Assembly (NCBI RefSeq): GCF_000383235.1 | Contig: NZ_KB910934.1 | Span: 1 to 64,000, forward strand | Length of the DNA stretch: 64,000 nt | Direction of reading: 5' to 3' | Source of the DNA: Bacillus sp. 123MFChir2 | GTDB lineage: Bacteria; Bacillota; Bacilli; Bacillales; Bacillaceae_G | Part shown: positions 1-64,000 of the stretch, piece by piece | Layout of the letters: every line of letters begins with the position of its first letter | How positions within the stretch are numbered: the first letter of the stretch is position 1 | Program-made: the position numbers and the translations under genes | The notes under the pieces: model-generated | What the model was told of the DNA's origin: nothing | The model's input: only the letters and a program-made list of their open reading frames with translations | Database searches by the model: none

Positions 1-1
1 A

Positions 2-262
2 TTTTCGTGTTATCAACGTGTAGAAAAAGATTTGGAAATCGCAGTGTTCTTTGCCGATCCTTATTCTTCCTGGCAACGTGGGAGTAACGAAAATGCAAAT
101 GGTCTATTACGTGAGTTTTACCCGAAAAAAACAGATTTGAGCCTTGTTTCACAAGAACAATTAAATCGAGCACTACTTCTTATAAATCAAAGACCAAGAA
201 AATGTTTAGGTTGGAAAACTGCCCACGAAGCGTTTCAGGAGGAGCTGTCGCACTTAGATTGA
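2..262 (+). mobile_element. IS30-family transposase, C-terminal part (cut by window start)
   Basis: The frame is open from the window edge to a stop at 260-262 and encodes the last 86 residues of a DDE transposase. The stretch FADPYSSWQRGSNENANGLLR, followed by PKKTDL and a late RPRKCLGWKTAHEAF, is the hallmark C-terminal part of IS30-type transposases; the Glu of NENANG is the last catalytic acid of the DDE triad. The rest of the gene lies outside the window, so I cannot say whether the element is intact. No obvious terminal inverted repeat was found between the stop and the dispersed repeat that starts near 299. Confidence 0.88.
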
Positions 263-298
263 CAAACCGTCATAAATATAAATTAACTTTTTAACATC

Positions 299-470
299 TA
301 AGTCGCTACTATGCAGAACAAAACATGGCCGCTACTTGCTGTCTATCTTTATTTTAAACTTTGCATGTGGCAGGAAAAGGCACTGACCGCCTCTATGCAT
401 GGCCAGTTGCTCTCTCCCACCGAAAAAGAAAAGGGTTTTTATGTTAGTTTTTCAATTTGTATTTATATAC
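299..470 (+). repeat. Dispersed repeat family A, copy 1 (longest copy)
   Basis: This stretch of about 170 bp runs from taagtcgctactatgcag to caatttgtatttatatac. It closely matches 14126-14286, and shorter, more diverged relatives occur at about 38185-38295 and 46410-46470. The shared core reads ggcaggaaaaggcactgaccgcctctatgcatggccagttgctct. A 61-codon frame crosses it (from 311), but insertions and deletions in the other copies break that frame, so it is not a gene. It resembles the bcr-type intergenic repeats of the B. cereus group; which bcr family it belongs to I cannot tell. Confidence 0.8.
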
Positions 471-652
471 TTTCAAGTTTGACTCCAAATCTATAAGAAT
501 AACTCCCCCCTCTTCAATTTTGGGACTAACCTCTTCCTGATCATAATAAGTTGTTATAGAGTAACATTTTAATCGCTAAGCTTTTCTTCTCATCTCTAAT
601 TAATAAGAACGATACTACTTAAAATTGACAGTTAAAAATGGAGTGTGATGTT
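471..652. other. Intergenic, AT-rich; nothing further recognised
   Basis: Between repeat A and the ZIP-like gene I see no convincing reading frame, RNA gene or terminator. A promoter for the ZIP-like gene should lie here, but no well-spaced -35/-10 pair stands out. Confidence 0.4.
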
Positions 653-1390
653 ATGGAGCGACTTTGGTTTCCGATAATTGTTACGTTTTTTTCATTTGTT
701 GGGTTGCTATTGGGTGGTATTGTCGGACTTGCAACAAGACGGATAATGGAAGAACAAACATTTCGCTTATACGCTCTTTGCGGGGGTATTCTACTTGGAT
801 TGTTATTAATTGAAATCATTCCACAAACATTTTCAAGTTATGAAATAATCGGCCCCCTCCTCGGTAGTACCATTGGAATTTTAATGATGCGTTTAATAGA
901 TCGCTACTGTCATCAATTTATGATACATAAAAATGATCACCCAACATGGCAAACTTTTTTATTTCTTTCCTTTGCCATTTTTATTCACAATCTACCTAGC
1001 GGTTTTGCGTTAGGAACTGCTTTTACAACGCATCATGAATCCACTCTTCCTTTCTTACTAGCCATTATTATTCATCATGTTCCCGAAGGCCTTGCCTTAA
1101 TTATCTCTTTCTTATTTACACAGCATAAATATATACCTTTTATCTTAATCATCCTCTTTTTATCAAGCATTCTTGGTTTAAGCACTGCGTTTGGTATGAT
1201 CATTAACAGTAAAACTGTTCATTTACCCGGCTTAATAATGGGAAGCGCCATCGGTTCTTTAGGGTATGTAACAATCCATGAAATGCTTTGGAAAGCAAAA
1301 AAGAACCTATCATTACTCTCTTTTCTTTCTTGGACTATTTTTGGATGTTTACTTATTATCGTTTTTATGCCCTTTATAAGTCATCATTAA
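653..1390 (+). CDS. ZIP-family metal transporter
   Basis: A 245-residue integral membrane protein with about eight hydrophobic segments. It carries the two signature intramembrane motifs of ZIP transporters: HNLPSGFALG near residue 120 and HHVPEGLAL near residue 145, whose His and Glu residues line the metal path in the family. ZIP proteins bring divalent metals such as zinc, iron or manganese into the cytoplasm. The frame also has an ATG at 638, but GGAG at 640-643 sits nine bases before the ATG at 653, so the latter is preferred. The gene stands alone between repeat A and a pyruvate oxidase relic. The metal carried cannot be told from sequence. Confidence 0.85.
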   Translation: MERLWFPIIVTFFSFVGLLLGGIVGLATRRIMEEQTFRLYALCGGILLGLLLIEIIPQTFSSYEIIGPLLGSTIGILMMRLIDRYCHQFMIHKNDHPTWQTFLFLSFAIFIHNLPSGFALGTAFTTHHESTLPFLLAIIIHHVPEGLALIISFLFTQHKYIPFILIILFLSSILGLSTAFGMIINSKTVHLPGLIMGSAIGSLGYVTIHEMLWKAKKNLSLLSFLSWTIFGCLLIIVFMPFISHH

Positions 1391-1474
1391 AAGAAATCCC
1401 CCTTACCATTTGTATATTTCACCTTTTTATCCAAAACATAATAACATCTCAGTGTGTAAGGAGGAAATTCCATA

Positions 1475-1608
1475 TTTAAAAAAGTTGCTGGAAAGAATGT
1501 TTGCTGACGTCGCCGTTTATAACCAACGTATCATGTTCAGCGGAACAACTTCCTGCTGTTGTCAATCAAGTAATTCGTATGGCATATACAAAAAAAGGTG
1601 TACTTTAA
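1475..1608 (+). pseudogene. Pyruvate oxidase-type ThDP enzyme, decayed fragment
   Basis: Read in pieces, the DNA encodes FKKVAGKNVC, then a stop (TGA at 1505), then DVAVYNQRIM in another frame, then SAEQLPAVVNQVIRMAYTKKGVL after one more frameshift, ending at TAA 1606-1608. This matches an internal part of the N-terminal thiamine-diphosphate domain of pyruvate oxidases (PoxB type), where EQLPAVVNQAIR-AYTKKGV is well conserved. A fragment of about 45 codons carrying a stop and two frame changes cannot be functional. The upstream GGAGG at 1460-1464 is probably part of what surrounded the old gene. Confidence 0.8.
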
Positions 1609-1634
1609 TAACCTCTTTCTTATCCTTGATTATC

Positions 1635-2042
1635 TCAAAAAGTCACCATAAATGGCTGACTGTCTTCATCTAAACAATGTAAAATGCGCTCTTTGAAATT
1701 TTTCCATGTTACCATTTGCAGCGCTTCTTCAATTGAAAAATATCCAACTTCTAAGCTTTCACTACTTGTTGTAAATTGTCCTCCGATTGGCTTACCGACG
1801 AACAAATGATTACATATACACTGTGAAACATTTTGATACACTCCGCAGTACTTTACAATTTCAATATCAATACCAGTTTCCTCTTTCGCTTCTCGAATAG
1901 CACCCTTTGGGATTGCTTCTCCTTCTTCCACTTGACCACCGGGAAGCTCCCAGCCTCGCTTTGGACCTTTTAAAAGTAACATTTCATTTTTATCATTTAA
2001 CACGACTGTTGCAGCACTTACAATGTGTTTCGGATAAGGCAT
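1635..2042 (-). CDS. Nudix hydrolase
   Basis: A 135-residue protein with a full Nudix box at about residues 36-58: GGQVEEGE, then REAKEETGI, matching GX5EX7REUXEEXGU. The glutamates bind the divalent metal used to cleave nucleoside diphosphates linked to another group (NUDT1/MutT-like size). The open frame extends to 2114, but AAAGGAGGAG lies just before the ATG at 2042, giving MPYPKHIV, the usual kind of N-terminus. It lies 31 bases downstream of the DUF4937-type gene on the same strand and may be co-transcribed. The substrate is unknown. Confidence 0.9.
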   Translation of the reverse strand: MPYPKHIVSAATVVLNDKNEMLLLKGPKRGWELPGGQVEEGEAIPKGAIREAKEETGIDIEIVKYCGVYQNVSQCICNHLFVGKPIGGQFTTSSESLEVGYFSIEEALQMVTWKNFKERILHCLDEDSQPFMVTF

Positions 2043-2073
2043 ACCTACTCCTCCTTTAGCCAAATTGCCAACT

Positions 2074-2706
2074 CTACTTACAATGCACAGGTAATACAGC
2101 CCAAGAACTAACAAGTGTTGTCTGCTTCCCTTCCAGATGTAACACTTGCTGAGATGAATTTGTTGTATGGAGTAATTGCGGAAATATTTCTTTCACATAC
2201 TGCTTGTGAGAATTCGCATCTCTCCATAACGACAAAACAATGTAACGATTAGAAGAAAGAGATTTCCCTACAATACCGCCCAGCATCCCTTCTGCTCTCG
2301 CCAAACCTGGATTCCATACCGTTTCTTGCATATGTAAAAATTTCCTTTCACTCTCTTGTTTTACATCACAAATTGCTACTCGCAAAAAAGAACTGTGTGC
2401 TAATACTTCTACAAACGAAGTCTCCGTTATGCCAAATAAAGATTGATATAATTCTGTTTCACATGATGTAAACGTACTCTCTTGGTTGTTATCATTAAAA
2501 ATCTTATCATGTGATTCATTCATAAAACTTTGGTACATCTTCATATTTTCCCATAAACTAACTATACAAGCTTCTGATTCATCCCATCCCCCGATTTGTC
2601 CGTAAAAACCATCTAATCCCTTCAACTCGCTCCATTGTTCTTGAGCAACCGAAAATAATTCCTTTTTTTCGTCGCTTACTTTACAAATAATAGATTTAAT
2701 TAACAT
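2074..2706 (-). CDS. YdbC-like protein with DUF4937-type domain
   Basis: A 210-residue soluble protein starting MLIKSIICKVSDEKK. The N-terminal half (LDGFYGQIGGWDES, then CIVSLWEN) resembles the DUF4937/YdbC family of Bacillus, which has a ferredoxin-like monooxygenase-type fold. The second half (ARAEGMLGGIVGKSLSSNRYIVLSLWRD) looks like a repeat of the same fold, suggesting a two-domain protein. A GGGGG site lies eight bases before the ATG at 2706, so the longer frame from 2787 is not used. Its job is unknown; the following Nudix gene is close enough for an operon. Confidence 0.65.
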   Translation of the reverse strand: MLIKSIICKVSDEKKELFSVAQEQWSELKGLDGFYGQIGGWDESEACIVSLWENMKMYQSFMNESHDKIFNDNNQESTFTSCETELYQSLFGITETSFVEVLAHSSFLRVAICDVKQESERKFLHMQETVWNPGLARAEGMLGGIVGKSLSSNRYIVLSLWRDANSHKQYVKEIFPQLLHTTNSSQQVLHLEGKQTTLVSSWAVLPVHCK

Positions 2707-2829
2707 ACAAATTTCCCCCTTAATTCCCGTGAAAGCTTCATTAAAAATCAATACTTTTATTTTAAAGGGGTTTGATAGAAATATCAAAATTTTAGAAATA
2801 ATAGAATTACATTTTTTATTACCACAAAA

Positions 2830-3126
2830 TTATCTTTTAATAAAGCTTATACTATACAATAAAGCATTACTTAAAATACTTACTACCCCTATCCAAAATA
2901 GCCAATTTGTTGCGGTCAGCCAAGAAACCGCCATGATAAGTAGTGCAGTAGCAATGGATACACAATAGCCTATCTGATTTCGTCTCTTGTTACGGTGAAA
3001 CTTGTCTTTTGCCTGAGAAATAGAATGCTGGACTGTATTCTTTACATAATAGACTTTTTCTTTCATCTTATTCTCAGTCTCTTTTACTTTCTGATAAATG
3101 ACATTACTCATATAAACTTTACTCAC
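2830..3126 (-). CDS. Small two-TM membrane protein, partner of MarR regulator
   Basis: A 98-residue protein: about 48 charged, helical residues rich in Lys and Gln, then two hydrophobic segments at about 52-70 and 74-94. I do not recognise a family. Its ATG overlaps the stop codon of the MarR gene by four bases (ATGA, 3123-3126), so it is translationally coupled and under the same control. The likely link is a membrane or envelope response controlled by the MarR protein, but no transporter motif supports calling it a drug pump. Confidence 0.7.
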   Translation of the reverse strand: MSKVYMSNVIYQKVKETENKMKEKVYYVKNTVQHSISQAKDKFHRNKRRNQIGYCVSIATALLIMAVSWLTATNWLFWIGVVSILSNALLYSISFIKR

Positions 3127-3698
3127 AACTCCGTTCCTCCATTTCGGCGTTTTGAAAACTCTGCCATGACTTTTTCCTGATAGTTATCTAAGTTTAATTG
3201 CATTTGCTCATCAACTTTGAGATTTACCTGTTCTTCAAAGCCATCTTGTTCTTCCCCGTTGAAGCGATAGAGTTTTTGTAATAATCTCCAAAACGTTTCA
3301 ATTTCATCAGTTGTGAAATTATGAAATATATCTGCTAAAAAATATGTGGATTTTTCAGAACAAGTAATTAACGCTTTTTTTCCTTCAGGGGTAATCTCGA
3401 TATTAATCGAACGTTTATCTATTTTACTCGGCACAGTTTTAACATAACCTTTTTTCACAAGGCCTGTAATTAACTTATTAGCAGTCTGCTTTGTTGTACC
3501 TAACTTTTTAGCAATATTAATAAGTGTAGTGTTTTCAATCGGCAAATGTGCAATCGCAATTAGAGCCATATGTTGCCGTGACGTTAATATCTCTAAATAC
3601 TCATCCCCACTAGTTTGCACCTTATTGACAACCGAAAATAAAGTAGCGTAACTTTGTTGCATAAAATGTAGTTCTTTCATTAAGCGATTGATATCCAT
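3123..3698 (-). CDS. MarR-family transcriptional regulator
   Basis: A 191-residue protein with a winged helix at about residues 30-125: TSRQHMALIAIAHLP, then IENTTLINIAKKLGTTKQTANKLITGLVKKGYVKTVPSKIDKRSINIEITPEGKKAL. The DKRS/xxxTxxG part is the MarR wing. The remaining C-terminal 60 residues are longer than in minimal MarR proteins. The start at 3698 is set by AGAAGGGAG eight bases upstream; the frame upstream of it crosses the operator region. MarR proteins usually repress their own operon and are released by small ligands; the twin palindromes at 3720 and 3765 fit that. The overlapping membrane protein is the only obvious co-transcribed target. Confidence 0.88.
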   Translation of the reverse strand: MDINRLMKELHFMQQSYATLFSVVNKVQTSGDEYLEILTSRQHMALIAIAHLPIENTTLINIAKKLGTTKQTANKLITGLVKKGYVKTVPSKIDKRSINIEITPEGKKALITCSEKSTYFLADIFHNFTTDEIETFWRLLQKLYRFNGEEQDGFEEQVNLKVDEQMQLNLDNYQEKVMAEFSKRRNGGTEL

Positions 3699-3719
3699 AT
3701 GTAACTCCCTTCTATATTT

Positions 3720-3778
3720 GTCACCATGCTGACAAATATAGAATACCACTTCTTCCGTGTGATCGTCAACATGGTTAC
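3720..3778 (-). promoter_or_regulatory. Twin palindromic operators in the marR-like promoter
   Basis: GTCACCATGCTGAC (3720-3733) is a perfect GTCA-n-CATG-n-TGAC dyad. GTCAACATGGTTAC (3765-3778) is a one-mismatch copy. Both are followed by an AATATAG box (22 bases match at 18 positions). Centres are 45 bp apart. On the minus strand a candidate -35 TTGACG overlaps the distal site and TATTCT lies 18 bp on, just before the proximal site. This is the architecture expected for MarR autorepression, inferred not shown. Confidence 0.65.
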
Positions 3779-3837
3779 TAATATAGACGATTTTACATAT
3801 TATAAAAAAAGCAGCAAAGGTATCTCTCCCTTGCTAC

Positions 3838-4947
3838 TTAATCAAATGTAAGTATTATTTCAATAATCTCTGACCGGCTACCAAGTCTTAACGGTGGTCC
3901 CCAAAAACCAAATCCAGAAGAAACAATCGCATGAAATGTATGTCTCTGTACATAACCCCAATCTAATTCATACATTCTTCTTGTAATGATATGATTCGGT
4001 GCCATTTGTCCTCTATGCGTATGTCCCGATAATAATACATCAACACCCGCTGCCGCGGCTTGCTTTAACTCAAATGGCTGATGATCCATTGCGATGACGA
4101 GAAGACTCTTATCCACAGCGCTCATTAATTCCTCGAAACTTTTCCGCTCCCGGTCCGTCTTATCTCTTCTGCCTACAATATAAAAGCAATCTTCTATTTT
4201 TACAGCTTCATCTAATAAAATATTTATATCAATCTTATCCATTTCTTGCAAAAATTCAGGAATCGCTCCGCCGTAATATTCATGATTTCCTAATACCCCA
4301 TATACGCCAAGCGGAGCATGCATTTGCTTCATCACTTGTCCCATATTCTTTTTTATAAAATACTCTGGATGATCATCAATAATATCTCCGGGTAAAAGTA
4401 TAATATCCGGTTTCATATGATTTACATGATGAACCAATCTTTTCAGATGAGATAAGCCAGACAGCTTACCAAAATGCATATCTGAAGCCATCGCAATTCG
4501 AAGTGTTTTACGATTACTCACTTTTTTAGGTACATGAATCTCGTATTTTCGGATGACTGGACTATACGCATTAAATGTTCCATAAACAAAAATAAACACA
4601 AAAGTAGTAAGAACAATCATTCCAGTCCAAAAAATAGATTGTTCTTTTGGAAACGATAACCAATTTAAAATTAGCACCGCTATATCCGCTATTGGTAATA
4701 GTATGACTGCATATTGGATAACCGCAAACCAATAAGAACCAATCGTTCTAAGTGGTGAAGCAAACTTAATCAATCGATCTAGAATATAAGCGTATGATAA
4801 TAGTGCAACTACAATCGCATAATATCCCCAAGATTGAATATGAAAAGTCGTATGTATCCATACCCAACCGTTCCAGCCAATGTAAATCATTAACAGCGTA
4901 TATAAAGTAAATAAAATAAAAATATTTACTACATTTCTCGTTTTCAA
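3838..4947 (-). CDS. Membrane-anchored metallophosphoesterase (YkuE/YaeI-like)
   Basis: A 369-residue protein with about four transmembrane segments in residues 1-130, followed by a calcineurin-like phosphoesterase domain. Metal-binding motifs are in order: SDMHFG (D-x-H), LLPGDIIDD (GD), VLGNHEYY (GNHE), MDHQP and SGHTHRGQ (GHxH). Such proteins act on phospholipid or nucleotide substrates at the membrane. Translation seems to start at a TTG (4947), since GAGGAGG lies six bases upstream and no in-frame ATG is better placed. It is a single gene, followed by no clear partner. The substrate is unknown. Confidence 0.87.
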   Translation of the reverse strand: MKTRNVVNIFILFTLYTLLMIYIGWNGWVWIHTTFHIQSWGYYAIVVALLSYAYILDRLIKFASPLRTIGSYWFAVIQYAVILLPIADIAVLILNWLSFPKEQSIFWTGMIVLTTFVFIFVYGTFNAYSPVIRKYEIHVPKKVSNRKTLRIAMASDMHFGKLSGLSHLKRLVHHVNHMKPDIILLPGDIIDDHPEYFIKKNMGQVMKQMHAPLGVYGVLGNHEYYGGAIPEFLQEMDKIDINILLDEAVKIEDCFYIVGRRDKTDRERKSFEELMSAVDKSLLVIAMDHQPFELKQAAAAGVDVLLSGHTHRGQMAPNHIITRRMYELDWGYVQRHTFHAIVSSGFGFWGPPLRLGSRSEIIEIILTFD

Positions 4948-5102
4948 AATATGCCTCCTCTTTTACAAATTTTCATTTCAAACACTTATACACTACACTA
5001 ATTATAACAAATTACACTAAATATAACAAATATCTCTTAAAACCGTTAAGAATTTTATTTTGACACAAAAATTTTTATAATGCCACTAATACACCGTTAA
5101 AC

Positions 5103-5145
5103 AAAAAGAGATTGATTCATCATTTTTATGAATCAATCTCTTTTT
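5103..5145 (-). terminator. Terminator after the DinB-fold gene
   Basis: AGAGATTGATTCAT (5107-5120) pairs with ATGAATCAATCTCT (5128-5141) over a seven-base loop, with A-runs on one flank and T-runs on the other. It lies directly after the stop at 5157 and can work in both directions. Confidence 0.85.
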
Positions 5146-5156
5146 TATTTCATATT

Positions 5157-5693
5157 TCAACTGGATGGATAAGCAACAGAACTCAAATAACGTTCTTTTA
5201 TAATTTTACGATGATGAAGCTCATGACCAGCAATAATGCATGCCACAGCTCGAACAGTGACTTCAGAGTTATTCGCAACCCCTTTTTGTGACCAAGCTTC
5301 TTCATCTAGACTTTTAAGTAAATACAAAGTTGATTGACGAACAACCATTAAGTTTGCCAGAAGATCTTGCATAGATTGCTTATCAAATGCTGCTCTAAGT
5401 ACATACGCATCATCGTCGTATCCGGGAAGTAACGCCGTTTCACCTCTCGCTATTGAAAGAAGTCGATATGCCATAATCCGTTCAGTATCCGCAATATGAC
5501 CGATTACTTCTTTTATGCTCCACTTATTAGGAGCGTACCGAAAAAGTCCCTCACAATCAGAAAGATCTTTCAATAAGAGGTTTGTCTCTTCCAGTTGTTC
5601 TTCTAAAATATGTATAATATCTCCCTCTGGCAATAAGTTTATATACGTTGAATAATACGGGTTATATTCATTCTCTTCCAGTCTCTTTTTCAT
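5157..5693 (-). CDS. DinB-fold metalloenzyme (bacillithiol transferase-like)
   Basis: A 178-residue four-helix-bundle protein of the DinB superfamily. The likely metal ligands are the His in KEVIGHIADTE (about residue 65) and the two histidines of HELHHRKII (about 155-159), the spacing seen in YfiT/BstA-type bacillithiol transferases. APNKWSIKEVIGHIADTERIMAYR is very typical of the family. An ATG at 5702 has its ribosome site adjacent with no spacer, so the second ATG (5693; AAGG nine bases upstream) is preferred. The thiol or electrophile used is unknown. Confidence 0.85.
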   Translation of the reverse strand: MKKRLEENEYNPYYSTYINLLPEGDIIHILEEQLEETNLLLKDLSDCEGLFRYAPNKWSIKEVIGHIADTERIMAYRLLSIARGETALLPGYDDDAYVLRAAFDKQSMQDLLANLMVVRQSTLYLLKSLDEEAWSQKGVANNSEVTVRAVACIIAGHELHHRKIIKERYLSSVAYPSS

Positions 5694-5702
5694 TTCTACC
5701 AT

Positions 5703-6083
5703 CCTTCTTATTTTAGCTTTATTATAAATATTATCATATTAGTCCGAAAAATTAAAATTCCAAAAAAAAAAGTAATTCATCCTATCTATAAGTTAAATAA
5801 TTGAGTGATTTATATATTGTAAAATTAAAACAGATCAATAAGTAAGTTGGGCATTCTCCGCTTCTAATCTTGAAATTCAATCACCCTACAAAAAACTTTC
5901 TCAACCCTTGACATATAGACTGCTCTACTATCAACTGCTAACATAATAGGTGAGCTCCTAACGAGTTTCATTATCTAACGAAAGGACCTGTTTCGGACGC
6001 AGGTCCTTTTGCTTTTTTATTCAATATACATAAAACTACACAAACGGTATAATTTAACTATACTTATATAACTAGAAAGAGAG
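5703..6083. other. Intergenic stretch with an orphan terminator
   Basis: No reading frame is supported. A run of A (5761-5771) follows the DinB gene's upstream region, a candidate TTGACA lies at 5909-5914, and a strong plus-strand terminator (5981-6018) follows although no plus-strand gene precedes it. A TATAAT near 6048-6053 probably serves the acetyltransferase downstream. The orphan terminator raises the possibility of a small RNA. Confidence 0.5.
5981..6018 (+). terminator. Orphan rho-independent terminator
   Basis: AAAGGACCTG (5981-5990) pairs with CAGGTCCTTT (6000-6009), with a nine-base loop and then a T-rich tail (gctttttt). The nearest upstream gene points the other way, so this must end either an unrecognised short transcript or act as an attenuator for the acetyltransferase gene. 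Confidence 0.75.
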
Positions 6084-6092
6084 ATGGAAATA

Positions 6093-6647
6093 ATGAAAGT
6101 ATCATATTGGAGCGGTAATAAGGTACGATTAAGAGCACCTCAAAAAGAAGATATTTATTTATTCGAAGACTTAGATGACGAAATACTTAAAAACCTCGAT
6201 TCCATTGCTTTCCCACGTACAAATGAACAAATCGAAGAGTGGATGGCTGACATCTCAAAAGGTTCTTCTACTGACTGTGATGATTTTTATTGGATTGCCG
6301 AAGATCATAATAAAAACATAATCGGAACAATTGACGTCAGTAATTGCGATTCTAAAAATGGGACATTCGATTACGGTATTTCTGTATTCCCTCCTCATAG
6401 AGGAAACGGCTATGCAAAAGATATGATTATAACGATACTAAAACATTACTTCTTCGAGCTTAGATATCAAAAAGCAACTATTCAAGTATATTCATTTAAT
6501 ACGGCTTCTATCAACCTTCATCGAAAGCTGCAATTTGTTGAGGAAGGCCGCTTAAGAAATATGATTTATACAAATGGAACATTCTATGATGAAATCTATT
6601 TTGGAATTACAAAAGACGAATTCCAAGCGTTATATTTTCCTAGATGA
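6093..6647 (+). CDS. GNAT acetyltransferase, RimJ/RimL type
   Basis: A 184-residue acyltransferase. It starts with VSYWSGNKVRLRAPQKEDI, the usual RimL-like opening, and contains the acetyl-CoA loop as PPHRGNGYAKDMI (Q/R-x-x-G-x-G/A type, about residue 108) followed by ATIQVYSFNTASINLHRKLQFVEEGRLRN, the GNAT motif B region. Family members acetylate ribosomal proteins, amino groups of metabolites or antibiotics. An ATG nine bases upstream (6084) is possible but has GAGAG directly abutting it. It overlaps no gene; the next membrane protein starts 40 bases on. Confidence 0.85.
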   Translation: MKVSYWSGNKVRLRAPQKEDIYLFEDLDDEILKNLDSIAFPRTNEQIEEWMADISKGSSTDCDDFYWIAEDHNKNIIGTIDVSNCDSKNGTFDYGISVFPPHRGNGYAKDMIITILKHYFFELRYQKATIQVYSFNTASINLHRKLQFVEEGRLRNMIYTNGTFYDEIYFGITKDEFQALYFPR

Positions 6648-6687
6648 AATTTCCTTATCCCTATTACTTTTTATGGAGAGATTCAAT

Positions 6688-7209
6688 TTGAATAAGCTAA
6701 AAAAATACTCTAAAGTGTATATAATGTTTTTTATTCTTCACGTTTTATTTCTTATATTTTCTCCTAATAGAATTGTAGGTAGAACTGCCATTCAAAAAGA
6801 TGATATAAAATTACACGTATACTCACAAGCTACAACAGGAGCACCTCAAAGAATAAGTGAAAATGATTTAGCTATTTTAAAAGAAAAAGTGAAAGATACA
6901 TATCCGAATGTAGATTCTAGAGACATTGAATTAAAGGGCGACACCCCGTTCCGTCATGTTGCTGATCCAGCGTACATAGGGTGTTTTACTGTATACGGAA
7001 AGGTTATAGGTACAACACGTAACGAAACAAGTGGTGAAAATACCGTGGCAGTTTTAAAAGTTTCTTATTGGGACATGCCTATGTTTTGGTACCTATTTCA
7101 TTATGACTCATACATAACTAAGGTAACGCTATATATATTACTACCAATATTTCTGATCGCATTAGTAATAAGTATTATTTCTTTCATACCTAAAAATAGC
7201 TTTGATTAA
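6688..7209 (+). CDS. Two-TM membrane protein with extracytoplasmic domain, unknown
   Basis: About 173 residues. A hydrophobic segment lies near residues 10-27 (VYIMFFILHVLFLIF), an outer domain of about 110 residues follows, and a second membrane segment lies near 145-166. GGAGAG sits seven bases before a TTG at 6688, giving the best start; an ATG at 6673 has no site. The longer frame from 6574 would overlap the acetyltransferase gene. I do not recognise the family. Position suggests co-transcription with the acetyltransferase upstream. Confidence 0.6.
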   Translation: MNKLKKYSKVYIMFFILHVLFLIFSPNRIVGRTAIQKDDIKLHVYSQATTGAPQRISENDLAILKEKVKDTYPNVDSRDIELKGDTPFRHVADPAYIGCFTVYGKVIGTTRNETSGENTVAVLKVSYWDMPMFWYLFHYDSYITKVTLYILLPIFLIALVISIISFIPKNSFD

Positions 7210-7259
7210 AGTAAAACATAAGCCACCTGGTTGAACGCTGAATAAATCGTTCTATTTAT

Positions 7260-7289
7260 TTGGAGAAAATTACCGTTTTTTAGTATAAT
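7260..7289 (+). promoter_or_regulatory. Candidate sigma-A promoter
   Basis: TTGGAG (7260-7265) and TATAAT (7284-7289) are 18 bp apart, 40 bp upstream of the small membrane protein gene at 7330. The -10 box is perfect, the -35 fair. Confidence 0.6.
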
Positions 7290-7329
7290 GAATATAGGCA
7301 TACTGGTTTAAGAAAGGTGATTTTGAATA

Positions 7330-7626
7330 ATGATTTTTGATCATATAAACACAATAGGAGCCCTTGCTTTTCTATTTTTTATGATTTATCTTGCAACCGA
7401 TCCGAGAGATGTAAGCTTGCTAATGATTCCGGCTTATTTTGGTGGAATGCTAGTCACTCACTGGCTTGGTGAAAATGGATTCCAAGATACATATATTTAT
7501 TCGATTTGGATTGTCATCTACTCTCTTGTAATGCTTTACCTTATCATCGCTTCAATTCGTCTAGGTATAAAAAACGTAGTGTACATTAAAGAAAAAATAA
7601 GAAAACGTAAAGCTTTAAGAAAATAA
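7330..7626 (+). CDS. Small three-TM membrane protein, unknown
   Basis: A 98-residue protein with three hydrophobic segments (about 8-21, 30-44 and 56-76) and a very basic tail, KEKIRKRKALRK, that should be cytoplasmic. AAAGGTGA precedes the ATG at a slightly long distance of 11-12 bases. It has its own promoter (7260-7289) and a strong terminator (7633-7660), so it is a one-gene unit. No family recognised. Confidence 0.65.
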   Translation: MIFDHINTIGALAFLFFMIYLATDPRDVSLLMIPAYFGGMLVTHWLGENGFQDTYIYSIWIVIYSLVMLYLIIASIRLGIKNVVYIKEKIRKRKALRK

Positions 7627-7632
7627 CGCAAA

Positions 7633-7662
7633 AAGAAACCGCCCTAACAGGCGGTTTCTTTT
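7633..7662 (+). terminator. Terminator
   Basis: AAGAAACCGCC (7633-7643) pairs perfectly with GGCGGTTTCTT (7650-7660) across a six-base loop, seven bases after the stop of the small membrane protein. Confidence 0.9.
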
Positions 7663-7681
7663 ACGCATATACTAAAGCTAC

Positions 7682-7855
7682 AGATGATGTATAAATGCCG
7701 TTATTCCTTCCTTCATCATACCGCGGAACTCATGATTACCGTCTAGCAATAACCACGACGCGTTATCTACAATATTATGATGCTGTTTCTGTGAAATTTC
7801 GTCACTTATCATCGAAAGTATTTCTTCAAGAATAGCAATTAATAATCTACCATAA
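7682..7855 (-). pseudogene. C-terminal remnant of an unrecognised gene
   Basis: Read on the minus strand, 7682-7855 is open for about 57 codons and ends at a TAG (7682-7684): VNYGRLLIAILEEILSMISDE, then QKQHHNIVDNASWLLLDGNHEFRGMMKEGITAFIHHL. It begins right after an in-frame stop with no start codon or ribosome site. The composition is protein-like and better than chance for this AT-rich DNA. I do not recognise the parent family. It may be the tail of a truncated gene, or noise. Confidence 0.35.
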
Positions 7856-7904
7856 TTTACTTAATAAAATATACTGTGTAGCCAGCAATGGATTTATGAC
7901 TGTT

Positions 7905-7958
7905 GAATTAATATGACATGTTACCACGTTTCACTTCTGTAACATGTCATATTAATTC
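7905..7958. repeat. Perfect 20-bp inverted repeat with 14-nt loop
   Basis: 7905-7924 (gaattaatatgacatgttac) is the exact reverse complement of 7939-7958. The stem is symmetrical, contains the inner palindrome ACATGT, and is not followed by a convincing T-run, so it is an unusual terminator if it is one. No gene borders it directly. Confidence 0.75.
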
Positions 7959-8241
7959 TTGTTATTCTGTCACTATTACTTCGTGCATATGTTCCTACTC
8001 CATTTACTTTGATTAGTTACATATAAAATTTTAGTAGCTAGATGTTGAGAAGATGTAATTCATCATATTTTTTTATTAATACTATAAAAGGTAAAAAGTA
8101 ATAGTCATACCAATTTTTCTTGAACGCTCAATGCTATTTCTGACAAAAATAATCCTGCAAATGAAATTTTATGTAAAATTCCGCATTTTTTCTGATATAC
8201 TAAACATCGTAATATATACATAGTTTTAGAGGGAGACAAAA
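7959..8241. other. Intergenic stretch before the excalibur-domain gene
   Basis: No reading frame or RNA gene recognised. An extended -10 (TGATATACT, -10 hexamer at 8196-8201) lies about 40 bp before the excalibur-domain gene and is its likely promoter; the -35 is weak. Confidence 0.45.
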
Positions 8242-8844
8242 ATGCAAAGTAAATTTTGGACTATTTTATTTTTAATCATCTTCTTTCCTGTTGGTTTATT
8301 TTTAATGTGGAAACATAAACATTTCACAAAAACAGTGCGTGTTATCATTACATTATTATTCCTATTCTTGATTCTATTATCATCGTGTAACAATAACACA
8401 AGTAGCGCTCAAAAATCTGAATTAGAAAAGAAAGAGCAAGACTTAAACAAACTTGAGAAAAAATTGAAAGAAAAAGAAAAGGAATTAGATGAAAAATCTA
8501 AAGAATGTCAAAAAAATACTGAAGAAGAAAAGAAAAAATTAGAAGAACAAAAGAAATTAGAAGATGATAAACGTAAGCAAGAGGAAGAACAACGCAAACA
8601 AGAAGAAGCGCGAAAACAAGAGGAATTGAAAAAACAACAAGATGAGCAGAAAAAACAGGAAGAACAAAAGAAACAACAAGCTCAAGCTGAACAACAACCT
8701 AATAACAATTTACCACAAGGTAACTATAACTTTAAAAGTTGTAAAGAAGCCAAAGCTGCTGGTTTCTCAAATATTCCGAAAGGACATCCAGCATATTCGT
8801 CAAACTTAGATCGAGATGGTGATGGAATTGCTTGTGATAAATAA
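8242..8844 (+). CDS. Membrane-anchored coiled-coil protein with C-terminal excalibur domain
   Basis: A 200-residue protein. Two hydrophobic segments lie in residues 6-50 (the second, IITLLFLFLILLSSC, ends in a cysteine and could pass for a lipobox). About 95 residues of Lys/Glu/Gln coiled coil follow (65-155). The C-terminus, NFKSCKEAKAAGFSNIPKGHPAYSSNLDRDGDGIACDK, is a typical excalibur calcium-binding domain with the DxDxDGxxC loop. Such proteins sit at the cell surface, sometimes linked to nuclease domains; here no nuclease is present. AGAGGGAG lies seven bases upstream of the ATG. Function unknown beyond a probable calcium-binding surface role. Confidence 0.8.
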   Translation: MQSKFWTILFLIIFFPVGLFLMWKHKHFTKTVRVIITLLFLFLILLSSCNNNTSSAQKSELEKKEQDLNKLEKKLKEKEKELDEKSKECQKNTEEEKKKLEEQKKLEDDKRKQEEEQRKQEEARKQEELKKQQDEQKKQEEQKKQQAQAEQQPNNNLPQGNYNFKSCKEAKAAGFSNIPKGHPAYSSNLDRDGDGIACDK

Positions 8845-8852
8845 TTAAGTGT

Positions 8853-8882
8853 AAAGCCCTCTCATGTGAGAAGGGCTTTTTA
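8853..8882 (+). terminator. Terminator after excalibur-domain gene
   Basis: AAAGCCCTCTCA pairs with TGAGAAGGGCTTT (one bulge), followed by a run of T. It lies nine bases after the stop at 8844. Confidence 0.85.
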
Positions 8883-8957
8883 TTTACAAAATTCACTTTA
8901 CCTTATTCGAAATGCATGATCAAAATTGTAACTTCTGATTAATATCAGATACTTGTT

Positions 8958-11900
8958 CTATTTCACCACAAACCTCGTCTTACTACATCCATCTTTCTGC
9001 TTCATTACTTCCAGCACTGCTGGCATTGCACTCTTCAATTCTTGTATGTGCGAAATTACACCGATAAAGCGTCCTGATTTTTGAAGATCAATTAAAGCAT
9101 CTACTGCTTTCGTTAATGATTCTTCGTCTAATGAACCGAAGCCTTCGTCAATGAACATTGTTTCAATTGAAATACCGCCTTCGTATGATTGGATGATATC
9201 AGCCATACCAAGTGCTAAGCAAAGGGAGGCGTTAAATTTTTCGCCGCCGGATAATGTTTTTACATCACGTGTTTGCCCTGTATAGGCATCGTAGACATCT
9301 AATCCTAAACCGCTTTGTCGATTTCGTTTTTCTACCCGTTCACTTCGTTTTAAGAAAAATTGTCCGTTCGATAGTTTTCGAAGTCGTTCATTGGCTACTT
9401 GAACAATTTGCTCTAAATATTCTATTAAAATGTAACGCTCAAATGAAATGCGACTTTCATTGTCACCTTTCATCACTTCATATAAATCAACAAGCTCTTG
9501 GAATGCTGTTTCTTCTTCATAAATTTGTTCATCAATGCGGCGAATATTTGTATGCAGATCAGAAATATATTCATTGGCACTGTTCGTACGCTGACGTTGT
9601 TCTTTAATAATATCAAGCTGAATTTCTAATTCTTTTAACTGTTCTTCTATTTGCGTTAACTCTGTCCATTCTTTTCCACTGAGCGCCTCTGTTAATTCTT
9701 CAATTTGTTTCGTTAATACTTCGAGCGCCCCGTAATACGATTGAATGTGTTGTTGCAAGCTTATTCGCTCTGCGTCAGATAATTTAGCCTCAGTATATGC
9801 TTGCTGACTTGCAAAGCCGCTTGCTTCAAGTTCTTTCATGAAACGTACATACTGTTCTTCTTTTTTCTTTGTTCTTTGTGTAAATTGTTGCTGCGCTGCT
9901 TTATATGCTTCTTCCACGCGAATTTTTTCACTCGTACAACGCTGAAATTCATCTTGCGCTCTTTGCCATGCTTCTTGCAGACTGTGAAGTAAAGAAGCTT
10001 TCGTTTCACACGCTTGTTGCCATGCTTCTAATGTTTGCATCTCTGCTGGAATTTTTTCTTTATCATTTTCATACGCTGTTCGCAGTTGAATCAATTCCAT
10101 TTCAGAGCGATGCAATTTCCCTTCTACTTCACGTTTAGTCTCCTGCAATTTATCTAATTGTTCGTCTAGCTTTTGTAGCTGTGGCGATAATTGTTTCCGT
10201 TCTTCTTCAGTCGACTTTAACTCGTTTACTTCTGCAGCAAGTTGTTTTCCTTGCTGGATTAATGTTTGATACACATCTCCAAGCTCTATTGCAGCGTATC
10301 CGCGACTCTGCACTTCTTTACATAGTTCTTCATATTGTCTTTTATAAAAATTACATTTTTCTTCCATTTGAACAAATTGCTTTTCAGTCTGTGCTTTTTG
10401 TTCACGAAGGTTATTTAACTGTTCTTCATCAACAGATAATTCTTGTTCAGTCGCTTTATTGGGATGAGCAGTACTGCCACAAACTGGGCAAGGTTTACCA
10501 TCATGTAAATGAATTGCTAACTGGCCAGCTTGTTCACTTAACCATGATTTCTCCAAAGTTTCATATGCTTGCTGAGCAGTATTCATCTGCTTTAAGGTAA
10601 CCTTTCTTTCCTCCTCATACTTTTGCACTTCTTGCCACACTTGGTAAGTATCTTTTAATACTTTTGCATCTTCACGCATACGGCTTAACTGCTCCGCTTT
10701 TGTTATATATTGCTCAAGTGCTTGTTCCATCTGTTTTAGCTTACTGGCAAGCTGTTGTTTTTGTGCACTACTGAATTCTTGCTGCTCCTCTAATTTACTT
10801 ATCTCATGCTTAAATTGCTTCATTTGTTTTTCTGCCGCTGCTAATTTTATTTTCTTATCAGCAAATGTTGCAATTACTTCTTTTAATTCTTCTAACATTT
10901 GAATGTTTCGCTTCGTTTCTTCACGGACCGTTTCATTGTTTTTTTCTTGTTCGTACTGCTGCTTTGCACGTTCATAAGCTAATACTAGCTGTTCTTGTTT
11001 GCCAGCCATTTGCTTCATATATTGCTCAGCTTGCTCTGCACTTTGAACTGCTTCATCATACCATTGTTCAAACGGTAATAATCGGTTTGCTTGCTCGGCT
11101 TGTTTAAATTGTTGTTCTTTCATTTCAATAGAAGAACGTTCTTGTCCTAATAAATCATAACGATTTTGTTTTGTTTGCAAATCTTGTAATCTATCATTCA
11201 AAGCTTTCGCCTCATGATAACCGGTTTCCGCTTCTTTTAATTGCTTTAACTGAATGGATTCTTGTTGTTCTAATTGCTTTGCTTGTTTTTCATAAAAATC
11301 AATTTCTTGTTGAAGCGCTTCTACTACTTGATGTGTATTCACGTGTTCTTGATTTGCTAATATTTCAAGTAGTGCACCATCTCGCACAGGAAGTTTGAAA
11401 ACGTTACGAAAGTACAATTCTCGTTCTTTTTGCTTTTCTTGCAGAACATCTTTCCATTCTTTACGCTTTTGATCTAATAACTCTCTCATTAACTTATATC
11501 GATCTGTTTTAAAAATGCGGCGTAAAATTTCCTCTTTATTTTCTGTTTCAGATGTTAACAGTTTACGAAATTCACCTTGTGGGAGCATCACAATTTGACT
11601 AAATTGATGCTTACTAAGACCAATTAAATCTTCCACTTTTTTGTTTACATCCGTCACATGGAAGCGATCTACACATGGAATCTGTTCATCACCAGCAACT
11701 TCATAAAATTCAATCGCATGGCCCGTAATCGTTTTATTCCCTTGCTTTTTATGACCAAGTTGACGTTTTATACAATACGTTTTTTCTTTTAATTGAAATA
11801 ATAATTCAACGTTTGTATATACGTTATCATCAGCAAATTGACTACGAAGCATATTCGTATCATTACGTTCTTCTCCGCTTGCTTCTCCGTATAATGCGTA

Positions 11901-12047
11901 ACAAATCGCATCAAAAATCGTTGTTTTTCCCGCACCTGTATTTCCAGAAATCGCAAAAATACGGTGTTCGCCTAGTTCTTCAAAATCAATTGTTTCTTGT
12001 TGTTTATATGGACCAAGCGCTGTCATAATAAGTTTGATAGGTCTCAT
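8958..12047 (-). CDS. sbcC: Exonuclease subunit SbcC
   Basis: A 1029-residue SMC-like ATPase, the usual length for Bacillus SbcC. The N-terminus MRPIKLIMTALGPYKQQETIDF and Walker A GNTGAGKTTIFD (about 35-46) are typical. Two long coiled coils flank a zinc-hook CPVC (about residue 515). The C-terminal half has the signature LSGGEKFNASL and Walker B MFIDEGFGSLDEE. With SbcD it forms the Mre11/Rad50-type complex that opens hairpins and trims DNA ends in repair. Its ATG overlaps the sbcD stop by four bases, showing coupling. Reading frames seen on the opposite strand here are shadows. Confidence 0.96.
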   Translation of the reverse strand: MRPIKLIMTALGPYKQQETIDFEELGEHRIFAISGNTGAGKTTIFDAICYALYGEASGEERNDTNMLRSQFADDNVYTNVELLFQLKEKTYCIKRQLGHKKQGNKTITGHAIEFYEVAGDEQIPCVDRFHVTDVNKKVEDLIGLSKHQFSQIVMLPQGEFRKLLTSETENKEEILRRIFKTDRYKLMRELLDQKRKEWKDVLQEKQKERELYFRNVFKLPVRDGALLEILANQEHVNTHQVVEALQQEIDFYEKQAKQLEQQESIQLKQLKEAETGYHEAKALNDRLQDLQTKQNRYDLLGQERSSIEMKEQQFKQAEQANRLLPFEQWYDEAVQSAEQAEQYMKQMAGKQEQLVLAYERAKQQYEQEKNNETVREETKRNIQMLEELKEVIATFADKKIKLAAAEKQMKQFKHEISKLEEQQEFSSAQKQQLASKLKQMEQALEQYITKAEQLSRMREDAKVLKDTYQVWQEVQKYEEERKVTLKQMNTAQQAYETLEKSWLSEQAGQLAIHLHDGKPCPVCGSTAHPNKATEQELSVDEEQLNNLREQKAQTEKQFVQMEEKCNFYKRQYEELCKEVQSRGYAAIELGDVYQTLIQQGKQLAAEVNELKSTEEERKQLSPQLQKLDEQLDKLQETKREVEGKLHRSEMELIQLRTAYENDKEKIPAEMQTLEAWQQACETKASLLHSLQEAWQRAQDEFQRCTSEKIRVEEAYKAAQQQFTQRTKKKEEQYVRFMKELEASGFASQQAYTEAKLSDAERISLQQHIQSYYGALEVLTKQIEELTEALSGKEWTELTQIEEQLKELEIQLDIIKEQRQRTNSANEYISDLHTNIRRIDEQIYEEETAFQELVDLYEVMKGDNESRISFERYILIEYLEQIVQVANERLRKLSNGQFFLKRSERVEKRNRQSGLGLDVYDAYTGQTRDVKTLSGGEKFNASLCLALGMADIIQSYEGGISIETMFIDEGFGSLDEESLTKAVDALIDLQKSGRFIGVISHIQELKSAMPAVLEVMKQKDGCSKTRFVVK

Positions 12048-13201
12048 GCTCTCTCCCCCTCTCGTTCATGGACTGTTTTTAATACTTCTAAGAAGAGACG
12101 TTCTTTTTCCTCTGATAACTCCGTTCCTTTCATTTCTTTGTAAAAAGCTTTCACAAGGGAAAGATCATCCATTTTATGACGTGAAGTGACTGCAATGTTT
12201 TCATTCGCTAATTCTTTTCTTTGAATAACACGCTCTACGTGCATTGCATTCGGATATACAGAACGAATCTTTTCCATTGGTTGCAATACAGGATTTTCAT
12301 CTAATAACTTTACAAATACATAGTCTTCGGAAACAGGGTGTCGCAGCAATTCATCAATTTTTGCCTCAACCGTTCTCATTTTACGCTTTGGTGTTAATGA
12401 TCGTTTTTCAAGTGTTACTTGTCCTACTTCGTTTAATTCAACAATGTAAAACCCTTTTTTATGATGCTCTTCTGAAATAGAATAAGCGAGCGGTGAACCT
12501 GCATAGCGAATTGTTTCATTTCGTACGTAATGTGCCTGGTGCAGATGACCAAGCGCTGTGTAATGAAAAGCGTCAAAATAATGACTGTTTACATATTCTG
12601 CTCCGCCAATAGATAATGGCCTTTCAGCATCACTTGTATTTTCTTCTGCTTCCCCTGATGAAGTTACAAAAGCATGTCCAACAAAGACATGACGCACTTC
12701 TTTATCCATACTTTCTGATAACTCATTCATAAAAATACGCATTGCATCGTCATGACTACGAATGTCCTCATTTTTTATAACGTGACGAACAATGCTTGGA
12801 TCGACATATGGAACTAAATGAAAATGTACTTCTCCATATTCATCGTGCATAACAACCGGCTCATATGGATATTGAAATTGTCCGACAATGTGTAAGCCTT
12901 GCTTCTTCATTAAACTACTTCCAAAATGAATACGATCTGGACTATCATGATTTCCCGCAATCGCTAGTACTGGTGTTTGTAATTCAATTACGATTTTTTG
13001 TAATGTTTCATTTAATAAATCTACCGCCTCTGTCGGAGGGATGGCACGATCATATAAGTCTCCTGCAATTATGACAGCATCTGGTTTTTCTTCTTTAACT
13101 GCTTGTATAAATTGTTCTAAAACATAGCGCTGATCTTCTGTCATATAAACACCATGTACAAGCTTTCCTAAATGCCAATCGGCTGTATGAAAAAATTTCA
13201 T
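12044..13201 (-). CDS. sbcD: Exonuclease subunit SbcD
   Basis: A 385-residue Mre11-type phosphoesterase. Metal-binding motifs in order: HTADWHLGK (D-x-H), IIAGDLYDR (GD), LAIAGNHDSPDR (GNHD), VFVGHAF and ALGHLHQAH (GHxH). It supplies the nuclease activity for SbcC. The frame is open to 13285, but GAAAGGAAGG precedes the ATG at 13201, giving MKFFHTADWHLGK, the conserved start. It ends inside the sbcC start codon. The DUF2584 gene just upstream ends at 13225, so the three may be co-transcribed. Confidence 0.95.
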   Translation of the reverse strand: MKFFHTADWHLGKLVHGVYMTEDQRYVLEQFIQAVKEEKPDAVIIAGDLYDRAIPPTEAVDLLNETLQKIVIELQTPVLAIAGNHDSPDRIHFGSSLMKKQGLHIVGQFQYPYEPVVMHDEYGEVHFHLVPYVDPSIVRHVIKNEDIRSHDDAMRIFMNELSESMDKEVRHVFVGHAFVTSSGEAEENTSDAERPLSIGGAEYVNSHYFDAFHYTALGHLHQAHYVRNETIRYAGSPLAYSISEEHHKKGFYIVELNEVGQVTLEKRSLTPKRKMRTVEAKIDELLRHPVSEDYVFVKLLDENPVLQPMEKIRSVYPNAMHVERVIQRKELANENIAVTSRHKMDDLSLVKAFYKEMKGTELSEEKERLFLEVLKTVHEREGERA

Positions 13202-13224
13202 CTTTTCCTTCCTTTCTCTTCTAT

Positions 13225-13464
13225 TTAATTCACAGATTGAAGTGAAATAAGTTGATATAAAAGCGTCGTTCTTCCCTCTGTCCATTCTACTTTCTTAACA
13301 ACGGCACTTCCAACAAGCTCTTGTCTTGTTTTATACACCGGCATTATTTCATCCACTACAAATAAATGATATCCTTCTAACGTTAATTGAAATATATTAT
13401 CTTCTGTATGTAATCGTTTCTCAGTTTCATTTACAATAATCTTTGTATGCATTTCAAACTTCAT
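13225..13464 (-). CDS. DUF2584-family protein
   Basis: A 79-residue protein: HTKIIVNETEKRLHTEDNIFQLTLEGYHLFVVDEIMPVYKTRQELVGSAVVKKVEWTEGRTTLLYQLISLQSVN. The pattern of a short beta-rich protein with G-x-A-V-x-K-x-E-W and a Y/R-L-x-S-L ending is that of DUF2584, a small Bacillus family of unknown role. An AAAAGGGG site precedes the ATG. It lies 23 bases upstream of sbcD on the same strand, which suggests shared transcription rather than a shared function. Confidence 0.7.
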   Translation of the reverse strand: MKFEMHTKIIVNETEKRLHTEDNIFQLTLEGYHLFVVDEIMPVYKTRQELVGSAVVKKVEWTEGRTTLLYQLISLQSVN

Positions 13465-13719
13465 GCAAAAACACCCCTTTTTTTATGTCTCTATTTTAAT
13501 AGTATAGCGGGCATTACTGATTGACAAGAGAATGAATGAGAAAGGTATAACTTCCCTAATAAAAAATCATTCAGCTTCTGTCATTATTTATAGTATGAGA
13601 AAAGTAACAACAGAATATAAAGTGAAACTTTACTGTTTTAAATGCCTAAGAGATTTACTACTATTGATTTTTTTATTTCTTCTTATTACGGTATGTGAAA
13701 TTAAATATTACTTTAAAAT

Positions 13720-13744
13720 AAAAGTGCCGTAAACGACACTTTTA
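13720..13744 (-). terminator. Terminator of the small membrane protein gene
   Basis: On the minus strand AAGTGTCGT pairs with ACGGCACTT (one G-U pair) over a two-base TT turn plus flanking bases, followed by TTATTTT. It overlaps the stop codon of the gene ending at 13742. Confidence 0.7.
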
Positions 13745-14002
13745 TTTTTGTAAATAATCCTTCATCACAACGTACAACACAATGAATAGTAATACTGTCA
13801 TAAAAAGCCATGAAAGTATTGCAACGTAATTATTTTCAGTTAATGAAAAGCTAATCGCAATTGTTAAAATGAAAATTGGAAATACCAATCGTACTTTATC
13901 TTGCACCGTATCCTGCTCTGGATCTTCTAGATGGAAATAAAAAGTTAAACCAACCATAAGAAAAGACAAAATAATGACCGATAATAGCAAAATCCCTGGC
14001 AT
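13742..14002 (-). CDS. Small three-TM membrane protein, unknown
   Basis: An 86-residue protein with hydrophobic segments at about 3-22, 38-53 and 58-80, separated by an acidic loop HLEDPEQDTVQDK. A GGAAGGGGAG-type site precedes the ATG at 14002. It has its own terminator at the stop codon. I do not recognise the family. Confidence 0.65.
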   Translation of the reverse strand: MPGILLLSVIILSFLMVGLTFYFHLEDPEQDTVQDKVRLVFPIFILTIAISFSLTENNYVAILSWLFMTVLLFIVLYVVMKDYLQK

Positions 14003-14714
14003 TCCAATCTCCCCTTCCTTTACTTTCTTAGGCCACGTACAATTAAATATTTTATATTTAAATATACATAACGCTAAAATATAGAAAACTTGTTATATAT
14101 AAATACAAGTTGTTTTTTTAACGTATAAGTCGCTACTATGCAGAATAAAACACGGCCGCTACTTGCTTTCTACCTTTGCACGTGGCAGGAAAAGGCACTG
14201 ACCGCCTCTATGCATGGCCAGTTGCTCTGTTCTCCTCCCCTAAAAAAGTGGTTTTTATGTCATTTTTTCAATTTGTACTTATATATCTATTGATTAAAAC
14301 CTTTATTATGAAAAATTTCAAATCATAAGTTTTATAATCACATTTGTGAATGATATCAATTCATCGTTAGAAGTTTAATATTCATTTTTCTTTTATAAAA
14401 TCCTTCCAAAATATCTCGCCAAAATATGCGGCACTTTTACTCTTTATTCATTAATATAAAGAATATTTCCCTCTTTCTCCAAAAAACACAAAAAAATGCA
14501 TGACAAGTAAAGATCATGTCTATTTTCTACAGTATATTCATTTGCTCTTCATTTTAAAACAAAGAAAGACATGTGATATTGCAGGATTAAAGAAAAAAAA
14601 CAAGAAGTTTATATATAAAAATGCACTTTCTCTGTCTTTTTACAAAAAGTCTATTTTCCTAGACACTGACACAACTTGTGAAAACAAACAGAGAATGATA
14701 GAGGAGGATATACT
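14003..14714. other. Intergenic stretch of 0.7 kb with repeat A and hairpin
   Basis: It holds a hairpin with T-run (AACTTGT 14087-14093 with ACAAGTT 14105-14111, then gttttttta), repeat A copy 2, and about 430 bp of AT-rich DNA before the hydrolase gene. A 72-codon frame at 14500-14718 has Lys-rich, low-quality coding character and overlaps the hydrolase start, so I do not call it. I found no -24/-12 sigma-54 site here. Confidence 0.5.
14126..14286 (+). repeat. Dispersed repeat family A, copy 2
   Basis: Same order of blocks as 299-470 with small deletions (for example around 14170), from taagtcgctactatgcag to caatttgtacttatatat. Same orientation as copy 1. Confidence 0.8.
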
Positions 14715-15767
14715 ATGACTGACCAAGTTCTATTTTCAGTTAACAAAAATGGCGTAGCTACAATTACATTAAATCGCCCAAAAGCATTAAACTCCATTTC
14801 TTATGAAATGATAGGACCAATGACGCAAAAATTGAAAGAATGGGAAATGGATAATCAAATTCATCTTGTCATTATAAAAGGCGCAGGTACGAAAGGACTT
14901 TGTGCCGGCGGTGACATTAAGACTCTTTATGAAGCTCGTTTACATGACTCTGCCATGCAAAAAGCGGAGCAATTTTTTGAGGATGAATTCCAATTAGATA
15001 TGCTCGTTTATAAATTTTCTAAACCAATTATCGCTTGTTTAGATGGCTTTGTTATGGGCGGAGGTGTTGGACTTACTTACGGAGCTAGTCATCGAATTGT
15101 AACTGAGCGAACAAAGTGGGCTATGCCAGAAATGAATATCGGGTTTTTTCCTGATGTCGGATCTGCTTATTTCTTAAATAAAGCGCCGGGCTATATCGGA
15201 CGTTACTTAGCATTAACAGCTTCTGTCATTAAAGCACCTGATGCACTATATATCAATGCTGCTGATTTTTATATCTCTAGTGAAAAATTAAATGCCTTTC
15301 TTAATCACATTGAACAAATAGATTGGCATACAAAAGACATACATACAGCATTAACAGAGCTAATCAATGATTATTCAGAAGTTCTTGTTACCGAGAGTGA
15401 ACTTTCGTCATTCCAAACAGAGATTGATAAGCACTTTTCTTTTCGCACTGTCGAAGAAATTATCGATTCTTTAGAAAAAGATGCGAGTCCTTTTGCAACT
15501 CAAACAAAAGAAACAATGTTATCAAAATCACCTTTCTCCCTAAAAATAACTTTAAAACAATTTATTGATGGAAAAGAAAAAACATTAGAAGAGTGCTTTG
15601 CTACTGATCTTGTGCTCGCTAAAAATTTTCTGAAACACGAAGACTTTTTCGAAGGAATACGTTCTGTTGTCATTGATAAGGACCAGAATCCACAATATAA
15701 ATATAAACATTTAGAAAATGTTTCGGACGAAGTGGTAACTAACTTTTTCCATCTTATAAGAAGCTAA
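14715..15767 (+). CDS. 3-hydroxyisobutyryl-CoA hydrolase
   Basis: A 350-residue crotonase-fold protein. The N-terminal signature TLNRPKALNSISYEM and the oxyanion-hole segment CLDGFVMGGGVGLTYGASHRIVTERTKWAMPEMNIGFFPDVGSAYFL match HIBCH proteins, which have PE-x-x-IGFFPDVG where plain hydratases differ; the length of 350 also fits the hydrolase rather than the 260-residue hydratases. It frees 3-hydroxyisobutyrate from its CoA ester in valine breakdown. AGAGGAGG lies seven bases before the ATG. It faces the mmsA operon tail-to-tail, sharing a terminator, and supplies the substrate for MmsB. Confidence 0.88.
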   Translation: MTDQVLFSVNKNGVATITLNRPKALNSISYEMIGPMTQKLKEWEMDNQIHLVIIKGAGTKGLCAGGDIKTLYEARLHDSAMQKAEQFFEDEFQLDMLVYKFSKPIIACLDGFVMGGGVGLTYGASHRIVTERTKWAMPEMNIGFFPDVGSAYFLNKAPGYIGRYLALTASVIKAPDALYINAADFYISSEKLNAFLNHIEQIDWHTKDIHTALTELINDYSEVLVTESELSSFQTEIDKHFSFRTVEEIIDSLEKDASPFATQTKETMLSKSPFSLKITLKQFIDGKEKTLEECFATDLVLAKNFLKHEDFFEGIRSVVIDKDQNPQYKYKHLENVSDEVVTNFFHLIRS

Positions 15768-15808
15768 TAATAGCAGATTGAATTTCTAGCATTAAACATT
15801 TTTCCAAT

Positions 15809-15840
15809 AAAAAAGTGTCCAATACAATGGACACTTTTTT
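15809..15840. terminator. Bidirectional terminator between hydrolase gene and mmsA
   Basis: AAAAAAGTGTCCA (15809-15821) pairs exactly with TGGACACTTTTTT (15828-15840) over a six-base loop. It serves both converging genes. Confidence 0.92.
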
Positions 15841-15849
15841 ACATTCCCC

Positions 15850-17310
15850 TTAAAACCAACGTTCTGTCACTACTTTTTTACGTGTATAAAATTGTACACC
15901 ATCTTTCCCATTTGTACCTAGGTCACCGTAGAAAGAAGCTTTATTTCCTGCAAATGCGAAAAATGCCATTGGAGCTGGAACGTTTACGTTTACGCCAATC
16001 ATCCCTGCATCGATATTATCACGGAATGTTTGTGCGTGTTTACCACTTGACGTATAAACGACTGCACCATTTGCAAATTTTGATTGGTTTGTAAGCTTAA
16101 TCCCTTCTTCTAAATCCTTCACTCTCACAATGCTTAATACTGGAGCAAAAATTTCATCTTGCCAAATTTTCATATCTTGATTCACACCATCAAAGATTGT
16201 TGCTCCAACGAAATACCCTTCCCCTACTTCTTCATTAATTTTACGGCCATCTACTAATAAAGTAGCTCCATCTGCTACACCGCTATTAATATAGCCTAGT
16301 ACACGCTCTTTATGAGATTCACGAATTAATGGCCCTACATAATTCTCTTCATGAAAACCATCACCGACTTTTAATTTACGCGTTTCTGATACAAGAACAT
16401 CAATGAATTCATCAGCAATTTCATCAACTACCGCTACAACAGAACATGCCATGCAGCGCTCTCCACTGCTCGCAAATGCAGAACCAATGACACCTTGTAC
16501 TGTCTTTTCAATATTACAGTCCGGCATAACAATTGCATGGTTTTTCGCTCCTGCAAGTGCTTGTACTCGTTTTCCATATTTTGTTCCTGTTTCGTATACA
16601 TAGCGTGCAACTGGCTCAGATCCAACAAATGAAACAGCTTGAATATCTTTATTTTCTAAAATGCTATTTACAACATCTTTTCCACCTTGTACTAAGTTTA
16701 AAACCCCATTTGGGAAGCCCGCTTCATAGAATAATTCTACTAGTTTTTCTGCTAAAAGCGGCGTTCTTTCAGATGTCTTTAATACAAATGTATTACCGCA
16801 AGCGATTGCTAATGGGAACATCCATAGTGGAATCATCATTGGGAAGTTGAACGGAGTAATACCAGCAACAACTCCAATTGGGTATCTCCAAATTGAACCA
16901 TCAATTCCACCTGCAATATTCGGAAGCGCTTGCCCCATCATTAAATTTGGTGTTGATGTTGCCAGTTCTACAGCTTCAATTCCTCGCTGCACTTCGCCAG
17001 TTGCATCTTTTAATGTTTTACCATTTTCTAATGTAATAATTTTTGCAAGTTCATCTTTATTTTCTTGTAAAAGTTGTAAATATTTATATAACTGTCTTGA
17101 GCGATTTGGAACTGGTACTTTAGACCATGTTTCATATGCTGCTTTTGCAGCTTCAACAGCACGATCCACATCTTCTTTTGGAGAAAGTGGAACATAAGCA
17201 ATTATTTTCCCAGTCGCAGGATTCGGAACAGCTTCCACTTCTGTGCCGGTAGATTCTACCCATTCACCATTAATATGATTTTTCACACGTTTAATTTCTG
17301 TTGTAATCAT
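15850..17310 (-). CDS. mmsA: Methylmalonate-semialdehyde dehydrogenase (CoA-acylating)
   Basis: A 486-residue aldehyde dehydrogenase. It has the Rossmann glycine motif [15 protein letters not shown] (about 225-240), the catalytic cysteine in [16 protein letters not shown] (about 285) and the MmsA-specific opening [14 protein letters not shown] and ending [20 protein letters not shown]. It turns methylmalonate semialdehyde into propionyl-CoA using NAD and CoA, the last step of valine breakdown. It is third in the ACAD-mmsB-mmsA operon, 44 bases after mmsB, and so is likely under sigma-54 control from 20010-20026. The propionyl-CoA made can enter the adjacent prp genes' pathway. Confidence 0.94.
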
Positions 17311-17354
17311 TGTATTCGCTCCTTTTCATTTTTTATATTTGCTAGTATTCATTG

Positions 17355-18245
17355 CTATTTATGACTAGAGATTGATTGTTCACTTACCTTTTGATATAAA
17401 GCAGCCATGTCTTTTTCACCATATCCTGCTTTACCAGCTTCATCATACAAATTCAAAAGCATTTCACTTACTGGTAAGTGAAGCTCACTTTCTTTTGCTA
17501 AATCAACTGCAAATCCTAAGTCTTTCTTTAGTAGATTTACAGTAAATCCTGGTTCATAGTTTTCTGGCGCAATAAAGCTTTTATAATTGCGCTCATAAAT
17601 TCTACTTTGTCCATAACTCACATTTAAAATATCAAACATTTTATCTAAATCCATATTGTTTTTCTTTGCTAATGTCAGAGCTTCACTAACACCCGCTGTA
17701 TAAAAACCAATTAATAAGTTATTAATCAATTTTACAGTCGTACCACTATCAATTTTCTCACTCACATGAAATATATTTGCTCCCAATACTTCCATCACTG
17801 GTAAACCTTTTTCATATACTTCTTTTGGTCCACCAACCATAAAAGTTAATGTGCGGTTTTCCGCGCCAATCACTCCACCGCTAACCGGTGCAGCCAAGAA
17901 ATCGACTTTTTTATTCTTCGCAGCATCCGCAAGCTTTTTATTTAATTGCGGAGCTACTGTGCTTGTATCAATTAAAACCACATTCGAATGACTATTCTCA
18001 ATTAAACCTTCTTCTCCAAAATAAACAGCTTCAACAGCTCGCGGTGACGGTAAACTTGTAAAAATCAAATCACATGTTTCTGCTAATTTTGCAATTGATA
18101 AGCCAATGATTCCTCCTTCTTTCTCAAAGGAAGCTTCAGCCTCTTTATTTAAATCAACTCCATATACAGAATAGTTAGATTTTAATAAATTTTTAGACAT
18201 TGGAAGACCCATATTACCTAAGCCGATAAAACCAACCTTTTTCAT
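17355..18245 (-). CDS. mmsB: 3-hydroxyisobutyrate dehydrogenase
   Basis: A 296-residue NAD-dependent beta-hydroxyacid dehydrogenase. It begins with the dinucleotide-binding GFIGLGNMGLPMSKNL. The substrate motif APVSGGVIGAENRTLTFMVGG (about 118-138) and catalytic-lysine region GTTVKLINNLLIGFYTAGVSEALTLA (about 167-193; K about 172) are standard. It oxidises 3-hydroxyisobutyrate to methylmalonate semialdehyde, the substrate of MmsA directly downstream. It follows the acyl-CoA dehydrogenase gene by 16 bases, so the three form one operon. Confidence 0.94.
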   Translation of the reverse strand: MKKVGFIGLGNMGLPMSKNLLKSNYSVYGVDLNKEAEASFEKEGGIIGLSIAKLAETCDLIFTSLPSPRAVEAVYFGEEGLIENSHSNVVLIDTSTVAPQLNKKLADAAKNKKVDFLAAPVSGGVIGAENRTLTFMVGGPKEVYEKGLPVMEVLGANIFHVSEKIDSGTTVKLINNLLIGFYTAGVSEALTLAKKNNMDLDKMFDILNVSYGQSRIYERNYKSFIAPENYEPGFTVNLLKKDLGFAVDLAKESELHLPVSEMLLNLYDEAGKAGYGEKDMAALYQKVSEQSISSHK

Positions 18246-18261
18246 ACCGCTCTCCTCCTAT

Positions 18262-19971
18262 TTAAACAATATATTTCCCGCGATTTATAATCGTTTTTGC
18301 GATTTCTCGCTTTTTCGTAAACAAGTTCGTGTATAGAGGTACTGACAGTTGATGAATTTCATCTAGAATAGTGTTTCTAATTTGCTCTTCTTGCACCGCT
18401 GCAGAAAGAAGAACAATTGCTGCTGATTCTACTTTTCGATATCCTTCTTCACAAAGCACATCCGTTATAAACTGTTTTGCACATTCTTTTTCTTCACCAT
18501 TTTTACTTATCGCTTTCTTTGTACGTAAAAATGCCGATTCCATTACATATACATCTTTCAACATGTCTGCTAACACGCGTGAATATTCTTGTTCTTGTTC
18601 GATTTTTAATTCAGGAGTTTGAGATAGCGTTTTCAAAGATTGCTTCAATAATTGTTTCGATAATAAAATATAACGATGATTTCGTTCTACATTTTCAAAT
18701 TTGTCTTCATCTACTTTGTCCCCTAGTTGTATCGTTTGTTTCATTAACATTTTCGCAACTGTTAAGCGATTAATTTCATTCGTTCCTTCAAATATACGGC
18801 TAATTCTAGCATCACGATATAATCGTTCTACTTCATATTCTTGCATATAACCATAACCACCATGAATTTGCACCGCTTCATCCACAATGTTTCCAAGTGT
18901 TTCTGAAGCATTCACTTTGTTGATTGCACATTCCATTGCAAATTGAGACATTTTCTGCATAATACCTTCATCACTCTCATGAATCGCTTCATCAATTACG
19001 CCTGCTGTTCGATAAGCTGCGCTCTCTGCACCGTATGTAGCGATAATCATATTTGCAATTTTCTCTTGAATCATCGTGAAATCAACTAATTCTGTTTGAA
19101 ACTGTTTTCGTTCTTTTCCGTATTGAACAGATAAGCCAATTGCCTGTTTTGCTGTTCCAATATTTCCGAAAGCAAGTTTCAATCTAGCAAAATTGAGAAT
19201 ATTAAGAGCTACGTGATGTCCCTTTCCTACTTCCCCTAGTACATTTTCAGCAGGTATGACGACATCCTCTAAAATCAGAGTCGCAGTTGAAGAACCTTTA
19301 ATACCCATTTTCTTTTCTTCTGGGCCAATCGAAACGCCTTCACATGTTCTTTCGACAATAAATGCTGTCATTCCTTTATTTGTCTTCGCAAAAACAACAT
19401 ATACGTCAGCCATATGAGCATTGGTAATCCACTGTTTTTCACCATTTAATGTCCAAGCTGTTCCTTCTTCATTTAAGACAGCACTTGTTTTTGCACTTAA
19501 TGCATCAGATCCAGCATTAGGTTCTGTTAAAGCATAAGCTCCAATCCATTCGCCTGATGCAATTTTAGGTAAGTATTTTTCCTTCTGCTCTTTTGTTCCG
19601 TAGTATATATATGGCAGCGTTCCTACTCCAGCATGAATATTAAAGGAAACACTAAAGGCTCCTGCATATCCCATCTTTTCTGCCACAAGTCCAGAAACTG
19701 CTTTCCCTAATTCAAATCCACCATATTCTTCTGGAATCTCTATACTCAACAATCCAAGTTCTCCAGCCTTTTCAAACAACCTGCGGGAAACTTGATAATT
19801 GTGCTGCTCGATATTTTCAATTTGAGGAACAATTTCCTGTTTCACAAATTGTTCTGTTGTTTTTGCGATTAAATCTTCATCACCTGAAAAATCCTCAGGT
19901 GTAAAAAAGATTGTATTAAGCTCCTGATTCAGCGAAAAAAAATCGTCCCATTGCAACTTTGTTTTCTCCAT
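18262..19971 (-). CDS. Acyl-CoA dehydrogenase, long FadE-like form (probable isobutyryl-CoA/short-chain role)
   Basis: A 569-residue FAD enzyme. The core (about 30-410) has YALTEPNAGSDAL, WITNAHMADVYVVFAK, GIKGSSTATL, and the catalytic-base and substrate-edge segment QIHGGYGYMQEYEVERLYRDARISRIFEGTNEINRL. An extra C-terminal domain of about 150 residues, as in FadE/VLCAD-type enzymes, is unlike the short 380-residue isobutyryl-CoA dehydrogenases. It is first in the operon with mmsB and mmsA and 40 bases downstream of a sigma-54 promoter, so a role on isobutyryl-CoA is the natural inference, but the long form leaves the chain length open. A GGGGGAT site precedes the ATG. Confidence 0.88.
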   Translation of the reverse strand: MEKTKLQWDDFFSLNQELNTIFFTPEDFSGDEDLIAKTTEQFVKQEIVPQIENIEQHNYQVSRRLFEKAGELGLLSIEIPEEYGGFELGKAVSGLVAEKMGYAGAFSVSFNIHAGVGTLPYIYYGTKEQKEKYLPKIASGEWIGAYALTEPNAGSDALSAKTSAVLNEEGTAWTLNGEKQWITNAHMADVYVVFAKTNKGMTAFIVERTCEGVSIGPEEKKMGIKGSSTATLILEDVVIPAENVLGEVGKGHHVALNILNFARLKLAFGNIGTAKQAIGLSVQYGKERKQFQTELVDFTMIQEKIANMIIATYGAESAAYRTAGVIDEAIHESDEGIMQKMSQFAMECAINKVNASETLGNIVDEAVQIHGGYGYMQEYEVERLYRDARISRIFEGTNEINRLTVAKMLMKQTIQLGDKVDEDKFENVERNHRYILLSKQLLKQSLKTLSQTPELKIEQEQEYSRVLADMLKDVYVMESAFLRTKKAISKNGEEKECAKQFITDVLCEEGYRKVESAAIVLLSAAVQEEQIRNTILDEIHQLSVPLYTNLFTKKREIAKTIINRGKYIV

Positions 19972-20009
19972 CTGTATCCCCCTATCATTTCGTTCTTCAT
20001 TTTATTTAT

Positions 20010-20026
20010 ATGCAAAATCTATGCCA
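20010..20026 (-). promoter_or_regulatory. Sigma-54 (-24/-12) promoter of the ACAD-mmsB-mmsA operon
   Basis: On the minus strand TTGGCAT-agatt-TTGCAT matches the consensus TGGCAC-N5-TTGC(A/T) with GG and GC at exact spacing. It lies about 40 bp before the acyl-CoA dehydrogenase ATG. The gene directly upstream encodes a sigma-54 activator. Confidence 0.85.
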
Positions 20027-20068
20027 ATCTAAAAATTGATAGAACAAGGGCAAAATGAAAAGAAAACG

Positions 20069-20090
20069 TAAAACTGTCTAGACAGTTTTA
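20069..20090. promoter_or_regulatory. Perfect palindrome between regulator gene and sigma-54 promoter
   Basis: GTAAAACTGT-CTAG-ACAGTTTTAC is self-complementary throughout. It may be a hairpin terminator of the regulator gene (stop at 20110; followed on the minus strand by T-rich DNA) or the upstream activator site, 55-60 bp from the -24 box. Both could be true. Confidence 0.6.
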
Positions 20091-20109
20091 CACTTGATAT
20101 AACAATTGT

Positions 20110-21870
20110 TTAGATTTTTAATCTTGACAATTTATTATAAAGGGTCGCCCTAGAAATCCCTAACAATGCCGCTGCTTTTGATTTATTTCCTTTTGCTTCT
20201 TTTAAAACGCGTTCAATTAATCCTCTTTCTTCCTCTTCACGTACCACTTTCATTGCTTCTTGTTTTGCTGGTAAAGACTGAATCATAGGTACTAATTTCT
20301 TCTGTTCCATATCCCGGTAATAAAATTCTTCTGGTAAATCCTTAGCCCGTATATGTGCATCATCTGATAGTGCAAATAGCCTTTCTAACACATTGATTAA
20401 TTCCCTAACATTACCCGGCCAATTATAATGGAACATAAGGCGTAATACTTCTTTATCAAGTGTCTTTTCTTCAGTACCATACATTTGACATAAATTTTGT
20501 AAATGTTCCTCAACAATGAGTGGTATATCTTGTTTTCGAAAGCGAAGCGGTGGAATATGAATCGGAATAACATGAAGACGATGATATAAATCCTCCCTAA
20601 AGGTTCCTTCTCTAACCATTTGTTTTAAATCTTTATTTGTCGCTGTAATTAGCCTGAAATCAACAGGAATTGGATGTGTACCACCTATTCTTTCTATTTC
20701 CCTTTCTTGTAAAACACGTAAAATTTTCACTTGCGTTAATAGTGACATATCGCCAATCTCGTCTAAAAATACTGTTCCATGATTTGCAAGTTCAAATTTC
20801 CCTGCCTTTCCATTCTTTTTCGCACCTGTAAAAGCACCTTCTGCATAACCAAACAATTCAGATTCTAGTAAATTATCAGGAATAGCAGCACAGTTCACAC
20901 TAATAAATGGACCGTTCTTTGTTATACCGGTATCATGTATCGCGCGTGCAAATTGTTCTTTACCAACACCGCTTTCTCCAGTAATTAATACAGATGCTTT
21001 TGATCCAGCTGCTTTTCGAGCCATTTTTTTCGTTTCAGAAATTGTTTGACTTTCTCCAAGAATATCTTCAAATCGAACCTGCTTCTTTTTCGGTTTAGAA
21101 AACGTTGGTTTGATTTCCCTATCCTTTTGATAAAATCGTTCTAGTATTTTATAAACATCTGAAATCCCTTCATGAATAAGCATCCCTACAGCACCTATCA
21201 CTTTTCCTTGCTTCCAAATTGGCATCCGGTGCACAACTAGATTCTGTCCTTGCAGACGGTGCACTTGATTTCTTTCTGGTACTCCTGTTTTTAATACAAC
21301 TGGAAGCCGCGTATTCTCAATTACATTTTCAGCGTGTTGCCCAATAGCTTCTTCCTTCGTAACACCAACAAAACGACTGTACGTTTCATTGAACATTTGG
21401 ATAACTCCATTTTCATCCACAATTGCAATACCTTCGTATGCAGTATCAAAACAAAGTTTAAACCACTCTATCATTTGATGTGCACATTCGTTTTCTTGAA
21501 CCAAATCTTTATGAAAGGCTAATAATTCCTTATTACTGAACACTCCTTTAAACTCTCTGTTTTCCTTGCAAGTAACGTAAAGTGGCATATTCTCTAACTC
21601 ACTTAATGAAAACTCTTCCCTTACGTTATAGAAAAAATGTCTCAATATAGTGACAATCGGTTCATCCCACTCTGAATGATCCTCTAACCACTTTACACAA
21701 TCAATTAGTTTCACAACCCCAATCACATGATTGTTTTCTAAAACAGGGAGTTCTGTGCTCTCTGATTCAGCTAGTATTCGTAATGCTTCTCGAATTGTAT
21801 CATCTTTCCTCAAAGTGTACGGGTCCTGCTTCATCCAATTTCGAACAGAGTCATATTTTGCAGCCATCAT
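20110..21870 (-). CDS. Sigma-54-dependent activator with CBS, PAS, AAA+ and Fis domains
   Basis: A 586-residue enhancer-binding protein. Domains in order: a CBS pair region (about 10-125, YTLRKDDTIREALRILAESESTELPVL), a PAS domain (about 140-240, GIAIVDENGVIQMFNETYSRFVGVTKEEAIG), the AAA+ core (about 268-500) with Walker A GESGVGKE, the sigma-54 contact loop GAFTGA, Walker B GTVFLDEIGD, and a C-terminal Fis helix-turn-helix (KSKAAALLGISRATLYNKL). The CBS/PAS front suggests small-molecule sensing, possibly of an acyl-CoA or nucleotide. It sits between prpB and the sigma-54-driven acd-mmsB-mmsA operon, so it is the likely activator of that operon. AAGGAAGGG precedes ATG-ATG. Confidence 0.93.
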   Translation of the reverse strand: MMAAKYDSVRNWMKQDPYTLRKDDTIREALRILAESESTELPVLENNHVIGVVKLIDCVKWLEDHSEWDEPIVTILRHFFYNVREEFSLSELENMPLYVTCKENREFKGVFSNKELLAFHKDLVQENECAHQMIEWFKLCFDTAYEGIAIVDENGVIQMFNETYSRFVGVTKEEAIGQHAENVIENTRLPVVLKTGVPERNQVHRLQGQNLVVHRMPIWKQGKVIGAVGMLIHEGISDVYKILERFYQKDREIKPTFSKPKKKQVRFEDILGESQTISETKKMARKAAGSKASVLITGESGVGKEQFARAIHDTGITKNGPFISVNCAAIPDNLLESELFGYAEGAFTGAKKNGKAGKFELANHGTVFLDEIGDMSLLTQVKILRVLQEREIERIGGTHPIPVDFRLITATNKDLKQMVREGTFREDLYHRLHVIPIHIPPLRFRKQDIPLIVEEHLQNLCQMYGTEEKTLDKEVLRLMFHYNWPGNVRELINVLERLFALSDDAHIRAKDLPEEFYYRDMEQKKLVPMIQSLPAKQEAMKVVREEEERGLIERVLKEAKGNKSKAAALLGISRATLYNKLSRLKI

Positions 21871-22049
21871 AACTGAATTTCCCTTCCTTTAGAATGTCTA
21901 TACTCCTCTTCTCCTATCTGCATAACATGATAATGCTTTTCTACCGTGGGGAAAATATTATAATAAAATGCAACTACACAAACGAGGATTTCGTTTCTTT
22001 TCGTCAAAAACCTTTTATCAATCTCATTCTTACTATCCGTTAATATAAC

Positions 22050-22116
22050 AAAAAAGCGATGATTCATTTCACATCAAGCAGGTGTCTTTGCTAAAGATGT
22101 GTATCATCGCTTTTTT
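22050..22116. terminator. Long stem terminator after prpB
   Basis: AAAAAAGCGATGAT (22050-22063) pairs with ATCATCGCTTTTTT (22103-22116). Inside, CACATC pairs with GATGTG, giving a long compound hairpin. It lies eight bases after the prpB stop and could act in both directions. Confidence 0.8.
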
Positions 22117-22123
22117 ATTTCAT

Positions 22124-23032
22124 CTATTGCCCATCAGATAAAATTGTTTTTGCAATTCCCTTATCTAACTCCTCAAAGTCATGATAAGAAATTGTTTCAT
22201 ATAATTCACTTCTTGTTTGCATATCAGAAAGCCCTTCTTTTTGCGATCCTTCTTCTTTTATAAGATGAAAAATACGTTCATAAGCTTTTGCTGCAACGCG
22301 AAGAGAAGTCACTGGATATATAACCATTTGATAACCGATATTAGCAAATTCCTCGGCAGTATAATACGGTGTTTTTCCAAATTCAGTCATATTAGCAAGT
22401 AAAGGTACCGTTACTTTTTTTGTAAATAAACGAAACTCTTCTTCTGACTGCAAAGCTTCTGGGAAAATAGCATCCGCACCCGCTTCTATGTAAGCAATTG
22501 CTCGCTCAATCGATGCATCTAATCCTTCAACAGCACGAGCATCCGTACGAGCTACAACAACCATCGATGGTGCTACTTCTTTTATAACTTTAATTTTTTG
22601 CTGCATTTCTTCAATAGAAACAAGTTTTTTGCCATTTAGATGTCCACATTTTTTAGGAAGTTGCTGATCTTCGATTTGAACAGCAGCCACATTTGCTTCC
22701 ATCATTTCTACAGCAGTTCTTGCTACATTTAATACTCCACCAAATCCTGTATCAATATCGACAAGAAGAGGTAAATCCGTTGCTCTAACAAGATCTCTTG
22801 CTCTTTCAGCCACTTCAGTAGATGTTACAATGCCCAAATCTGGTAAACCCTTACTTGCTGTATAAGCAGCTCCTGATAAATAAAGAGCTGAAAATCCAGC
22901 ATTTTTTGCAACAAGAGCAGCCATCGCATCATGTGCACCAGGAATTTGCAAGATTTCAGGTGCTTCTACTAAAGTTCGGAATCGATTGGCAAGTTCTTCT
23001 TGTGTTGACTGTTTATTTACAACCCAAGCCAT
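22124..23032 (-). CDS. prpB: 2-methylisocitrate lyase
   Basis: A 302-residue ICL/PEP-mutase-fold enzyme starting MAWVVNKQSTQEELANRFRTL, the typical PrpB start. Key segments: GAHDAMAALVAKNAGFSALYLSGAA, LLVDIDTGFGG (metal-binding aspartates), IEDQQLPKKCGHLNGKKL with the catalytic KKCGH, and ARTDARAVEGLDASIERAIAYIEAGADAIFPEAL. It splits 2-methylisocitrate into pyruvate and succinate. The ATG at 23032 has GGGGGGA five bases upstream and is better than one at 23047. It follows prpD by 17 bases and ends the operon before a strong terminator. Confidence 0.95.
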   Translation of the reverse strand: MAWVVNKQSTQEELANRFRTLVEAPEILQIPGAHDAMAALVAKNAGFSALYLSGAAYTASKGLPDLGIVTSTEVAERARDLVRATDLPLLVDIDTGFGGVLNVARTAVEMMEANVAAVQIEDQQLPKKCGHLNGKKLVSIEEMQQKIKVIKEVAPSMVVVARTDARAVEGLDASIERAIAYIEAGADAIFPEALQSEEEFRLFTKKVTVPLLANMTEFGKTPYYTAEEFANIGYQMVIYPVTSLRVAAKAYERIFHLIKEEGSQKEGLSDMQTRSELYETISYHDFEELDKGIAKTILSDGQ

Positions 23033-23049
23033 TCTTATTCCCCCCATAC

Positions 23050-24486
23050 TTAAATTAAGAAAAGATCTACAAATTCATTTACATTCATATTTTCTAATTT
23101 TTCTTCATTCAAACAAGCCTCATGAATTTTTTCTTGTTGTTTATTAGAATAATGAACAGCCATATTTGCAGAGAATTTTTGAACAACCTTTGGAATCGCT
23201 TCGTCTCTACGGAAACGGTGACCTAATGGATATTCACATTCTACATTTTCTGTTACTGTATCATCTTTAAAATGAATTTGAACAGCGTTGGCGATTGAGC
23301 GCTTGTTCGGATCTAGGTAATCTAAGCTGTATTGTTTATTTTCAACAACAACCATCTTATTTCGTAATTCATCTACGCGAGAATCAGAGGCTACTTCATC
23401 CTCATAATCATCTGCAACAATGTCACCTTTTAATAAACCGATTGCAGTAATGTATTGCAAGCAATGATCGCGGTCAGCTGGGTTATTTAATGGACCCTCT
23501 TTATCAATAATACGAACTGCTGATTCATGTGTCGTAATGGTAATACGGTCAATTTCATCTAATCGTTCTTTCACTTCTGGATGTAATTTCACTGCACATT
23601 CTGCAGCTGTTTGAGCATGAAATTCTGCTGGATACGATACTTTAAATAACACATTTTCCATTACATAAGAATCTAAAGGTCTTGCTAATTTTAGTTCTTG
23701 CTTGTTAAACAATACATCTTGGAATCCCCATCCTGGTGCAGATAATGCTGTTGGGTAACCCATTTCACCTTTTAATGCAGTAAGTGCAAGATGAACACCA
23801 CGACTTGTTGCATCCCCAGCTGCCCATGACTTACGTGAACCTGTATTTGGAGCATGACGATATGTACGAAGACTAGAGTTATCAATCCACGCATGAGACA
23901 ATGCATTAAAGATTTCTTCACGTGTGCCACCAAGCATTTTCGTAACAACAGCTGTTGTCGCTACTTTTACGTATAACACATGGTCAAGACCAACGCGGTT
24001 TAAACTATTTTCTAATGCAAGTACACCTTGGATTTCATGTGCTTTAATCATCATTTCAAGTACATCTCTTACTTTTAATGGTTCTTTTCCTTCTGAAATA
24101 CGAACGCGGCTCACATAATCTGCAACAGCTAAAATTCCACCTAAATTATCAGACGGATGTCCCCATTCAGCCGCAAGCCACGTATCATTATAATCTAACC
24201 AACGAATCATACATCCGATATTAAAGGCACCGCGTACTGGATCAAGTACAAATGATGTTCCCGGCACACGTGTACCATTTGGCACAACTGTTCCTGGTAC
24301 GACAGGTCCTAGTAATTTTGTACACTCTGGATATTGCAGTGCTAAAATCCCACATCCAAGCGTATCAAGTAACACATAGCGTGCTGTACTGAATGCTTCT
24401 AAGCTTGTAATCTCTTTATTTAATACATAATCCGTAATCTCTTCTAAAATTGCATCTTTTTGTTTAATTTCATTTGTTTTAATCAC
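23050..24486 (-). CDS. prpD: 2-methylcitrate dehydratase (MmgE/PrpD family)
   Basis: A 478-residue MmgE/PrpD-family protein. Typical segments are [79 protein letters not shown] and [22 protein letters not shown]. It dehydrates 2-methylcitrate in the methylcitrate cycle. Translation probably starts at a GTG (24486), with AAAGGGAAG upstream and no in-frame ATG nearby. It lies between prpC/mmgD and prpB, and 98 bases of spacer with a GC-rich patch and hairpin separate it from prpC. Confidence 0.94.
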
Positions 24487-24565
24487 GCTATTCTTCCCTT
24501 TCTATCGAAAATTCGTTATTATTAAGAATGGGTGTCGGTCAAACACTCATCTGGCGGGCGGCCTT

Positions 24566-24590
24566 AACAACTCCCCAGTTGTTTTTATTT
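24566..24590 (+). terminator. Hairpin between prpC and prpD
   Basis: AACAACT (24566-24572) pairs with AGTTGTT (24577-24583) over CCCC, followed by ttattt in the plus direction. On the minus strand, where the genes are read, there is no T-run, so it is more likely an mRNA processing or attenuation hairpin that sets unequal expression of prpC and prpD than a true stop. Confidence 0.45.
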
Positions 24591-25703
24591 GCTAAGCACA
24601 TGTCGCTCGCCAGTATAATTTACACGCGGGCGGAACAAGCGATTATTTGTATGTTGCTCAATCACATGCGCACATAAGCCTACCGTTCTTGAACTGAAAA
24701 AGATTGGTGTATATAGTTGAATTGGAATACCTAACATCCAATAGACTGGAGCAGCATAATAATCTAGGTTTGGATAGATTCCTTTTTCCTTCTCCATAAT
24801 CTTTTCTCCAGCTTCACACATTTCATATAATGTATAATCGCCTTTCACATCACATAACTGCTTTAATGCTTCTTTCATCATAAGCGCTCTTGGATCGATC
24901 TTCTTCATGTAGACGCGATGTCCAAATCCCATGATTTTTTCTTTGTTATACAGTTTCTTTTGCAATAATTCTTCAAATTTCCCGGCAGTACCTGCTTCAA
25001 GCAGCATGTACATCACTGCCTCATTTGCGCCTCCATGTAAATTACCTTTTAAAGAAGCAACTGCTCCGGTTAAGGCACCATACAAATCTGATTGTGTCGA
25101 TGCAATTACTCTAGCGGTAAAAGTAGAGTTAGGCATTTCATGTTCACTATACAGAACGAGCGATCGGTCAAATATTTTTTCTTCTAATTCAGAAGGCTTT
25201 TTACCCGTAAGCATACGGAAGAAATTCGCACTATAAGATAATTCTTGAATCGGTTCAATTGGTTCTTCATTATTTAAAATTCGATAGCTATTCGCTACTA
25301 TATTCGGCACCTTACTTAACAATTTATAAGCACGCTTTTTATTTACATCTAATGAGCGATCATCAATTTCATTATCATAACCAGCTAGCGCCGAAATTCC
25401 TGTACGCAATCCATCCATTGGATGCGTTTGTTTTGGCAGTGCTTTTAAAACATCAAAAATCCCACTCGGAACCTCATATTCAGACTTTAACGTTTCTTCC
25501 AATGCCGCTTTTTCATCTGAATTAGGAAGTTTCTCCTCTAATAAAAGATGAACGATATCTAAATAGCTTTTCGTTTTAGATAACTCAATCAAGTCATACC
25601 CTTGAATAACGATTTCTCCTTTTTTTGTATCAAGAAAAGAAATCTTCGTCTCTGCTGCAATTACCCCTTCAAGTCCTGGAAAATATTTTTCTTCAGCTCC
25701 CAT
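24585..25703 (-). CDS. prpC: 2-methylcitrate synthase / citrate synthase
   Basis: A 372-residue citrate-synthase-fold enzyme (mmgD in B. subtilis naming). It has GLEGVIAAETKISFLDTKKGEIVIQGYDL near the start, GNLHGGANEAVMYML (catalytic His, about 220), MGFGHRVYMKKIDPRA (His and Arg of the active site) and Asp in LDYYAAPVYWMLGIP. With prpD and prpB next to it, condensation of propionyl-CoA and oxaloacetate is the main role. The frame is open back to 25928, but TGGAGG lies seven bases before the ATG at 25703, which gives the usual N-terminus MGAEEKYFPGLEG. Confidence 0.93.
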   Translation of the reverse strand: MGAEEKYFPGLEGVIAAETKISFLDTKKGEIVIQGYDLIELSKTKSYLDIVHLLLEEKLPNSDEKAALEETLKSEYEVPSGIFDVLKALPKQTHPMDGLRTGISALAGYDNEIDDRSLDVNKKRAYKLLSKVPNIVANSYRILNNEEPIEPIQELSYSANFFRMLTGKKPSELEEKIFDRSLVLYSEHEMPNSTFTARVIASTQSDLYGALTGAVASLKGNLHGGANEAVMYMLLEAGTAGKFEELLQKKLYNKEKIMGFGHRVYMKKIDPRALMMKEALKQLCDVKGDYTLYEMCEAGEKIMEKEKGIYPNLDYYAAPVYWMLGIPIQLYTPIFFSSRTVGLCAHVIEQHTNNRLFRPRVNYTGERHVLSK

Positions 25704-26222
25704 TTTGTTTTCCTCCAATCCAAATAGATCTTCGTTTACACTTCTGTAAGCCTTTCCAAGAATGCACAAAATATTTCCCTCACTATTCTCTATTTTAACT
25801 TCTCGCAAAGAATATGAGGTTAGCAGCGTACAAGGTTTTTCTATGTTTAGATTGTTAATAATGATATTTTTGAAAGGATTGAGATTATAAGAAAATGTTC
25901 CAAACAAAGAATCTCTCATAAGCTTCATTTTTGTTAATGATTACGACAATAAAAAAGATCTTCCAACGCAACTGTTACTATAACTTATCTTCGTAAATTA
26001 GCACCATCTCCCCGCGCAGACTATGATATGCAAAACAAACGATTTATCTTCGCCCGTTTTACACTCATTTCATTTTCTACTCAAATATATCAGACTGTTT
26101 AGAAAATTACAATTTATTTTATTTTCTTTATCTATGGATATATAAACGATTTATTTTTTCATTATAATTTCTAAAAAAAAAGAATAGCAATCCGCTATCC
26201 TTTTCAAACATTTTATATTAGT
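25704..26222. other. Intergenic leader region upstream of prpC, 0.5 kb
   Basis: The prpC frame is open to 25928 but lacks coding character there. A TGTAAACG half that fits the left part of a catabolite-response element lies just upstream of the prpC ribosome site on the minus strand (about 25733-25740). I found no -24/-12 box, so prpCDB is probably not driven by sigma-54. The rest is AT-rich with no gene; a terminator for the DUF4870 gene lies at the right end. Confidence 0.4.
26172..26204 (-). terminator. Terminator after DUF4870 gene
   Basis: On the minus strand GGATAGC pairs with GCTATTC (one G-U) over a five-base loop, followed by nine T. It lies 20 bases after the stop at 26223. Confidence 0.75.
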
Positions 26223-26531
26223 TTATTTCAACCACGATCCAACAATCGGATATTGAAAAGATCGATTATTTAACGCACAAACAATACCAATAATTGGTGT
26301 AATTAAAGCCATAAGTCCAAAAATAATTAAAAATGGAATTCCAATTAATATCCAAGAGAAAAATGCTGAAATACCAATGAGTACGCCTATGACAAAATGA
26401 AATATGACTGCTTGTAATGATAATTTTTTAATTTCTCGATCTGAACTCAAAAGAAATATAATAAAAGGAACCAATACAGGCGCAAACCAAGTACTAGCAT
26501 GAATGAATATTTTCAATCCTTTATGCTCCAT
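26223..26531 (-). CDS. DUF4870 (Tic20-like) small membrane protein
   Basis: A 102-residue protein with a short amphipathic start and three hydrophobic segments. FVPFIIFLLSSDREIKKLSLQAVIFHFVIGVL and GLMALITPIIGIVCALNNRSFQYPIVGSWL are typical of the DUF4870 family, whose role is unknown. It lies seven bases downstream of the MBL-fold gene's stop, so the two are co-transcribed. A GGAGTG site precedes its ATG. Confidence 0.75.
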   Translation of the reverse strand: MEHKGLKIFIHASTWFAPVLVPFIIFLLSSDREIKKLSLQAVIFHFVIGVLIGISAFFSWILIGIPFLIIFGLMALITPIIGIVCALNNRSFQYPIVGSWLK

Positions 26532-26538
26532 TAAAAAA

Positions 26539-27345
26539 TCACTCCTTTTTTAACAAAGTAAGGTTATAATCATGAAATTTTTTCATTGTTTTGGGATAAC
26601 TATATTTTTTGATAAGGTCGTATGTTTCTTCTTGTTTGTCTTCTAAAAGTAACTGTTTCGTTTGTAAAATATAATGAACCGACTTAGATATTCTCTTTTT
26701 CATCTCTGTTTTATCTTTTGTAAACCCTCCATGTCCTGGTATTAGAAGGCTAATATCATATGTCTCTATTATAAATTCGAATTTTTTTAAAGTTGATAAA
26801 TAGTCATCACTGTTATGATAAATATAAGGAAACTCTATATCTGATAAGTAGTCACCAGCTATTATGATACCGAGTGGCTTAAGAACTGTAATAATGCCAT
26901 CATCAGTATGACCTGGGGCTTGATAAAAATGAAATTTCATATCCCCTATCTCTAATTCTTCATCTTCTTTACAAATGGAAATATCCACATTTGGAAATTT
27001 CACTTCATACTTCCTTGTTATGTAATAAGAATCGTCAAAGTCTTGAATACTATTAATAATTGATTGCTTATCAGGACAATCTTTTAATTTCTCACTTGCA
27101 ATTACTTTTGCATACGAAAACGCACCATAACCTAAAATATGATCAAAATCGGAATGTGTAAAAAGTAAGTAAACGTCTTTATCTTTTTTATTTTCATAAA
27201 CATAGTTCTGAATTTCATTCACTTCATTCGGTAGCCAAGTCGGATCTATTACTAATACCAATTCATCAGTTTCTACAACAACTGAGTTTGTTTGAAAAAT
27301 AGCACTTTGAAAGATAGTTATGTAATTATCTTTATACTGAATCAT
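26539..27345 (-). CDS. MBL-fold metallohydrolase
   Basis: A 268-residue metallo-beta-lactamase-fold enzyme. The metal-binding motif is THSDFDHILGY (HxDxDH; the first His is followed by S-D-F-D-H), with a later GHTDDG and PGHGGFT supplying the other histidines, and AGDYLSD the bridging Asp. The N-terminus NSVVVETDELVLVIDPTW is standard for the fold. GGAGG lies nine bases before the ATG at 27345 and only three before one at 27351, so the former is used. The substrate is unknown; the DUF4870 gene follows at once. Confidence 0.85.
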   Translation of the reverse strand: MIQYKDNYITIFQSAIFQTNSVVVETDELVLVIDPTWLPNEVNEIQNYVYENKKDKDVYLLFTHSDFDHILGYGAFSYAKVIASEKLKDCPDKQSIINSIQDFDDSYYITRKYEVKFPNVDISICKEDEELEIGDMKFHFYQAPGHTDDGIITVLKPLGIIIAGDYLSDIEFPYIYHNSDDYLSTLKKFEFIIETYDISLLIPGHGGFTKDKTEMKKRISKSVHYILQTKQLLLEDKQEETYDLIKKYSYPKTMKKFHDYNLTLLKKE

Positions 27346-27689
27346 TACCATATGCCTCCATTCTAGTTTTTTCCCATTGCTTTGAAGAAATTTAGGTACA
27401 TATCTCTATAGTCCATTCTAATTATTAAAAATAGTTCACATTTTATTCAAACATTTGAACAATGAATATTTATTCTTTTTTTGCATAAATAGTTCTCCTT
27501 TTCGCATAGGGAAAACTTTTAATTTTTGACAATTTTCTGAACAACGGTTTATTATACAAAAAAATGAGAAAAATGACGATTTTTCTCATTTTTTGTCTTT
27601 TCATATATATTTACAGTTCATATACACTCCATATAGACTGTTAGTTGTAAGAACAACATTACCAAAAATTAGAAAAGGAGAAAAGGAAA
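27346..27689. other. Intergenic stretch with promoter and 5' hairpin
   Basis: It holds the promoter for the secreted peptide (TTGACA 27526-27531, TATTAT 27550-27555, 18-bp spacer) and a perfect 16-bp hairpin (27559-27594) placed at the expected transcript start. Nothing else is recognised. Confidence 0.5.
27559..27594 (+). promoter_or_regulatory. Perfect 16-bp stem-loop at the expected 5' end of the secreted-peptide mRNA
   Basis: 27559-27574 pairs exactly with 27579-27594 over a GACG loop and is followed by TTTTG. It begins where a transcript from the TTGACA/TATTAT promoter should start, 95 bases before the ATG. It could be an attenuator or an mRNA-stabilising 5' hairpin. Confidence 0.6.
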
Positions 27690-28040
27690 ATGAAAAATTT
27701 CACAAAGGTTACCTTAGCAACATTTATCGGATTTTGTGGTATTGGTGCTTTTTCACAAACGGAGAATGTAAAAGCAGCAAAATTAGATATCACTTCTCAA
27801 GATTCTTTGAATGCAAATACTTCCACTGTCACAAACAAACAATCCATTGTATCTGAACCAAAAACAATTAAGCACCATCATGTAAAGTATGAAAAAAGAA
27901 AGTATCAATCTGCTGAAAATATCCCTAAAGAAATCTATTACTCTTCAGAAGGCTTTAAAGGATTTATTTCCGCAGTGACCGTTATAGATACTGGAGACTA
28001 TTTCCTAGTTTGTTATTCCGGCACTGTCATTCGCTGTTAA
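27690..28040 (+). CDS. Small secreted protein, unknown
   Basis: A 116-residue precursor. MKNFTKVTLATFIGFCGIGAFSQTENVKAA is a signal peptide with likely cleavage after VKA-A. The mature part has a Ser/Thr/Asn-rich linker, a His/Lys-rich patch (KHHHVKYEKRKYQ) and a compact, beta-rich C-terminus (IYYSSEGFKGFISAVTVIDTGDYFLVCYSGTVIRC) with two cysteines, C108 and C116. GGAGAAAAGGA precedes the ATG. It stands alone with its own promoter and 5' hairpin. I do not recognise the family; small exported peptides of this kind are common in the B. cereus group. Confidence 0.72.
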   Translation: MKNFTKVTLATFIGFCGIGAFSQTENVKAAKLDITSQDSLNANTSTVTNKQSIVSEPKTIKHHHVKYEKRKYQSAENIPKEIYYSSEGFKGFISAVTVIDTGDYFLVCYSGTVIRC

Positions 28041-28217
28041 ATAGAAAGTAACATATAATATGAACAATAAAGAATCTGCTTACAATAATAAAAAAAGCCA
28101 AAAAATCAATTGATTTGATTTCATGGCTTATTAAATAATAAGATAACATTAAAAATAACACTTTAACATTACCTTTCCCATAATCAATTATATAATAGAA
28201 AGAATTTTCTTTCAATC

Positions 28218-28245
28218 AAAAGACACTCATGTAGTGTCTTTTTTT
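28218..28245 (+). terminator. Rho-independent terminator
   Basis: AAAAGACACT (28218-28227) pairs with AGTGTCTTTT (28233-28242) over CATGT and is followed by more T. It ends either the secreted-peptide transcript or an unrecognised short RNA. Confidence 0.8.
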
Positions 28246-28394
28246 ATGACGAATAGTGAAAAATATTTATACTAAATTTTTCGGATAATATTTCTCAATT
28301 TACTATATATTCCATAAATGTTACATTTGAATTGAAAAAGGTTTCTTTTTCAGTAGTTCCCTTTTCAAACCCCGGAAGCAATAAGAGAGTTGGT

Positions 28395-28418
28395 GACACT
28401 CCTAGGAGTGTCTTTTTT
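28395..28418 (+). terminator. Rho-independent terminator
   Basis: GACACTCCTAGGAGTGTC is a perfect palindrome followed by TTTTTTT. No plus-strand gene lies between it and the previous terminator 150 bases upstream. Confidence 0.75.
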
Positions 28419-28454
28419 TATCAAAGAAGACTCCGCTATACAGCAGAGTCCAAA

Positions 28455-28805
28455 TTTTAAAAAGAAGAAAAGAGACAAAAAACGTTTCGGAATTGGATAT
28501 AATGACTTTGGCTTGGTTTTCCCTACTTTAACAGTAACCCGTGTAATTTCAAAAGTTTGACACAGCTATGGAAAAAGCTTATAAAGAAAAGTGAAGTTCT
28601 TGATATTCGCTTTCATGATCTTAGGCATACTCATGCAACTTTAATGCTAAAACAAGGTATCCATCCAAAGATTGTGAGCGAAAGATTAGGTCATAAAAGA
28701 ATGGGAATTACATTGGATACCTATTCTCACGTTGTACCAGGTCTTCAAGAAACAGCGGTGGATCAATTTGCAAACGAATTATTCGGAGAAAAAAACGTTC
28801 GTTAG
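28455..28805 (+). pseudogene. Tyrosine recombinase (phage-type integrase), C-terminal remnant with frameshift
   Basis: From 28557 the frame encodes LTQLWKKLIKKSEVLDIRFHDLRHTHATLMLKQGIHPKIVSERLGHKRMGITLDTYSHVVPG, holding the HxLRH box (HDLRHTH), the GH of LGHKR and the catalytic Tyr of DTYSH. Upstream, GIGYNDFGLVFPTLT is read in another frame, which joins the first only by a frameshift near 28530. The N-terminal arm-binding and core-binding domains and the first catalytic Arg are missing. It is a dead trace of a phage or integrative element; no attachment-site repeat was found by eye. Confidence 0.82.
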
Positions 28806-28877
28806 AAGTTTTGTGATTTTGACGAAATCACCACCTAAAAAATTACAAATAAAACAGAATGAAAAGGAGTCAAAAAC

Positions 28878-29192
28878 ATGAAAGAAATCAAGTCTGACAA
28901 GGAGTTTCGCGATCTTATCGCAAACGAAAATCCAGTAGTAATTAAGTTTTTCACAACATGGTGCCCAGATTGCGTGCGCATGGACAATTTTATCGGTGAT
29001 ATAATGGAAGAGTTCAATAAATTTGAGTGGTATTCCATTAATAAAGATGAGTTCCCAAGTATTGCGGAAGAATATCAAGTAATGGGAATTCCAAGTTTAT
29101 TAGTGTATCAAAACAGTGAAAAACTTGGTCATTTACATAGTGCAAATGCAAAGACTGAAGAGCAAGTAACTGAGTTTTTAGAAGTATATTAA
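28878..29192 (+). CDS. Thioredoxin-like protein
   Basis: A 104-residue thioredoxin-fold protein with the active site TTWCPDC (about residues 28-34) and the cis-proline segment MGIPSLLVYQNSE (P about 76). It resembles the YdbP-type thioredoxin-like proteins of Bacillus; WCPDC replaces the WCGPC of TrxA. It should act as a cytoplasmic thiol-disulfide oxidoreductase. AAAAGGAG lies ten bases before the ATG. It is a single gene with a strong terminator, sitting directly behind the integrase remnant. Confidence 0.87.
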   Translation: MKEIKSDKEFRDLIANENPVVIKFFTTWCPDCVRMDNFIGDIMEEFNKFEWYSINKDEFPSIAEEYQVMGIPSLLVYQNSEKLGHLHSANAKTEEQVTEFLEVY

Positions 29193-29210
29193 TATACTAT
29201 AAACAACTTA

Positions 29211-29242
29211 AAGCACTTAGAAGCATATCTAAGTGCTTTTTT
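29211..29242 (+). terminator. Terminator after thioredoxin-like gene
   Basis: AAGCACTTAGA (29211-29221) pairs with TCTAAGTGCTT (29228-29238), followed by T-rich DNA. Confidence 0.9.
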
Positions 29243-29382
29243 GTCTTTTTTGCCCTCACGAAACAATGTTCTCCCTTTCTTAAAATGCTAAAAGTACACA
29301 ACAATGTTTGTATAGACCCACACGACTTTCGTTTGATACGCTTATATATAGAGAATCTTTGAGAGAAAGGTGAGTGAATAGT

Positions 29383-30264
29383 ATGGAGTCACTTTCTAAC
29401 AAAGCTGCTGATAAAGGGGCTATGCTAAGTATTGTTGCCTATATATTTTTATCAACTGTTAAAATTACAATAAGCTACATAGCCGTTTCTAGCGCACTGC
29501 GTGCTGATGGTCTTAATAATTTAACTGATATTGGCGCATCATTAGCTGTATTAATTGGGTTAAAAATTTCCCGAAAACCTCGTGATCCAGATCATCCATA
29601 TGGTCACTTACGCGCAGAACAAATCGCCTCACTCATCGCGTCCTTTATTATGATGACTGTTGGATTGGAAGTTATCGTAAATGCTATTCAATCCTTTTTC
29701 AAGGAAGAACAAACACCCCCTAATTTAATAGGAGCTTGGGTTGCTTTGTTTTGCGCTGCTATTATGTATAGCGTATACGTTTATAATCGTAAAATTGCCA
29801 AGGAAACAAATAGTAAAGCACTAGAAGCGGCTGCAAAAGATAATTTATCTGATGTTCTCGTAAGTGTTGGGACCGTTATTGGTATTTTCGGTTCACAGTT
29901 TCAAATGCCTCTTCTTGATCCAATTGCGGCACTTATTGTCGGTATCATTATTTGTAAAACTGCGTGGGATATTTTCAAAGAAGCATCACACCTATTAACA
30001 GATGGCATTGATCCAGACAAAATGAAGCAATATGCCGATACAGTTAAAACCATTACAGGCGTTGAACACATTGTTGACATTCGAGCACGCATGTATGGGA
30101 ATCAAACGTATGTTGATATTACTATCGAAGTAGACGCACACATGGACGTAAGTGAAAGCCATCGTATTACTGATGAAATTGAAGAAAAACTGCAGCATAA
30201 ACACAATATTTGGCACACACATATTCATGTAGAGCCAATGCAAAAAGAACCTATGCTCTCATAG
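29383..30264 (+). CDS. Cation diffusion facilitator (metal efflux)
   Basis: A 293-residue CDF protein with about six membrane segments. Metal-site residues are in NNLTDIGASLAVLIGL (helix II, N/D pattern) and DNLSDVLVSVGTVIG (helix V, DxxxD), and DHPYGHLRAEQIASL carries the HPYGH loop. The C-terminal cytoplasmic domain has the family's HIVDIRARMYGNQTYVDITIEV and histidine-rich H-x-H ending (IWHTHIHVEP). It exports zinc, iron, cobalt or manganese. A GTG at 29374 is possible, but AAAGGTGA is nine bases from the ATG at 29383. Single gene. Confidence 0.9.
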   Translation: MESLSNKAADKGAMLSIVAYIFLSTVKITISYIAVSSALRADGLNNLTDIGASLAVLIGLKISRKPRDPDHPYGHLRAEQIASLIASFIMMTVGLEVIVNAIQSFFKEEQTPPNLIGAWVALFCAAIMYSVYVYNRKIAKETNSKALEAAAKDNLSDVLVSVGTVIGIFGSQFQMPLLDPIAALIVGIIICKTAWDIFKEASHLLTDGIDPDKMKQYADTVKTITGVEHIVDIRARMYGNQTYVDITIEVDAHMDVSESHRITDEIEEKLQHKHNIWHTHIHVEPMQKEPMLS

Positions 30265-30317
30265 GTCCTTTTTATGTAATACAAAATGGATTGAAATGAA
30301 TCATTACTCATGATTGA

Positions 30318-30971
30318 TTAACTTAATACAGAAGATTTATTGTCGGCTACATGCGGGAGAAATGTTTGATGAAACATGATACATAAAATAAGCCAACTTC
30401 CTCCAGCAGCCCAGCCCGCTAAAATATCAGATGGATAATGTACTCCTAAATATATTCGACTAATAGAAATGGAGAAGATAAGAAAGCAGGCAATAACAAT
30501 CAGCAGTAATTTTTGATGCAATTGTAGGCGATGTTCAGTAATTGTAATGTATGCAATAAATCCAAGAAATGCAACTGCATTCATCGCATGTCCGCTCGGA
30601 AAACTGTAACCTGTCGCAGTAACAAGTTGTGATATATCGGGCCTTGGTCGCTCATACCATACCTTTAACATATAGTTCAAGTAGCGCGAACCATAAAAAT
30701 TTATCATTAACAAAATCGTTGTCATGTATCGTCTTCGAATCAAGAAATACATAAACAGGATAAACATTACAGGAAAATATACCTTTTTTGATCCAATGTA
30801 AGACATCCATACAAAATAAGAGGTAAAATATTCATTACGAAAGCCTTGTATATAATTACTTACTTCATTGTCAAATTGATCAATAATAGATGTTTCATAA
30901 GAAAAAGATAGCACGACAAAACAAACGAGCAAAACAAAAAGTAGCATATATAAATGTCGATATCTCTTCAT
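30318..30971 (-). CDS. PAP2-family membrane phosphatase (YodM-like)
   Basis: A 217-residue protein with about six membrane segments and the full PAP2 active site: KVWYERPRP (KX6RP), SFPSGHAM (PSGH) and SRIYLGVHYPSDILAG (SRX5HX3D). Members remove phosphate from lipid phosphates such as undecaprenyl pyrophosphate or phosphatidylglycerol phosphate. GAGG lies eight bases before the ATG at 30971; the frame to 31040 is not needed. In B. subtilis a PAP2 gene, yodM, lies just upstream of yozD-yodN-yozE-yokU-kamA, so this is probably its equivalent, here separated by the spo0M/kinase genes. Confidence 0.88.
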   Translation of the reverse strand: MKRYRHLYMLLFVLLVCFVVLSFSYETSIIDQFDNEVSNYIQGFRNEYFTSYFVWMSYIGSKKVYFPVMFILFMYFLIRRRYMTTILLMINFYGSRYLNYMLKVWYERPRPDISQLVTATGYSFPSGHAMNAVAFLGFIAYITITEHRLQLHQKLLLIVIACFLIFSISISRIYLGVHYPSDILAGWAAGGSWLILCIMFHQTFLPHVADNKSSVLS

Positions 30972-31046
30972 CTGCATAACCTCACTATACAAAAATGGAG
31001 CGGGTGTTTTATTTTCCCTCTCCATTTCTTTTTTATGCATGAATCA

Positions 31047-31802
31047 TCAAGAAATATAACTGTTAATTTTTTGCTGCATTGTTGGAATGTCCTCACGCTT
31101 CACTGTGAAACGTAAAACTTTTTCATCCATATCTAAAGCTTCAGATAATAGTCCAGCAATCCCTCTTGCTTTTCGATCTACTTCCATCACAATTTCTAAA
31201 CTATCATACGAACGCGGGATGATCAGAAGTTCTAATTCATCTAACTTTCCATAATATGGTCCGGATACAGGGACAAATTCAAACTCTTGCGCGAATGGGA
31301 CATGGTCACGCAAACGGTATGGAAGCTCTTCACATTCCGCTTGACGAAGACGAAATCCAAGATTTTGGACTGCCTCTAATACACTTTTTAATAGCAAGTT
31401 TGGTAGTACTTGAATGTAATCTCTGTCACTTGGGTCAATGCTGCGTTTAATATCTAGACCAGTCTGCACCCAAACGGTTTTCATTCCAAATGTTAAAGGT
31501 GCTTCAATCGGCATCGGGAATGAAAATGGAATTTCTCGTTTTTCATTTATCCCGATTGTTATAGGAGTTGTTAAACGAACTTTTTTTAAATCATATGTTG
31601 AATTTATTTTCTTGTCGTCTACTTCACGAATATATGTCGTAGATAACGTTAAATAAATGCTATCAATTTCTTGTGCTACTGACCCGCCAGTAATATGTAC
31701 AACCCCTGTAATTTCTTCACCGATAAGCCATTCTTCTTGTGTTAACACAGTGTCAACTTTTGCACTGCCAATACCAACGCTTGCTAAAAACTTTTCGAAC
31801 AT
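31047..31802 (-). CDS. spo0M: Sporulation-control protein Spo0M
   Basis: A 251-residue arrestin-fold protein. MFEKFLASVGIGSAKVDTVLTQEEWLIGEEITGVVHITGG and the C-terminal DYDSLEIVMEVDRKARGIAGLLSEALDMDEK-type segment are typical of Spo0M, which affects sporulation timing and cell-envelope behaviour in Bacillus. GGGAG lies six bases before the ATG. The first 19 bases overlap the end of the kinase gene, so the two are translationally linked; that link is the notable feature, since Spo0M could be a target of the kinase. Confidence 0.9.
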   Translation of the reverse strand: MFEKFLASVGIGSAKVDTVLTQEEWLIGEEITGVVHITGGSVAQEIDSIYLTLSTTYIREVDDKKINSTYDLKKVRLTTPITIGINEKREIPFSFPMPIEAPLTFGMKTVWVQTGLDIKRSIDPSDRDYIQVLPNLLLKSVLEAVQNLGFRLRQAECEELPYRLRDHVPFAQEFEFVPVSGPYYGKLDELELLIIPRSYDSLEIVMEVDRKARGIAGLLSEALDMDEKVLRFTVKREDIPTMQQKINSYIS

Positions 31803-32605
31803 GTATCTCCCATCCTTTCTATTATACAGCGCACATCATCTATTAATTCTTGTACATTTTCATAATACGGCTCTTTCATTTGTAGCATCCGCATAATTAC
31901 GTCAATACTATTTGCTGATAATGTTAATTCTTCGTGCCAAGGCTGTTCTTCTTTTGAAGATTCATAACTAGAATACAGCAAAAACAAAGCAAAATGTCCA
32001 AGAGCATAAAAATCACTACGATAATGGATTTCACGCATATACGCTTGTTCCCCTTTATAAGAATGAGCACGTTCATCATTTTCACCAATAAAGCGAGCTA
32101 ATCCAAAATCAATGATAAATATTTCATCATCATTCATTAAAATATTAGGAATTCGTAAATCGCGATGCACAATACCTTGACTATGAAAATAGGAAACAAC
32201 ATAAAGCACCTTATATAAAATAAGAAAAACTTCTTTCTCTGTATACATTTCTCCATACTCAAAAATAAAATCTTCAAATGTCTTTCCGCACATTTCCTCC
32301 ATTACAAAAAAAGATCCTTTTCTCCATGAAAAACTATGAAAGAAACGAGGTATTGCATGATGCTCTACCTGCTGTAAAATCGCTTGCTCATATGTAAACG
32401 ATTTCCTACCTGATGCATAGCGCTGTTTACTTTTTCGAAGTTGTTTTAATACTTTTTCCTCACCAGACAACAAGTCAGTAACAAGATATGTAAAACCATA
32501 GCTCCCCATACCAAGAATACGCTGAATTTGATACCGCTGTGCAACGACAGTATCAATACACAGCGGTCGATCAAACCACGCCAAAACTTTTTGAAAATTC
32601 ATCAA
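31784..32605 (-). CDS. Hanks-type Ser/Thr protein kinase
   Basis: A 273-residue soluble kinase. The glycine loop is LGMGSYGFTYLV (31-42), the ATP lysine is K54 in KVLKQLRK, the catalytic loop is VHRDLRIPN (H147, D149, N154, with Arg at the usual Lys position 151), and the metal motif is DFGLAR (166-171). The helix-F Asp is in RSDFYALGHF. No clear APE motif and no membrane or PASTA domain are seen, so this is unlike PrkC and closer to small Bacillus kinases such as YbdM/YrzF. It overlaps the His-rich peptide by four bases upstream and spo0M by 19 downstream, which makes both candidate substrates or partners. Confidence 0.88.
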   Translation of the reverse strand: MMNFQKVLAWFDRPLCIDTVVAQRYQIQRILGMGSYGFTYLVTDLLSGEEKVLKQLRKSKQRYASGRKSFTYEQAILQQVEHHAIPRFFHSFSWRKGSFFVMEEMCGKTFEDFIFEYGEMYTEKEVFLILYKVLYVVSYFHSQGIVHRDLRIPNILMNDDEIFIIDFGLARFIGENDERAHSYKGEQAYMREIHYRSDFYALGHFALFLLYSSYESSKEEQPWHEELTLSANSIDVIMRMLQMKEPYYENVQELIDDVRCIIERMGDTCSKSF

Positions 32606-32793
32606 CTACTAGAGAAAAAACTGCGACTTTTATGTTTTCTTTTATAATGATGATGCCCATACCCATGTGATGGATGATGCTTATGATGATCGCTGCTAGA
32701 ATACGAACGATGTCGATGACGATAATCACTACTGGAGTAAGAGCGGTGCTTATGCTTATTGCCTAGAATAGAATCAATAATTTTTTTGAACAT
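32602..32793 (-). CDS. His/Ser/Arg-rich repeat peptide coupled to the kinase
   Basis: A 63-residue, very basic peptide. MFKKIIDSILGNK could be an amphipathic anchor; after it the motif HRSYSSSD occurs twice (KHRSYSSSDYRH and RHRSYSSSDHHK), then HHPSHGYGHHHYKRKHKSRSFFSSS. Fourteen or so histidines and many serines and tyrosines make it a plausible metal binder and a likely kinase substrate. The stop overlaps the kinase start (ATGA, 32602-32605), so synthesis is coupled. The start is the ATG at 32793 with GAGGTG upstream. Family not recognised; low complexity limits any homology claim. Confidence 0.75.
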   Translation of the reverse strand: MFKKIIDSILGNKHKHRSYSSSDYRHRHRSYSSSDHHKHHPSHGYGHHHYKRKHKSRSFFSSS

Positions 32794-32867
32794 CACTTCA
32801 CCTCTTCAGAAAATTTTCCCTTTCATTATACCAAATACAGCACGATATAGTGATATTAGTTTTATTA

Positions 32868-33019
32868 TTTATACCGCATTAACGGGCAGTAAGCCCCCAC
32901 CTCAAAATTGAGAGAAAAGCGAAGAATGTATTCGGGGGATAACTGCCCGTAAAAGCCCGATTGGTTCAACTAACCATCAGTGAGAATGAAGCCCTCTACT
33001 GATGGAAGTTTCACTTTAT
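32868..33019 (+). repeat. Full-length bcr1-like repeat (family B, copy 1) with TTTAT direct repeats
   Basis: The element (32873-33014) runs from accgcattaacgggcag to gatggaagtttcac and is flanked by TTTAT at 32868-32872 and 33015-33019. Inside, CGGGCAGT pairs with ACTGCCCG, and CCATCAGTGAGAATG pairs roughly with the later CTACTGATGG. This structure and TTTAT flanks fit what I recall of bcr1, a non-coding mobile-looking repeat confined to the B. cereus group. Confidence 0.8.
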
Positions 33020-33051
33020 ACGATGCAAAAAACGACGAGTCTATCCCGTCG

Positions 33052-33237
33052 TTACTTCCCCTCATCATCTTCGTCAAATACTTCATCAATCATACATTTC
33101 TCTAACAAATAATCAAATGCAATGTCTGCAAGGTCTTCAATTTCTTCGCGCTTTGGTACGTATCCTCTTACAATTAATTGCTCATAAAAAAATTCTGCAA
33201 TTTCTTCCGTATCAATCACGACTTCTATTTCCTTCAT
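33052..33237 (-). CDS. yozD: YozD-family protein
   Basis: A 61-residue acidic protein: MKEIEVVIDTEEIAEFFYEQLIVRGYVPKREEIEDLADIAFDYLLEKCMIDEVFDEDDEGK. This closely follows YozD of B. subtilis, a small family of unknown role next to yodN. GGGGTG lies before the ATG at 33237; two upstream ATGs at 33246 and 33243 lack spacing. In B. subtilis it lies in the same order with yodN, yozE, yokU and kamA, as here. Confidence 0.82.
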   Translation of the reverse strand: MKEIEVVIDTEEIAEFFYEQLIVRGYVPKREEIEDLADIAFDYLLEKCMIDEVFDEDDEGK

Positions 33238-33391
33238 GAGCATCACCCCTTTAATTCTGTTTTATGAAGAAAAATAGAAATTATGTATAACAATAGAAAA
33301 ACATTTTTCTTTTTTTGCTAGATATATAGGTTATATAAAAAAATAGTTTTGCATAAGATGTAGTACAAGCTATATAAAGGAGGAAAACACA

Positions 33392-33547
33392 ATGAACTAT
33401 AAACAAGAAATACTACATACAGAAGAAGATTTCATACATGAGGATGCGTGGGTGGACAAGCTAGTTTCTATATTTATTATCTTTTTAACAATTGTAGGCA
33501 TACCATATACAATTTATATTTTCTTTCAATTCCTTCTCTCTTTCTAA
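33392..33547 (+). CDS. 51-residue single-TM peptide, unknown
   Basis: AAAGGAGG lies eight bases before an ATG at 33392 that opens a 51-codon frame to TAA 33545-33547. The product is an acidic head (NYKQEILHTEEDFIHEDAWVDK) followed by one membrane segment (LVSIFIIFLTIVGIPYTIYIFFQFLLSF). It is convergent with yodN, ending one base from that gene's stop. The strong ribosome site and the clean topology make it a real gene despite its size. No family recognised. Confidence 0.65.
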   Translation: MNYKQEILHTEEDFIHEDAWVDKLVSIFIIFLTIVGIPYTIYIFFQFLLSF

Positions 33548-33548
33548 G

Positions 33549-34211
33549 TTATTTTTTCTCGGATAATTTAATTAAATAATTACGTACAACTTCCATCACA
33601 ATTTTATATTCTTCATCTTGAAATGTTTCATACAATGTTCTGTAATCATTAAAAATATCTAACAAACCATCAATAATTTCTTTACGATTCGTTTTTATAC
33701 TTACTTTTTTCGAATTATTAATAGACTTTAATTTCCCTAAATCTAGCTTATTCATACCCGCCTTATCTTGTTTCATCTTCTTTAAAATGACATTTGCTGT
33801 TTGCGCATTCGCAATCAGTGTCAAATCGGATTCATCTGCTTCGAGCCATTCACCATCTGTAATACGAGATAATTCATAAATTGCATCTTCCCAAGCATCA
33901 TTTTTATAACGCCATACTTCCGTCCGGTAACCAACAACACGAAATACATCCTTTTCATAGCCTGTAACTTGAACGAGATCACCAAACGTAAATTTATAAT
34001 GAAGTTCAATCCATTCTGATTCGCCATCTTTCATTTCTTGCTCCGTCACAAGCTGCAGTGTATGTTCTACATAAAATCCATCGTGGTTGTTTACTTCATA
34101 TACATAAACTCCGTCAAGCATTTTTATATTCGTGATTTTGCCCACTGTACCATATAACGTAATCACGACTATATCTCCTATATTGTATTTGGGCTGCTTT
34201 TTTCTCGTCAT
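33549..34211 (-). CDS. yodN: YodN-like protein
   Basis: A 220-residue soluble protein. The first half holds two small beta-barrel-like segments (KYNIGDIVVITLYGTVGKITNIKMLDGVYVYEVNN and FTFGDLVQVTGYEKDVFRVVGYRTEVWRY) that resemble KOW/SH3-type folds; the second half is helical and basic. The name rests mainly on position between yozD and yozE, as in B. subtilis, and on size. AAAAGGAGAG precedes the ATG at 34211, so the frame open to 34352 is too long. Its function is unknown. Confidence 0.7.
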   Translation of the reverse strand: MTRKKQPKYNIGDIVVITLYGTVGKITNIKMLDGVYVYEVNNHDGFYVEHTLQLVTEQEMKDGESEWIELHYKFTFGDLVQVTGYEKDVFRVVGYRTEVWRYKNDAWEDAIYELSRITDGEWLEADESDLTLIANAQTANVILKKMKQDKAGMNKLDLGKLKSINNSKKVSIKTNRKEIIDGLLDIFNDYRTLYETFQDEEYKIVMEVVRNYLIKLSEKK

Positions 34212-34404
34212 GTCTCTCTCTCCTTTTGAAGTCGTGATTTTAAGTATGTGACGATAACAGTATATGCGACCCAATACGAAAACGCTTATCACATGAGGTT
34301 GTATACTTGAATATTTTTCATAAAAAATACACTCCTCTATTGGAGTGTACATAAAACAAATTGAAAATGATTAATTAAAACGTTCTAAAAATAGGCGTTT
34401 CACT

Positions 34405-34623
34405 CTACCGCTCTTGCATATATAATTCCCATGCGCGATCAAAAATGCTCATACTATCTAATGAACCGCTTAATTCTAAGTATGAACTAATTTCATCATA
34501 ATCCTCCGATTGCTTTGGAAAACTATGATCTTCATACATTATTTCCGCCAAGTCGCATAGTTCATTTTTTGCTAAAGAAGCACGATGCTTCATCATATAA
34601 TGATAAAATGACTTTTTCAACAA
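34405..34623 (-). CDS. yozE: YozE, UPF0346 protein
   Basis: A 72-residue helical protein: KKSFYHYMMKHRASLAKNELCDLAEIMYEDHSFPKQSEDYDEISSYLELSGSLDSMSIFDRAWELYMQER. This is the YozE SAM-like family almost word for word. Translation begins at one of two adjacent TTG codons (34623 or 34620), after GGTAGGG; no ATG is available. It follows yokU with a terminator between, so it may have its own minor promoter besides reading through from kamA. Role unknown. Confidence 0.88.
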   Translation of the reverse strand: MLKKSFYHYMMKHRASLAKNELCDLAEIMYEDHSFPKQSEDYDEISSYLELSGSLDSMSIFDRAWELYMQER

Positions 34624-34670
34624 TATTCCCTACCTTTCTAACTTGGCTACATTATACAAGCCAAACAAGA

Positions 34671-34697
34671 AAAAAACCAGCATAAAAAATGCTGGTT
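34671..34697 (-). terminator. Terminator after yokU
   Basis: On the minus strand AACCAGCAT pairs with ATGCTGGTT over a five-base loop and is followed by TTTTTT. It overlaps the end of yokU and would cut yozE off from most kamA transcripts. Confidence 0.85.
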
Positions 34698-34968
34698 AAA
34701 AATCAAAATAATTTCGCTTTAATAAACGCGGACGCTCCATGAGATCTGTATATGTGACTTGTTTTGGTAAATCTTTCGTATAAATTAAAAAGAGCTGGTC
34801 TTCAATTTCTTTCACAGTAGTATCTGATTGATAATGCATTCCGCAATTTGGACATGCGATACAAGGTGTTTCTTCAATTGTAACTGTTTGTGTTCCATCT
34901 GGTAATTCCCAGTATACAGTATTTACACTTTCAATTGCTTCTTCACCTTCACACCACATACATCTCAT
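34696..34968 (-). CDS. yokU: YokU-family zinc-finger protein (MqsA-antitoxin-like N-domain)
   Basis: A 90-residue protein with two CxxC pairs, MRCMWCEG near the start and CIACPNCGMHY near residue 37-46, forming a YgiT/MqsA-type zinc ribbon. YokU is annotated as a putative antitoxin-like protein, but no toxin gene is next to it. The ATG overlaps the kamA stop by four bases (34965-34968), so it is made together with lysine 2,3-aminomutase, as in B. subtilis; a helper role in that pathway seems more likely than antitoxin action. Confidence 0.85.
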   Translation of the reverse strand: MRCMWCEGEEAIESVNTVYWELPDGTQTVTIEETPCIACPNCGMHYQSDTTVKEIEDQLFLIYTKDLPKQVTYTDLMERPRLLKRNYFDF

Positions 34969-36383
34969 ACTGCATCTCCCTCAGTTTTTGTACTCTCATC
35001 TAATTTTGCCATTTGTGCTTGATATTTTTTATCTTTCAACTGGTCACGTTTGTCACGTTTATCTTTTAATGAAGCATGCGTTGTATTTGTTTCATAATCT
35101 TTACGGCGGTTCATACGCTGTAAGCCTTCTGGTACAAGGTTAAACTTCTTATCACTCATAAGTGCTGCTACACCAACATCAGAGCGCTTTTCTTCGTAAG
35201 TAGGATAAATTTCTTTGAAATATCCTTCTGCTCTGCCTGCTACATAATTCTCTGGCTCTGGATACGTTGTAATCACACCTTCAAAGTTACGAAGAACAAC
35301 TTTATCAGCGCTTTGTGAAATAATGTAGTTTGGCTGAACGGCAATTTTACCACCGCCGCCCGGTGCATCTACAACAAATGTTGGAACTGCATAACCAGAT
35401 GTATGTCCGCGTAATCCTTCAATAATTTCAAGACCTTTTGATACTGGCGCACGGAAATGGCCAATACCTTCTGATAAGTCACATTGATAAATATAGTAAG
35501 GACGTACGCGAATTTTCACTAAATCGTGCATCAATTTTTTCATAATTGGTACGCTATCGTTAATACCTGCTAAAATAACAGCTTGATTTCCAAGCGGTAC
35601 ACCTGCATTTGCAAGCATTTCACAAGCAAGTTTCGATTCTTCTGTAATTTCAATAGACGTATTAAAATGTGTATTTAACCAAACTGGATGGTATTTCTTA
35701 ATAATATTGCAAAGGTTTTCCGTAATACGCTGCGGAAATACAACAGGAGCCCTTGTTCCAATACGAATAATTTCCACATGCGGAATTGCACGTAAGTTCT
35801 TTAAAATATACTCTAAAATGTTATCGTTAATAAGAAGTCCGTCACCACCAGATATTAATACGTCACGAACTTGCGGCGTTTCACGAATATAAGCAATCGC
35901 TTCGTCTAATTGCTTCTTTGGAACACCCATTCCAATTTGTCCACTAAAACGACGACGTGTACAGTAACGGCAATACATAGAACATTGATTTGTTACTAAA
36001 AATAGAACACGGTCTGGATAACGGTGTGTTAACCCCGGAACTGGTGAATCTTCATCTTCATGAAGCGGGTCTTCTAAATCATACTTCGTTTTATATAATT
36101 CTTCTGAAATCGGTACAGATTGCATGCGAATTGGACAACGTGGATCATCTGGATTCATAAGAGATGCATAGTATGGTGTAATGTTTAATGGGATTGTTTT
36201 TGTTGAAATTTTAACACCTTCTTCTTCTTCTGGTGTTAAATTAATGACTTTCTTTAAATCATCTAATGTTTTAATTGTATTTGTTAATTGCCAAATCCAA
36301 TCGTTCCATTGCTCCTCTGTAACATCTTTCCATAGTTCAATCTCTTTCCAATGACGTTCTGGTTTATATACGTCGTGTAACAT
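34965..36383 (-). CDS. kamA: Lysine 2,3-aminomutase
   Basis: A 472-residue radical-SAM, PLP-dependent enzyme. The cluster motif is CSMYCRYCTRRR (CxxxCxxC, about residues 134-141), and the PLP lysine lies in APGGGGKIAVQPNY (about 340). It moves the alpha-amino group of lysine to give beta-lysine, the first step of the pathway served by yodP-yodT. GGGGG is seven bases before the ATG at 36383 and only one base before that at 36389. It has a sigma-54 promoter 50 bp upstream and a RocR-like activator next to it. yokU overlaps its 3' end. Confidence 0.96.
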   Translation of the reverse strand: MLHDVYKPERHWKEIELWKDVTEEQWNDWIWQLTNTIKTLDDLKKVINLTPEEEEGVKISTKTIPLNITPYYASLMNPDDPRCPIRMQSVPISEELYKTKYDLEDPLHEDEDSPVPGLTHRYPDRVLFLVTNQCSMYCRYCTRRRFSGQIGMGVPKKQLDEAIAYIRETPQVRDVLISGGDGLLINDNILEYILKNLRAIPHVEIIRIGTRAPVVFPQRITENLCNIIKKYHPVWLNTHFNTSIEITEESKLACEMLANAGVPLGNQAVILAGINDSVPIMKKLMHDLVKIRVRPYYIYQCDLSEGIGHFRAPVSKGLEIIEGLRGHTSGYAVPTFVVDAPGGGGKIAVQPNYIISQSADKVVLRNFEGVITTYPEPENYVAGRAEGYFKEIYPTYEEKRSDVGVAALMSDKKFNLVPEGLQRMNRRKDYETNTTHASLKDKRDKRDQLKDKKYQAQMAKLDESTKTEGDAV

Positions 36384-36422
36384 TGCCATTCCCCCTTTTT
36401 CAAACGCTCACTACTTATTAAA

Positions 36423-36437
36423 GCAATAATCATGCCA
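36423..36437 (-). promoter_or_regulatory. Sigma-54 (-24/-12) promoter of kamA
   Basis: On the minus strand TTGGCAT-gatta-TTGC matches the -24/-12 consensus at exact spacing, about 40 bp before the kamA ATG. It is nearly the same as the promoter at 20010-20026. As I recall, the kam locus of B. thuringiensis has been shown to use sigma-54. Confidence 0.88.
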
Positions 36438-36627
36438 ACTTTAACAGTTACATCTAAATTTTGATCCTCATCTATTCGTACAACCTTGGCTATTACAAGC
36501 TTCTTTACTATAAAAATATCGTTTTATACGAAAATAAAATAAAAACACCTCTTAAAAAACAGAATTTTCTTTACTTTTATATATGTAAGCTCTCATTTAT
36601 TGGTGCAAATGCACAAAAAGCTGCCAA

Positions 36628-38007
36628 TTATTCGGCATATTTCGCATATTTATTTAATTTATACTGCAAAGTTTGTCTTGGAATGCCTAACAACTTTGCA
36701 GCTTGCAAAACATTTCCTTTCGCTTCTAACATTGCATGTTCAATCAACTCGTTTTCCGTTTTATACAGCGCCTCCCGAAGCGGTAATATCGGCCTTTTCT
36801 GCAGATGCGGCGTTTGTCGAAACGAACGTGGTAAACAAGATAGCGTTAGTATTTTCCCTTCTGCTACAATGACCGCATGTTCAATCATATGCTTTAATTC
36901 ACGTACATTACCTGGCCAATGGTATTGAAGCAATCGCTTCTTTGCCCCTTCATCTATACCAATCACATTCTTTTTATATTCCTTGTTATAAGCCTGTAAA
37001 AAGTGCGGAGCTAATAATACAATATCTTCCTTCCGCTCACGAAGCGGCGGGATAAATAAAGAAAACACATTTAATCGATAATATAAATCTGTACGAATTT
37101 TATTTTCACGAAGGCACTCATCTGGGGGTTGATTCATTGCGGTAATCACACGCACATCAACTTTTCTTGTCTTATTATCACCGATGCGGCGAATAACACC
37201 ATCTTCTAGTACGCGAAGCATTTTTGCTTGTAAATCTAACGGCATCGAATTCAGTTCATCTAAAAATAATGTACCACCGTCCGCAAGCTCAAATAAACCT
37301 GCGCGCTCTATTGCACCTGTATAACTTCCTTTAGTTGTTCCAAACAGTAAACTTTCAAGTAATGATTCTGGCAAAGCAGCACAGTTTTGAGCGATAAACG
37401 CGTTATTTCTTCTTTTCGATGCTTCATGTATTGCTTGTACAAATAACTCTTTTCCCGTTCCTGTTTCCCCGTAAATCAGTACGTTCGCATTCGTAGTCGC
37501 AACCTTTTGCGCCAATTGTTTCGTTTGTAAAAAGCGCATATCATTCGTTATAATCGTATCGAATGCTACATGTCTGTATGGTGCTTTTTTCGGTGGTGAC
37601 CGCTTCATTTTGGACTGCAAGTCAGCAATTTTTTCCGTCAACTTTTGAATAGTAGAATAATCTTTTGCAATTTCAACAGCGCCAGCAATGCGTCCTTCTA
37701 TAAAAATAGGAAGTGTTGTATTCACCGTGTATACATCTTCTCCCCTTCGATTTTGATATCGCTGCACTTGGTGTAGAATTGGCTTTTTCATTTGCAATAC
37801 CTTTAACAGTGTACTCGTTTCTGGAGTTAACGAAGGAAATGCTTCTAATAAATATTTACCAAGTACATCTTCTACATTCGATCCATCATGTTTTGCTGCT
37901 ACTGAATTATAAAAAATCGTAACCCCATTTTCATCTACTGCATGAATAGCTTCATCAATGCTACTTAAAATCGCTTCAATTACTTCTTGTGTTGAAATCG
38001 CCAGCAA
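36628..38007 (-). CDS. kamR: RocR-like sigma-54 activator of the kam locus
   Basis: A 459-residue enhancer-binding protein. A PAS domain (about 15-110, [32 protein letters not shown]) precedes the AAA+ core (about 150-390) with Walker A GETGTGKE, a sigma-54 loop written GSYTGA rather than GAFTGA, Walker [14 protein letters not shown], and a Fis helix-turn-helix at the end ([20 protein letters not shown]). The GSYTGA form also occurs in RocR-type proteins, so it should be active. Placed between kamA and yodP, it is the natural activator of the kamA promoter. No ATG-proximal strong site was weighed beyond AAGGAGGGGAA upstream of 38007. Confidence 0.92.
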
Positions 38008-38074
38008 CGCATTCCCCTCCTTCGCTCAAAAACCAGCAATTATGATGCCTAATTTTGAGCATTTACTGCTAAAA

Positions 38075-38124
38075 TGAAACTCCCATCAGCGAAGATTTTT
38101 TTCTTCTACGCTGATGGAAGTTAA
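38075..38124 (+). repeat. Family B repeat, short hairpin copy (copy 2)
   Basis: GAAACTCCCATCAGCG and CGCTGATGGAAGTTAA flank a T-rich loop, forming a near-perfect hairpin. It matches the right-hand part of the bcr1-like element at 32868 and the copy at 52756. It lies upstream of kamR. Confidence 0.65.
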
Positions 38125-38184
38125 ACGAATCGATTCTTAATGAATCCTTATCTACTAGATAAGACCATTTTGGTTATTTAACAT

Positions 38185-38295
38185 ACAACTCCAGGCTATA
38201 CAGAACGAAACCTGACCGCTTCTATGCACGACCAGATGCTCTCGCCCCCCTAAAAAAGGATCTGCATGTCAGTTTTTCAATTTGTATTTATATAC
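38185..38295 (+). repeat. Family A repeat, diverged copy 3
   Basis: It shares cctgaccgcttctatgca, ccagatgctctc, ccctaaaaaag and tttttcaatttgtatttatatac with copies 1 and 2, with internal losses. Its right end supplies the stop codon of yodP (38288-38290). Confidence 0.7.
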
Positions 38296-39133
38296 GTGAT
38301 AAATCCTTTACCCAAACGTTCATATCCTCTAACTTATCAAAAATATAACAGTTATTCGCAAGTCTTCCTGTGTACGTATATCCAAGTTGATAAAACGCTG
38401 CGTTCATACCAAATGAGAGTGACCGTGCAATTGTATACGAACAAAAAACACCTCTCTCTTGCAGTTCATCTTCTAACTTCATCAGTAAACTTTTCATAAA
38501 ACCATGCTTTCGATACTCAGGTAACGTTGCACAATTTGTTAATTCTGCATTTCCCTCTTTTACGTTTATTTCTGCTGAAGCAGTACTTATAATCTTTCCT
38601 TCCGTTTCATACACGTAATAAATTGTATCTTCCTTCATCGTTTTCACAATATAATCGAATTCATTTAAAGGTGTAGGATAAATCTCAAATACTTTTCCGA
38701 ATACGTCCGCAAGCTGCTTTGCATCTCCTTCTGTTGCTTTTCGCAACACAAACTGTGCTGGTATCTCCTTTTCTACTACTTGTTTAGCGATTACAACACT
38801 CACAATCTCATCTTCCTTCACCCACTGCACACTATTACGGCGCTCATCATCTCGATATTTCACCATAAAATACGCATCATGACCTTGAAAGTACTGTGGA
38901 ATACTTGCTTCTAGCATATAACCAAGAGAGAGCCACGCCGAAATATGTTCCCTTTTTCCTTTTATAATTAATTTCGTGAAAGAATGAGAGTTTGCGAGTT
39001 CTTCAACCCTATGCATTACTTGTTCGACATTTCCCTTATAATGGTCAACTCGAATACGTTTATTAAAATAATCTAATGTACCTTCTACTGTATAGTACTT
39101 CGTCTGTTCTGCAAATTCTTCGTAGTATTTCAT
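38288..39133 (-). CDS. yodP: GNAT acetyltransferase YodP (beta-lysine N-acetyltransferase-like)
   Basis: A 281-residue protein. The C-terminal half (about 140-275) is a GNAT domain with TLPEYRKHGFMKSLLMKLEDEL, the acetyl-CoA loop, and SFGMNAAFYQLGYTYTGRLANN. The N-terminal half (KYYTVEGTLDYFNKRIRVDHYKGNVEQV) matches the AblB/YodP type that acetylates beta-lysine. GAGGTGG is four to five bases before the ATG at 39133, which overlaps the yodQ stop by four bases. Its stop codon lies inside repeat A copy 3, so its last residues may have been altered by the repeat. Confidence 0.9.
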   Translation of the reverse strand: MKYYEEFAEQTKYYTVEGTLDYFNKRIRVDHYKGNVEQVMHRVEELANSHSFTKLIIKGKREHISAWLSLGYMLEASIPQYFQGHDAYFMVKYRDDERRNSVQWVKEDEIVSVVIAKQVVEKEIPAQFVLRKATEGDAKQLADVFGKVFEIYPTPLNEFDYIVKTMKEDTIYYVYETEGKIISTASAEINVKEGNAELTNCATLPEYRKHGFMKSLLMKLEDELQERGVFCSYTIARSLSFGMNAAFYQLGYTYTGRLANNCYIFDKLEDMNVWVKDLSRI

Positions 39134-40398
39134 TTGTCCACCTCGCACCACTCTAGCAGTGTGCATGCAATAATCTTTGCTGCTGCAATCATTTTATTAA
39201 TTTCAATATATTCATTTGGATAATGAGCGACTTTCGTTTCACCTGGGCCGAACACGATCGTTGGAATATTTGCGATTTGCGTAAATAACCCTCCATCTGT
39301 TCCCCACGGTGATGCCTCAATAATTGGCTCTGTACCTTCAATTTGTACAAAATTGTCCTTTAACATCGTGATAAGCGGATGATTTTCTTCTAATTCACCT
39401 GGAACCCATCGTGCGCCAAACCATTCTACTTCTACTGGATGTTCTGTAAACCATGGATCTACCTGATTTAACTGTCCTATCCAATTTTCAAACTCTTTTT
39501 TTGCCTCTTCCATACTTTCATTTGGCGCTACCCCATATCTTCCTTCTAAAGTAAGAAAATCAGGTACAGAACTTGGCCAGCTGCCACCTTCAATTTTCCC
39601 GATATTAATCGGAATTGGAATCGGGATTTCTTTATATAATGGATCAGTAATCCGTTCATTTCGTTTTCCTTCTAGCTTCCTTATATGCTCTATAACAAAC
39701 ATACTTTTTTCAATAGCACTTACACCTTCATAACGTGTCCCACCATGCGCAGCTTTCCCTTTTACGAATAAACGAAACCACATTGAACCTTGTTGTTTCG
39801 AGAAAAATTTCATATTCGTCGGCTCTGGGATAATTACACCATCTGCCTCGTAGCCTCGTAAAAGTGTCGCAAGCGTACCTGCGCCGCCACTCTCTTCTTC
39901 TATTACACTTTGAAAATATACATCTCCCTTTAAAGAAATGCCTGTTGCTACAATGGCTTCTATCGCCAACATAAGCGATACATTACCACCTTTCATATCA
40001 GTTGTGCCGCGCCCGTATACACGATTCCCAATTTTTTCTCCGGCATATGGATTATGCTCCCACTGCTTTAAATCACCTTCAGGCACAACATCAATATGAC
40101 CATTTAAAATCATCGACTTTCCGCCGCCACTTCCCTTTAACGTTGCTACAATATTAGGACTATCGTTAAAATTTGTACGCGGTGAGACGAAATACGGATG
40201 ATCTTTCATTTTCGTAAACGAAGGTTCCCAAATATCTAAATCTAAACCAAGCTCACGCAGCTTTTCAATTACAACCGCTTGCGCACCGCTTTCATCTCCA
40301 CTCGTACTTTTTTCTTGAATTAAACGTTTTAATAATTTCACACTCATATTTTCATGACTTTCAATATATTCACACACTTGTTTTTTATATTGCTCCAA
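39130..40398 (-). CDS. yodQ: M20-family deacetylase YodQ
   Basis: A 422-residue ArgE/DapE-type metallopeptidase. Metal and catalytic residues are in LNGHIDVVPEG (His and Asp), GRGTTDMKGGNVSLMLA (Asp), QSVIEEESGGAGT (Glu pair), and EPTNMKF and the late WGTDGGLFTQIANIPTIVFGPGE (His-equivalent region). It probably deacylates N-acetyl intermediates of beta-lysine catabolism. Translation starts at a TTG (40398) behind AAAGGAGAGG. It lies between yodR and yodP, overlapping the latter by four bases. Confidence 0.92.
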   Translation of the reverse strand: MEQYKKQVCEYIESHENMSVKLLKRLIQEKSTSGDESGAQAVVIEKLRELGLDLDIWEPSFTKMKDHPYFVSPRTNFNDSPNIVATLKGSGGGKSMILNGHIDVVPEGDLKQWEHNPYAGEKIGNRVYGRGTTDMKGGNVSLMLAIEAIVATGISLKGDVYFQSVIEEESGGAGTLATLLRGYEADGVIIPEPTNMKFFSKQQGSMWFRLFVKGKAAHGGTRYEGVSAIEKSMFVIEHIRKLEGKRNERITDPLYKEIPIPIPINIGKIEGGSWPSSVPDFLTLEGRYGVAPNESMEEAKKEFENWIGQLNQVDPWFTEHPVEVEWFGARWVPGELEENHPLITMLKDNFVQIEGTEPIIEASPWGTDGGLFTQIANIPTIVFGPGETKVAHYPNEYIEINKMIAAAKIIACTLLEWCEVDK

Positions 40399-40413
40399 TT
40401 GTTACCTCTCCTT

Positions 40414-41076
40414 TCAGTCAATCACTAGTAAAGACGGACTTACATGAAAAGCAGCTTCTGTGCATTTTTTTACATCCTCTACTGTGTACGGACTCATTAA
40501 TTCTTGTAGCACTAGTCCTTTCGGTGTTACTTCCATTACTGCCATATCTGTAATAATTACGTCTACACATCGTTTTGATGTTAGCGGTAGTGTACATTCT
40601 GAAACAATTTTTGATTTTCCGTATTTATCGACATGATTCATGACAACGACAACACGTTTTGCTTTTTGCGCTAAATCCATGGCACCACCTATTCCTGGCA
40701 CACGCTTACCAGGTACAATCCAGTTTGCTAAGTCACCTTTTTCACTTACTTGTAGTGACCCAAGAATGGTAATATCAAGCAAGCCTTTTCGAATCATCCC
40801 AAATGCTGTGCTGCTATCAAAATAACTAGCTCCGGCAATAATTGATGTCGGCAAGCCAGCCGCATTACATAAATTTTCATCCTCTTCGCCTTTTACAGGT
40901 GTTGGTCCCATACCAACGATACCGTTTTCCGCATGAAACATAACATGCATATCATCTGGCAAATGGTTCGGAATTAGAGATGGGATACCGATTCCTAAAT
41001 TCACAATCATTCTGTTTTGAATTTCCTTTGCTGCACGCTTTGCAATTTTGTTACGAACATCTACTCCCATGCCCAT
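40414..41076 (-). CDS. yodR: CoA transferase subunit B, YodR
   Basis: A 220-residue 3-oxoacid CoA-transferase B subunit. It has IVNLGIGIPSLIPNHL, the catalytic glutamate segment HAENGIVGMGP (about 50-60) and the glycine-rich GKRVPGIGGAMDLAQKAKRVVVVMNH. With YodS it should activate a short keto or amino acid by moving CoA from acetyl- or acetoacetyl-CoA. The start at 41076 overlaps the end of yodS by 16 bases, with GGAG about ten bases upstream; a second ATG lies two codons on. Confidence 0.93.
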   Translation of the reverse strand: MGMGVDVRNKIAKRAAKEIQNRMIVNLGIGIPSLIPNHLPDDMHVMFHAENGIVGMGPTPVKGEEDENLCNAAGLPTSIIAGASYFDSSTAFGMIRKGLLDITILGSLQVSEKGDLANWIVPGKRVPGIGGAMDLAQKAKRVVVVMNHVDKYGKSKIVSECTLPLTSKRCVDVIITDMAVMEVTPKGLVLQELMSPYTVEDVKKCTEAAFHVSPSLLVID

Positions 41077-41759
41077 TTCCAGTTCACTCCTTCCGATGGA
41101 ACGATATAATCAACAAACACACCCGGTGTAATAATTTCTTCAGGATCGAGTTCTCCAAGTGGAACAATTTCTTCAGCCTCAACAATTGTAATATCACCAG
41201 CCATGGCGACATGCGGATTCATATTGCGCGCACTTTTATCAAACACAAGGTTTCCAAATGGGTCTGCTTGTTTCGCAAATACGATAGACACTTCTGCTGT
41301 TAATGCTGTTTCTATCAAATATGTTTTCCCGCTAATTTCAACTGTTCGTTTTCCTTCTTCCATAATCGTATCCATCCCAACATCAACAAGAACACCGCCA
41401 AGTCCGACTCCTCCAGCTCGGATTCGTTCTGCTAATGTACCTTGAGGAGAAAATTCAATTTTCAATCTTCCTTCATTTAATTGTCGTCCTGCATTTGGAT
41501 TTGAACCAATATGTGATGTAATTAACGACTTTACACGTTCGTTCGTCACAAGGCGGCCAATTCCCACTTCAGGAAAACCCGTATCATTTCCGATTAAATG
41601 TAAATCATGAATTCCTTTATCTAAGATTGCTTGAATTAAAGAGGGGGGAGCACCAATGCCTCCAAACCCTCCAAACATAAGTGTCATTCCATCGTAAAAA
41701 TGTGGCATAACATCTTGTATTGTTTTTAATTTTCCAAATGTATTTGTAATAGTTTTCAT
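41061..41759 (-). CDS. yodS: CoA transferase subunit A, YodS
   Basis: A 232-residue A subunit of a 3-oxoacid CoA-transferase. MTLMFGGFGGIGAPPSLIQAILDKG is the glycine-rich A-subunit motif, and SPQGTLAERIRAGGVGLGGVLVDVG follows the family closely. It pairs with YodR. Its ATG overlaps the stop of yodT by four bases, so yodT, yodS, yodR, yodQ and yodP are all tightly coupled in one operon. Confidence 0.93.
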   Translation of the reverse strand: MKTITNTFGKLKTIQDVMPHFYDGMTLMFGGFGGIGAPPSLIQAILDKGIHDLHLIGNDTGFPEVGIGRLVTNERVKSLITSHIGSNPNAGRQLNEGRLKIEFSPQGTLAERIRAGGVGLGGVLVDVGMDTIMEEGKRTVEISGKTYLIETALTAEVSIVFAKQADPFGNLVFDKSARNMNPHVAMAGDITIVEAEEIVPLGELDPEEIITPGVFVDYIVPSEGVNWKWAWE

Positions 41760-43066
41760 GCGATACTATGCCCTCCTTTTTGCGTCATTTCCTCTACGCT
41801 TTTCGCAAAAATATGAAGTAGTTCATCAAGCTCTGCATATGTAGTCGTAAGCGGCGGCGCAACTAATAATGCACTATCTTCCTTACCCGCTTGCCCTGAT
41901 ACAGCTTGGTATAAAAGAAGACCATTTTTCGCCGCAACCGAAATAAGTTCAGATGCCTTTGTAAACGATTGCAATTCTACTCCAATCAGAAAGCCTTTCC
42001 CGCGTACATCAGCGATAATTGTCGATTGTTGCTGTACCTTTTGCAAACCTGCAATTAAATATTCCCCTTTTTCAGCAGTTTCTTCTGGCAAACGGCGCTT
42101 CTCTGTATATTCAATTACCGCTAAAGCTGTTGCTGCAGAAAGTGGATTTGCGCTCAATGTATGCCCACTCATCACAGAACGAGACCCTCTTAAAATCGGT
42201 TCCATCACACGATCACTTACCATCGTTGCAGCAATTGGTGCATAACCAGCTGCCAACCCTTTTCCAAGCGTCATAATATCTGGCTGGACACCCCAATGTT
42301 CCATCGCAAACCATGCTCCCGTGCGGCCAAGCCCTGTCATAACTTCATCGGCAATAAATAAAATATCATAATGTTCACAAATATCCTTAATTACCTTATA
42401 ATAATCTTTCGGTGGTACAACCGCTCCCCCAGCTGCGCCAATAATCGGCTCCGCAATGAATGCCGCAATATGCTCTGCACCAATACGTTCAATGGATCGC
42501 TCTAACTCTGTTGCACACGAAAGTTGACATGTTGGATACACCTTTTGTACTGGACAACGGAAACAATACGGTGCGGGTAATGTCGGATAATCTTCCAATA
42601 TGGAAACAAAACGTTGTCTACGCAGCGGATGTCCAGACATCGAAAGTGCCCCCATCGTAATTCCGTGATAACTCATCCAACGCGATAAAATTTTATGCTT
42701 TCCTTGAATACCGCGCTCTTGAAAATGTTGAATTGCAACTTTCATTGCCGTTTCATTTGCCTCTGTACCACTATTAACGAAAAAGCTCCAATTTAAATCT
42801 CCCATATTTAAGTCGCTCAGCTTCTTTGCGAGCTTTTCTGCTGGTTCGCTCGTAAACTGCGAACGATACACAAAGGCAATTTCCTCTGCTTGCTGCTTAA
42901 TAACTTCTGCAATCTCTGTTACGCCATGACCAATACTTGCTGTTATTGCTCCTGACGAACCATCAAAATATTTATTACCGTTTTGATCATATAAATAAAC
43001 ACCTTTCCCGTGCGAAATCATCGGATACGGTTGACCAACAAGTGGTTTAATTAAGTAATCACGCAT
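41756..43066 (-). CDS. yodT: Class III aminotransferase YodT
   Basis: A 436-residue PLP enzyme. It has NSGTEANETAMKVA (phosphate binding, about 105-118), FIADEVMTGLGRTGAWFA (Asp that contacts PLP, about 230) and LTLGKGLAAGYAPIAA-type segment MTLGKGLAAGYAPIAA with the catalytic lysine (about 265). A cysteine-rich stretch CFRCPVQKVYPTCQLSCATELE lies in the middle, four cysteines that could bind metal, as in YodT-type proteins. It probably removes an amino group in the beta-lysine pathway. It is the first gene of the yodTSRQP operon. The promoter was not found by eye; no -24/-12 box is present. Confidence 0.93.
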   Translation of the reverse strand: MRDYLIKPLVGQPYPMISHGKGVYLYDQNGNKYFDGSSGAITASIGHGVTEIAEVIKQQAEEIAFVYRSQFTSEPAEKLAKKLSDLNMGDLNWSFFVNSGTEANETAMKVAIQHFQERGIQGKHKILSRWMSYHGITMGALSMSGHPLRRQRFVSILEDYPTLPAPYCFRCPVQKVYPTCQLSCATELERSIERIGAEHIAAFIAEPIIGAAGGAVVPPKDYYKVIKDICEHYDILFIADEVMTGLGRTGAWFAMEHWGVQPDIMTLGKGLAAGYAPIAATMVSDRVMEPILRGSRSVMSGHTLSANPLSAATALAVIEYTEKRRLPEETAEKGEYLIAGLQKVQQQSTIIADVRGKGFLIGVELQSFTKASELISVAAKNGLLLYQAVSGQAGKEDSALLVAPPLTTTYAELDELLHIFAKSVEEMTQKGGHSIA

Positions 43067-43450
43067 GACGCTCCCCCCGTTTCTTCAACTCATATATAAA
43101 TATGTAAAAAATCGATTCTTCTTTCATAAAAAAAAGAACTCTCTGCCTAAGCAGTGAATCTATTAAAAGCCATTATTATAGAATATAAAAATAAATGCAT
43201 AAAAATAAAATAGAAAGAAATTTCAGAAATAACAATTTACAATTCAACAACACACTCTCTACATCACTCCCTACCTATCTAAACGAAACCAGTAACTAAA
43301 AATTTCCTTACTCCTCTCTTCTTATATATCATTTGAGATGAAAACATGTTGCTAATGTGTAAACTTCGACAACACTCCAGGGATATTCCTTCTTACTTCT
43401 TCATTTTATTCCATATACTTTCAAACAAATTTAGACAAAATTTTCACAAA
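43067..43450. other. Intergenic stretch upstream of yodT
   Basis: AT-rich DNA with no coding frame. A short CTGCCTAAGCAG palindrome (43145-43156) lies about 80 bp before yodT. In B. subtilis the orthologous operon is reported to be mother-cell expressed, but I could not pick a convincing sigma-E or sigma-K box here. Confidence 0.4.
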
Positions 43451-43483
43451 AATAAACTCGTCCTATGATAAGACGAGTTTATT
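43451..43483 (-). terminator. Terminator of the FAD-oxidoreductase relic
   Basis: AATAAACTCGTC (43451-43462) pairs with GACGAGTTTATT (43472-43483). It is the surviving terminator of the deleted gene at 43479-43621. Confidence 0.8.
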
Positions 43484-43621
43484 CTACAATGTCCTCTACT
43501 TCCACTTTAAATTTCATGTCCTTTATCAATTAGTAGCACTTTTGCTTCCGGCATTTTACCAATTGTTTCATAGCAAGCAAAAATTCCCGCAGGACCTGCA
43601 CACATCATAGTTCGTATTCAT
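43479..43621 (-). pseudogene. FAD-dependent oxidoreductase, N- and C-ends only after internal deletion
   Basis: On the minus strand GGGGGAATGAATAT precedes an ATG (43621) that reads MNTNYD; a short deletion changes frame, and then AGPAGIFACYETIGKMPEAKVLLIDKGHEI follows, the GxGxxG dinucleotide-binding start of a FAD oxidoreductase. After a stop the next codons read KVEVEDIVE and TAA, directly before the terminator, which looks like the natural C-terminus. So about 37 N-terminal and 10 C-terminal codons survive and the middle of the gene is gone. Confidence 0.72.
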
Positions 43622-43772
43622 ATATTCATTCCCCCATTACATTCCTTGCTAAAGGGATCATGTCCCATTTGGAATGTCAGCATAATTAACGAATTATAAT
43701 TATAAAGTTAATGTTCGTGAAAAATGATGTTTTTTATGTTTTCCCGGTTAATAAAGGGGGATTCAAAAGAAA

Positions 43773-43801
43773 GAACCGATCAATCTATAATTAATCGGTT
43801 C
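43773..43801 (-). terminator. Terminator after YjcZ-type peptide gene
   Basis: GAACCGAT pairs with ATCGGTTC; on the minus strand it is followed by TTTCTTTT. It lies 24 bases after the stop at 43825. Confidence 0.75.
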
Positions 43802-43824
43802 ACCATGACGCTCTTTCTGAATAA

Positions 43825-43974
43825 CTAGAAGCGTACGCAAGTAGCTCCAATAATAATTAATAAAATAAATAACACAACAACAATCGCAAAGCCATATCCA
43901 CAGCCTCCAGCACCATAGCCATATCCACAGCCTCCAGCGCCATAACCTGGATATCCTCCACCGTAACCCCACAT
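43825..43974 (-). CDS. YjcZ-type sporulation peptide
   Basis: A 49-residue peptide starting at the ATG at 43974, with AAGGAGTG eight bases upstream. The head is [28 protein letters not shown], holding the repeat [10 protein letters not shown] twice, and the tail [21 protein letters not shown] is the hallmark membrane segment of the YjcZ family, small proteins linked to sporulation in Bacillus. A longer, Trp-rich reading frame over the same DNA is a shadow. The two copies of the Gly/Tyr/Cys unit come from an 18- to 30-bp tandem duplication in the DNA. Confidence 0.88.
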
Positions 43975-44185
43975 AGTTTTTCACTCCTTACATCCATTTA
44001 AAATAGTTTACATTGACAAAATATGTAGGACATACATCTTTTTGTATGTGTGTTTGCCTAGAAATAAAAAAAATCTCCATCTTATCTAGAAATTCCATCT
44101 CCTTAAAGATCAGCAAGACTTTTTTGCATATCTTCTCTTTGTACATGCATATAGTTGTAATAATGATAATAGAGGAGGCAAATCA

Positions 44186-44950
44186 ATGAATACATCAGAA
44201 GTAGAAAAATATGCACAGCAAGCTGCAATGTATGAGCAACTTGCTTGTTATTACAAATATACAAATCCGCAAAAATATATAGAAGTATATTTAAAACACT
44301 ATGAGGCGATGAAACAATTTGTACAAGCTTACGAGAAAAGCCGTGTATCACCACCACATTCAAGCGAACAATCCTTACCCTCTTACGTTCGAATCTTACA
44401 CGCTTCTCCTGATTCATCTGCTATTGATATTGTTATAAATGGACAAAAAGTAGTTAAAAACATTTCGTTTAAGCAATATAGTCCATATCTTTCACTTACA
44501 CAAGGGCAATACCGCGTTGATATCGTACCTGCTGGCGGGGAAACTCCTATCTTTTCAACCCTCGTTCCTGTAATGGGAAATCATGCATATACTCTTGCTG
44601 CAATTGGTAATGCTGATAAACTGCAACTGTTAAATTTAACCGATAATACACCCCTTCCATTCGGACAAGCAAAAATACGATTCGTTCATTTGTCTCCTGA
44701 TGCACCTCAAGTAGATGTATCTTTAAAGGATGGAGAAAAGCTGTTTGAAAAAGTTTCATTCAAACAAGCAACAGATTATTTACAAGTGAGTCCTGGTGTA
44801 GCAGATATAGAAATAGCTGATGCGGGAACAAAAAACGTTATATTAACAATTCCTGAAGTGAAAATTGAGGCAAATAAAATTTATACAATTATTACACTTG
44901 GCTATGTAAATAAATCCCCGAAATTGGAAAGTTTATTTTTGACAAATTAA
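44186..44950 (+). CDS. DUF4397-repeat protein
   Basis: A 254-residue protein without signal peptide. A helical, Tyr-rich N-terminus (about 1-52) is followed by two copies of the DUF4397 beta-domain: YVRILHASPDSSAIDIVINGQKVVKNISFKQYSPYLSL (from about 67) and KIRFVHLSPDAPQVDVSLKDGEKLFEKVSFKQATDYLQV (from about 160). Such domains are usually found at the cell surface or in spore layers. AGAGGAGG lies eight bases before the ATG. The lack of a signal suggests mother-cell or cytoplasmic location, for example a spore-coat or exosporium part, but this is inference. Confidence 0.85.
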   Translation: MNTSEVEKYAQQAAMYEQLACYYKYTNPQKYIEVYLKHYEAMKQFVQAYEKSRVSPPHSSEQSLPSYVRILHASPDSSAIDIVINGQKVVKNISFKQYSPYLSLTQGQYRVDIVPAGGETPIFSTLVPVMGNHAYTLAAIGNADKLQLLNLTDNTPLPFGQAKIRFVHLSPDAPQVDVSLKDGEKLFEKVSFKQATDYLQVSPGVADIEIADAGTKNVILTIPEVKIEANKIYTIITLGYVNKSPKLESLFLTN

Positions 44951-45036
44951 ATTTCTTATAAACAAAAAACAGAATAGAAAAAATATTTAATTTTATTTAT
45001 AATTATAGGTGAATCTATATTTCCAGGAGGTTACTT

Positions 45037-46269
45037 ATGACTCATTTTGAAGAGAATTTAAAAAAATACGCACAATTAGTGATACAAGTTGGGATTAATA
45101 TTCAAGAAGGACAAACTCTCGTGATTCATGCCCCTATTACATCTTCTCGCTTAGTTCGTGAATTATCAAAGCAAGCCTATAAATTCGGAGCAAAAAATGT
45201 CCATGTCGAATACTCAGATGAAGATTTAACATTAATTAAATACTTACATTCACCATTAGAAGGGTTGAAGGAATTCCCTCACTGGAAAGCAAAAGGACTT
45301 GTTGAATTAGCGAAAAACAATGCTGCTTTTTTATATATCGATGCGTCTAACCCTACTCTTCTTCAAGATATTGATGCAGAAAGACTTGCAATTGCGATGA
45401 AAGCCAATGCCTCTGGTTTGAAGGAACTTACCGAATACCGAGTTAATAGTCAATGTAGTTGGTCAATTATCTCTGTCCCAAGCAACGAATGGGCTTCGCA
45501 AATCTTCCCTGAGCTCGATGAGGAAGAAAGTATCAATAAATTATGGGACCTTATCTTTACAACTACAAGAGTAACTGATGACAACCCAATACAAGCATGG
45601 CAAAACCATATTCAATTATTAAATAGTAAAGCGCATCATTTAAATGGGAGAAAGTATAAAAAATTACATTACAAATCTGACAAAACAGATTTAACGATCG
45701 AACTCCCTGATAACCACAAATGGTTAAGTGCACAATTTCAAAATAAGTTACATACTCCGTTTATTCCGAACATGCCTACAGAAGAAGTATTTACTGTCCC
45801 ATTAAAAACAGGGGTAAACGGTATAGTAGGAAGTACTAAACCGTTAAATTACGGTGGTACATTAATCAATAATTTCTCTCTTACTTTCCACGGCGGAAAA
45901 GTTATAGATTGTTCAGCTGAAACTGGCTATGAAACTTTGAAAAAATTGTTGGAAACAGATGAAGGAGCTCTGCATTTAGGAGAAGTTGCGCTCGTTCCGC
46001 ACGATTCACCTATTTCGAATACAAACGTTACCTTTTACAACACATTATTTGATGAAAATGCATCCTGTCATCTCGCATTAGGCAGCGCACTCCCTATATG
46101 TATTCAAGGAGGTATTCATATGAGTAAAGAAGAGATTCAAAAAAATGGATTAAATGATAGTATTACTCATGTTGATTTTATGATTGGATCAGCCACTCTC
46201 GATATTGATGGCGAAACATCAGACGGAAAACTTGAGCCTATTTTTAGAAAAGGTAACTGGGCATTTTAA
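45037..46269 (+). CDS. M29-family aminopeptidase (AmpS-like)
   Basis: A 410-residue metalloaminopeptidase. Typical segments are VIQVGINIQEGQTLVIHAPI near the start, EEVFTVPLKTGVNGIVGSTKPLNYGG (metal-binding Glu), HLGEVALVPHDSPIS (Glu and His), NTLFDENASCHLALGSALP (Glu and His) and HVDFMIGSATLDIDG (His and Asp). It removes N-terminal residues from peptides in the cytoplasm using two metal ions. CAGGAGG lies seven bases before the ATG. A single gene with a strong terminator. Confidence 0.92.
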   Translation: MTHFEENLKKYAQLVIQVGINIQEGQTLVIHAPITSSRLVRELSKQAYKFGAKNVHVEYSDEDLTLIKYLHSPLEGLKEFPHWKAKGLVELAKNNAAFLYIDASNPTLLQDIDAERLAIAMKANASGLKELTEYRVNSQCSWSIISVPSNEWASQIFPELDEEESINKLWDLIFTTTRVTDDNPIQAWQNHIQLLNSKAHHLNGRKYKKLHYKSDKTDLTIELPDNHKWLSAQFQNKLHTPFIPNMPTEEVFTVPLKTGVNGIVGSTKPLNYGGTLINNFSLTFHGGKVIDCSAETGYETLKKLLETDEGALHLGEVALVPHDSPISNTNVTFYNTLFDENASCHLALGSALPICIQGGIHMSKEEIQKNGLNDSITHVDFMIGSATLDIDGETSDGKLEPIFRKGNWAF

Positions 46270-46307
46270 AGACTTCACATTATGATACAACAACATTTCT
46301 CTAATAA

Positions 46308-46342
46308 AAAACACACCGTTCAAAATGAAAACGGTGTGTTTT
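46308..46342 (+). terminator. Terminator after aminopeptidase gene
   Basis: AAAACACACCGTT (46308-46320) pairs with AACGGTGTGTTTT (46330-46342) over a nine-base loop. Confidence 0.9.
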
Positions 46343-46409
46343 AAAATTTAACAAACGACCAGACTATGGTACTTCTTAAAAAAGATATAAATCCATTTTA
46401 ATTTTCCGA

Positions 46410-46470
46410 CATACAAATCATACTATACATATCCAGATGCTCTCGCCCCTCTAAAAAGAAAGACGTATTA
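46410..46470 (+). repeat. Family A repeat, short diverged copy 4
   Basis: The block catac...atatccagatgctctcgccc-ctctaaaaag matches the middle of copy 3 (38185-38295). The outer blocks are lost. Confidence 0.5.
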
Positions 46471-46525
46471 CTTTTTATTATAATCAGTACCAATATCAAC
46501 TACTCTACAATATTTCATTGTATTT

Positions 46526-47665
46526 CTATATTACTTTTTCAAATGAAATATGAAATTCTGTCCACTCTTCTGTTGACTTACATGTGAGTGACCCTTTATG
46601 CTTCTCCACAATTTGTTTACAAACAAACAAACCGATACCAGTTCCTAATTTCTTTGTAGTTACAAATGGTTCAAATATTGTTTCTATATTTTCTGCTGGA
46701 ATCATCGGCCCATTATTTTTAATAAAAATATGTATTAATTCTTCGTCTTCACATACATCAATAACAATTCTCTTACTTTCTGCCATTCCTTCAAGAGCGT
46801 CAATAGAGTTCATTAAAATATTTAAAAACACTTGTCTAACTTCACTTCGATACCCCGTAAATGGTATTGGATGCGGCAAATTTTTCTCAATAGAAACATT
46901 TGCATTTACTAAACTCGGATATAGGAAGTGAATAATATCATGAAATAAATCATTCAGCCCAAATCTTTCTGCTTCATTCCATATTTCTTTTTTTGACACA
47001 AGTAAGAATTGAGAAATTCTAAAATTTAATTGATCAAGTTCATGTGAAATAATATCTAAATACGGGAGATGTGGTTGATCAGATTTTAACAATTTTACAA
47101 ATCCCATTATAGATGTTAATGGATTACGAAATTCATGAACGAAACTTGCTGACATTTGCCCTAATATTGTCAATCTCTCTTTATGTGTTTCGTTAATGAA
47201 TTTTTGCTTTTCTTCCAAATTTTTCGATATAATTTCTGAGTATTTCAAAACTGTATAATAAATTAAACGATCAAAACAAATATGTATCTTTCCCATGATT
47301 GGTTTCAGTTCACGAGCACTCACATCTAATTCACACATTGCTTCAAATAATTCATTCCGCCCTACATTCGCATTATAGACAAAATCGCCAATATTTGCGT
47401 CTGCCCCGGCACGCTCAATAGCAATTTTTTCGCCTAATGGTCTAATGAGATCAATATCATCTTCACTCATAATAAGTTTAATCATTAATGATAACAATTT
47501 TTCTCCGTTCTCAAAAATTTCTTGTTTAAAAGGATCATTTTCAGAAATAATAATTTTGTTTTTCCAGTTCTCTACAAATTGCTGATTATTCTTTTCTAAG
47601 TACGTACAAAACATTTTACTAATATCTTTTTCGATCGGAAAAACCCCCATTCCCTCCATCTCCAT
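46526..47665 (-). CDS. Orphan sensor histidine kinase, soluble
   Basis: A 379-residue protein with no membrane segment. The N-terminal 155 residues are helical and may be a sensor domain (KAIAIERAGADANIGDFVYNANVGRNELFEAM region). The H-box is SASFVHEFRNPLTSIMGF (phospho-His about 176), the N-box is FLNILMNSIDALEG, the G1 region reads NNGPMIP instead of D-x-G-x-G, and G2 is GTGIGLFVCKQIVE. The H-, N- and G-box style is that of the Bacillus sporulation phosphorelay kinases. No response regulator lies next to it. The start is uncertain: three in-frame ATGs fall in the GGAGATGGAGGGAATGGGGG stretch. Confidence 0.85.
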   Translation of the reverse strand: MEMEGMGVFPIEKDISKMFCTYLEKNNQQFVENWKNKIIISENDPFKQEIFENGEKLLSLMIKLIMSEDDIDLIRPLGEKIAIERAGADANIGDFVYNANVGRNELFEAMCELDVSARELKPIMGKIHICFDRLIYYTVLKYSEIISKNLEEKQKFINETHKERLTILGQMSASFVHEFRNPLTSIMGFVKLLKSDQPHLPYLDIISHELDQLNFRISQFLLVSKKEIWNEAERFGLNDLFHDIIHFLYPSLVNANVSIEKNLPHPIPFTGYRSEVRQVFLNILMNSIDALEGMAESKRIVIDVCEDEELIHIFIKNNGPMIPAENIETIFEPFVTTKKLGTGIGLFVCKQIVEKHKGSLTCKSTEEWTEFHISFEKVI

Positions 47666-47843
47666 ACGAAAAATACCCTATATATTTTGAATATTAACAC
47701 AAAAAACATTTTTCGTTAAGACACTATTGTCACATTTTGTTATTTCATGTTGATAAAATTTTTCAATTTAGTATGTGAAATTATTTTTTTTTGCATCCTA
47801 TTCATTTTTTTCATACAATAGAAACAGGAAAGGTGTGAAAAAA

Positions 47844-48236
47844 ATGGCAAATAAAAATGTGGAAGATTACCTTCAAGAAGGCATTTATGGACAAAAACAA
47901 AATAAACCCGAAGAGCGTAACATGTTTTTAAGCACATTGCGTGAACGTGTGGAAATAGCATTAACGATTGGGCAAGTCATGCAAACAAACGTATATCCAG
48001 AAATCAAAAACACGATGAGTTCTTCACAACAATTAACATTGTATGTGAACGGTACCATAACTTATTCACATTTATCTAAATACATTAAATTAGCAAATGA
48101 AAAACAAGTACCTTTTACAATTGTGCAAAATAAAGATACAAATACACCAATTGGACTTGTTCTTGCACATAATACAGCGGTAGAAAAAGAACATATTTAT
48201 GTAGAAGATGAAATTTACAAGCAAGAGATGAACTGA
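47844..48236 (+). CDS. yueI: YueI-family protein (DUF1694)
   Basis: A 130-residue protein: NVEDYLQEGIYGQKQNKPEERNMFLSTLRERVEIALTIGQVM is the YueI/DUF1694 signature, a family with an L7Ae-like or small Rossmann fold and unknown role. AAAGGTG lies seven bases before the ATG at 47844; the longer frame from 47775 is mostly Phe-rich leader and unlikely to be translated. Single gene with its own terminator. Confidence 0.85.
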   Translation: MANKNVEDYLQEGIYGQKQNKPEERNMFLSTLRERVEIALTIGQVMQTNVYPEIKNTMSSSQQLTLYVNGTITYSHLSKYIKLANEKQVPFTIVQNKDTNTPIGLVLAHNTAVEKEHIYVEDEIYKQEMN

Positions 48237-48237
48237 C

Positions 48238-48271
48238 AAAATACGCCCGACCTCTAAACGGGCGTATTTTT
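48238..48271 (+). terminator. Terminator after yueI
   Basis: AAAATACGCCCG (48238-48249) pairs with CGGGCGTATTTT (48259-48270) over a nine-base loop. Confidence 0.9.
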
Positions 48272-48289
48272 GTGAATTCTTTACGATAA

Positions 48290-48365
48290 AATGGACCTTC
48301 CATCAATGGATTCCCTCTCCGAATCTTGAGGTAGGGACTTTCTGCCCACGAAGAGCAGTTTAAAC
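48290..48365 (-). repeat. Family B (bcr1-like) partial copy 3, inverted
   Basis: Read on the minus strand it gives GGGCAGAAAGTCCCTACCTCAAGATT and then CCATTGATGGAAGG, which lines up with GGGCAGTAAGCCCCCACCTCAAAATT and CTGATGGAAG of the full element at 32868. It is worn and shortened. Confidence 0.6.
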
Positions 48366-48391
48366 TAAAAAACTCACCGTAAAGGTAAAGG

Positions 48392-49765
48392 TTATGAACT
48401 GACTTGTTCTTGAAATGAAACCGGTTGTTCCACTACTTCTACAGGCTGGATTGCAGGTTGCTTTGTCACTTCAATTTGTTTAATATAATGTCCATCTAAT
48501 TCAACAATACGAAACTTATAATTTTCTATATCAATGCTATCACCTTGTTCAATTTCAAGATGTTCTGTTAAAATCCAACCTCCAATTGTATCAACGTCTT
48601 CATCGTCAATTGAAAGTCCTAATAATGCATTTACTTCACTAACAAGTACTTTTCCTTCTAAAATTGTTTTTGTTTCACTAATGCGCTGAATTTCTGACTT
48701 TTCATCCGTATCAAATTCATCTTGAATGTCGCCAACAATTTCTTCTAATATATCTTCAACTGTTACAAGTCCAGACGTTCCGCCGTACTCATCCACTAAA
48801 ATTGCCATATGTGTGCGTTCCCTTTGCATTTTTACAAATAAATCATGAATAGCGACGGATTCAATAATTTGAATAATCGGACGGACATACTGTGCAACGG
48901 TTTCTTTATTTGTACCATCATGTTTCACAAAATCTGTGAAAATATCTTTAAAGTTTACAAAACCAATAACATGATCTTTATCACCGTCAATGACAGGATA
49001 TCTCGTATATTTCTCATTTGACATCATTTTCATTGCTTCAATAACAGATTGCTCTTTCTCTAAAATTACCATTTCTGTACGCGGAACTATTATTTCTTTC
49101 GCAATTCGATCGTCAAATTCAAAAATTTTATTAACATATTTATATTCTGATTGATTGATTTCACCATTTTTATAACTTTCTGATACAAGCATACGTAACT
49201 CTTCTTCTGAATGTGCTACTTCATGTTTTTGCATTGGTTTTAAGCCAAACATTCTCGTAACAATGCGCGCTGAACCATTCAATGCCCAGATAAAAGGATA
49301 CGCAAGTCGATAGAAGAAGATAAGCGGTCTTGCAACTGATAAGCTAATCCATTCTGCCTTCTGAATCGCCAATGTTTTCGGAGCTAGTTCGCCGACGACA
49401 ACGTGAAGAAAGGTAATGAACATAAAAGCTAGAAAAACAGATAAAATGGATGTCACCGAGGGAGGCACTTCCAATTTTGTGAAAATCGGATCTAGCATAC
49501 GCTTCACTGTCGGTTCTCCTAACCATCCAAGGCCGAGCGCTGTCACTGTAATTCCTAACTGACATGCTGATAAATACTCGTCTAAGTTTGTAATGACTGT
49601 TTTCGCAGCAGTTGCACGTTTGTTTCCTTCTGCAATTAAATAATCGATGCGTGAGCTCCTAACCTTGACAATTGCAAATTCAGACGCAACGAAAAAAGCA
49701 GTTAAGGCAATTAAAACAATCACCATACTTATACCAAATATGTCCAAATACGTTTCCTTACCCAC
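48392..49765 (-). CDS. CNNM/HlyC-CorC-type transporter with CBS domains
   Basis: A 457-residue protein. A DUF21 membrane domain (about 8-190, ALTAFFVASEFAIVKVRSSRIDYLIAEGN) is followed by two CBS domains (about 215-340; IIVPRTEMVILEKEQSVIEAMKMM) and a CorC/HlyC-type C-terminal domain (EVNALLGLSIDDEDVDTIGGWILTEHLE, about 365-430). Family members take part in magnesium or other cation efflux. The start is unsure: GTG at 49765 has its strong AGGAGG 20 bases upstream, while TTG at 49747 has AAGGA seven bases upstream. A hairpin (TTCCTTAC with GTAAGGAA, 49745-49780 region) spans the choice and may control initiation. Confidence 0.87.
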   Translation of the reverse strand: MGKETYLDIFGISMVIVLIALTAFFVASEFAIVKVRSSRIDYLIAEGNKRATAAKTVITNLDEYLSACQLGITVTALGLGWLGEPTVKRMLDPIFTKLEVPPSVTSILSVFLAFMFITFLHVVVGELAPKTLAIQKAEWISLSVARPLIFFYRLAYPFIWALNGSARIVTRMFGLKPMQKHEVAHSEEELRMLVSESYKNGEINQSEYKYVNKIFEFDDRIAKEIIVPRTEMVILEKEQSVIEAMKMMSNEKYTRYPVIDGDKDHVIGFVNFKDIFTDFVKHDGTNKETVAQYVRPIIQIIESVAIHDLFVKMQRERTHMAILVDEYGGTSGLVTVEDILEEIVGDIQDEFDTDEKSEIQRISETKTILEGKVLVSEVNALLGLSIDDEDVDTIGGWILTEHLEIEQGDSIDIENYKFRIVELDGHYIKQIEVTKQPAIQPVEVVEQPVSFQEQVSS

Positions 49766-50105
49766 TTTGTAAGTAAGGAAGCCACCTCCTAATTATTATA
49801 TTCTAAAAAAAAGATTCTCTAACAATCTTACAAATTTCTACACTAGTAATTCCCTTTTATACATTATATGCATACATAAAAAAGATATTTACGTTTATGA
49901 TAACGAAACTTATACTCTCCGTCAAATAAGAGAAACAACTGGAATTAGACAACTTTTTTCCATTTTCGCGGTGTTTTCTTCCTAAAAAAATATTTTTGTC
50001 AAAAAGCGCTTTCTTTGCCGATTTCTCACTTCTTTTGTCAGCCATGCAGGGAACAAACGAGTTATCACGAAACCTTCTAACTAATGAGACATAGGAGGGG
50101 TTATT

Positions 50106-50597
50106 GTGGAGTATAAAACGCCGATGATTGCCAAAACGTTAGGTATTAGTCCAAAAGCTGTTATCCGTCTTGCACAGCAAATCGGATTAGAGTTAAAAAA
50201 AAATAAATTTGGCCACTATGTTTTTTATGAAAAGGATTTACAGCAAATGCTTGATTTTCAGCGCTCTGCACCAAGTCATAAACATGAACCAGCTTCCTAT
50301 CATGCTGCTGAAGCAGCACCGTCAAATGAAATACAACAATTTATAAAAGAATTAAAACACATTTCCTTACGTTTAGATCGGCTAGAAGAAAAGTTACAAG
50401 ACAAAGCAGATGATGTTGTAAGTTATCAGTTGTTACAACACCGTAATGAAATGGAAGAAATGCACGCAAAAATTAACCAATTAGAAACAGCACTTAACCG
50501 AAAAGAATCAATCTATATTACACCAGAAGTGGCCGCAGCAAAACAAGAAGAAAAACCAAAGCGCCGTAAAATGATTTTAAGCATTTTTGGATTTTAA
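50106..50597 (+). CDS. racA: Chromosome-anchoring protein RacA
   Basis: A 163-residue protein. A MerR-like helix-turn-helix (about 1-50, EYKTPMIAKTLGISPKAVIRLAQQIGLELKKNKFGHYVFYEKDLQQML) is followed by a coiled coil (about 75-140, LRLDRLEEKLQDKADDVVSYQLLQHRNEMEEM) and a basic tail KPKRRKMILSIFGF that targets the membrane or DivIVA. RacA ties the chromosome origin region to the cell pole during sporulation. It is somewhat shorter than the common 180-residue form, mostly in the linker. It starts at a GTG (50106) with AGGAGGGG seven bases upstream. Confidence 0.92.
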   Translation: MEYKTPMIAKTLGISPKAVIRLAQQIGLELKKNKFGHYVFYEKDLQQMLDFQRSAPSHKHEPASYHAAEAAPSNEIQQFIKELKHISLRLDRLEEKLQDKADDVVSYQLLQHRNEMEEMHAKINQLETALNRKESIYITPEVAAAKQEEKPKRRKMILSIFGF

Positions 50598-50608
50598 TAT
50601 ATGTAATG

Positions 50609-50641
50609 AAAAAGGTGATGTTCATCGAACATCACCTTTTT
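50609..50641. terminator. Bidirectional terminator between racA and hcp
   Basis: AAAAAGGTGATGTTC (50609-50623) pairs exactly with GAACATCACCTTTTT (50627-50641) over ATC. It ends both converging genes. Confidence 0.93.
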
Positions 50642-50643
50642 CA

Positions 50644-51933
50644 TTATGATAACATCGCTTTCATATCTTCTTCTGCTGTTGTAATGAGTTGTAAACGAAA
50701 TGCGTCTTGTAACACTTGTAGTACAGATGGTGATATAAACTCTGGTGCTTTGGGACCGATACGAATATCTTGAATACCAAGACTAAATAATCCAAGTAAA
50801 ATTGCTACAGCCTTTTGCTCAAACCAAGACAATACAATGCTGACTGGTAACTCATTCACTTCACATTGAAATGCTTCCGCTAAAGCGGCTGCAATTTTCA
50901 CTGTTGAAATCGAATTATTACATTGACCAAGATCAATATAACGCGGTATATTCGTTCCTGGCACAACGCCATAATCTACGTCATTAAAGCGAAATTTCCC
51001 GCAAGACGTCGTTAGAATGACTGTTTCTGGTGGTAAGGATGTAGCTAATTCCCGATAATATTCTCCGCCTTTTCCAGGTGCATCACAACCAGCAATGACG
51101 AAGAAACGTTGGATTTTACCACCTTTCACCGCATCAATAATTTCTGGTGCAAGCGATAATACGGTTTCATGGTGAAATCCCGTTGTTAACTGTTCTTCTG
51201 ATTCCATTTGGACATCTGGAAGTTCCAACGCCGTTTCAATAAGCGATGTAAAATCATTATTTTCAATTTTTCGTACTCCTTCTAACCCTGCAATATCATA
51301 GGAAAAGAAGCGATTTGCATATGTTCCTTTAATTGGCATCACACAATTTGTCGTTGCTAATATAGCTCCTGAAAATTTTTCGAATAAACGGCGCTGATCA
51401 TACCAAGCCTTTCCGATATTCCCCTTTAAATGCACATATTTTTTCAACTGCGGATAACCATGTGCTGGCAGCATTTCAGAATGGGTATAAATATTAATAC
51501 CTGTTCCTTCTGTTTGCTTTAATAACTCTTCTAGTGCAAATAAATTATGTCCTGTAACTACAATTGCTTTTCCATAAGCACGGTTTTGTGTAATTTGTAC
51601 TGGTTCTGGCACTCCGAAATGATCAGTATGTGCCTTATCAAGTAATTCCATCACGCGAATCGCGGCTTTTCCAACTTTCATTGCCATATCTAAATGTTCT
51701 TGTTCATTAAAGTTTGAATTTGTTAACGTCATATATAACGCTTCATGCGTTACTTCATCTACAAATGGGTCTGTGTATCCAAGCTGTGCTGCATGAGTAC
51801 GATATGCAGCAATTCCTTTTAAAGCAAAGACAATAATATCTTGTAAGCTTGCAATGGTTTCATCTTTTCCACAAACTCCGATAATTTCACATCCTCCGGT
51901 AGGCGTTTGTTCACATTGATGACAAAACATCAT
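50644..51933 (-). CDS. hcp: Hydroxylamine reductase (hybrid cluster protein)
   Basis: A 429-residue prismane protein, the shorter class. The N-terminal cluster cysteines are in MFCHQCEQTPTGGCEIIGVCGKD. The hybrid-cluster ligands lie in VTGHNLFALEELL (His), the Glu of NIYTHSEMLPAHGYP, TNCVMPI (Cys), IAGCDAPGKGGEYY (Cys), TSCGKFRFN (Cys), and DLGQCNNSIS (Cys). It removes nitric oxide or hydroxylamine stress products under low oxygen. GAGGGG is six bases before the ATG at 51933; the next codon is also ATG. The frame to 52008 crosses the FNR-type operator. Confidence 0.95.
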   Translation of the reverse strand: MMFCHQCEQTPTGGCEIIGVCGKDETIASLQDIIVFALKGIAAYRTHAAQLGYTDPFVDEVTHEALYMTLTNSNFNEQEHLDMAMKVGKAAIRVMELLDKAHTDHFGVPEPVQITQNRAYGKAIVVTGHNLFALEELLKQTEGTGINIYTHSEMLPAHGYPQLKKYVHLKGNIGKAWYDQRRLFEKFSGAILATTNCVMPIKGTYANRFFSYDIAGLEGVRKIENNDFTSLIETALELPDVQMESEEQLTTGFHHETVLSLAPEIIDAVKGGKIQRFFVIAGCDAPGKGGEYYRELATSLPPETVILTTSCGKFRFNDVDYGVVPGTNIPRYIDLGQCNNSISTVKIAAALAEAFQCEVNELPVSIVLSWFEQKAVAILLGLFSLGIQDIRIGPKAPEFISPSVLQVLQDAFRLQLITTAEEDMKAMLS

Positions 51934-51960
51934 TCCCATCCCCTCTCTAGCAATCTTTAT

Positions 51961-52009
51961 ATTGTAAGCGTAATACAAACCGCTATTGAAAGATGTGATG
52001 ATAATCACA
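51961..52009 (-). promoter_or_regulatory. hcp promoter with FNR/CRP-type operator
   Basis: TGTGATGATAATCACA (51994-52009) is a perfect TGTGA-N6-TCACA dyad, the CRP/FNR-family consensus. A -10 box TACAAT (51961-51966 on the minus strand) lies so that the dyad centre falls about 45-47 bp before the start, near a class II activator position. Confidence 0.8.
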
Positions 52010-52036
52010 TGGAATGATGCAATTCTGTGACAACAT

Positions 52037-52633
52037 TCATCTTGTTAACATAATATTTTTACTGCCTTCTTTAATCAATGTTTGTGCATGTGCATTTCCT
52101 TGAATCACATCACGAAATTCTTTCAAAGAATACATATGCGTCAATCCTTTCATAACATGAATACAAACTGGTACACCTTGTAGTTCATCATTAACAGTAA
52201 ATACATCATCGATAGGCTCTATCGGGAATCCTAATGAACGTAAGTACATATACATACGCTTTGTTACAACTGCAATATACCACTCTGCTTTTACCTCTAA
52301 TGCATGTATAAATAAAATCGTCGCAAGTTGCTTAAATTGTCCACGACCGCGAGATGTTTTCGCAATACTTAATTTTCCAATTTCGTATACATTTTTTAAT
52401 CCTTTTATATATTCATTTTCAGAAAATGGATAAAAAAACTCGGAATTTGATTGTTCAGGTGTTTTATATTGTATGCATTCAACAGTTCCAATATAATGAT
52501 TATCTTCTATCAATAAAAATCTTGATGGTGTTAAATTTCTTTCTACAAACATTATGTTTCGTTCTTCACAAAAATCTCCCCATAATTGCTCGAACCAAAA
52601 ATGTTCTTCCTTTGTTTGAACACGTTGGAACAT
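52037..52633 (-). CDS. Acyltransferase-like (GNAT-fold) protein, unknown
   Basis: A 198-residue protein. FLLIEDNHYIGTVECIQYK, YEIGKLSIAKTSRGRGQFKQLATILFIHALEVKAEWYIAVVTKRMYMYLRSLGFPIEPI follows the order of a GNAT fold: core strand, a pyrophosphate loop written SRGRGQFKQLA, and a helix-strand pair with the late tyrosine. It resembles the N-acyl amino acid synthase and autoinducer-synthase branch of GNAT. AAAGGCGGGGAAG precedes the ATG. It lies upstream of hcp but the FNR-type promoter separates them. The substrate is unknown. Confidence 0.65.
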   Translation of the reverse strand: MFQRVQTKEEHFWFEQLWGDFCEERNIMFVERNLTPSRFLLIEDNHYIGTVECIQYKTPEQSNSEFFYPFSENEYIKGLKNVYEIGKLSIAKTSRGRGQFKQLATILFIHALEVKAEWYIAVVTKRMYMYLRSLGFPIEPIDDVFTVNDELQGVPVCIHVMKGLTHMYSLKEFRDVIQGNAHAQTLIKEGSKNIMLTR

Positions 52634-52755
52634 ACTTCCCCGCCTTTCCTATCACCCTTTGCTTATTTGTTAGCGCTTTCACCATCTATCATATAAAAAG
52701 GAAACTTGCTATGCAAGAAAAACTATTTTTCCAATATCTCAAACTTTAAAAAATA

Positions 52756-52813
52756 CGAAACCTCCATCAGTGCGGATTTTCTTAATTCCTCACTGATGGA
52801 AGTTTCACTTTAT
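52756..52813 (+). repeat. Family B repeat, hairpin copy 4, abutting the McrC-like gene
   Basis: GAAACCTCCATCAGTG pairs with CACTGATGGAAGTTTC. Its right end, ggaagtttcac-TTTAT, is the same as that of the full element (33006-33019), including TTTAT (52809-52813). The stop codon and last two codons of the McrC-like gene fall inside it. Confidence 0.75.
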
Positions 52814-54652
52814 CCCCGCTAACCAGTGCTGCAAGATATTTATTAGTTCTTTTTTTCCCGCTACCCTCTCTTTGCCTTTTTTTGTTTTATACGGATACAA
52901 TTGTAAAAATACACCGCAACCTGTTTCAATTTTTTTCGCATGCATATTACTACCTGGATATACACATATAACTTCATAAATTGCACGGCGGTGAAATAAG
53001 CGTTTTCCATTTTTCTCTTCTACATATTTAATTGACCAATATTTATACATCTGCTCAGTTGCTTTCGTATTTCCAACTGGTTGAAAAATGTTATACATTG
53101 GACTATATTTTACTTCAACTATAATAGATGATTGATATTCATAGGCAGTTTCCCCTTGTTTATAACAATCAATACGAATATCTGGTTTTTTTGTATCCTC
53201 TCCATTATAAAATTGACTCTGTTTACTGAGCGCAATAAGCGGATGCGTTTCAATTAAATCATTAAATACTACATGCAACTGTAAATCTTCGTCCTCCAAC
53301 ACAATTGTTGTACCATCTTGTAAACCATCTAAATAAAAATACGATTGAATTTGCTCTGCAATTGACATGTAATCGTTAAAACCAAGTTCTTGTAGAATTG
53401 CCACAACAGTAAAGTAGGCATAATACTCATAAATTAAAAATGTCGGCTTATAAACAAATAGAAATGATGGTTCTAATTCATTACGATGTGGCGAGAATTC
53501 AAGCTGATATAATAATTGATGGTATACAGGAGGCATCGAATGTGTTGTAAGTGTAATTTCTTCCCGAATCTCTCTCCAAAACGGCGTATATAAAAGGCTT
53601 GAAAAATATGTTAGTGTACTTTGCAAAATTGTATAAAGCACCTTATATTCTTGAATTTTCATAGCCATTTTGCGTAAGTCTGTGTCTTTTAACAAATTCA
53701 TGTTACGATATTTTTGTTTGTCTCGTTCCGTCACAGAACCATTTCGCTCAATTGTTTGTAAAATTGTATGCACTGCTTTTTTCTCGTCTCTTCGCGTTTG
53801 CTGTGCCCTCTCTAATTTCTGAATCGTTTCGCGCAAAAATAAATCAATTTCTAATAGCTGATTGTAAAACAACTTCGTCTTATATTTTACATAGCCATTC
53901 ACTTTATCATGCTTTTTCTCTACAAAACGGCGATTATACCATTTTTCATACGGTTTTTTCTCGCGTATAATAGTGCTCTTTCTTCCCTGCTTCCTCTCCC
54001 GCATTTCCCATATATACTCATCTTCAAAATTTACTTTTTGCTGCACTTCATAATATAACTGCTTTATTTTTTTCATTTTTTGCGGCAACATCCGGAGCAT
54101 ACGCATATATGAATAATCTTCAATATCTGCAAATGTAACAAATGTCTTTTTATAATATCCTCGATCTAAAATGATCCCACTTAGCACAGACTTTACATAT
54201 TGCTGAATTAACTCTAATTGATCATCAAAAAAATTTTTCGGAACGATTTGAAATGCGCCGTAAAACAACTCTTCTCCAATCTGCACTTCAAAATGATATA
54301 CACCGCAGCGCCACGGATATAAATAATCCGTTTTTCCATGCTCATACAGTAAAATAGTACGTTGTTTTTCATGCAGTTCATATTTCCATTCCATATGTTG
54401 CTTTTGTCCTTCGTATACTTTATTCCAAATAAACGTAATCTTTATTGGATATTGTGATTGTATATGTAGCCGAAGCGGTTTTAACTCTTGTACTTTGTAC
54501 ACACACGACGAAATCGTAATGGGTGAAGCGCAAAGCTTATTTAATACTATATGTTCTCCCTTCTCTTCTGCCCCTACTATAACTTTCAATACAAACGGAA
54601 GCTTCTCTCCTGTTTCTATAATTTCTGTCTCATACGTGCTTTCATTTAACAT
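52805..54652 (-). CDS. McrC-like protein: DUF2357-type N-domain plus PD-(D/E)XK nuclease
   Basis: A 615-residue protein. The N-terminal third is beta-rich and matches the general style of DUF2357 (McrC N-domain; LRLHIQSQYPIKITFIWNKVYEG, then YPWRCGVYHFEVQIGEELFYGAFQI). The middle is helical and basic (about 150-370). Near the end PDIRIDCYK (490-498), an IIVEVKYSP strand (510-518) and a following helix give the D-x(n)-E-x-K arrangement of PD-(D/E)XK nucleases, with D495, E513 and K515 as likely catalytic residues. It overlaps the AAA gene by 11 bases. Together they look like a type IV, McrBC-class restriction pair. Its stop codon is supplied by a family B repeat. Confidence 0.8.
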   Translation of the reverse strand: MLNESTYETEIIETGEKLPFVLKVIVGAEEKGEHIVLNKLCASPITISSCVYKVQELKPLRLHIQSQYPIKITFIWNKVYEGQKQHMEWKYELHEKQRTILLYEHGKTDYLYPWRCGVYHFEVQIGEELFYGAFQIVPKNFFDDQLELIQQYVKSVLSGIILDRGYYKKTFVTFADIEDYSYMRMLRMLPQKMKKIKQLYYEVQQKVNFEDEYIWEMRERKQGRKSTIIREKKPYEKWYNRRFVEKKHDKVNGYVKYKTKLFYNQLLEIDLFLRETIQKLERAQQTRRDEKKAVHTILQTIERNGSVTERDKQKYRNMNLLKDTDLRKMAMKIQEYKVLYTILQSTLTYFSSLLYTPFWREIREEITLTTHSMPPVYHQLLYQLEFSPHRNELEPSFLFVYKPTFLIYEYYAYFTVVAILQELGFNDYMSIAEQIQSYFYLDGLQDGTTIVLEDEDLQLHVVFNDLIETHPLIALSKQSQFYNGEDTKKPDIRIDCYKQGETAYEYQSSIIVEVKYSPMYNIFQPVGNTKATEQMYKYWSIKYVEEKNGKRLFHRRAIYEVICVYPGSNMHAKKIETGCGVFLQLYPYKTKKGKERVAGKKELINILQHWLAGIK

Positions 54653-56450
54653 AACCGTATAACTCCAACTCTCGCCGTTTTTGCTTCATATACAACAGCG
54701 AGTGTTCAAAAGTTGATACACGATTTGCAAGTGATGATTGCAATAATTGTACAAGAGACACTTCTTTTTTCCCCTCTTCCCGAAGCAATGTCCCTATTGT
54801 AGCTTCTGTACCACGTAACTTCGTTAAAATACGTTGTTTTATTTGTAAATCAAATGCTTCTTCACGGCTTATTAATAAAATTCCCCCTTCATCACATGGT
54901 ATATTTTGTAAATAATATGCAATTGCTGAGGCAACGCGAAAAGAGATCCCTTTGGACGCATCGTGAAGAAATAACAGCTGATGCATTTTATCTAATAACT
55001 CCACTTCTTCTTCTGTAAACACATTAAGCATTTCCTTGTGTTGAACCCAGTTCATTCGAAATTCTAGAGCTGGAATAGAAAATGCAAATGGACGTGGTAG
55101 CGCTTTTCTCTCAATCATACTCATCTCACAAAATGGAATTTTTTGAAGGAATACAACATTCACACGATCCAATAAACGGTCGGATAACTCTTTTGTTGTT
55201 TCATCAAAATTAACTGTACCCACAAAAATGATATTATCACCAATTTCTATTTGTGATGGCACATCTTGCTCTTTTCCATTTTCCGCTGCATACAAAGATA
55301 AAATACGATTTTTCCGTTCTAACTGTAGGAGTGATAAAAAAGGAGTAAACCAATGTTCAATATATGACAAATTCATTTCATCAAATGCAATTATATATAA
55401 TTGATTTGGATTTTCCGCTGCTTCTAAAAGAGTTCGAACAAGTTTTGTTTCACTTTCCATATATGTTCCATTTGAATGGAGATAACCTAGCACATCATGG
55501 GGTTCTTGATAGGATGGTGAGACTGGAACCCAAATGAACTCTTTCCCAAATGCTAATCCGAGTGCTTCCGCATAAGCTTGAACAAACTGTGATTTCCCAA
55601 TTCCAGGCATACCACCTACTATTGTTAATAAATTTGTCTTCACACAAATATGAAAATTGTAAATATCACTTTCATCAATATATAATTCTTTTTCTGCGAG
55701 AATTTGCTTCACATATTGTATAAAAGAATATTCACGTTCATTCCATACCTTTTCTTTTTCTTGTTTGCTTGTATCGATAATTTCAATTATTTTTCCGTTC
55801 TCTTTTATTTGTTTTTCTAATCGTTCATATACTTCTGTTCGAACAAAAAATAAGCTATTCTCAACATTCATATCGACATACTGCACCCAATCATCAATAT
55901 CAAGGTAACGAACATCCCTTCCCTGCTCTCGATATGCAATGGCACTAATAGAATGCTTTAAAGTTACATTTCCATATATCCTTCCTTCATACCATAACAA
56001 CTCTGGTACACCAAGATCATGCGGGAATTTTGGTACTAGAAATGAAACATATCCTTTCCCAAGTTTTCTTTCAAATACTTCTCTTTCCTTTAAGACTGAT
56101 AGTTTAGGCGAAGGGATCATTTTATAGGAATTTGCTATGTCTTGTTCCTCACAACGTATTAGTTCTGCATATAAATTGCCACTTGTATAAGAAAGTCGAA
56201 ATAACAACAGCTGTTTTTCTCGGTTTCCTTCTTTTATACTCGCAAAAAATTTTTCATTTTGTTTATTTTTATATAAACCCTCAAAGATATAACAACCATC
56301 TCCAAAAGCTGCCTCGATTATGTTAGGGATTGGTGAAAGACAAACGACAAAAAATGATTCTTTCTTCTGCTTTTCTGCGAATTTCCCGACAAAACGCATA
56401 TGCTGCAATCTCTTTATAAAGCTTGGATGAAGAGGTTTCTCTAATTTCAT
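54642..56450 (-). CDS. McrB-like AAA+ ATPase
   Basis: About 602 residues. The first 215 or so form an N-terminal region I do not recognise, which in this class binds the target nucleic acid. The AAA+ core has Walker A GGMPGIGKS (about 279-287), Walker B IIAFDEMN (about 353-360), sensor segment VGTVNFDETTKELSDRLLDR (about 410-429) in the style N-x-D-E-T-T and LLDR common to McrB relatives. The MNTADRS form of E. coli McrB is not present. AAGGTGA precedes the ATG at 56450; a GTG nine bases upstream is less likely. The gene for the nuclease follows with an 11-base overlap. Confidence 0.82.
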   Translation of the reverse strand: MKLEKPLHPSFIKRLQHMRFVGKFAEKQKKESFFVVCLSPIPNIIEAAFGDGCYIFEGLYKNKQNEKFFASIKEGNREKQLLLFRLSYTSGNLYAELIRCEEQDIANSYKMIPSPKLSVLKEREVFERKLGKGYVSFLVPKFPHDLGVPELLWYEGRIYGNVTLKHSISAIAYREQGRDVRYLDIDDWVQYVDMNVENSLFFVRTEVYERLEKQIKENGKIIEIIDTSKQEKEKVWNEREYSFIQYVKQILAEKELYIDESDIYNFHICVKTNLLTIVGGMPGIGKSQFVQAYAEALGLAFGKEFIWVPVSPSYQEPHDVLGYLHSNGTYMESETKLVRTLLEAAENPNQLYIIAFDEMNLSYIEHWFTPFLSLLQLERKNRILSLYAAENGKEQDVPSQIEIGDNIIFVGTVNFDETTKELSDRLLDRVNVVFLQKIPFCEMSMIERKALPRPFAFSIPALEFRMNWVQHKEMLNVFTEEEVELLDKMHQLLFLHDASKGISFRVASAIAYYLQNIPCDEGGILLISREEAFDLQIKQRILTKLRGTEATIGTLLREEGKKEVSLVQLLQSSLANRVSTFEHSLLYMKQKRRELELYGYVK

Positions 56451-56511
56451 CTTGCTCACCTTCTTTTTCCGATGCTTTTATCATTGTATGAGTAATAAAA
56501 GCAAACTAGAA

Positions 56512-56540
56512 ACAAAAAACCTGACACTTATTGTCAGGTT
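56512..56540 (-). terminator. Terminator upstream of the McrB-like gene
   Basis: On the minus strand AACCTGACA pairs with TGTCAGGTT over a five-base loop and is followed by TTTTTTG. It overlaps the stop of the 86-residue gene, separating it from the McrBC-like pair. Confidence 0.88.
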
Positions 56541-56794
56541 GAATGAAATCCTTCTTTTTCTTGAGAAATTGCGTTGTGAGCAATCTTCATTTTCGTTAGG
56601 ACATAACGTAATGTATCTTCTACATTCTTATCTTCTTGTATGTGCATATTAGCTAAAACTTCTACAGAACATGCTAAATTTTCTACCGCTCCACGTAGTT
56701 CGGGGTGTCGATTAAAGAACGATTCTTGCACTAATAATTTTCGGACGTCTATTGCTAACTCTACAATTCTCACTAATTTTTCCTTTTCTTCCAT
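56534..56794 (-). CDS. Small helical protein, unknown
   Basis: An 86-residue, all-helical soluble protein: KEKLVRIVELAIDVRKLLVQESFFNRHPELRGAVENLACSVEVLANMHIQEDKNVEDTLRYVLTKMKIAHNAISQEKEG. No motif or family recognised. GGAGGGG lies before the ATG at 56794. A strong terminator at its stop means the McrBC-like pair does not depend on it, though leaky reading through is possible. Confidence 0.7.
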   Translation of the reverse strand: MEEKEKLVRIVELAIDVRKLLVQESFFNRHPELRGAVENLACSVEVLANMHIQEDKNVEDTLRYVLTKMKIAHNAISQEKEGFHST

Positions 56795-56898
56795 AACAAT
56801 CCCCTCCTACATACCTTTTACATTAAAATATTCTGCTCATTACTAGAAATACCTGCTAACTCTTTAAAAATTAAAACACAAAATACTTTATTCCGCAT

Positions 56899-56938
56899 AA
56901 AAAAAGGATCTATGCTCACTTCGCATAAATCCTTTTTT
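56899..56938 (-). terminator. Terminator after the antiporter gene
   Basis: AAAAAAGGATCTATGC pairs with GCATAAATCCTTTTTT (one mismatch) 15 bases after the stop at 56953. Confidence 0.85.
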
Positions 56939-56952
56939 GTATATTGATATAT

Positions 56953-58368
56953 TCACATCCCGATTTTTCCAGAAGCTAACATATAAATAGAAGTAACTGC
57001 TGCTAGTAAGATAATAATCATTACATATTGTTCAACGCGAGTAAAGCAGCGATTTCCTTGCTCTTTTCTTGCTGCAACATAAACGATTAGACCGATGCCA
57101 TATACTAAAGAAACAAGTAATAAGTTTTTCAATCCAGCTGCATACACAAGCCAAACACCATATGCAGCTGCCATTAGAGCAAGTATCCCATCTTTCCATC
57201 TGTTTCCTTCGTATGCTTCTGTAATCACTAATTTCAACTGATATAGTGCTGAAAATACATACGGAAGTAAAATTGATGTTGATGCAATAAAATACATGAT
57301 CTGATATGTTGATTCTGAAAATAACACAATAATAAATAATGTTTGGGCAACACAATTTGAAATCCATAACGCTGCATGCGGCGTATGATTTTTGTTCGTT
57401 TTTGTAAATACCTTCGGAAACACAGCGTCTTTTCCAGCAACGTGGGAAATTTCCGAAACAAGTAAAAACCAACCAATTAATGTGCCGATAAGAGACGCAA
57501 TTAATCCTATGTTAATAACCAATACTCCCCATGAACCGACAACATGTTCTAATACATGTCCCATTGACGGCGTTTCAAGTGCTGCTAATTCCTCTCGCGG
57601 CATCACTCCTAGCGATAAAACTGAAATTAGAATATAAACGCCCATTACTAACAGTAAACCAAATACAGTTGCTTTTCCGACATCACGGCTACGTTTTGCT
57701 CGCCCTGATAAAACGACAGCTCCTTCTACGCCAATAAATACCCAAAGCGTAACGAGCATCGTATTTTTAACTTGTCCAAGTACAGAAGATACTGAAACCT
57801 GGCCTTTTCCCCAAAAGTCATGTGTAAATGTATCCCAGCGAAATGCCGTTACCATAATGACAATAAATAATACGATCGGGACAAGTTTGCCAATTGTCGC
57901 AATAAAATTCATAATCGAAGCTTCGCGAATGCCAAGTAAAATAAGAAAATGAAGCGTCCACAATAACACTGATGCACCGACGATAGCCGGAACAGTATTA
58001 CCACCTTTGAAAATTGGAAAAAAGTATGCTAACGAGTTAAATAACAACATAATTGTTGCAACGTTACCTAATATTCCAGCAATCCAATATCCCCATGCGC
58101 TGTTAAATCCAATGTATTCTCCAAAACCAGCGCGTGCATAACTATAAATACCACCTTCAAGTTCTGGCTTCCGCTGTGCCAATGATTGATATACAAGAGC
58201 AAGTGGTATCATTCCTAATGCTGTAATACACCAACCAATTAAGGTAGCACCGCTGTTTGCCCCTGCTGCTAAATCGTGCGGTAAACTAAATACACCGCCT
58301 CCAACCATTGTTCCTACTACAAGTGCGATTAATGGAAAAAATCCTAATTTCTTTTCTATTGGTATCAC
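56953..58368 (-). CDS. APC-family amino acid antiporter (ArcD-like)
   Basis: A 471-residue membrane protein with about twelve to thirteen segments. The start KKLGFFPLIALVVGTMVGGGVFSLPHDLAAGAN holds the GxGxF substrate loop of helix I of basic amino acid/polyamine antiporters, and ELEGGIYSYARAGFGEYIGFNSAWGYWIAG is typical of the arginine-ornithine (ArcD) and lysine-cadaverine branch. It probably exchanges a basic amino acid for its product. No arginine deiminase or decarboxylase gene lies next to it, so the true substrate is open. Confidence 0.88.
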   Translation of the reverse strand: MIPIEKKLGFFPLIALVVGTMVGGGVFSLPHDLAAGANSGATLIGWCITALGMIPLALVYQSLAQRKPELEGGIYSYARAGFGEYIGFNSAWGYWIAGILGNVATIMLLFNSLAYFFPIFKGGNTVPAIVGASVLLWTLHFLILLGIREASIMNFIATIGKLVPIVLFIVIMVTAFRWDTFTHDFWGKGQVSVSSVLGQVKNTMLVTLWVFIGVEGAVVLSGRAKRSRDVGKATVFGLLLVMGVYILISVLSLGVMPREELAALETPSMGHVLEHVVGSWGVLVINIGLIASLIGTLIGWFLLVSEISHVAGKDAVFPKVFTKTNKNHTPHAALWISNCVAQTLFIIVLFSESTYQIMYFIASTSILLPYVFSALYQLKLVITEAYEGNRWKDGILALMAAAYGVWLVYAAGLKNLLLVSLVYGIGLIVYVAARKEQGNRCFTRVEQYVMIIILLAAVTSIYMLASGKIGM

Positions 58369-58560
58369 CCCGTCTGCAATTTCTTGATGTGCTCATTCCG
58401 TTCTACCAGGCATTCATATTATGAGTTATTTATATATAAAATACGTACCTCGAAAATAACGAACTGTTTCACTTTATATTCTTTCAGAAAAACATTACTT
58501 ATTCTAAAAGAAAACGAGCAAAAATGGAATACTTTTTCGAAAAAAAGTATAAGTATGCAT

Positions 58561-58598
58561 AAAAAAAGGGCGTTTTTTTATATAAACGCCCTTTTTTT
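58561..58598. terminator. Terminator after the OpuC-type permease gene
   Basis: AAAAAAAGGGCGTTT (58561-58575) pairs with AAACGCCCTTTTTTT (58584-58598). It can work in both directions and lies 20 bases after the stop at 58618. Confidence 0.92.
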
Positions 58599-58617
58599 AT
58601 GTATTTGTAAATGAATT

Positions 58618-60129
58618 TTATTTTAATAACCCTTCTTTTTGTAAAAACTCTCTTGCTACTTTCTCTGCTTTTTTCCCTTCTACGTTCACTTCATAATTCA
58701 TTTTACGCATTTCTTCGTCAGTAATTTTCCCTGCAAGTTTATTTAATGTTTTTTCAATTTCTGGGTATCTCTTTAACGTTTCTCCCCGTAATAATGGTGC
58801 TCCTTGATATGGTGGAAACAACCCTTTATCATCTTCTAGTACTTGCAGACCGTATTGCTGTAATTCACTGTCTGTTGAATAGGCATCAATGAGATTCACA
58901 TCGCCAGATTGAATGGCGCTATAACGCAGCTTCGGTTCCATCGTTTTTAAATTAGGAAACTGTATGTCATATAGTGTTTGTATTCCTTTATATCCATCTT
59001 CACGATCTCCAAATTCAAGTGTAAATCCCGCTTTCATATTAGAAGAAACATTTTTTAAATCAGAAATTGTTTTGATGTTATACTGCTGCGCTATTTGTTT
59101 TGGTACTGCTAATGCGTACGTGTTGTTATACTGCATTGGTTTTAACAGCTTCATATTAAACTTCTGCTCCATCCCATTTTGGGCCTGCTCATATACTTCT
59201 TGACGATCTGTACTTTTTGGTTCTTCCTTTACGAAAGTCGATAAAGCCGTTCCTGAAAATTCTGGATAAATATCAATTTCTTTAGATTTTAACGCTTCAA
59301 ATACAAAAGATGTTTTTCCGAATCCTGGTTTTACCTCTACTTTTAAATCGGTATCCTGTTCAATTAATTGTTTATACATCTGAATTAAAATTTCCGGCTC
59401 TGAGCCAAGTTTACCGGCAATTATAATATCTTTCTTTTGAGTACTCCAAAGAAACGGTACGATGATGATTCCAACTACAACGGCAATTGTAACAATCGTT
59501 CGCTTCGGTGAACGTCTTACATGCAGGGTCATGCGCAGCACACCATCAAAAAATAATGCTAATAATGCAGCGGGAATAGCACCTAACAAAATAAGAGCAT
59601 GGTCATTCCTATCAATTCCAAGCAAAATAAGCTTTCCTAACCCTCCTGCTCCAATTAAAGCAGCCAATGTCGCTGTACCAACAATTAGTACCATTGCCGT
59701 CCGAATTCCTGCCATAATAATAGGCCAAGCAAGTGGTATTTCTACCTTCCATAAACGTCTCCAATTGTTCATCCCCATCGCTTTTGCTGCTTCAATAAGC
59801 GATGGATCTAGTTCACGAATCCCTGTGTATGTATTTCTTAAAATAGGAAGCAGTGCATAAATCACAAGCGCAATTATAGCTGGGACCTTTCCAATACCAA
59901 CTAACGGGATTAATAACCCAAGAAGCGCCAAAGAAGGAATCGTTTGCATCACAGCAGAAGTACCAATTACCCATTCCGCAATACGCTCTTTTCTTGTTAA
60001 CAAAATTCCAAGCGGCACTGCGATAAGAATTGCAAAAAATAAAGCAATCAACGAAATTTGCAAATGTTCCAAAAGGGCACTGAACAGTTCTTGTTTACGC
60101 TCTTGCATCGTTTGTAAAAAGGTTGTCAC
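58618..60129 (-). CDS. Osmoprotectant ABC transporter, permease fused to substrate-binding protein
   Basis: A 503-residue fusion. Residues about 1-215 are an OpuCB/CD-type permease with the EAA loop (LIEAAKAMGMNNWRRLWKVEIPLAWP) and about six membrane segments. After a seventh segment the rest (about 240-503) is an OpuAC-type glycine betaine/choline/carnitine-binding domain (IIAGKLGSEPEILIQMYKQLIEQ, KSKEIDIYPEFSGTAL, YKGIQTLYDIQFPNL). Such fusions occur in BilE/OpuC-like systems of Firmicutes. It follows the ATPase gene by three bases. The system brings in compatible solutes under osmotic stress. Confidence 0.92.
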   Translation of the reverse strand: MTTFLQTMQERKQELFSALLEHLQISLIALFFAILIAVPLGILLTRKERIAEWVIGTSAVMQTIPSLALLGLLIPLVGIGKVPAIIALVIYALLPILRNTYTGIRELDPSLIEAAKAMGMNNWRRLWKVEIPLAWPIIMAGIRTAMVLIVGTATLAALIGAGGLGKLILLGIDRNDHALILLGAIPAALLALFFDGVLRMTLHVRRSPKRTIVTIAVVVGIIIVPFLWSTQKKDIIIAGKLGSEPEILIQMYKQLIEQDTDLKVEVKPGFGKTSFVFEALKSKEIDIYPEFSGTALSTFVKEEPKSTDRQEVYEQAQNGMEQKFNMKLLKPMQYNNTYALAVPKQIAQQYNIKTISDLKNVSSNMKAGFTLEFGDREDGYKGIQTLYDIQFPNLKTMEPKLRYSAIQSGDVNLIDAYSTDSELQQYGLQVLEDDKGLFPPYQGAPLLRGETLKRYPEIEKTLNKLAGKITDEEMRKMNYEVNVEGKKAEKVAREFLQKEGLLK

Positions 60130-60132
60130 TTT

Positions 60133-61086
60133 CTATGCCCTCACTTTCATTTGCTCTACTATGTATTGAACGATATGCTCACTTGTTAATGTACCGATAT
60201 ATGTACCGTTTTCTTCGATTGGTATTTCTTTTTCGTGTTCTAAACGAAGTAAAGCATCATGCAGGGTCACTTCAGTCGAAAGTGGATGAGCATCGCCTTG
60301 TTTTCCTTCTTGCGCTAATATTGATACTATATCTTCTACTTTTCTTTGATCATACCAAGATAATCGTGGCCTCCCAATAAACTCTTCTACAAATGTATTT
60401 GCAGGATTTTGTAAAATGACTTCTGGCGTATCAAGTTGGACAACTTTTCCATCTTTCATTATACAAATACGATCACCAAGCGCTAGCGCTTCTTGCATAT
60501 CATGAGTTACGAAAACAATTGTTTTTTGAATCTTTTTTTGCAAGTCTACTAAATCACGCTGCAGCTGCTCACGGCTTAAAGGATCAAGCGCACTAAACGG
60601 TTCATCCATTAAAACAATTTTGGGATTGGCAGCAAGTGCCCGCACAACACCAACGCGCTGCTTTTGACCGCCAGATAATTCATCTGGCATACGTTCCCTA
60701 TATATATGTGGATCTAAACCAACCATTTCTAATAACTCATCAACACGCTTTTCGATTTTCACTTTACTCCATTTGCGCATTTCTGGTACAACCGCAATGT
60801 TTTCTGCAATTGTCATATGCGGAAAAAGCGCAATCTGTTGCAAAACATACCCAATGTCCCATCGTAATTCATGAATGTTATAATCCTGGATGTTCTTCCC
60901 ATCAATAAAAATTGAACCTTCTGTTGTTTCAATTAATCTATTAATCATTTTCATCGTCGTTGTCTTTCCACATCCACTCGGGCCAATCAAAACAAAAAAT
61001 TCTCCTTTACGAATCTCTAGCTGCAAGGAATCTACGGCCTTTGTTTTATCATCAAACGTTTTTGAAACGTGTTCAAATCGAATCAC
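60133..61086 (-). CDS. Osmoprotectant ABC transporter, ATP-binding protein (OpuCA-like)
   Basis: A 317-residue ATPase. Walker A GPSGCGKTT, Q-loop YVLQQIALFPHMT, signature LSGGQKQRV, Walker B KIVLMDEPFSALD and the switch histidine FVTHDMQEAL are all intact. A short C-terminal part (about 245-317) holds a partial CBS-like region (HPLSTEVTLHDALLRLEHEKEIPIEENGTYIGTL) that may sense ionic strength as in OpuA. A GTG at 61092 lies only two to three bases from AAGGAG; the GTG at 61086, giving VIRFEHVSKTF, has the right spacing and is preferred. It is first in the operon. Confidence 0.93.
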   Translation of the reverse strand: MIRFEHVSKTFDDKTKAVDSLQLEIRKGEFFVLIGPSGCGKTTTMKMINRLIETTEGSIFIDGKNIQDYNIHELRWDIGYVLQQIALFPHMTIAENIAVVPEMRKWSKVKIEKRVDELLEMVGLDPHIYRERMPDELSGGQKQRVGVVRALAANPKIVLMDEPFSALDPLSREQLQRDLVDLQKKIQKTIVFVTHDMQEALALGDRICIMKDGKVVQLDTPEVILQNPANTFVEEFIGRPRLSWYDQRKVEDIVSILAQEGKQGDAHPLSTEVTLHDALLRLEHEKEIPIEENGTYIGTLTSEHIVQYIVEQMKVRA

Positions 61087-61164
61087 ATACACAACTCCTT
61101 TTTCATTCTTTCCTCTATTCTCATGGAAATTCGAGCTATTTTCAAATAATTTGTCTTCTCAAAA

Positions 61165-61190
61165 TAAAAAGAGCTCTATTTTGAGCTCTA
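61165..61190 (-). terminator. Terminator after the DUF218 gene
   Basis: On the minus strand AGAGCTC pairs with GAGCTCT over a six-base loop and is followed by TTTTATTTT. It overlaps the stop codon at 61188. Confidence 0.85.
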
Positions 61191-61745
61191 ATAATCTTTT
61201 AAAATTGTCTTTATGATTGCCGCATATTCACGTATATACGCCTTTTTCCGCGAACGCTTTGGCGTCGGTGCAGCAAGTGCTTCCATCTTCATACCTAAGC
61301 GATTTGCGATGATTTTCGTCCGGTATAAATGATAGGTGTTACTTACTACAACTGCATGTTTCACATCATATAGCTCCTTAGAAAACTTTAGATTTTCATA
61401 TGTACTTGTAGAACGATCTTCAAGTAAAATTCTTTCTTTTCCAATACCATTTCCTATTAAATATCGACTCATACTAAGAGCCTCTGAAATATCTTCATCG
61501 TCTCCTTGTCCGCCAGATACAACTACTTTTGCCTCTGGATGTGAGCGTAAATAACTTACTGCTACATCTAATCGATTTTGTAGTGACAAGGAAGGTCTAT
61601 CTCCAAATAATTTTGCTCCTAGAACTAAAACATAAGGTGCTGTATGACTTACTTTCTCATTGGCAATTTTTCTCATGCGGTATGTTGTATACACAATATA
61701 CAATGGTGGCAATAACATCAATAATAATAAAAAGCATTTCTTCAT
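61188..61745 (-). CDS. DUF218 (YdcF/SanA-like) membrane-anchored protein
   Basis: A 185-residue protein. One N-terminal membrane segment (KKCFLLLLMLLPPLYIVYTTY) is followed by a DUF218 domain: YVLVLGAKLFGDRPSLSLQNRLDVAVSYLRSHPEAKVVVSGGQGDDEDISEALSMSRYLIGNGIGKERILLEDRSTSTYENLKFSK. SGGQG-x-E and EDRSTSTYEN are signature parts. SanA-like proteins are linked to envelope integrity and vancomycin resistance; the chemistry is not settled. It is a single gene. Confidence 0.88.
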   Translation of the reverse strand: MKKCFLLLLMLLPPLYIVYTTYRMRKIANEKVSHTAPYVLVLGAKLFGDRPSLSLQNRLDVAVSYLRSHPEAKVVVSGGQGDDEDISEALSMSRYLIGNGIGKERILLEDRSTSTYENLKFSKELYDVKHAVVVSNTYHLYRTKIIANRLGMKMEALAAPTPKRSRKKAYIREYAAIIKTILKDY

Positions 61746-61828
61746 CGCAGTTCTCTCCCTTTCTTTTCATTATATGAAAAAAAGGAATCATGCAGAAGTG
61801 CTTTCTCTACACATATTTCATTTCAAAA

Positions 61829-61857
61829 AAATAGTGAGGATACACTCCTCACTATTT
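61829..61857 (-). terminator. Terminator after the 37-residue basic peptide
   Basis: AAATAGTGAGGA pairs exactly with TCCTCACTATTT over TACAC; on the minus strand it is followed by TTTT. It starts three bases after the stop at 61860. Confidence 0.92.
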
Positions 61858-61859
61858 CC

Positions 61860-61973
61860 CTATCCTTGACGCTGCCCTGCGTTTTGAGGATTGCGTGCTT
61901 TCTTTGAGGACGTATGATCTTGCGTTTGATTGCCTTTATGCTTTGCTGAACCTAATGCCTTTGTTTTTCCCAT
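61860..61973 (-). CDS. 37-residue basic, Gln/Lys-rich peptide (SASP-like)
   Basis: The ATG at 61973, with AAAAGGTG nine bases upstream, opens a 38-codon frame: MGKTKALGSAKHKGNQTQDHTSSKKARNPQNAGQRQG. The strong terminator three bases after the stop shows that it is a real transcription unit. The composition (Gln, Lys, Asn, Gly, no hydrophobic core) is like that of minor small acid-soluble spore proteins. I do not recognise the exact family, so the spore link is inference. Confidence 0.7.
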   Translation of the reverse strand: MGKTKALGSAKHKGNQTQDHTSSKKARNPQNAGQRQG

Positions 61974-62029
61974 ATCATTTCACACCTTTTTTAATTGTTA
62001 CTTTTATAGGATGTGTATTAGATTCGTTA

Positions 62030-62260
62030 CTATACAACCGTTTTATTGGTAATGTGAATTCGTTCTTTCTGTTGCATTTTCACATATGAAATCCCAATAC
62101 ACGTTGCACCAATTAATAATATGCTCAGTGCATAAAACGGAACCATAACGCCGATTTGAGACACAAACGTTGTAAAAGCAATAAGAAGAATAACTCGTAC
62201 ACCTGTACCAACAAATCGAAAGAGACTGTCCACACGCCCAATTATTTCATTTGGAACCTC
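62030..62260 (-). pseudogene. MFS transporter, C-terminal remnant
   Basis: On the minus strand an open frame reads EVPNEIIGRVDSLFRFVGTGVRVILLIAFTTFVSQIGVMVPFYALSILLIGATCIGISYVKMQQKERIHI. EVPNEIIGRVDSL with two following membrane helices is the late part of a major facilitator superfamily drug-efflux-type transporter, which often has P-x-E-x-x-G-R-V between helices. Only about 75 of 400 or so residues remain, without a start; the frame breaks just upstream of 62260. Confidence 0.72.
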
Positions 62261-62284
62261 GAATCACGGTAAAGAGATGACAAA

Positions 62285-62821
62285 TTAATCAGCTCCTAAC
62301 TGTTTTTTCAGTTCTGGAAACATGCTCATGTACCCTCTTAGTTCTTTTAACAAATCCGCAATTAGCGGTTTCGCATCTTCCCCTAATTCTCCGTTCTGTA
62401 CATGAAGACTATCAATAACAACTTGTTTCGGAATCACATTCGCATATACGCCTCTTGCCACGATGCGCATACTATTTAAGGCATTTATACCACCTTTACC
62501 TCCGCCTGCAACTGCAAGAAGCCCAACCGGCTTATGCATAAACTCGCTGCTTCCAAGAAAATCAAATGCATTTTTCAGTGCACCGCTCATCGCATTATGA
62601 TATTCCGGCGTACATAGTACAACACCATCTGCTTCTTTAACAAGTTTCTTTAATTTTGCTACTGCTTGTAATTCATATTGAGAATTTTCTCCGTTATATA
62701 ATGGGAGTGCCTCAACAGCCAAATCATATAATTCTCCGTTAAAAGTTTGTGCAATATGCTTTGCAATGACGCGAGTTTTACCGAATTTACGTGGTGTACC
62801 ATTAATGACAACTAGTTTCAT
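62285..62821 (-). CDS. NADPH-dependent FMN reductase (azoreductase-like)
   Basis: A 178-residue flavodoxin-fold enzyme. The FMN phosphate loop is NGTPRKFGKTRVIAKH (residues 7-22), followed by LCTPEYHNAMSGALKNAFDFLG (about 74-95), the typical YhdA/ChrR-type FMN contact P-E-Y-N/H-x-x-x-S/P-G-x-L-K. It reduces flavins, quinones or azo dyes with NADPH. GGGAGAG lies before the ATG at 62821. The MFS remnant lies just downstream, so an old oxidoreductase-transporter pair may have decayed. Confidence 0.9.
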   Translation of the reverse strand: MKLVVINGTPRKFGKTRVIAKHIAQTFNGELYDLAVEALPLYNGENSQYELQAVAKLKKLVKEADGVVLCTPEYHNAMSGALKNAFDFLGSSEFMHKPVGLLAVAGGGKGGINALNSMRIVARGVYANVIPKQVVIDSLHVQNGELGEDAKPLIADLLKELRGYMSMFPELKKQLGAD

Positions 62822-62932
62822 GATTATTTCTCTCCCTTGTTTGAATTTCTATATTTATCTTATCAGAAAATTCCCTATTATAAACCGTAAGAAAGATGGA
62901 AACCGCTTGAGAAAATAGTATGAAAAACCAAA

Positions 62933-62964
62933 ACAGAAACTCATACTTTCGTATGAGTTTCTGT
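62933..62964 (-). terminator. Terminator after the response regulator gene
   Basis: ACAGAAACTCATAC (62933-62946) pairs exactly with GTATGAGTTTCTGT (62951-62964); on the minus strand it is followed by TTTTGGTTTTTC. Confidence 0.9.
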
Positions 62965-62975
62965 CATTACTTTTC

Positions 62976-63611
62976 CTATACAACGCCATGTTTTACCGCA
63001 TACAAGGCTGCTTGCGTTCGATCATCTACATGTAATTTAGCTAGAACATTTGAAACATGCGTTTTCACAGTTTGTTCTGTAATATGTAATTCTACTGCAA
63101 TTTCTTTATTACTTCTTCCTTTGGCGATTTCTCGCAGCACTTCTTTTTCACGCTTCGTTAACATAGTTAAATGATCTTTCTTTATCTCACCAGTTGCTTG
63201 GCGTCCTAATAAAGCAGGCGTTACTTTCGGATGGAAATTCGCATTTCCTTGATAAACTGCAATAATAGAAGCTACAAGTTGATCCGGTTGTACTTCTTTT
63301 AATTGATATCCATCTGCGCCTGCTTCTAGAGCTGGAAGAACATAATCTTGTTCCGAAAAACTGCTCAACATTAGTACCTTAATAGATGGATCATAGTGTT
63401 TTATACGCTTCGTTGCTTCGATTCCGTCCATTTTCGGCATCGACACATCCATTAATACAACATCAGGTCGTTCTGTTTGAATAAATTGTAATGCCTCTTC
63501 TCCATCTCCCACTTCACCAATAATGTCAAATTCTTCTTTTGTTTTTAAAAAGAAAACGAGTCCTCTTCGGACAATATGATGATCTTCTACAAGCAGTAAT
63601 TTAATTTTCAA
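62976..63611 (-). CDS. NarL/LuxR-family response regulator
   Basis: A 211-residue protein. The receiver domain has the acidic pair ED (LLVEDHH), phospho-Asp in VVLMDVSMP (D about 54), Ser/Thr in MLSSFSE and Lys in GYQLKEV. The C-terminal LuxR helix-turn-helix is LTKREKEVLREIAKGRSNKEIAVELHITEQTVKTHVSNVLAKLHVDDRTQAALYAVKHGVV. It resembles YhcZ/YdfI-type regulators. It lies 14 bases downstream of the kinase gene, so the two form a two-component system. Its targets are not visible here. Confidence 0.93.
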   Translation of the reverse strand: MKIKLLLVEDHHIVRRGLVFFLKTKEEFDIIGEVGDGEEALQFIQTERPDVVLMDVSMPKMDGIEATKRIKHYDPSIKVLMLSSFSEQDYVLPALEAGADGYQLKEVQPDQLVASIIAVYQGNANFHPKVTPALLGRQATGEIKKDHLTMLTKREKEVLREIAKGRSNKEIAVELHITEQTVKTHVSNVLAKLHVDDRTQAALYAVKHGVV

Positions 63612-63625
63612 TACATGTCTCCCCT

Positions 63626-64000
63626 TTAGACTGGTAACTGAATCTCAATCTTCGTTCCTTCCCCTAGTTTCGTTTGAATATGAAACTTCCCTTTCAACAA
63701 CTCAATGCGTTCCTTCATATTCTTTAAACCAAGCGCAGAATCTCTTACTTTTTCTTTCATAAACCCTATTCCATTATCCTCAATTTGAAACTTCAATATA
63801 TTGTTTTCCATTCTTAAATGTACAAATACGTTTTCGCAAAAGGCATGTTTTTTACAATTATGAAGCGCTTCTTGACTAACACGCCAAAGCATTTCTTCTA
63901 TTTCATCATCTATAGAAATTACCCCATCAATTCGCATAATGACATGGATACCAAGGAGATTCCCATAATTTTGAATTGCTTCAGCAAGACCTTTTTCTAA
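63626..64000 (-). CDS. Sensor histidine kinase (HisKA_3 type), C-terminal part; cut by window end
   Basis: The frame is open to the right edge, giving at least 124 residues: LEKGLAEAIQNYGNLLGIHVIMRIDGVISIDDEIEEMLWRVSQEALHNCKKHAFCENVFVHLRMENNILKFQIEDNGIGFMKEKVRDSALGLKNMKERIELLKGKFHIQTKLGEGTKIEIQLPV. The N-box QEALHNCKKHA, G1 EDNGIGF and G2 GLKNMKERI are typical of NarX/DegS-type kinases. The phospho-His and sensor domains lie beyond the window. It is the partner of the adjacent NarL-type regulator. Confidence 0.93.
   Translation of the reverse strand, partial: LEKGLAEAIQNYGNLLGIHVIMRIDGVISIDDEIEEMLWRVSQEALHNCKKHAFCENVFVHLRMENNILKFQIEDNGIGFMKEKVRDSALGLKNMKERIELLKGKFHIQTKLGEGTKIEIQLPV

What the first reader, a model, noticed from the sequence alone, without database searches (positions are those of the whole stretch)
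52805..56450. Divergent McrB/McrC-like two-gene system (AAA+ plus PD-(D/E)XK)
Two coupled genes (11-base overlap) encode an AAA+ ATPase with an unrecognised 215-residue N-domain and a 615-residue protein with a DUF2357-like front, a long basic helical middle and a C-terminal D495...E513-V-K515 nuclease site. The pair has the logic of type IV restriction (McrBC) but differs from E. coli McrBC: no MNTADRS motif, no recognisable cytosine-modification reader, and a much longer nuclease subunit. It sits between bcr-type repeats in otherwise ordinary genes. Whether the target is modified DNA, RNA or something else is open. This is the best candidate in the window for an undescribed defence system.
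Basis: partly seen in the sequence, partly recalled or inferred. Interest (0 to 1): 0.72.

Follow-up and report, generated by a model that had tools for sequence, protein, structure and literature searches.

The report
Core two-gene McrBC-like NTPase-nuclease pair
The two genes are a real NTPase-plus-nuclease pair of an already described branch of McrBC-type systems, and in the related genomes searched they sit at a fixed place in the chromosome, more like a core gene than like a phage-defence system that comes and goes.

Summary
The two genes are real: 54642-56450(-), 602-aa AAA+ NTPase, and 52805-54652(-), 615 aa, overlapping by 11 bases. The NTPase is McrB-like (hhalign to E. coli McrB E 1.5e-7). 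The "missing MNTADRS" is replaced by GTVNFDE, the NxD motif of the CoCoNuT branch (Bell et al. 2024, PMC11090510). The partner keeps E409, PD-D491, E513xK515 and QxxxY; some relatives match DUF2357 and PDDEXK_7. Most more distant relatives carry a third, upstream gene (CnuA position); the window and its closest kin do not. This fits Bell's "Pseudo-Type I-B CoCoNuT" of "many Bacillus species", so it is not an undescribed system. New here: the CnuC gene is in 19 of 19 genomes of the nearest family, in one syntenic locus in 17 of 17 examined, and under purifying selection. No convincing CnuA was found in 18 of those 19 genomes, against the idea that CnuA is borrowed from a second system. Core-like inheritance speaks against ordinary patchy phage defence; a domesticated nucleic-acid surveillance or stress role is my best guess, untested.

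The parts
54642..56450 (-). McrB-like AAA+ NTPase gene (CnuB-like), 602 aa
   Evidence: ORF; NxD motif; hhalign to E. coli McrB E 1.5e-7; PDB profile hits to McrB E 1.3e-4 to 3.1e-4
55755..56450 (-). N-terminal domain, residues 1-232, unidentified by sequence
   Evidence: no PDB profile match at E up to 10 with a 22-row alignment; G22, S39, P42, F84, P149, Y159 invariant there
55590..55613 (-). Walker A, residues 280-287
55203..55211 (-). NxD signature N414-F-D416 (followed by E417)
   Evidence: NxD in 39 of 39 aligned rows
52805..54652 (-). McrC-like nuclease gene (CnuC-like), 615 aa
   Evidence: ORF; of 22 members of A3, 10 match DUF2357 and 6 PDDEXK_7, the window's not among them
54173..54652 (-). 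N-terminal part of CnuC, residues 1-160 (where Bell et al. place an IG-like domain)
   Evidence: conserved YPWRCGxYxFEV-type stretch; no convincing PDB match; fold not tested
53474..54127 (-). basic middle, residues 176-393, probably helical
   Evidence: pI 9.6; weak coiled-coil profile matches
52883..53464 (-). PD-(D/E)XK-type nuclease region, residues 397-590: E409, D491, E513xK515, Q534xxxY538
54642..54652 (-). 11-base overlap of the two genes
   Evidence: overlap of 11-23 bases in 36 of 38 other loci
52757..52806 (-). hairpin after the second gene, terminator-like, part of a dispersed repeat
   Evidence: 23-nt arms, 87% complementary; further copies of its end
56518..56540 (-). terminator-like hairpin between the 86-aa gene and the pair
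   Evidence: number of such sites not above chance
52037..52633 (-). GNAT-type protein resembling N-acyl amino acid synthase FeeM; usual downstream neighbour of the pair
   Evidence: PF21926 E 8.5e-4, 19.6 bits against a cut-off of 27; 23-541 bases downstream of the pair in 15 of 17 loci

Best explanation
The pair is a Pseudo-Type I-B CoCoNuT: an NxD-type McrB-like NTPase (CnuB) and an McrC-like nuclease (CnuC) that most likely descend from three-gene Type I-B systems by one loss of the coiled-coil protein CnuA. Likely mechanism, inferred by analogy to McrBC: CnuB forms an NTPase ring, a helical stalk of CnuC enters it and stimulates hydrolysis, and ring activity licenses the C-terminal PD-(D/E)XK nuclease to cut a nucleic acid recognised by the CnuB N-domain. 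In this lineage the machine has become a fixed, vertically inherited core module, so its everyday job is more likely surveillance or turnover of nucleic acid under stress than occasional phage restriction. Shown: genes, motifs, conservation, absence of CnuA, synteny, purifying selection. Inferred: ring, coupling, substrate, stress role.
For: NxD in 39 of 39 rows. Nuclease residues conserved. McrB homology; DUF2357 and PDDEXK_7 in some relatives. The two-gene form is one branch of both trees: 97/96 for CnuB, 100/99 for CnuC. A CnuA profile finds nothing convincing in 18 of 19 family genomes. 19 of 19 genomes have the CnuC gene. A HisK_N kinase gene (1.7-9.6 kb away) and an HTH gene are at the same locus in 17 of 17 examined and a FeeM-like GNAT in 15; in the 21 three-gene loci none of these occurs except one kinase match. 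In an 11-locus group, over 36 of 55 pairs with all five genes in range, median dN/dS is 0.034 (CnuB) and 0.039 (CnuC) against 0.055-0.067 for three neighbours. HsdR control: 9 of 19, 3 of 19 over cut-off.
Against: No structure could be predicted. E. coli McrC gives no hhalign match and the window's CnuC matches neither DUF2357 nor PDDEXK_7 directly. In the one other close pair (L003/L043) dN/dS is 0.091 and 0.103, higher than the kinase (0.044) and within the range of three other neighbours (0.085-0.215), so the tighter constraint is not general. The CnuB of the 11-locus two-gene group (34-35% identical to the window in A4) is less like the window than four three-gene rows (38-41%), and sits on a long branch. 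A core pattern in the nearest family does not show the same for the window's own species, for which no genome is held. No mutant or expression data.
Confidence: 0.6

Rival explanations
1. Ordinary type IV antiphage restriction: the N-domain reads modified phage DNA and the nuclease cuts it; the pair merely happens to be kept in all these species.
For: McrB/McrC homology; the PADLOC candidate-defence model PDC-M26A matches CnuB in 22 of 22 rows; one three-gene relative lies next to an HsdR gene and others are on plasmids.
Against: Not patchy in the nearest family (19 of 19), one locus, purifying selection, no defence gene among the window neighbours scanned with Pfam (not all window genes were scanned); CnuC has no PADLOC match in 22 of 22 rows.
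Confidence: 0.25
2. RNA-targeting system as Bell et al. propose for CoCoNuTs in general: the pair cleaves host or phage RNA tied to translation. (A question of substrate; it can be true together with the best explanation.)
For: NxD branch membership; Bell et al. report cold-shock and YTH-like domains in Type I-B CnuB.
Against: The N-domain of this CnuB matched nothing convincing in the PDB by profile, so those domains are untested here; an intact PD-(D/E)XK site is, from general knowledge, more often a DNase.
Confidence: 0.3
3. A decaying remnant without function.
For: CnuA is lacking; two far relatives (G408, G431) have lost NTPase motifs.
Against: Active-site residues and frames are intact in the window and close relatives; dN/dS 0.03-0.10.
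Confidence: 0.03

Closest known systems
Pseudo-Type I-B CoCoNuT (Bell et al. 2024, eLife, PMC11090510)
   Same: NxD McrB-like NTPase plus McrC-like nuclease, no CnuA, in Bacillus relatives, beside a FeeM-like GNAT (their 'quorum-sensing hormone synthase' by my reading)
   Different: No mechanosensitive channel among the neighbours scanned (not all were). Bell et al. suggest CnuA may be used from a Type I-B system; in 18 of 19 genomes here none was found. Their figure supplement listing the islands was not seen, so I cannot say that this very locus is in their set.
Type I-B CoCoNuT (CnuA-CnuB-CnuC)
   Same: CnuB 27-41% and CnuC 14-29% identical to the window over the three-gene rows of A4 and A3; the overlap of the last two genes
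   Different: An extra upstream gene; found in few genomes outside the family (38 of 381 in the order draw have any CnuC match); some on plasmids
E. coli K-12 McrBC
   Same: AAA+ core of McrB; two overlapping or adjoining genes in the same order
   Different: NxxD instead of NxD; McrC of 348 aa, not matched by profile; no DUF3578 match in the window's CnuB
PADLOC candidate PDC-M26
   Same: CnuB matches PDC-M26A at 1.5e-34
   Different: CnuC matches no PADLOC model in 22 of 22 rows at E up to 0.01; what PDC-M26 stands for in print was not found (listing)

Membership tests
NxD-branch McrB-like NTPase | NxD in place of NxxD, usually followed by E or D | tested here: met
   N414-F-D416-E417; NxD in 39 of 39 rows, followed by E in 38 and D in 1
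McrBC family | McrB-like AAA+ core | tested here: met
   hhalign E 1.5e-7 to E. coli McrB; PDB McrB hits
McrBC family | McrC: DUF2357 plus PD-(D/E)xK | tested here: inconclusive
   10 of 22 and 6 of 22 relatives match, the window protein does not, E. coli McrC does not; catalytic-type residues conserved
Pseudo-Type I-B CoCoNuT | close relative of Type I-B by GTPase phylogeny | tested here: met
   two-gene clade beside three-gene systems; that these are Bell's Type I-B I judge from gene order, not from their accessions
Pseudo-Type I-B CoCoNuT | separate coiled-coil gene CnuA lost | tested here: met
   directly upstream of the window pair lies only an 86-aa gene; no convincing CnuA in 18 of 19 kin genomes; the window's own genome beyond 64 kb could not be searched
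Pseudo-Type I-B CoCoNuT | neighbourhood with quorum-sensing hormone synthase, mechanosensitive channel, transporters | tested here: inconclusive
   FeeM-like GNAT below cut-off and transporters present; no mechanosensitive channel among the proteins scanned
Type I CoCoNuT | cold-shock and/or YTH-like domain in CnuB; IG-like domain at the CnuC N-terminus | not testable with these tools
   profiles found no convincing PDB relative; structure prediction off
antiphage defence system | patchy distribution, association with defence islands | tested here: not met
   19 of 19 genomes, fixed synteny in 17 of 17, in the nearest family; not testable in the window's own species

The most novel reading that the evidence does not exclude
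A type IV restriction machine was domesticated once in an ancestor of this lineage: it dropped its coiled-coil partner CnuA, settled at one chromosomal locus near a FeeM-like acyl synthase and a HisK_N histidine kinase, and now serves the cell as a core nucleic-acid surveillance or stress module kept by purifying selection.
Probability: 0.45. Interest if true: 0.65.

Novelty: new member of a known kind. Interest (0 to 1): 0.42.

Why it matters
Bell et al. [quoted passage not shown] only Bell et al. was opened). A version that is core, single copy in 18 of 19 genomes, without CnuA and conserved offers a clean genetic handle: one deletion in a harmless relative asks what an NxD McrB/McrC machine does for its host. 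It also speaks against the suggestion that Pseudo-Type I-B uses CnuA of a second system, at least in this family.

Tried and rejected
No fold search was therefore made. N-domain identity by profile: no convincing match (one search gave six matches at E 0.71-2.2, taken as chance). CnuC front: three weak matches (E 0.11-0.58), taken as chance. E. coli McrC against the CnuC profile: no match. Viral contigs: 8 pattern stretches, none a relative. Phage records: none for CnuC, two partial matches of 24.8% and 31.3% identity for CnuB. 20 kb of the window (44000-64000) against plasmids to learn the organism: only two far, partial matches. Weak CnuA-profile matches in G001 and G004 (E 5.4e-4 and 9.3e-4, coiled part only) taken as coiled-coil chance; the strong matches in G140, G303, G030, G124 and G019 are rows of that same profile, so they show only that the search works.

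Rows dropped: L068 and L074 (three-gene loci with broken CnuB or CnuC frames) were left out of the alignments and of the count of 21; A3 and A4 hold 22 rows each, chosen from the 39 I had; the C tree leaves out L007, L010 and L073 and adds L088, L089 and L090; pairs outside dS 0.02-1.5 were dropped gene by gene (36, 37, 50, 43, 44 of 55 left), the same 36 of 55 pairs were used for all genes. Two of the 19 family genomes (G008, G013; contig ends) were not examined for synteny.
Full report
What is there. Window 54642-56450(-) encodes a 602-residue AAA+ protein and 52805-54652(-) a 615-residue protein; they overlap by 11 bases. The ATG at 56450 has a good ribosome-binding site in front of it, so I take it as the start rather than the GTG at 56459. 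A 23-nt hairpin closes the second gene, and a terminator-like hairpin separates the first from an 86-aa gene upstream (not above chance in number), so the pair looks like its own transcript.

Repeats. The end of the downstream hairpin, CTGATGGAAGTTTCACTTTAT, recurs exactly at 32999 and with 3 mismatches at 38069-38089(-), none expected by chance, so it is a dispersed repeat. A longer family lies at 272-469, 14099-14285, 38222-38294 and 46423-46457. I found no copy on the upstream side of the pair. Whether these are bcr elements was not testable here.

The NTPase. Pfam and NCBIfam give the window protein only sub-threshold matches; PADLOC gives the candidate PDC-M26A at 1.5e-34. A profile of 22 rows matches McrB in the PDB (E 1.3e-4 to 3.1e-4) and E. 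coli McrB by hhalign at 1.5e-7 across Walker A, Walker B and sensor. The signature is GTVNFDE. NxD is kept in 39 of 39 aligned rows, followed by E in 38 and D in one; two later rows, L089 and L090, lack it. Bell et al. 2024 (PMC11090510; outline, passages, sections 7 and 8 in full, part 1 of section 9) define a major McrB branch by this shortening of NxxD to NxD.

The nuclease. The window protein matches no Pfam family. Of the 22 members of A3, 10 match DUF2357, 6 PDDEXK_7 and 1 the McrBC family PF10117. In that alignment E409, P490, D491 and K515 are invariant and Q534 and Y538 nearly so; position 513 is E or D in the 29 rows printed, and one row outside A3 (L056) has R for K515. So the likely catalytic acid is D491 rather than D495. 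The middle is basic. E. coli McrC itself was not matched, so the McrC link rests on the Pfam chain, gene order and motifs.

Three genes or two. Relatives outside the nearest family mostly carry a gene of 358-498 residues directly upstream of the NTPase gene, overlapping it in 20 of 21 counted loci and 1 base away in the last; L068, L074 and L088 have it too. One of the 21 (L056) is a second system in a family genome, G019. The reading of that gene as CnuA is by position and size in all, and by BLAST or profile similarity in many but not all. Two loci, in G408 and G431, lack it. The window and the 17 loci examined in the nearest family have no such gene directly upstream. In the trees the two-gene form is one branch: CnuB 97/96 (39 rows), CnuC 100/99 (39 rows). 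With three-gene systems on other sides of it, one loss of CnuA is the simplest reading, though trees without an outgroup cannot prove direction. Against it: CnuB of the 11-locus group is less like the window (34-35%) than four three-gene rows (38-41%) and sits on a long branch. A CnuA profile found a convincing CnuA in 1 of the 19 family genomes, G019. Bell et al. [quoted passage not shown] In 18 of these 19 genomes I found none to use.

Core behaviour. The CnuC gene is in 19 of 19 genomes of the nearest family, single in 18. In a draw of 397 genomes of the order, 54 have any match: 16 are family genomes, so 38 of the other 381. In a draw of 398 of the class, 20 have a match. As a control, HsdR is found in 9 of 19 family genomes, in 3 over the curated cut-off. 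At the locus, an HTH gene (MerR-like is my label) and a HisK_N kinase occur in 17 of 17, a DUF1694 gene in 16, a FeeM-like GNAT in 15 and a CorC/CNNM gene in 14; the kinase is 1.7-9.6 kb away. In the 21 three-gene loci one kinase match occurs and nothing else of these. The GNAT has strong matches (E below 1e-30) in 14 of 397 order genomes, all family genomes with the pair; the next best is 4.2e-17. Two of the 16 family genomes in that draw (G003, G004) have no GNAT match, and in G008 it has stops inside.

Selection. Among 11 close loci, over the same 36 of 55 pairs, median dN/dS is 0.034 for CnuB and 0.039 for CnuC, against 0.055 (GNAT), 0.063 (CorC) and 0.067 (kinase); CnuB is below the kinase in 35 of 36 pairs, CnuC below GNAT in only 23 of 36 (first count). 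In the pair L003/L043 the values are 0.091 and 0.103 against 0.044 (kinase), 0.085, 0.134 and 0.215. So there is clear purifying selection, tighter than the neighbours in one group but not in the other. The pairs are not independent.

Organism. No genome is held for the window. The only named close relatives are three Ectobacillus species at 53-58% identity for CnuC. That the 11-locus group is Priestia-like, and that the window may come from the Bacillus cereus group, are my guesses and come from no call.

How it probably works. By analogy to McrBC: an NTPase ring with the CnuC stalk in it, hydrolysis licensing the nuclease. The substrate is unknown; Bell et al. predict RNA for CoCoNuTs in general. 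My best reading is a domesticated core module; plain restriction stays possible. No experimental paper on such a pair appeared in the listings; of these papers I opened only Bell et al.

A side branch. In G408 and G431, which make up a family of two held genomes, the pair lacks CnuA, CnuC is shorter (531 and 514 aa) but keeps its nuclease motifs, and CnuB has lost NxD in both and the Walker A lysine in G431. If real, the nuclease is there kept without a working NTPase.

Noticed in passing
L089:7355-10664 and L090:9027-12381: Two-gene relatives whose CnuB lost the NxD motif (and in L090 the Walker A lysine) while CnuC keeps PD...EVK...QxxxY; both lie near an ABC transporter ATPase gene similar to the window's 60133-61092.
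   Followed up: partly
window 52793-52813, 32999-33019, 38069-38089; and 272-469, 14099-14285, 38222-38294, 46423-46457: Two families of dispersed intergenic repeats, one of them hairpin-forming and touching the end of the nuclease gene.
   Followed up: partly
L059:13021-15930: CnuA-like gene appears split into 383- and 145-aa pieces with an opposite-strand open frame between them.
   Followed up: no
L057:2864-9253: Three-gene system just downstream of an HsdR-type restriction gene.
   Followed up: no
L002:15343-16683: Homologue of the window's HTH protein (50106-50597) carries about a dozen copies of an SSTIEEPHSVKTQG-type repeat in its middle.
   Followed up: no
window 52037-52633: FeeM-like GNAT: lineage-specific companion of the pair, strong matches in 14 of 397 order genomes only.
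   Followed up: partly
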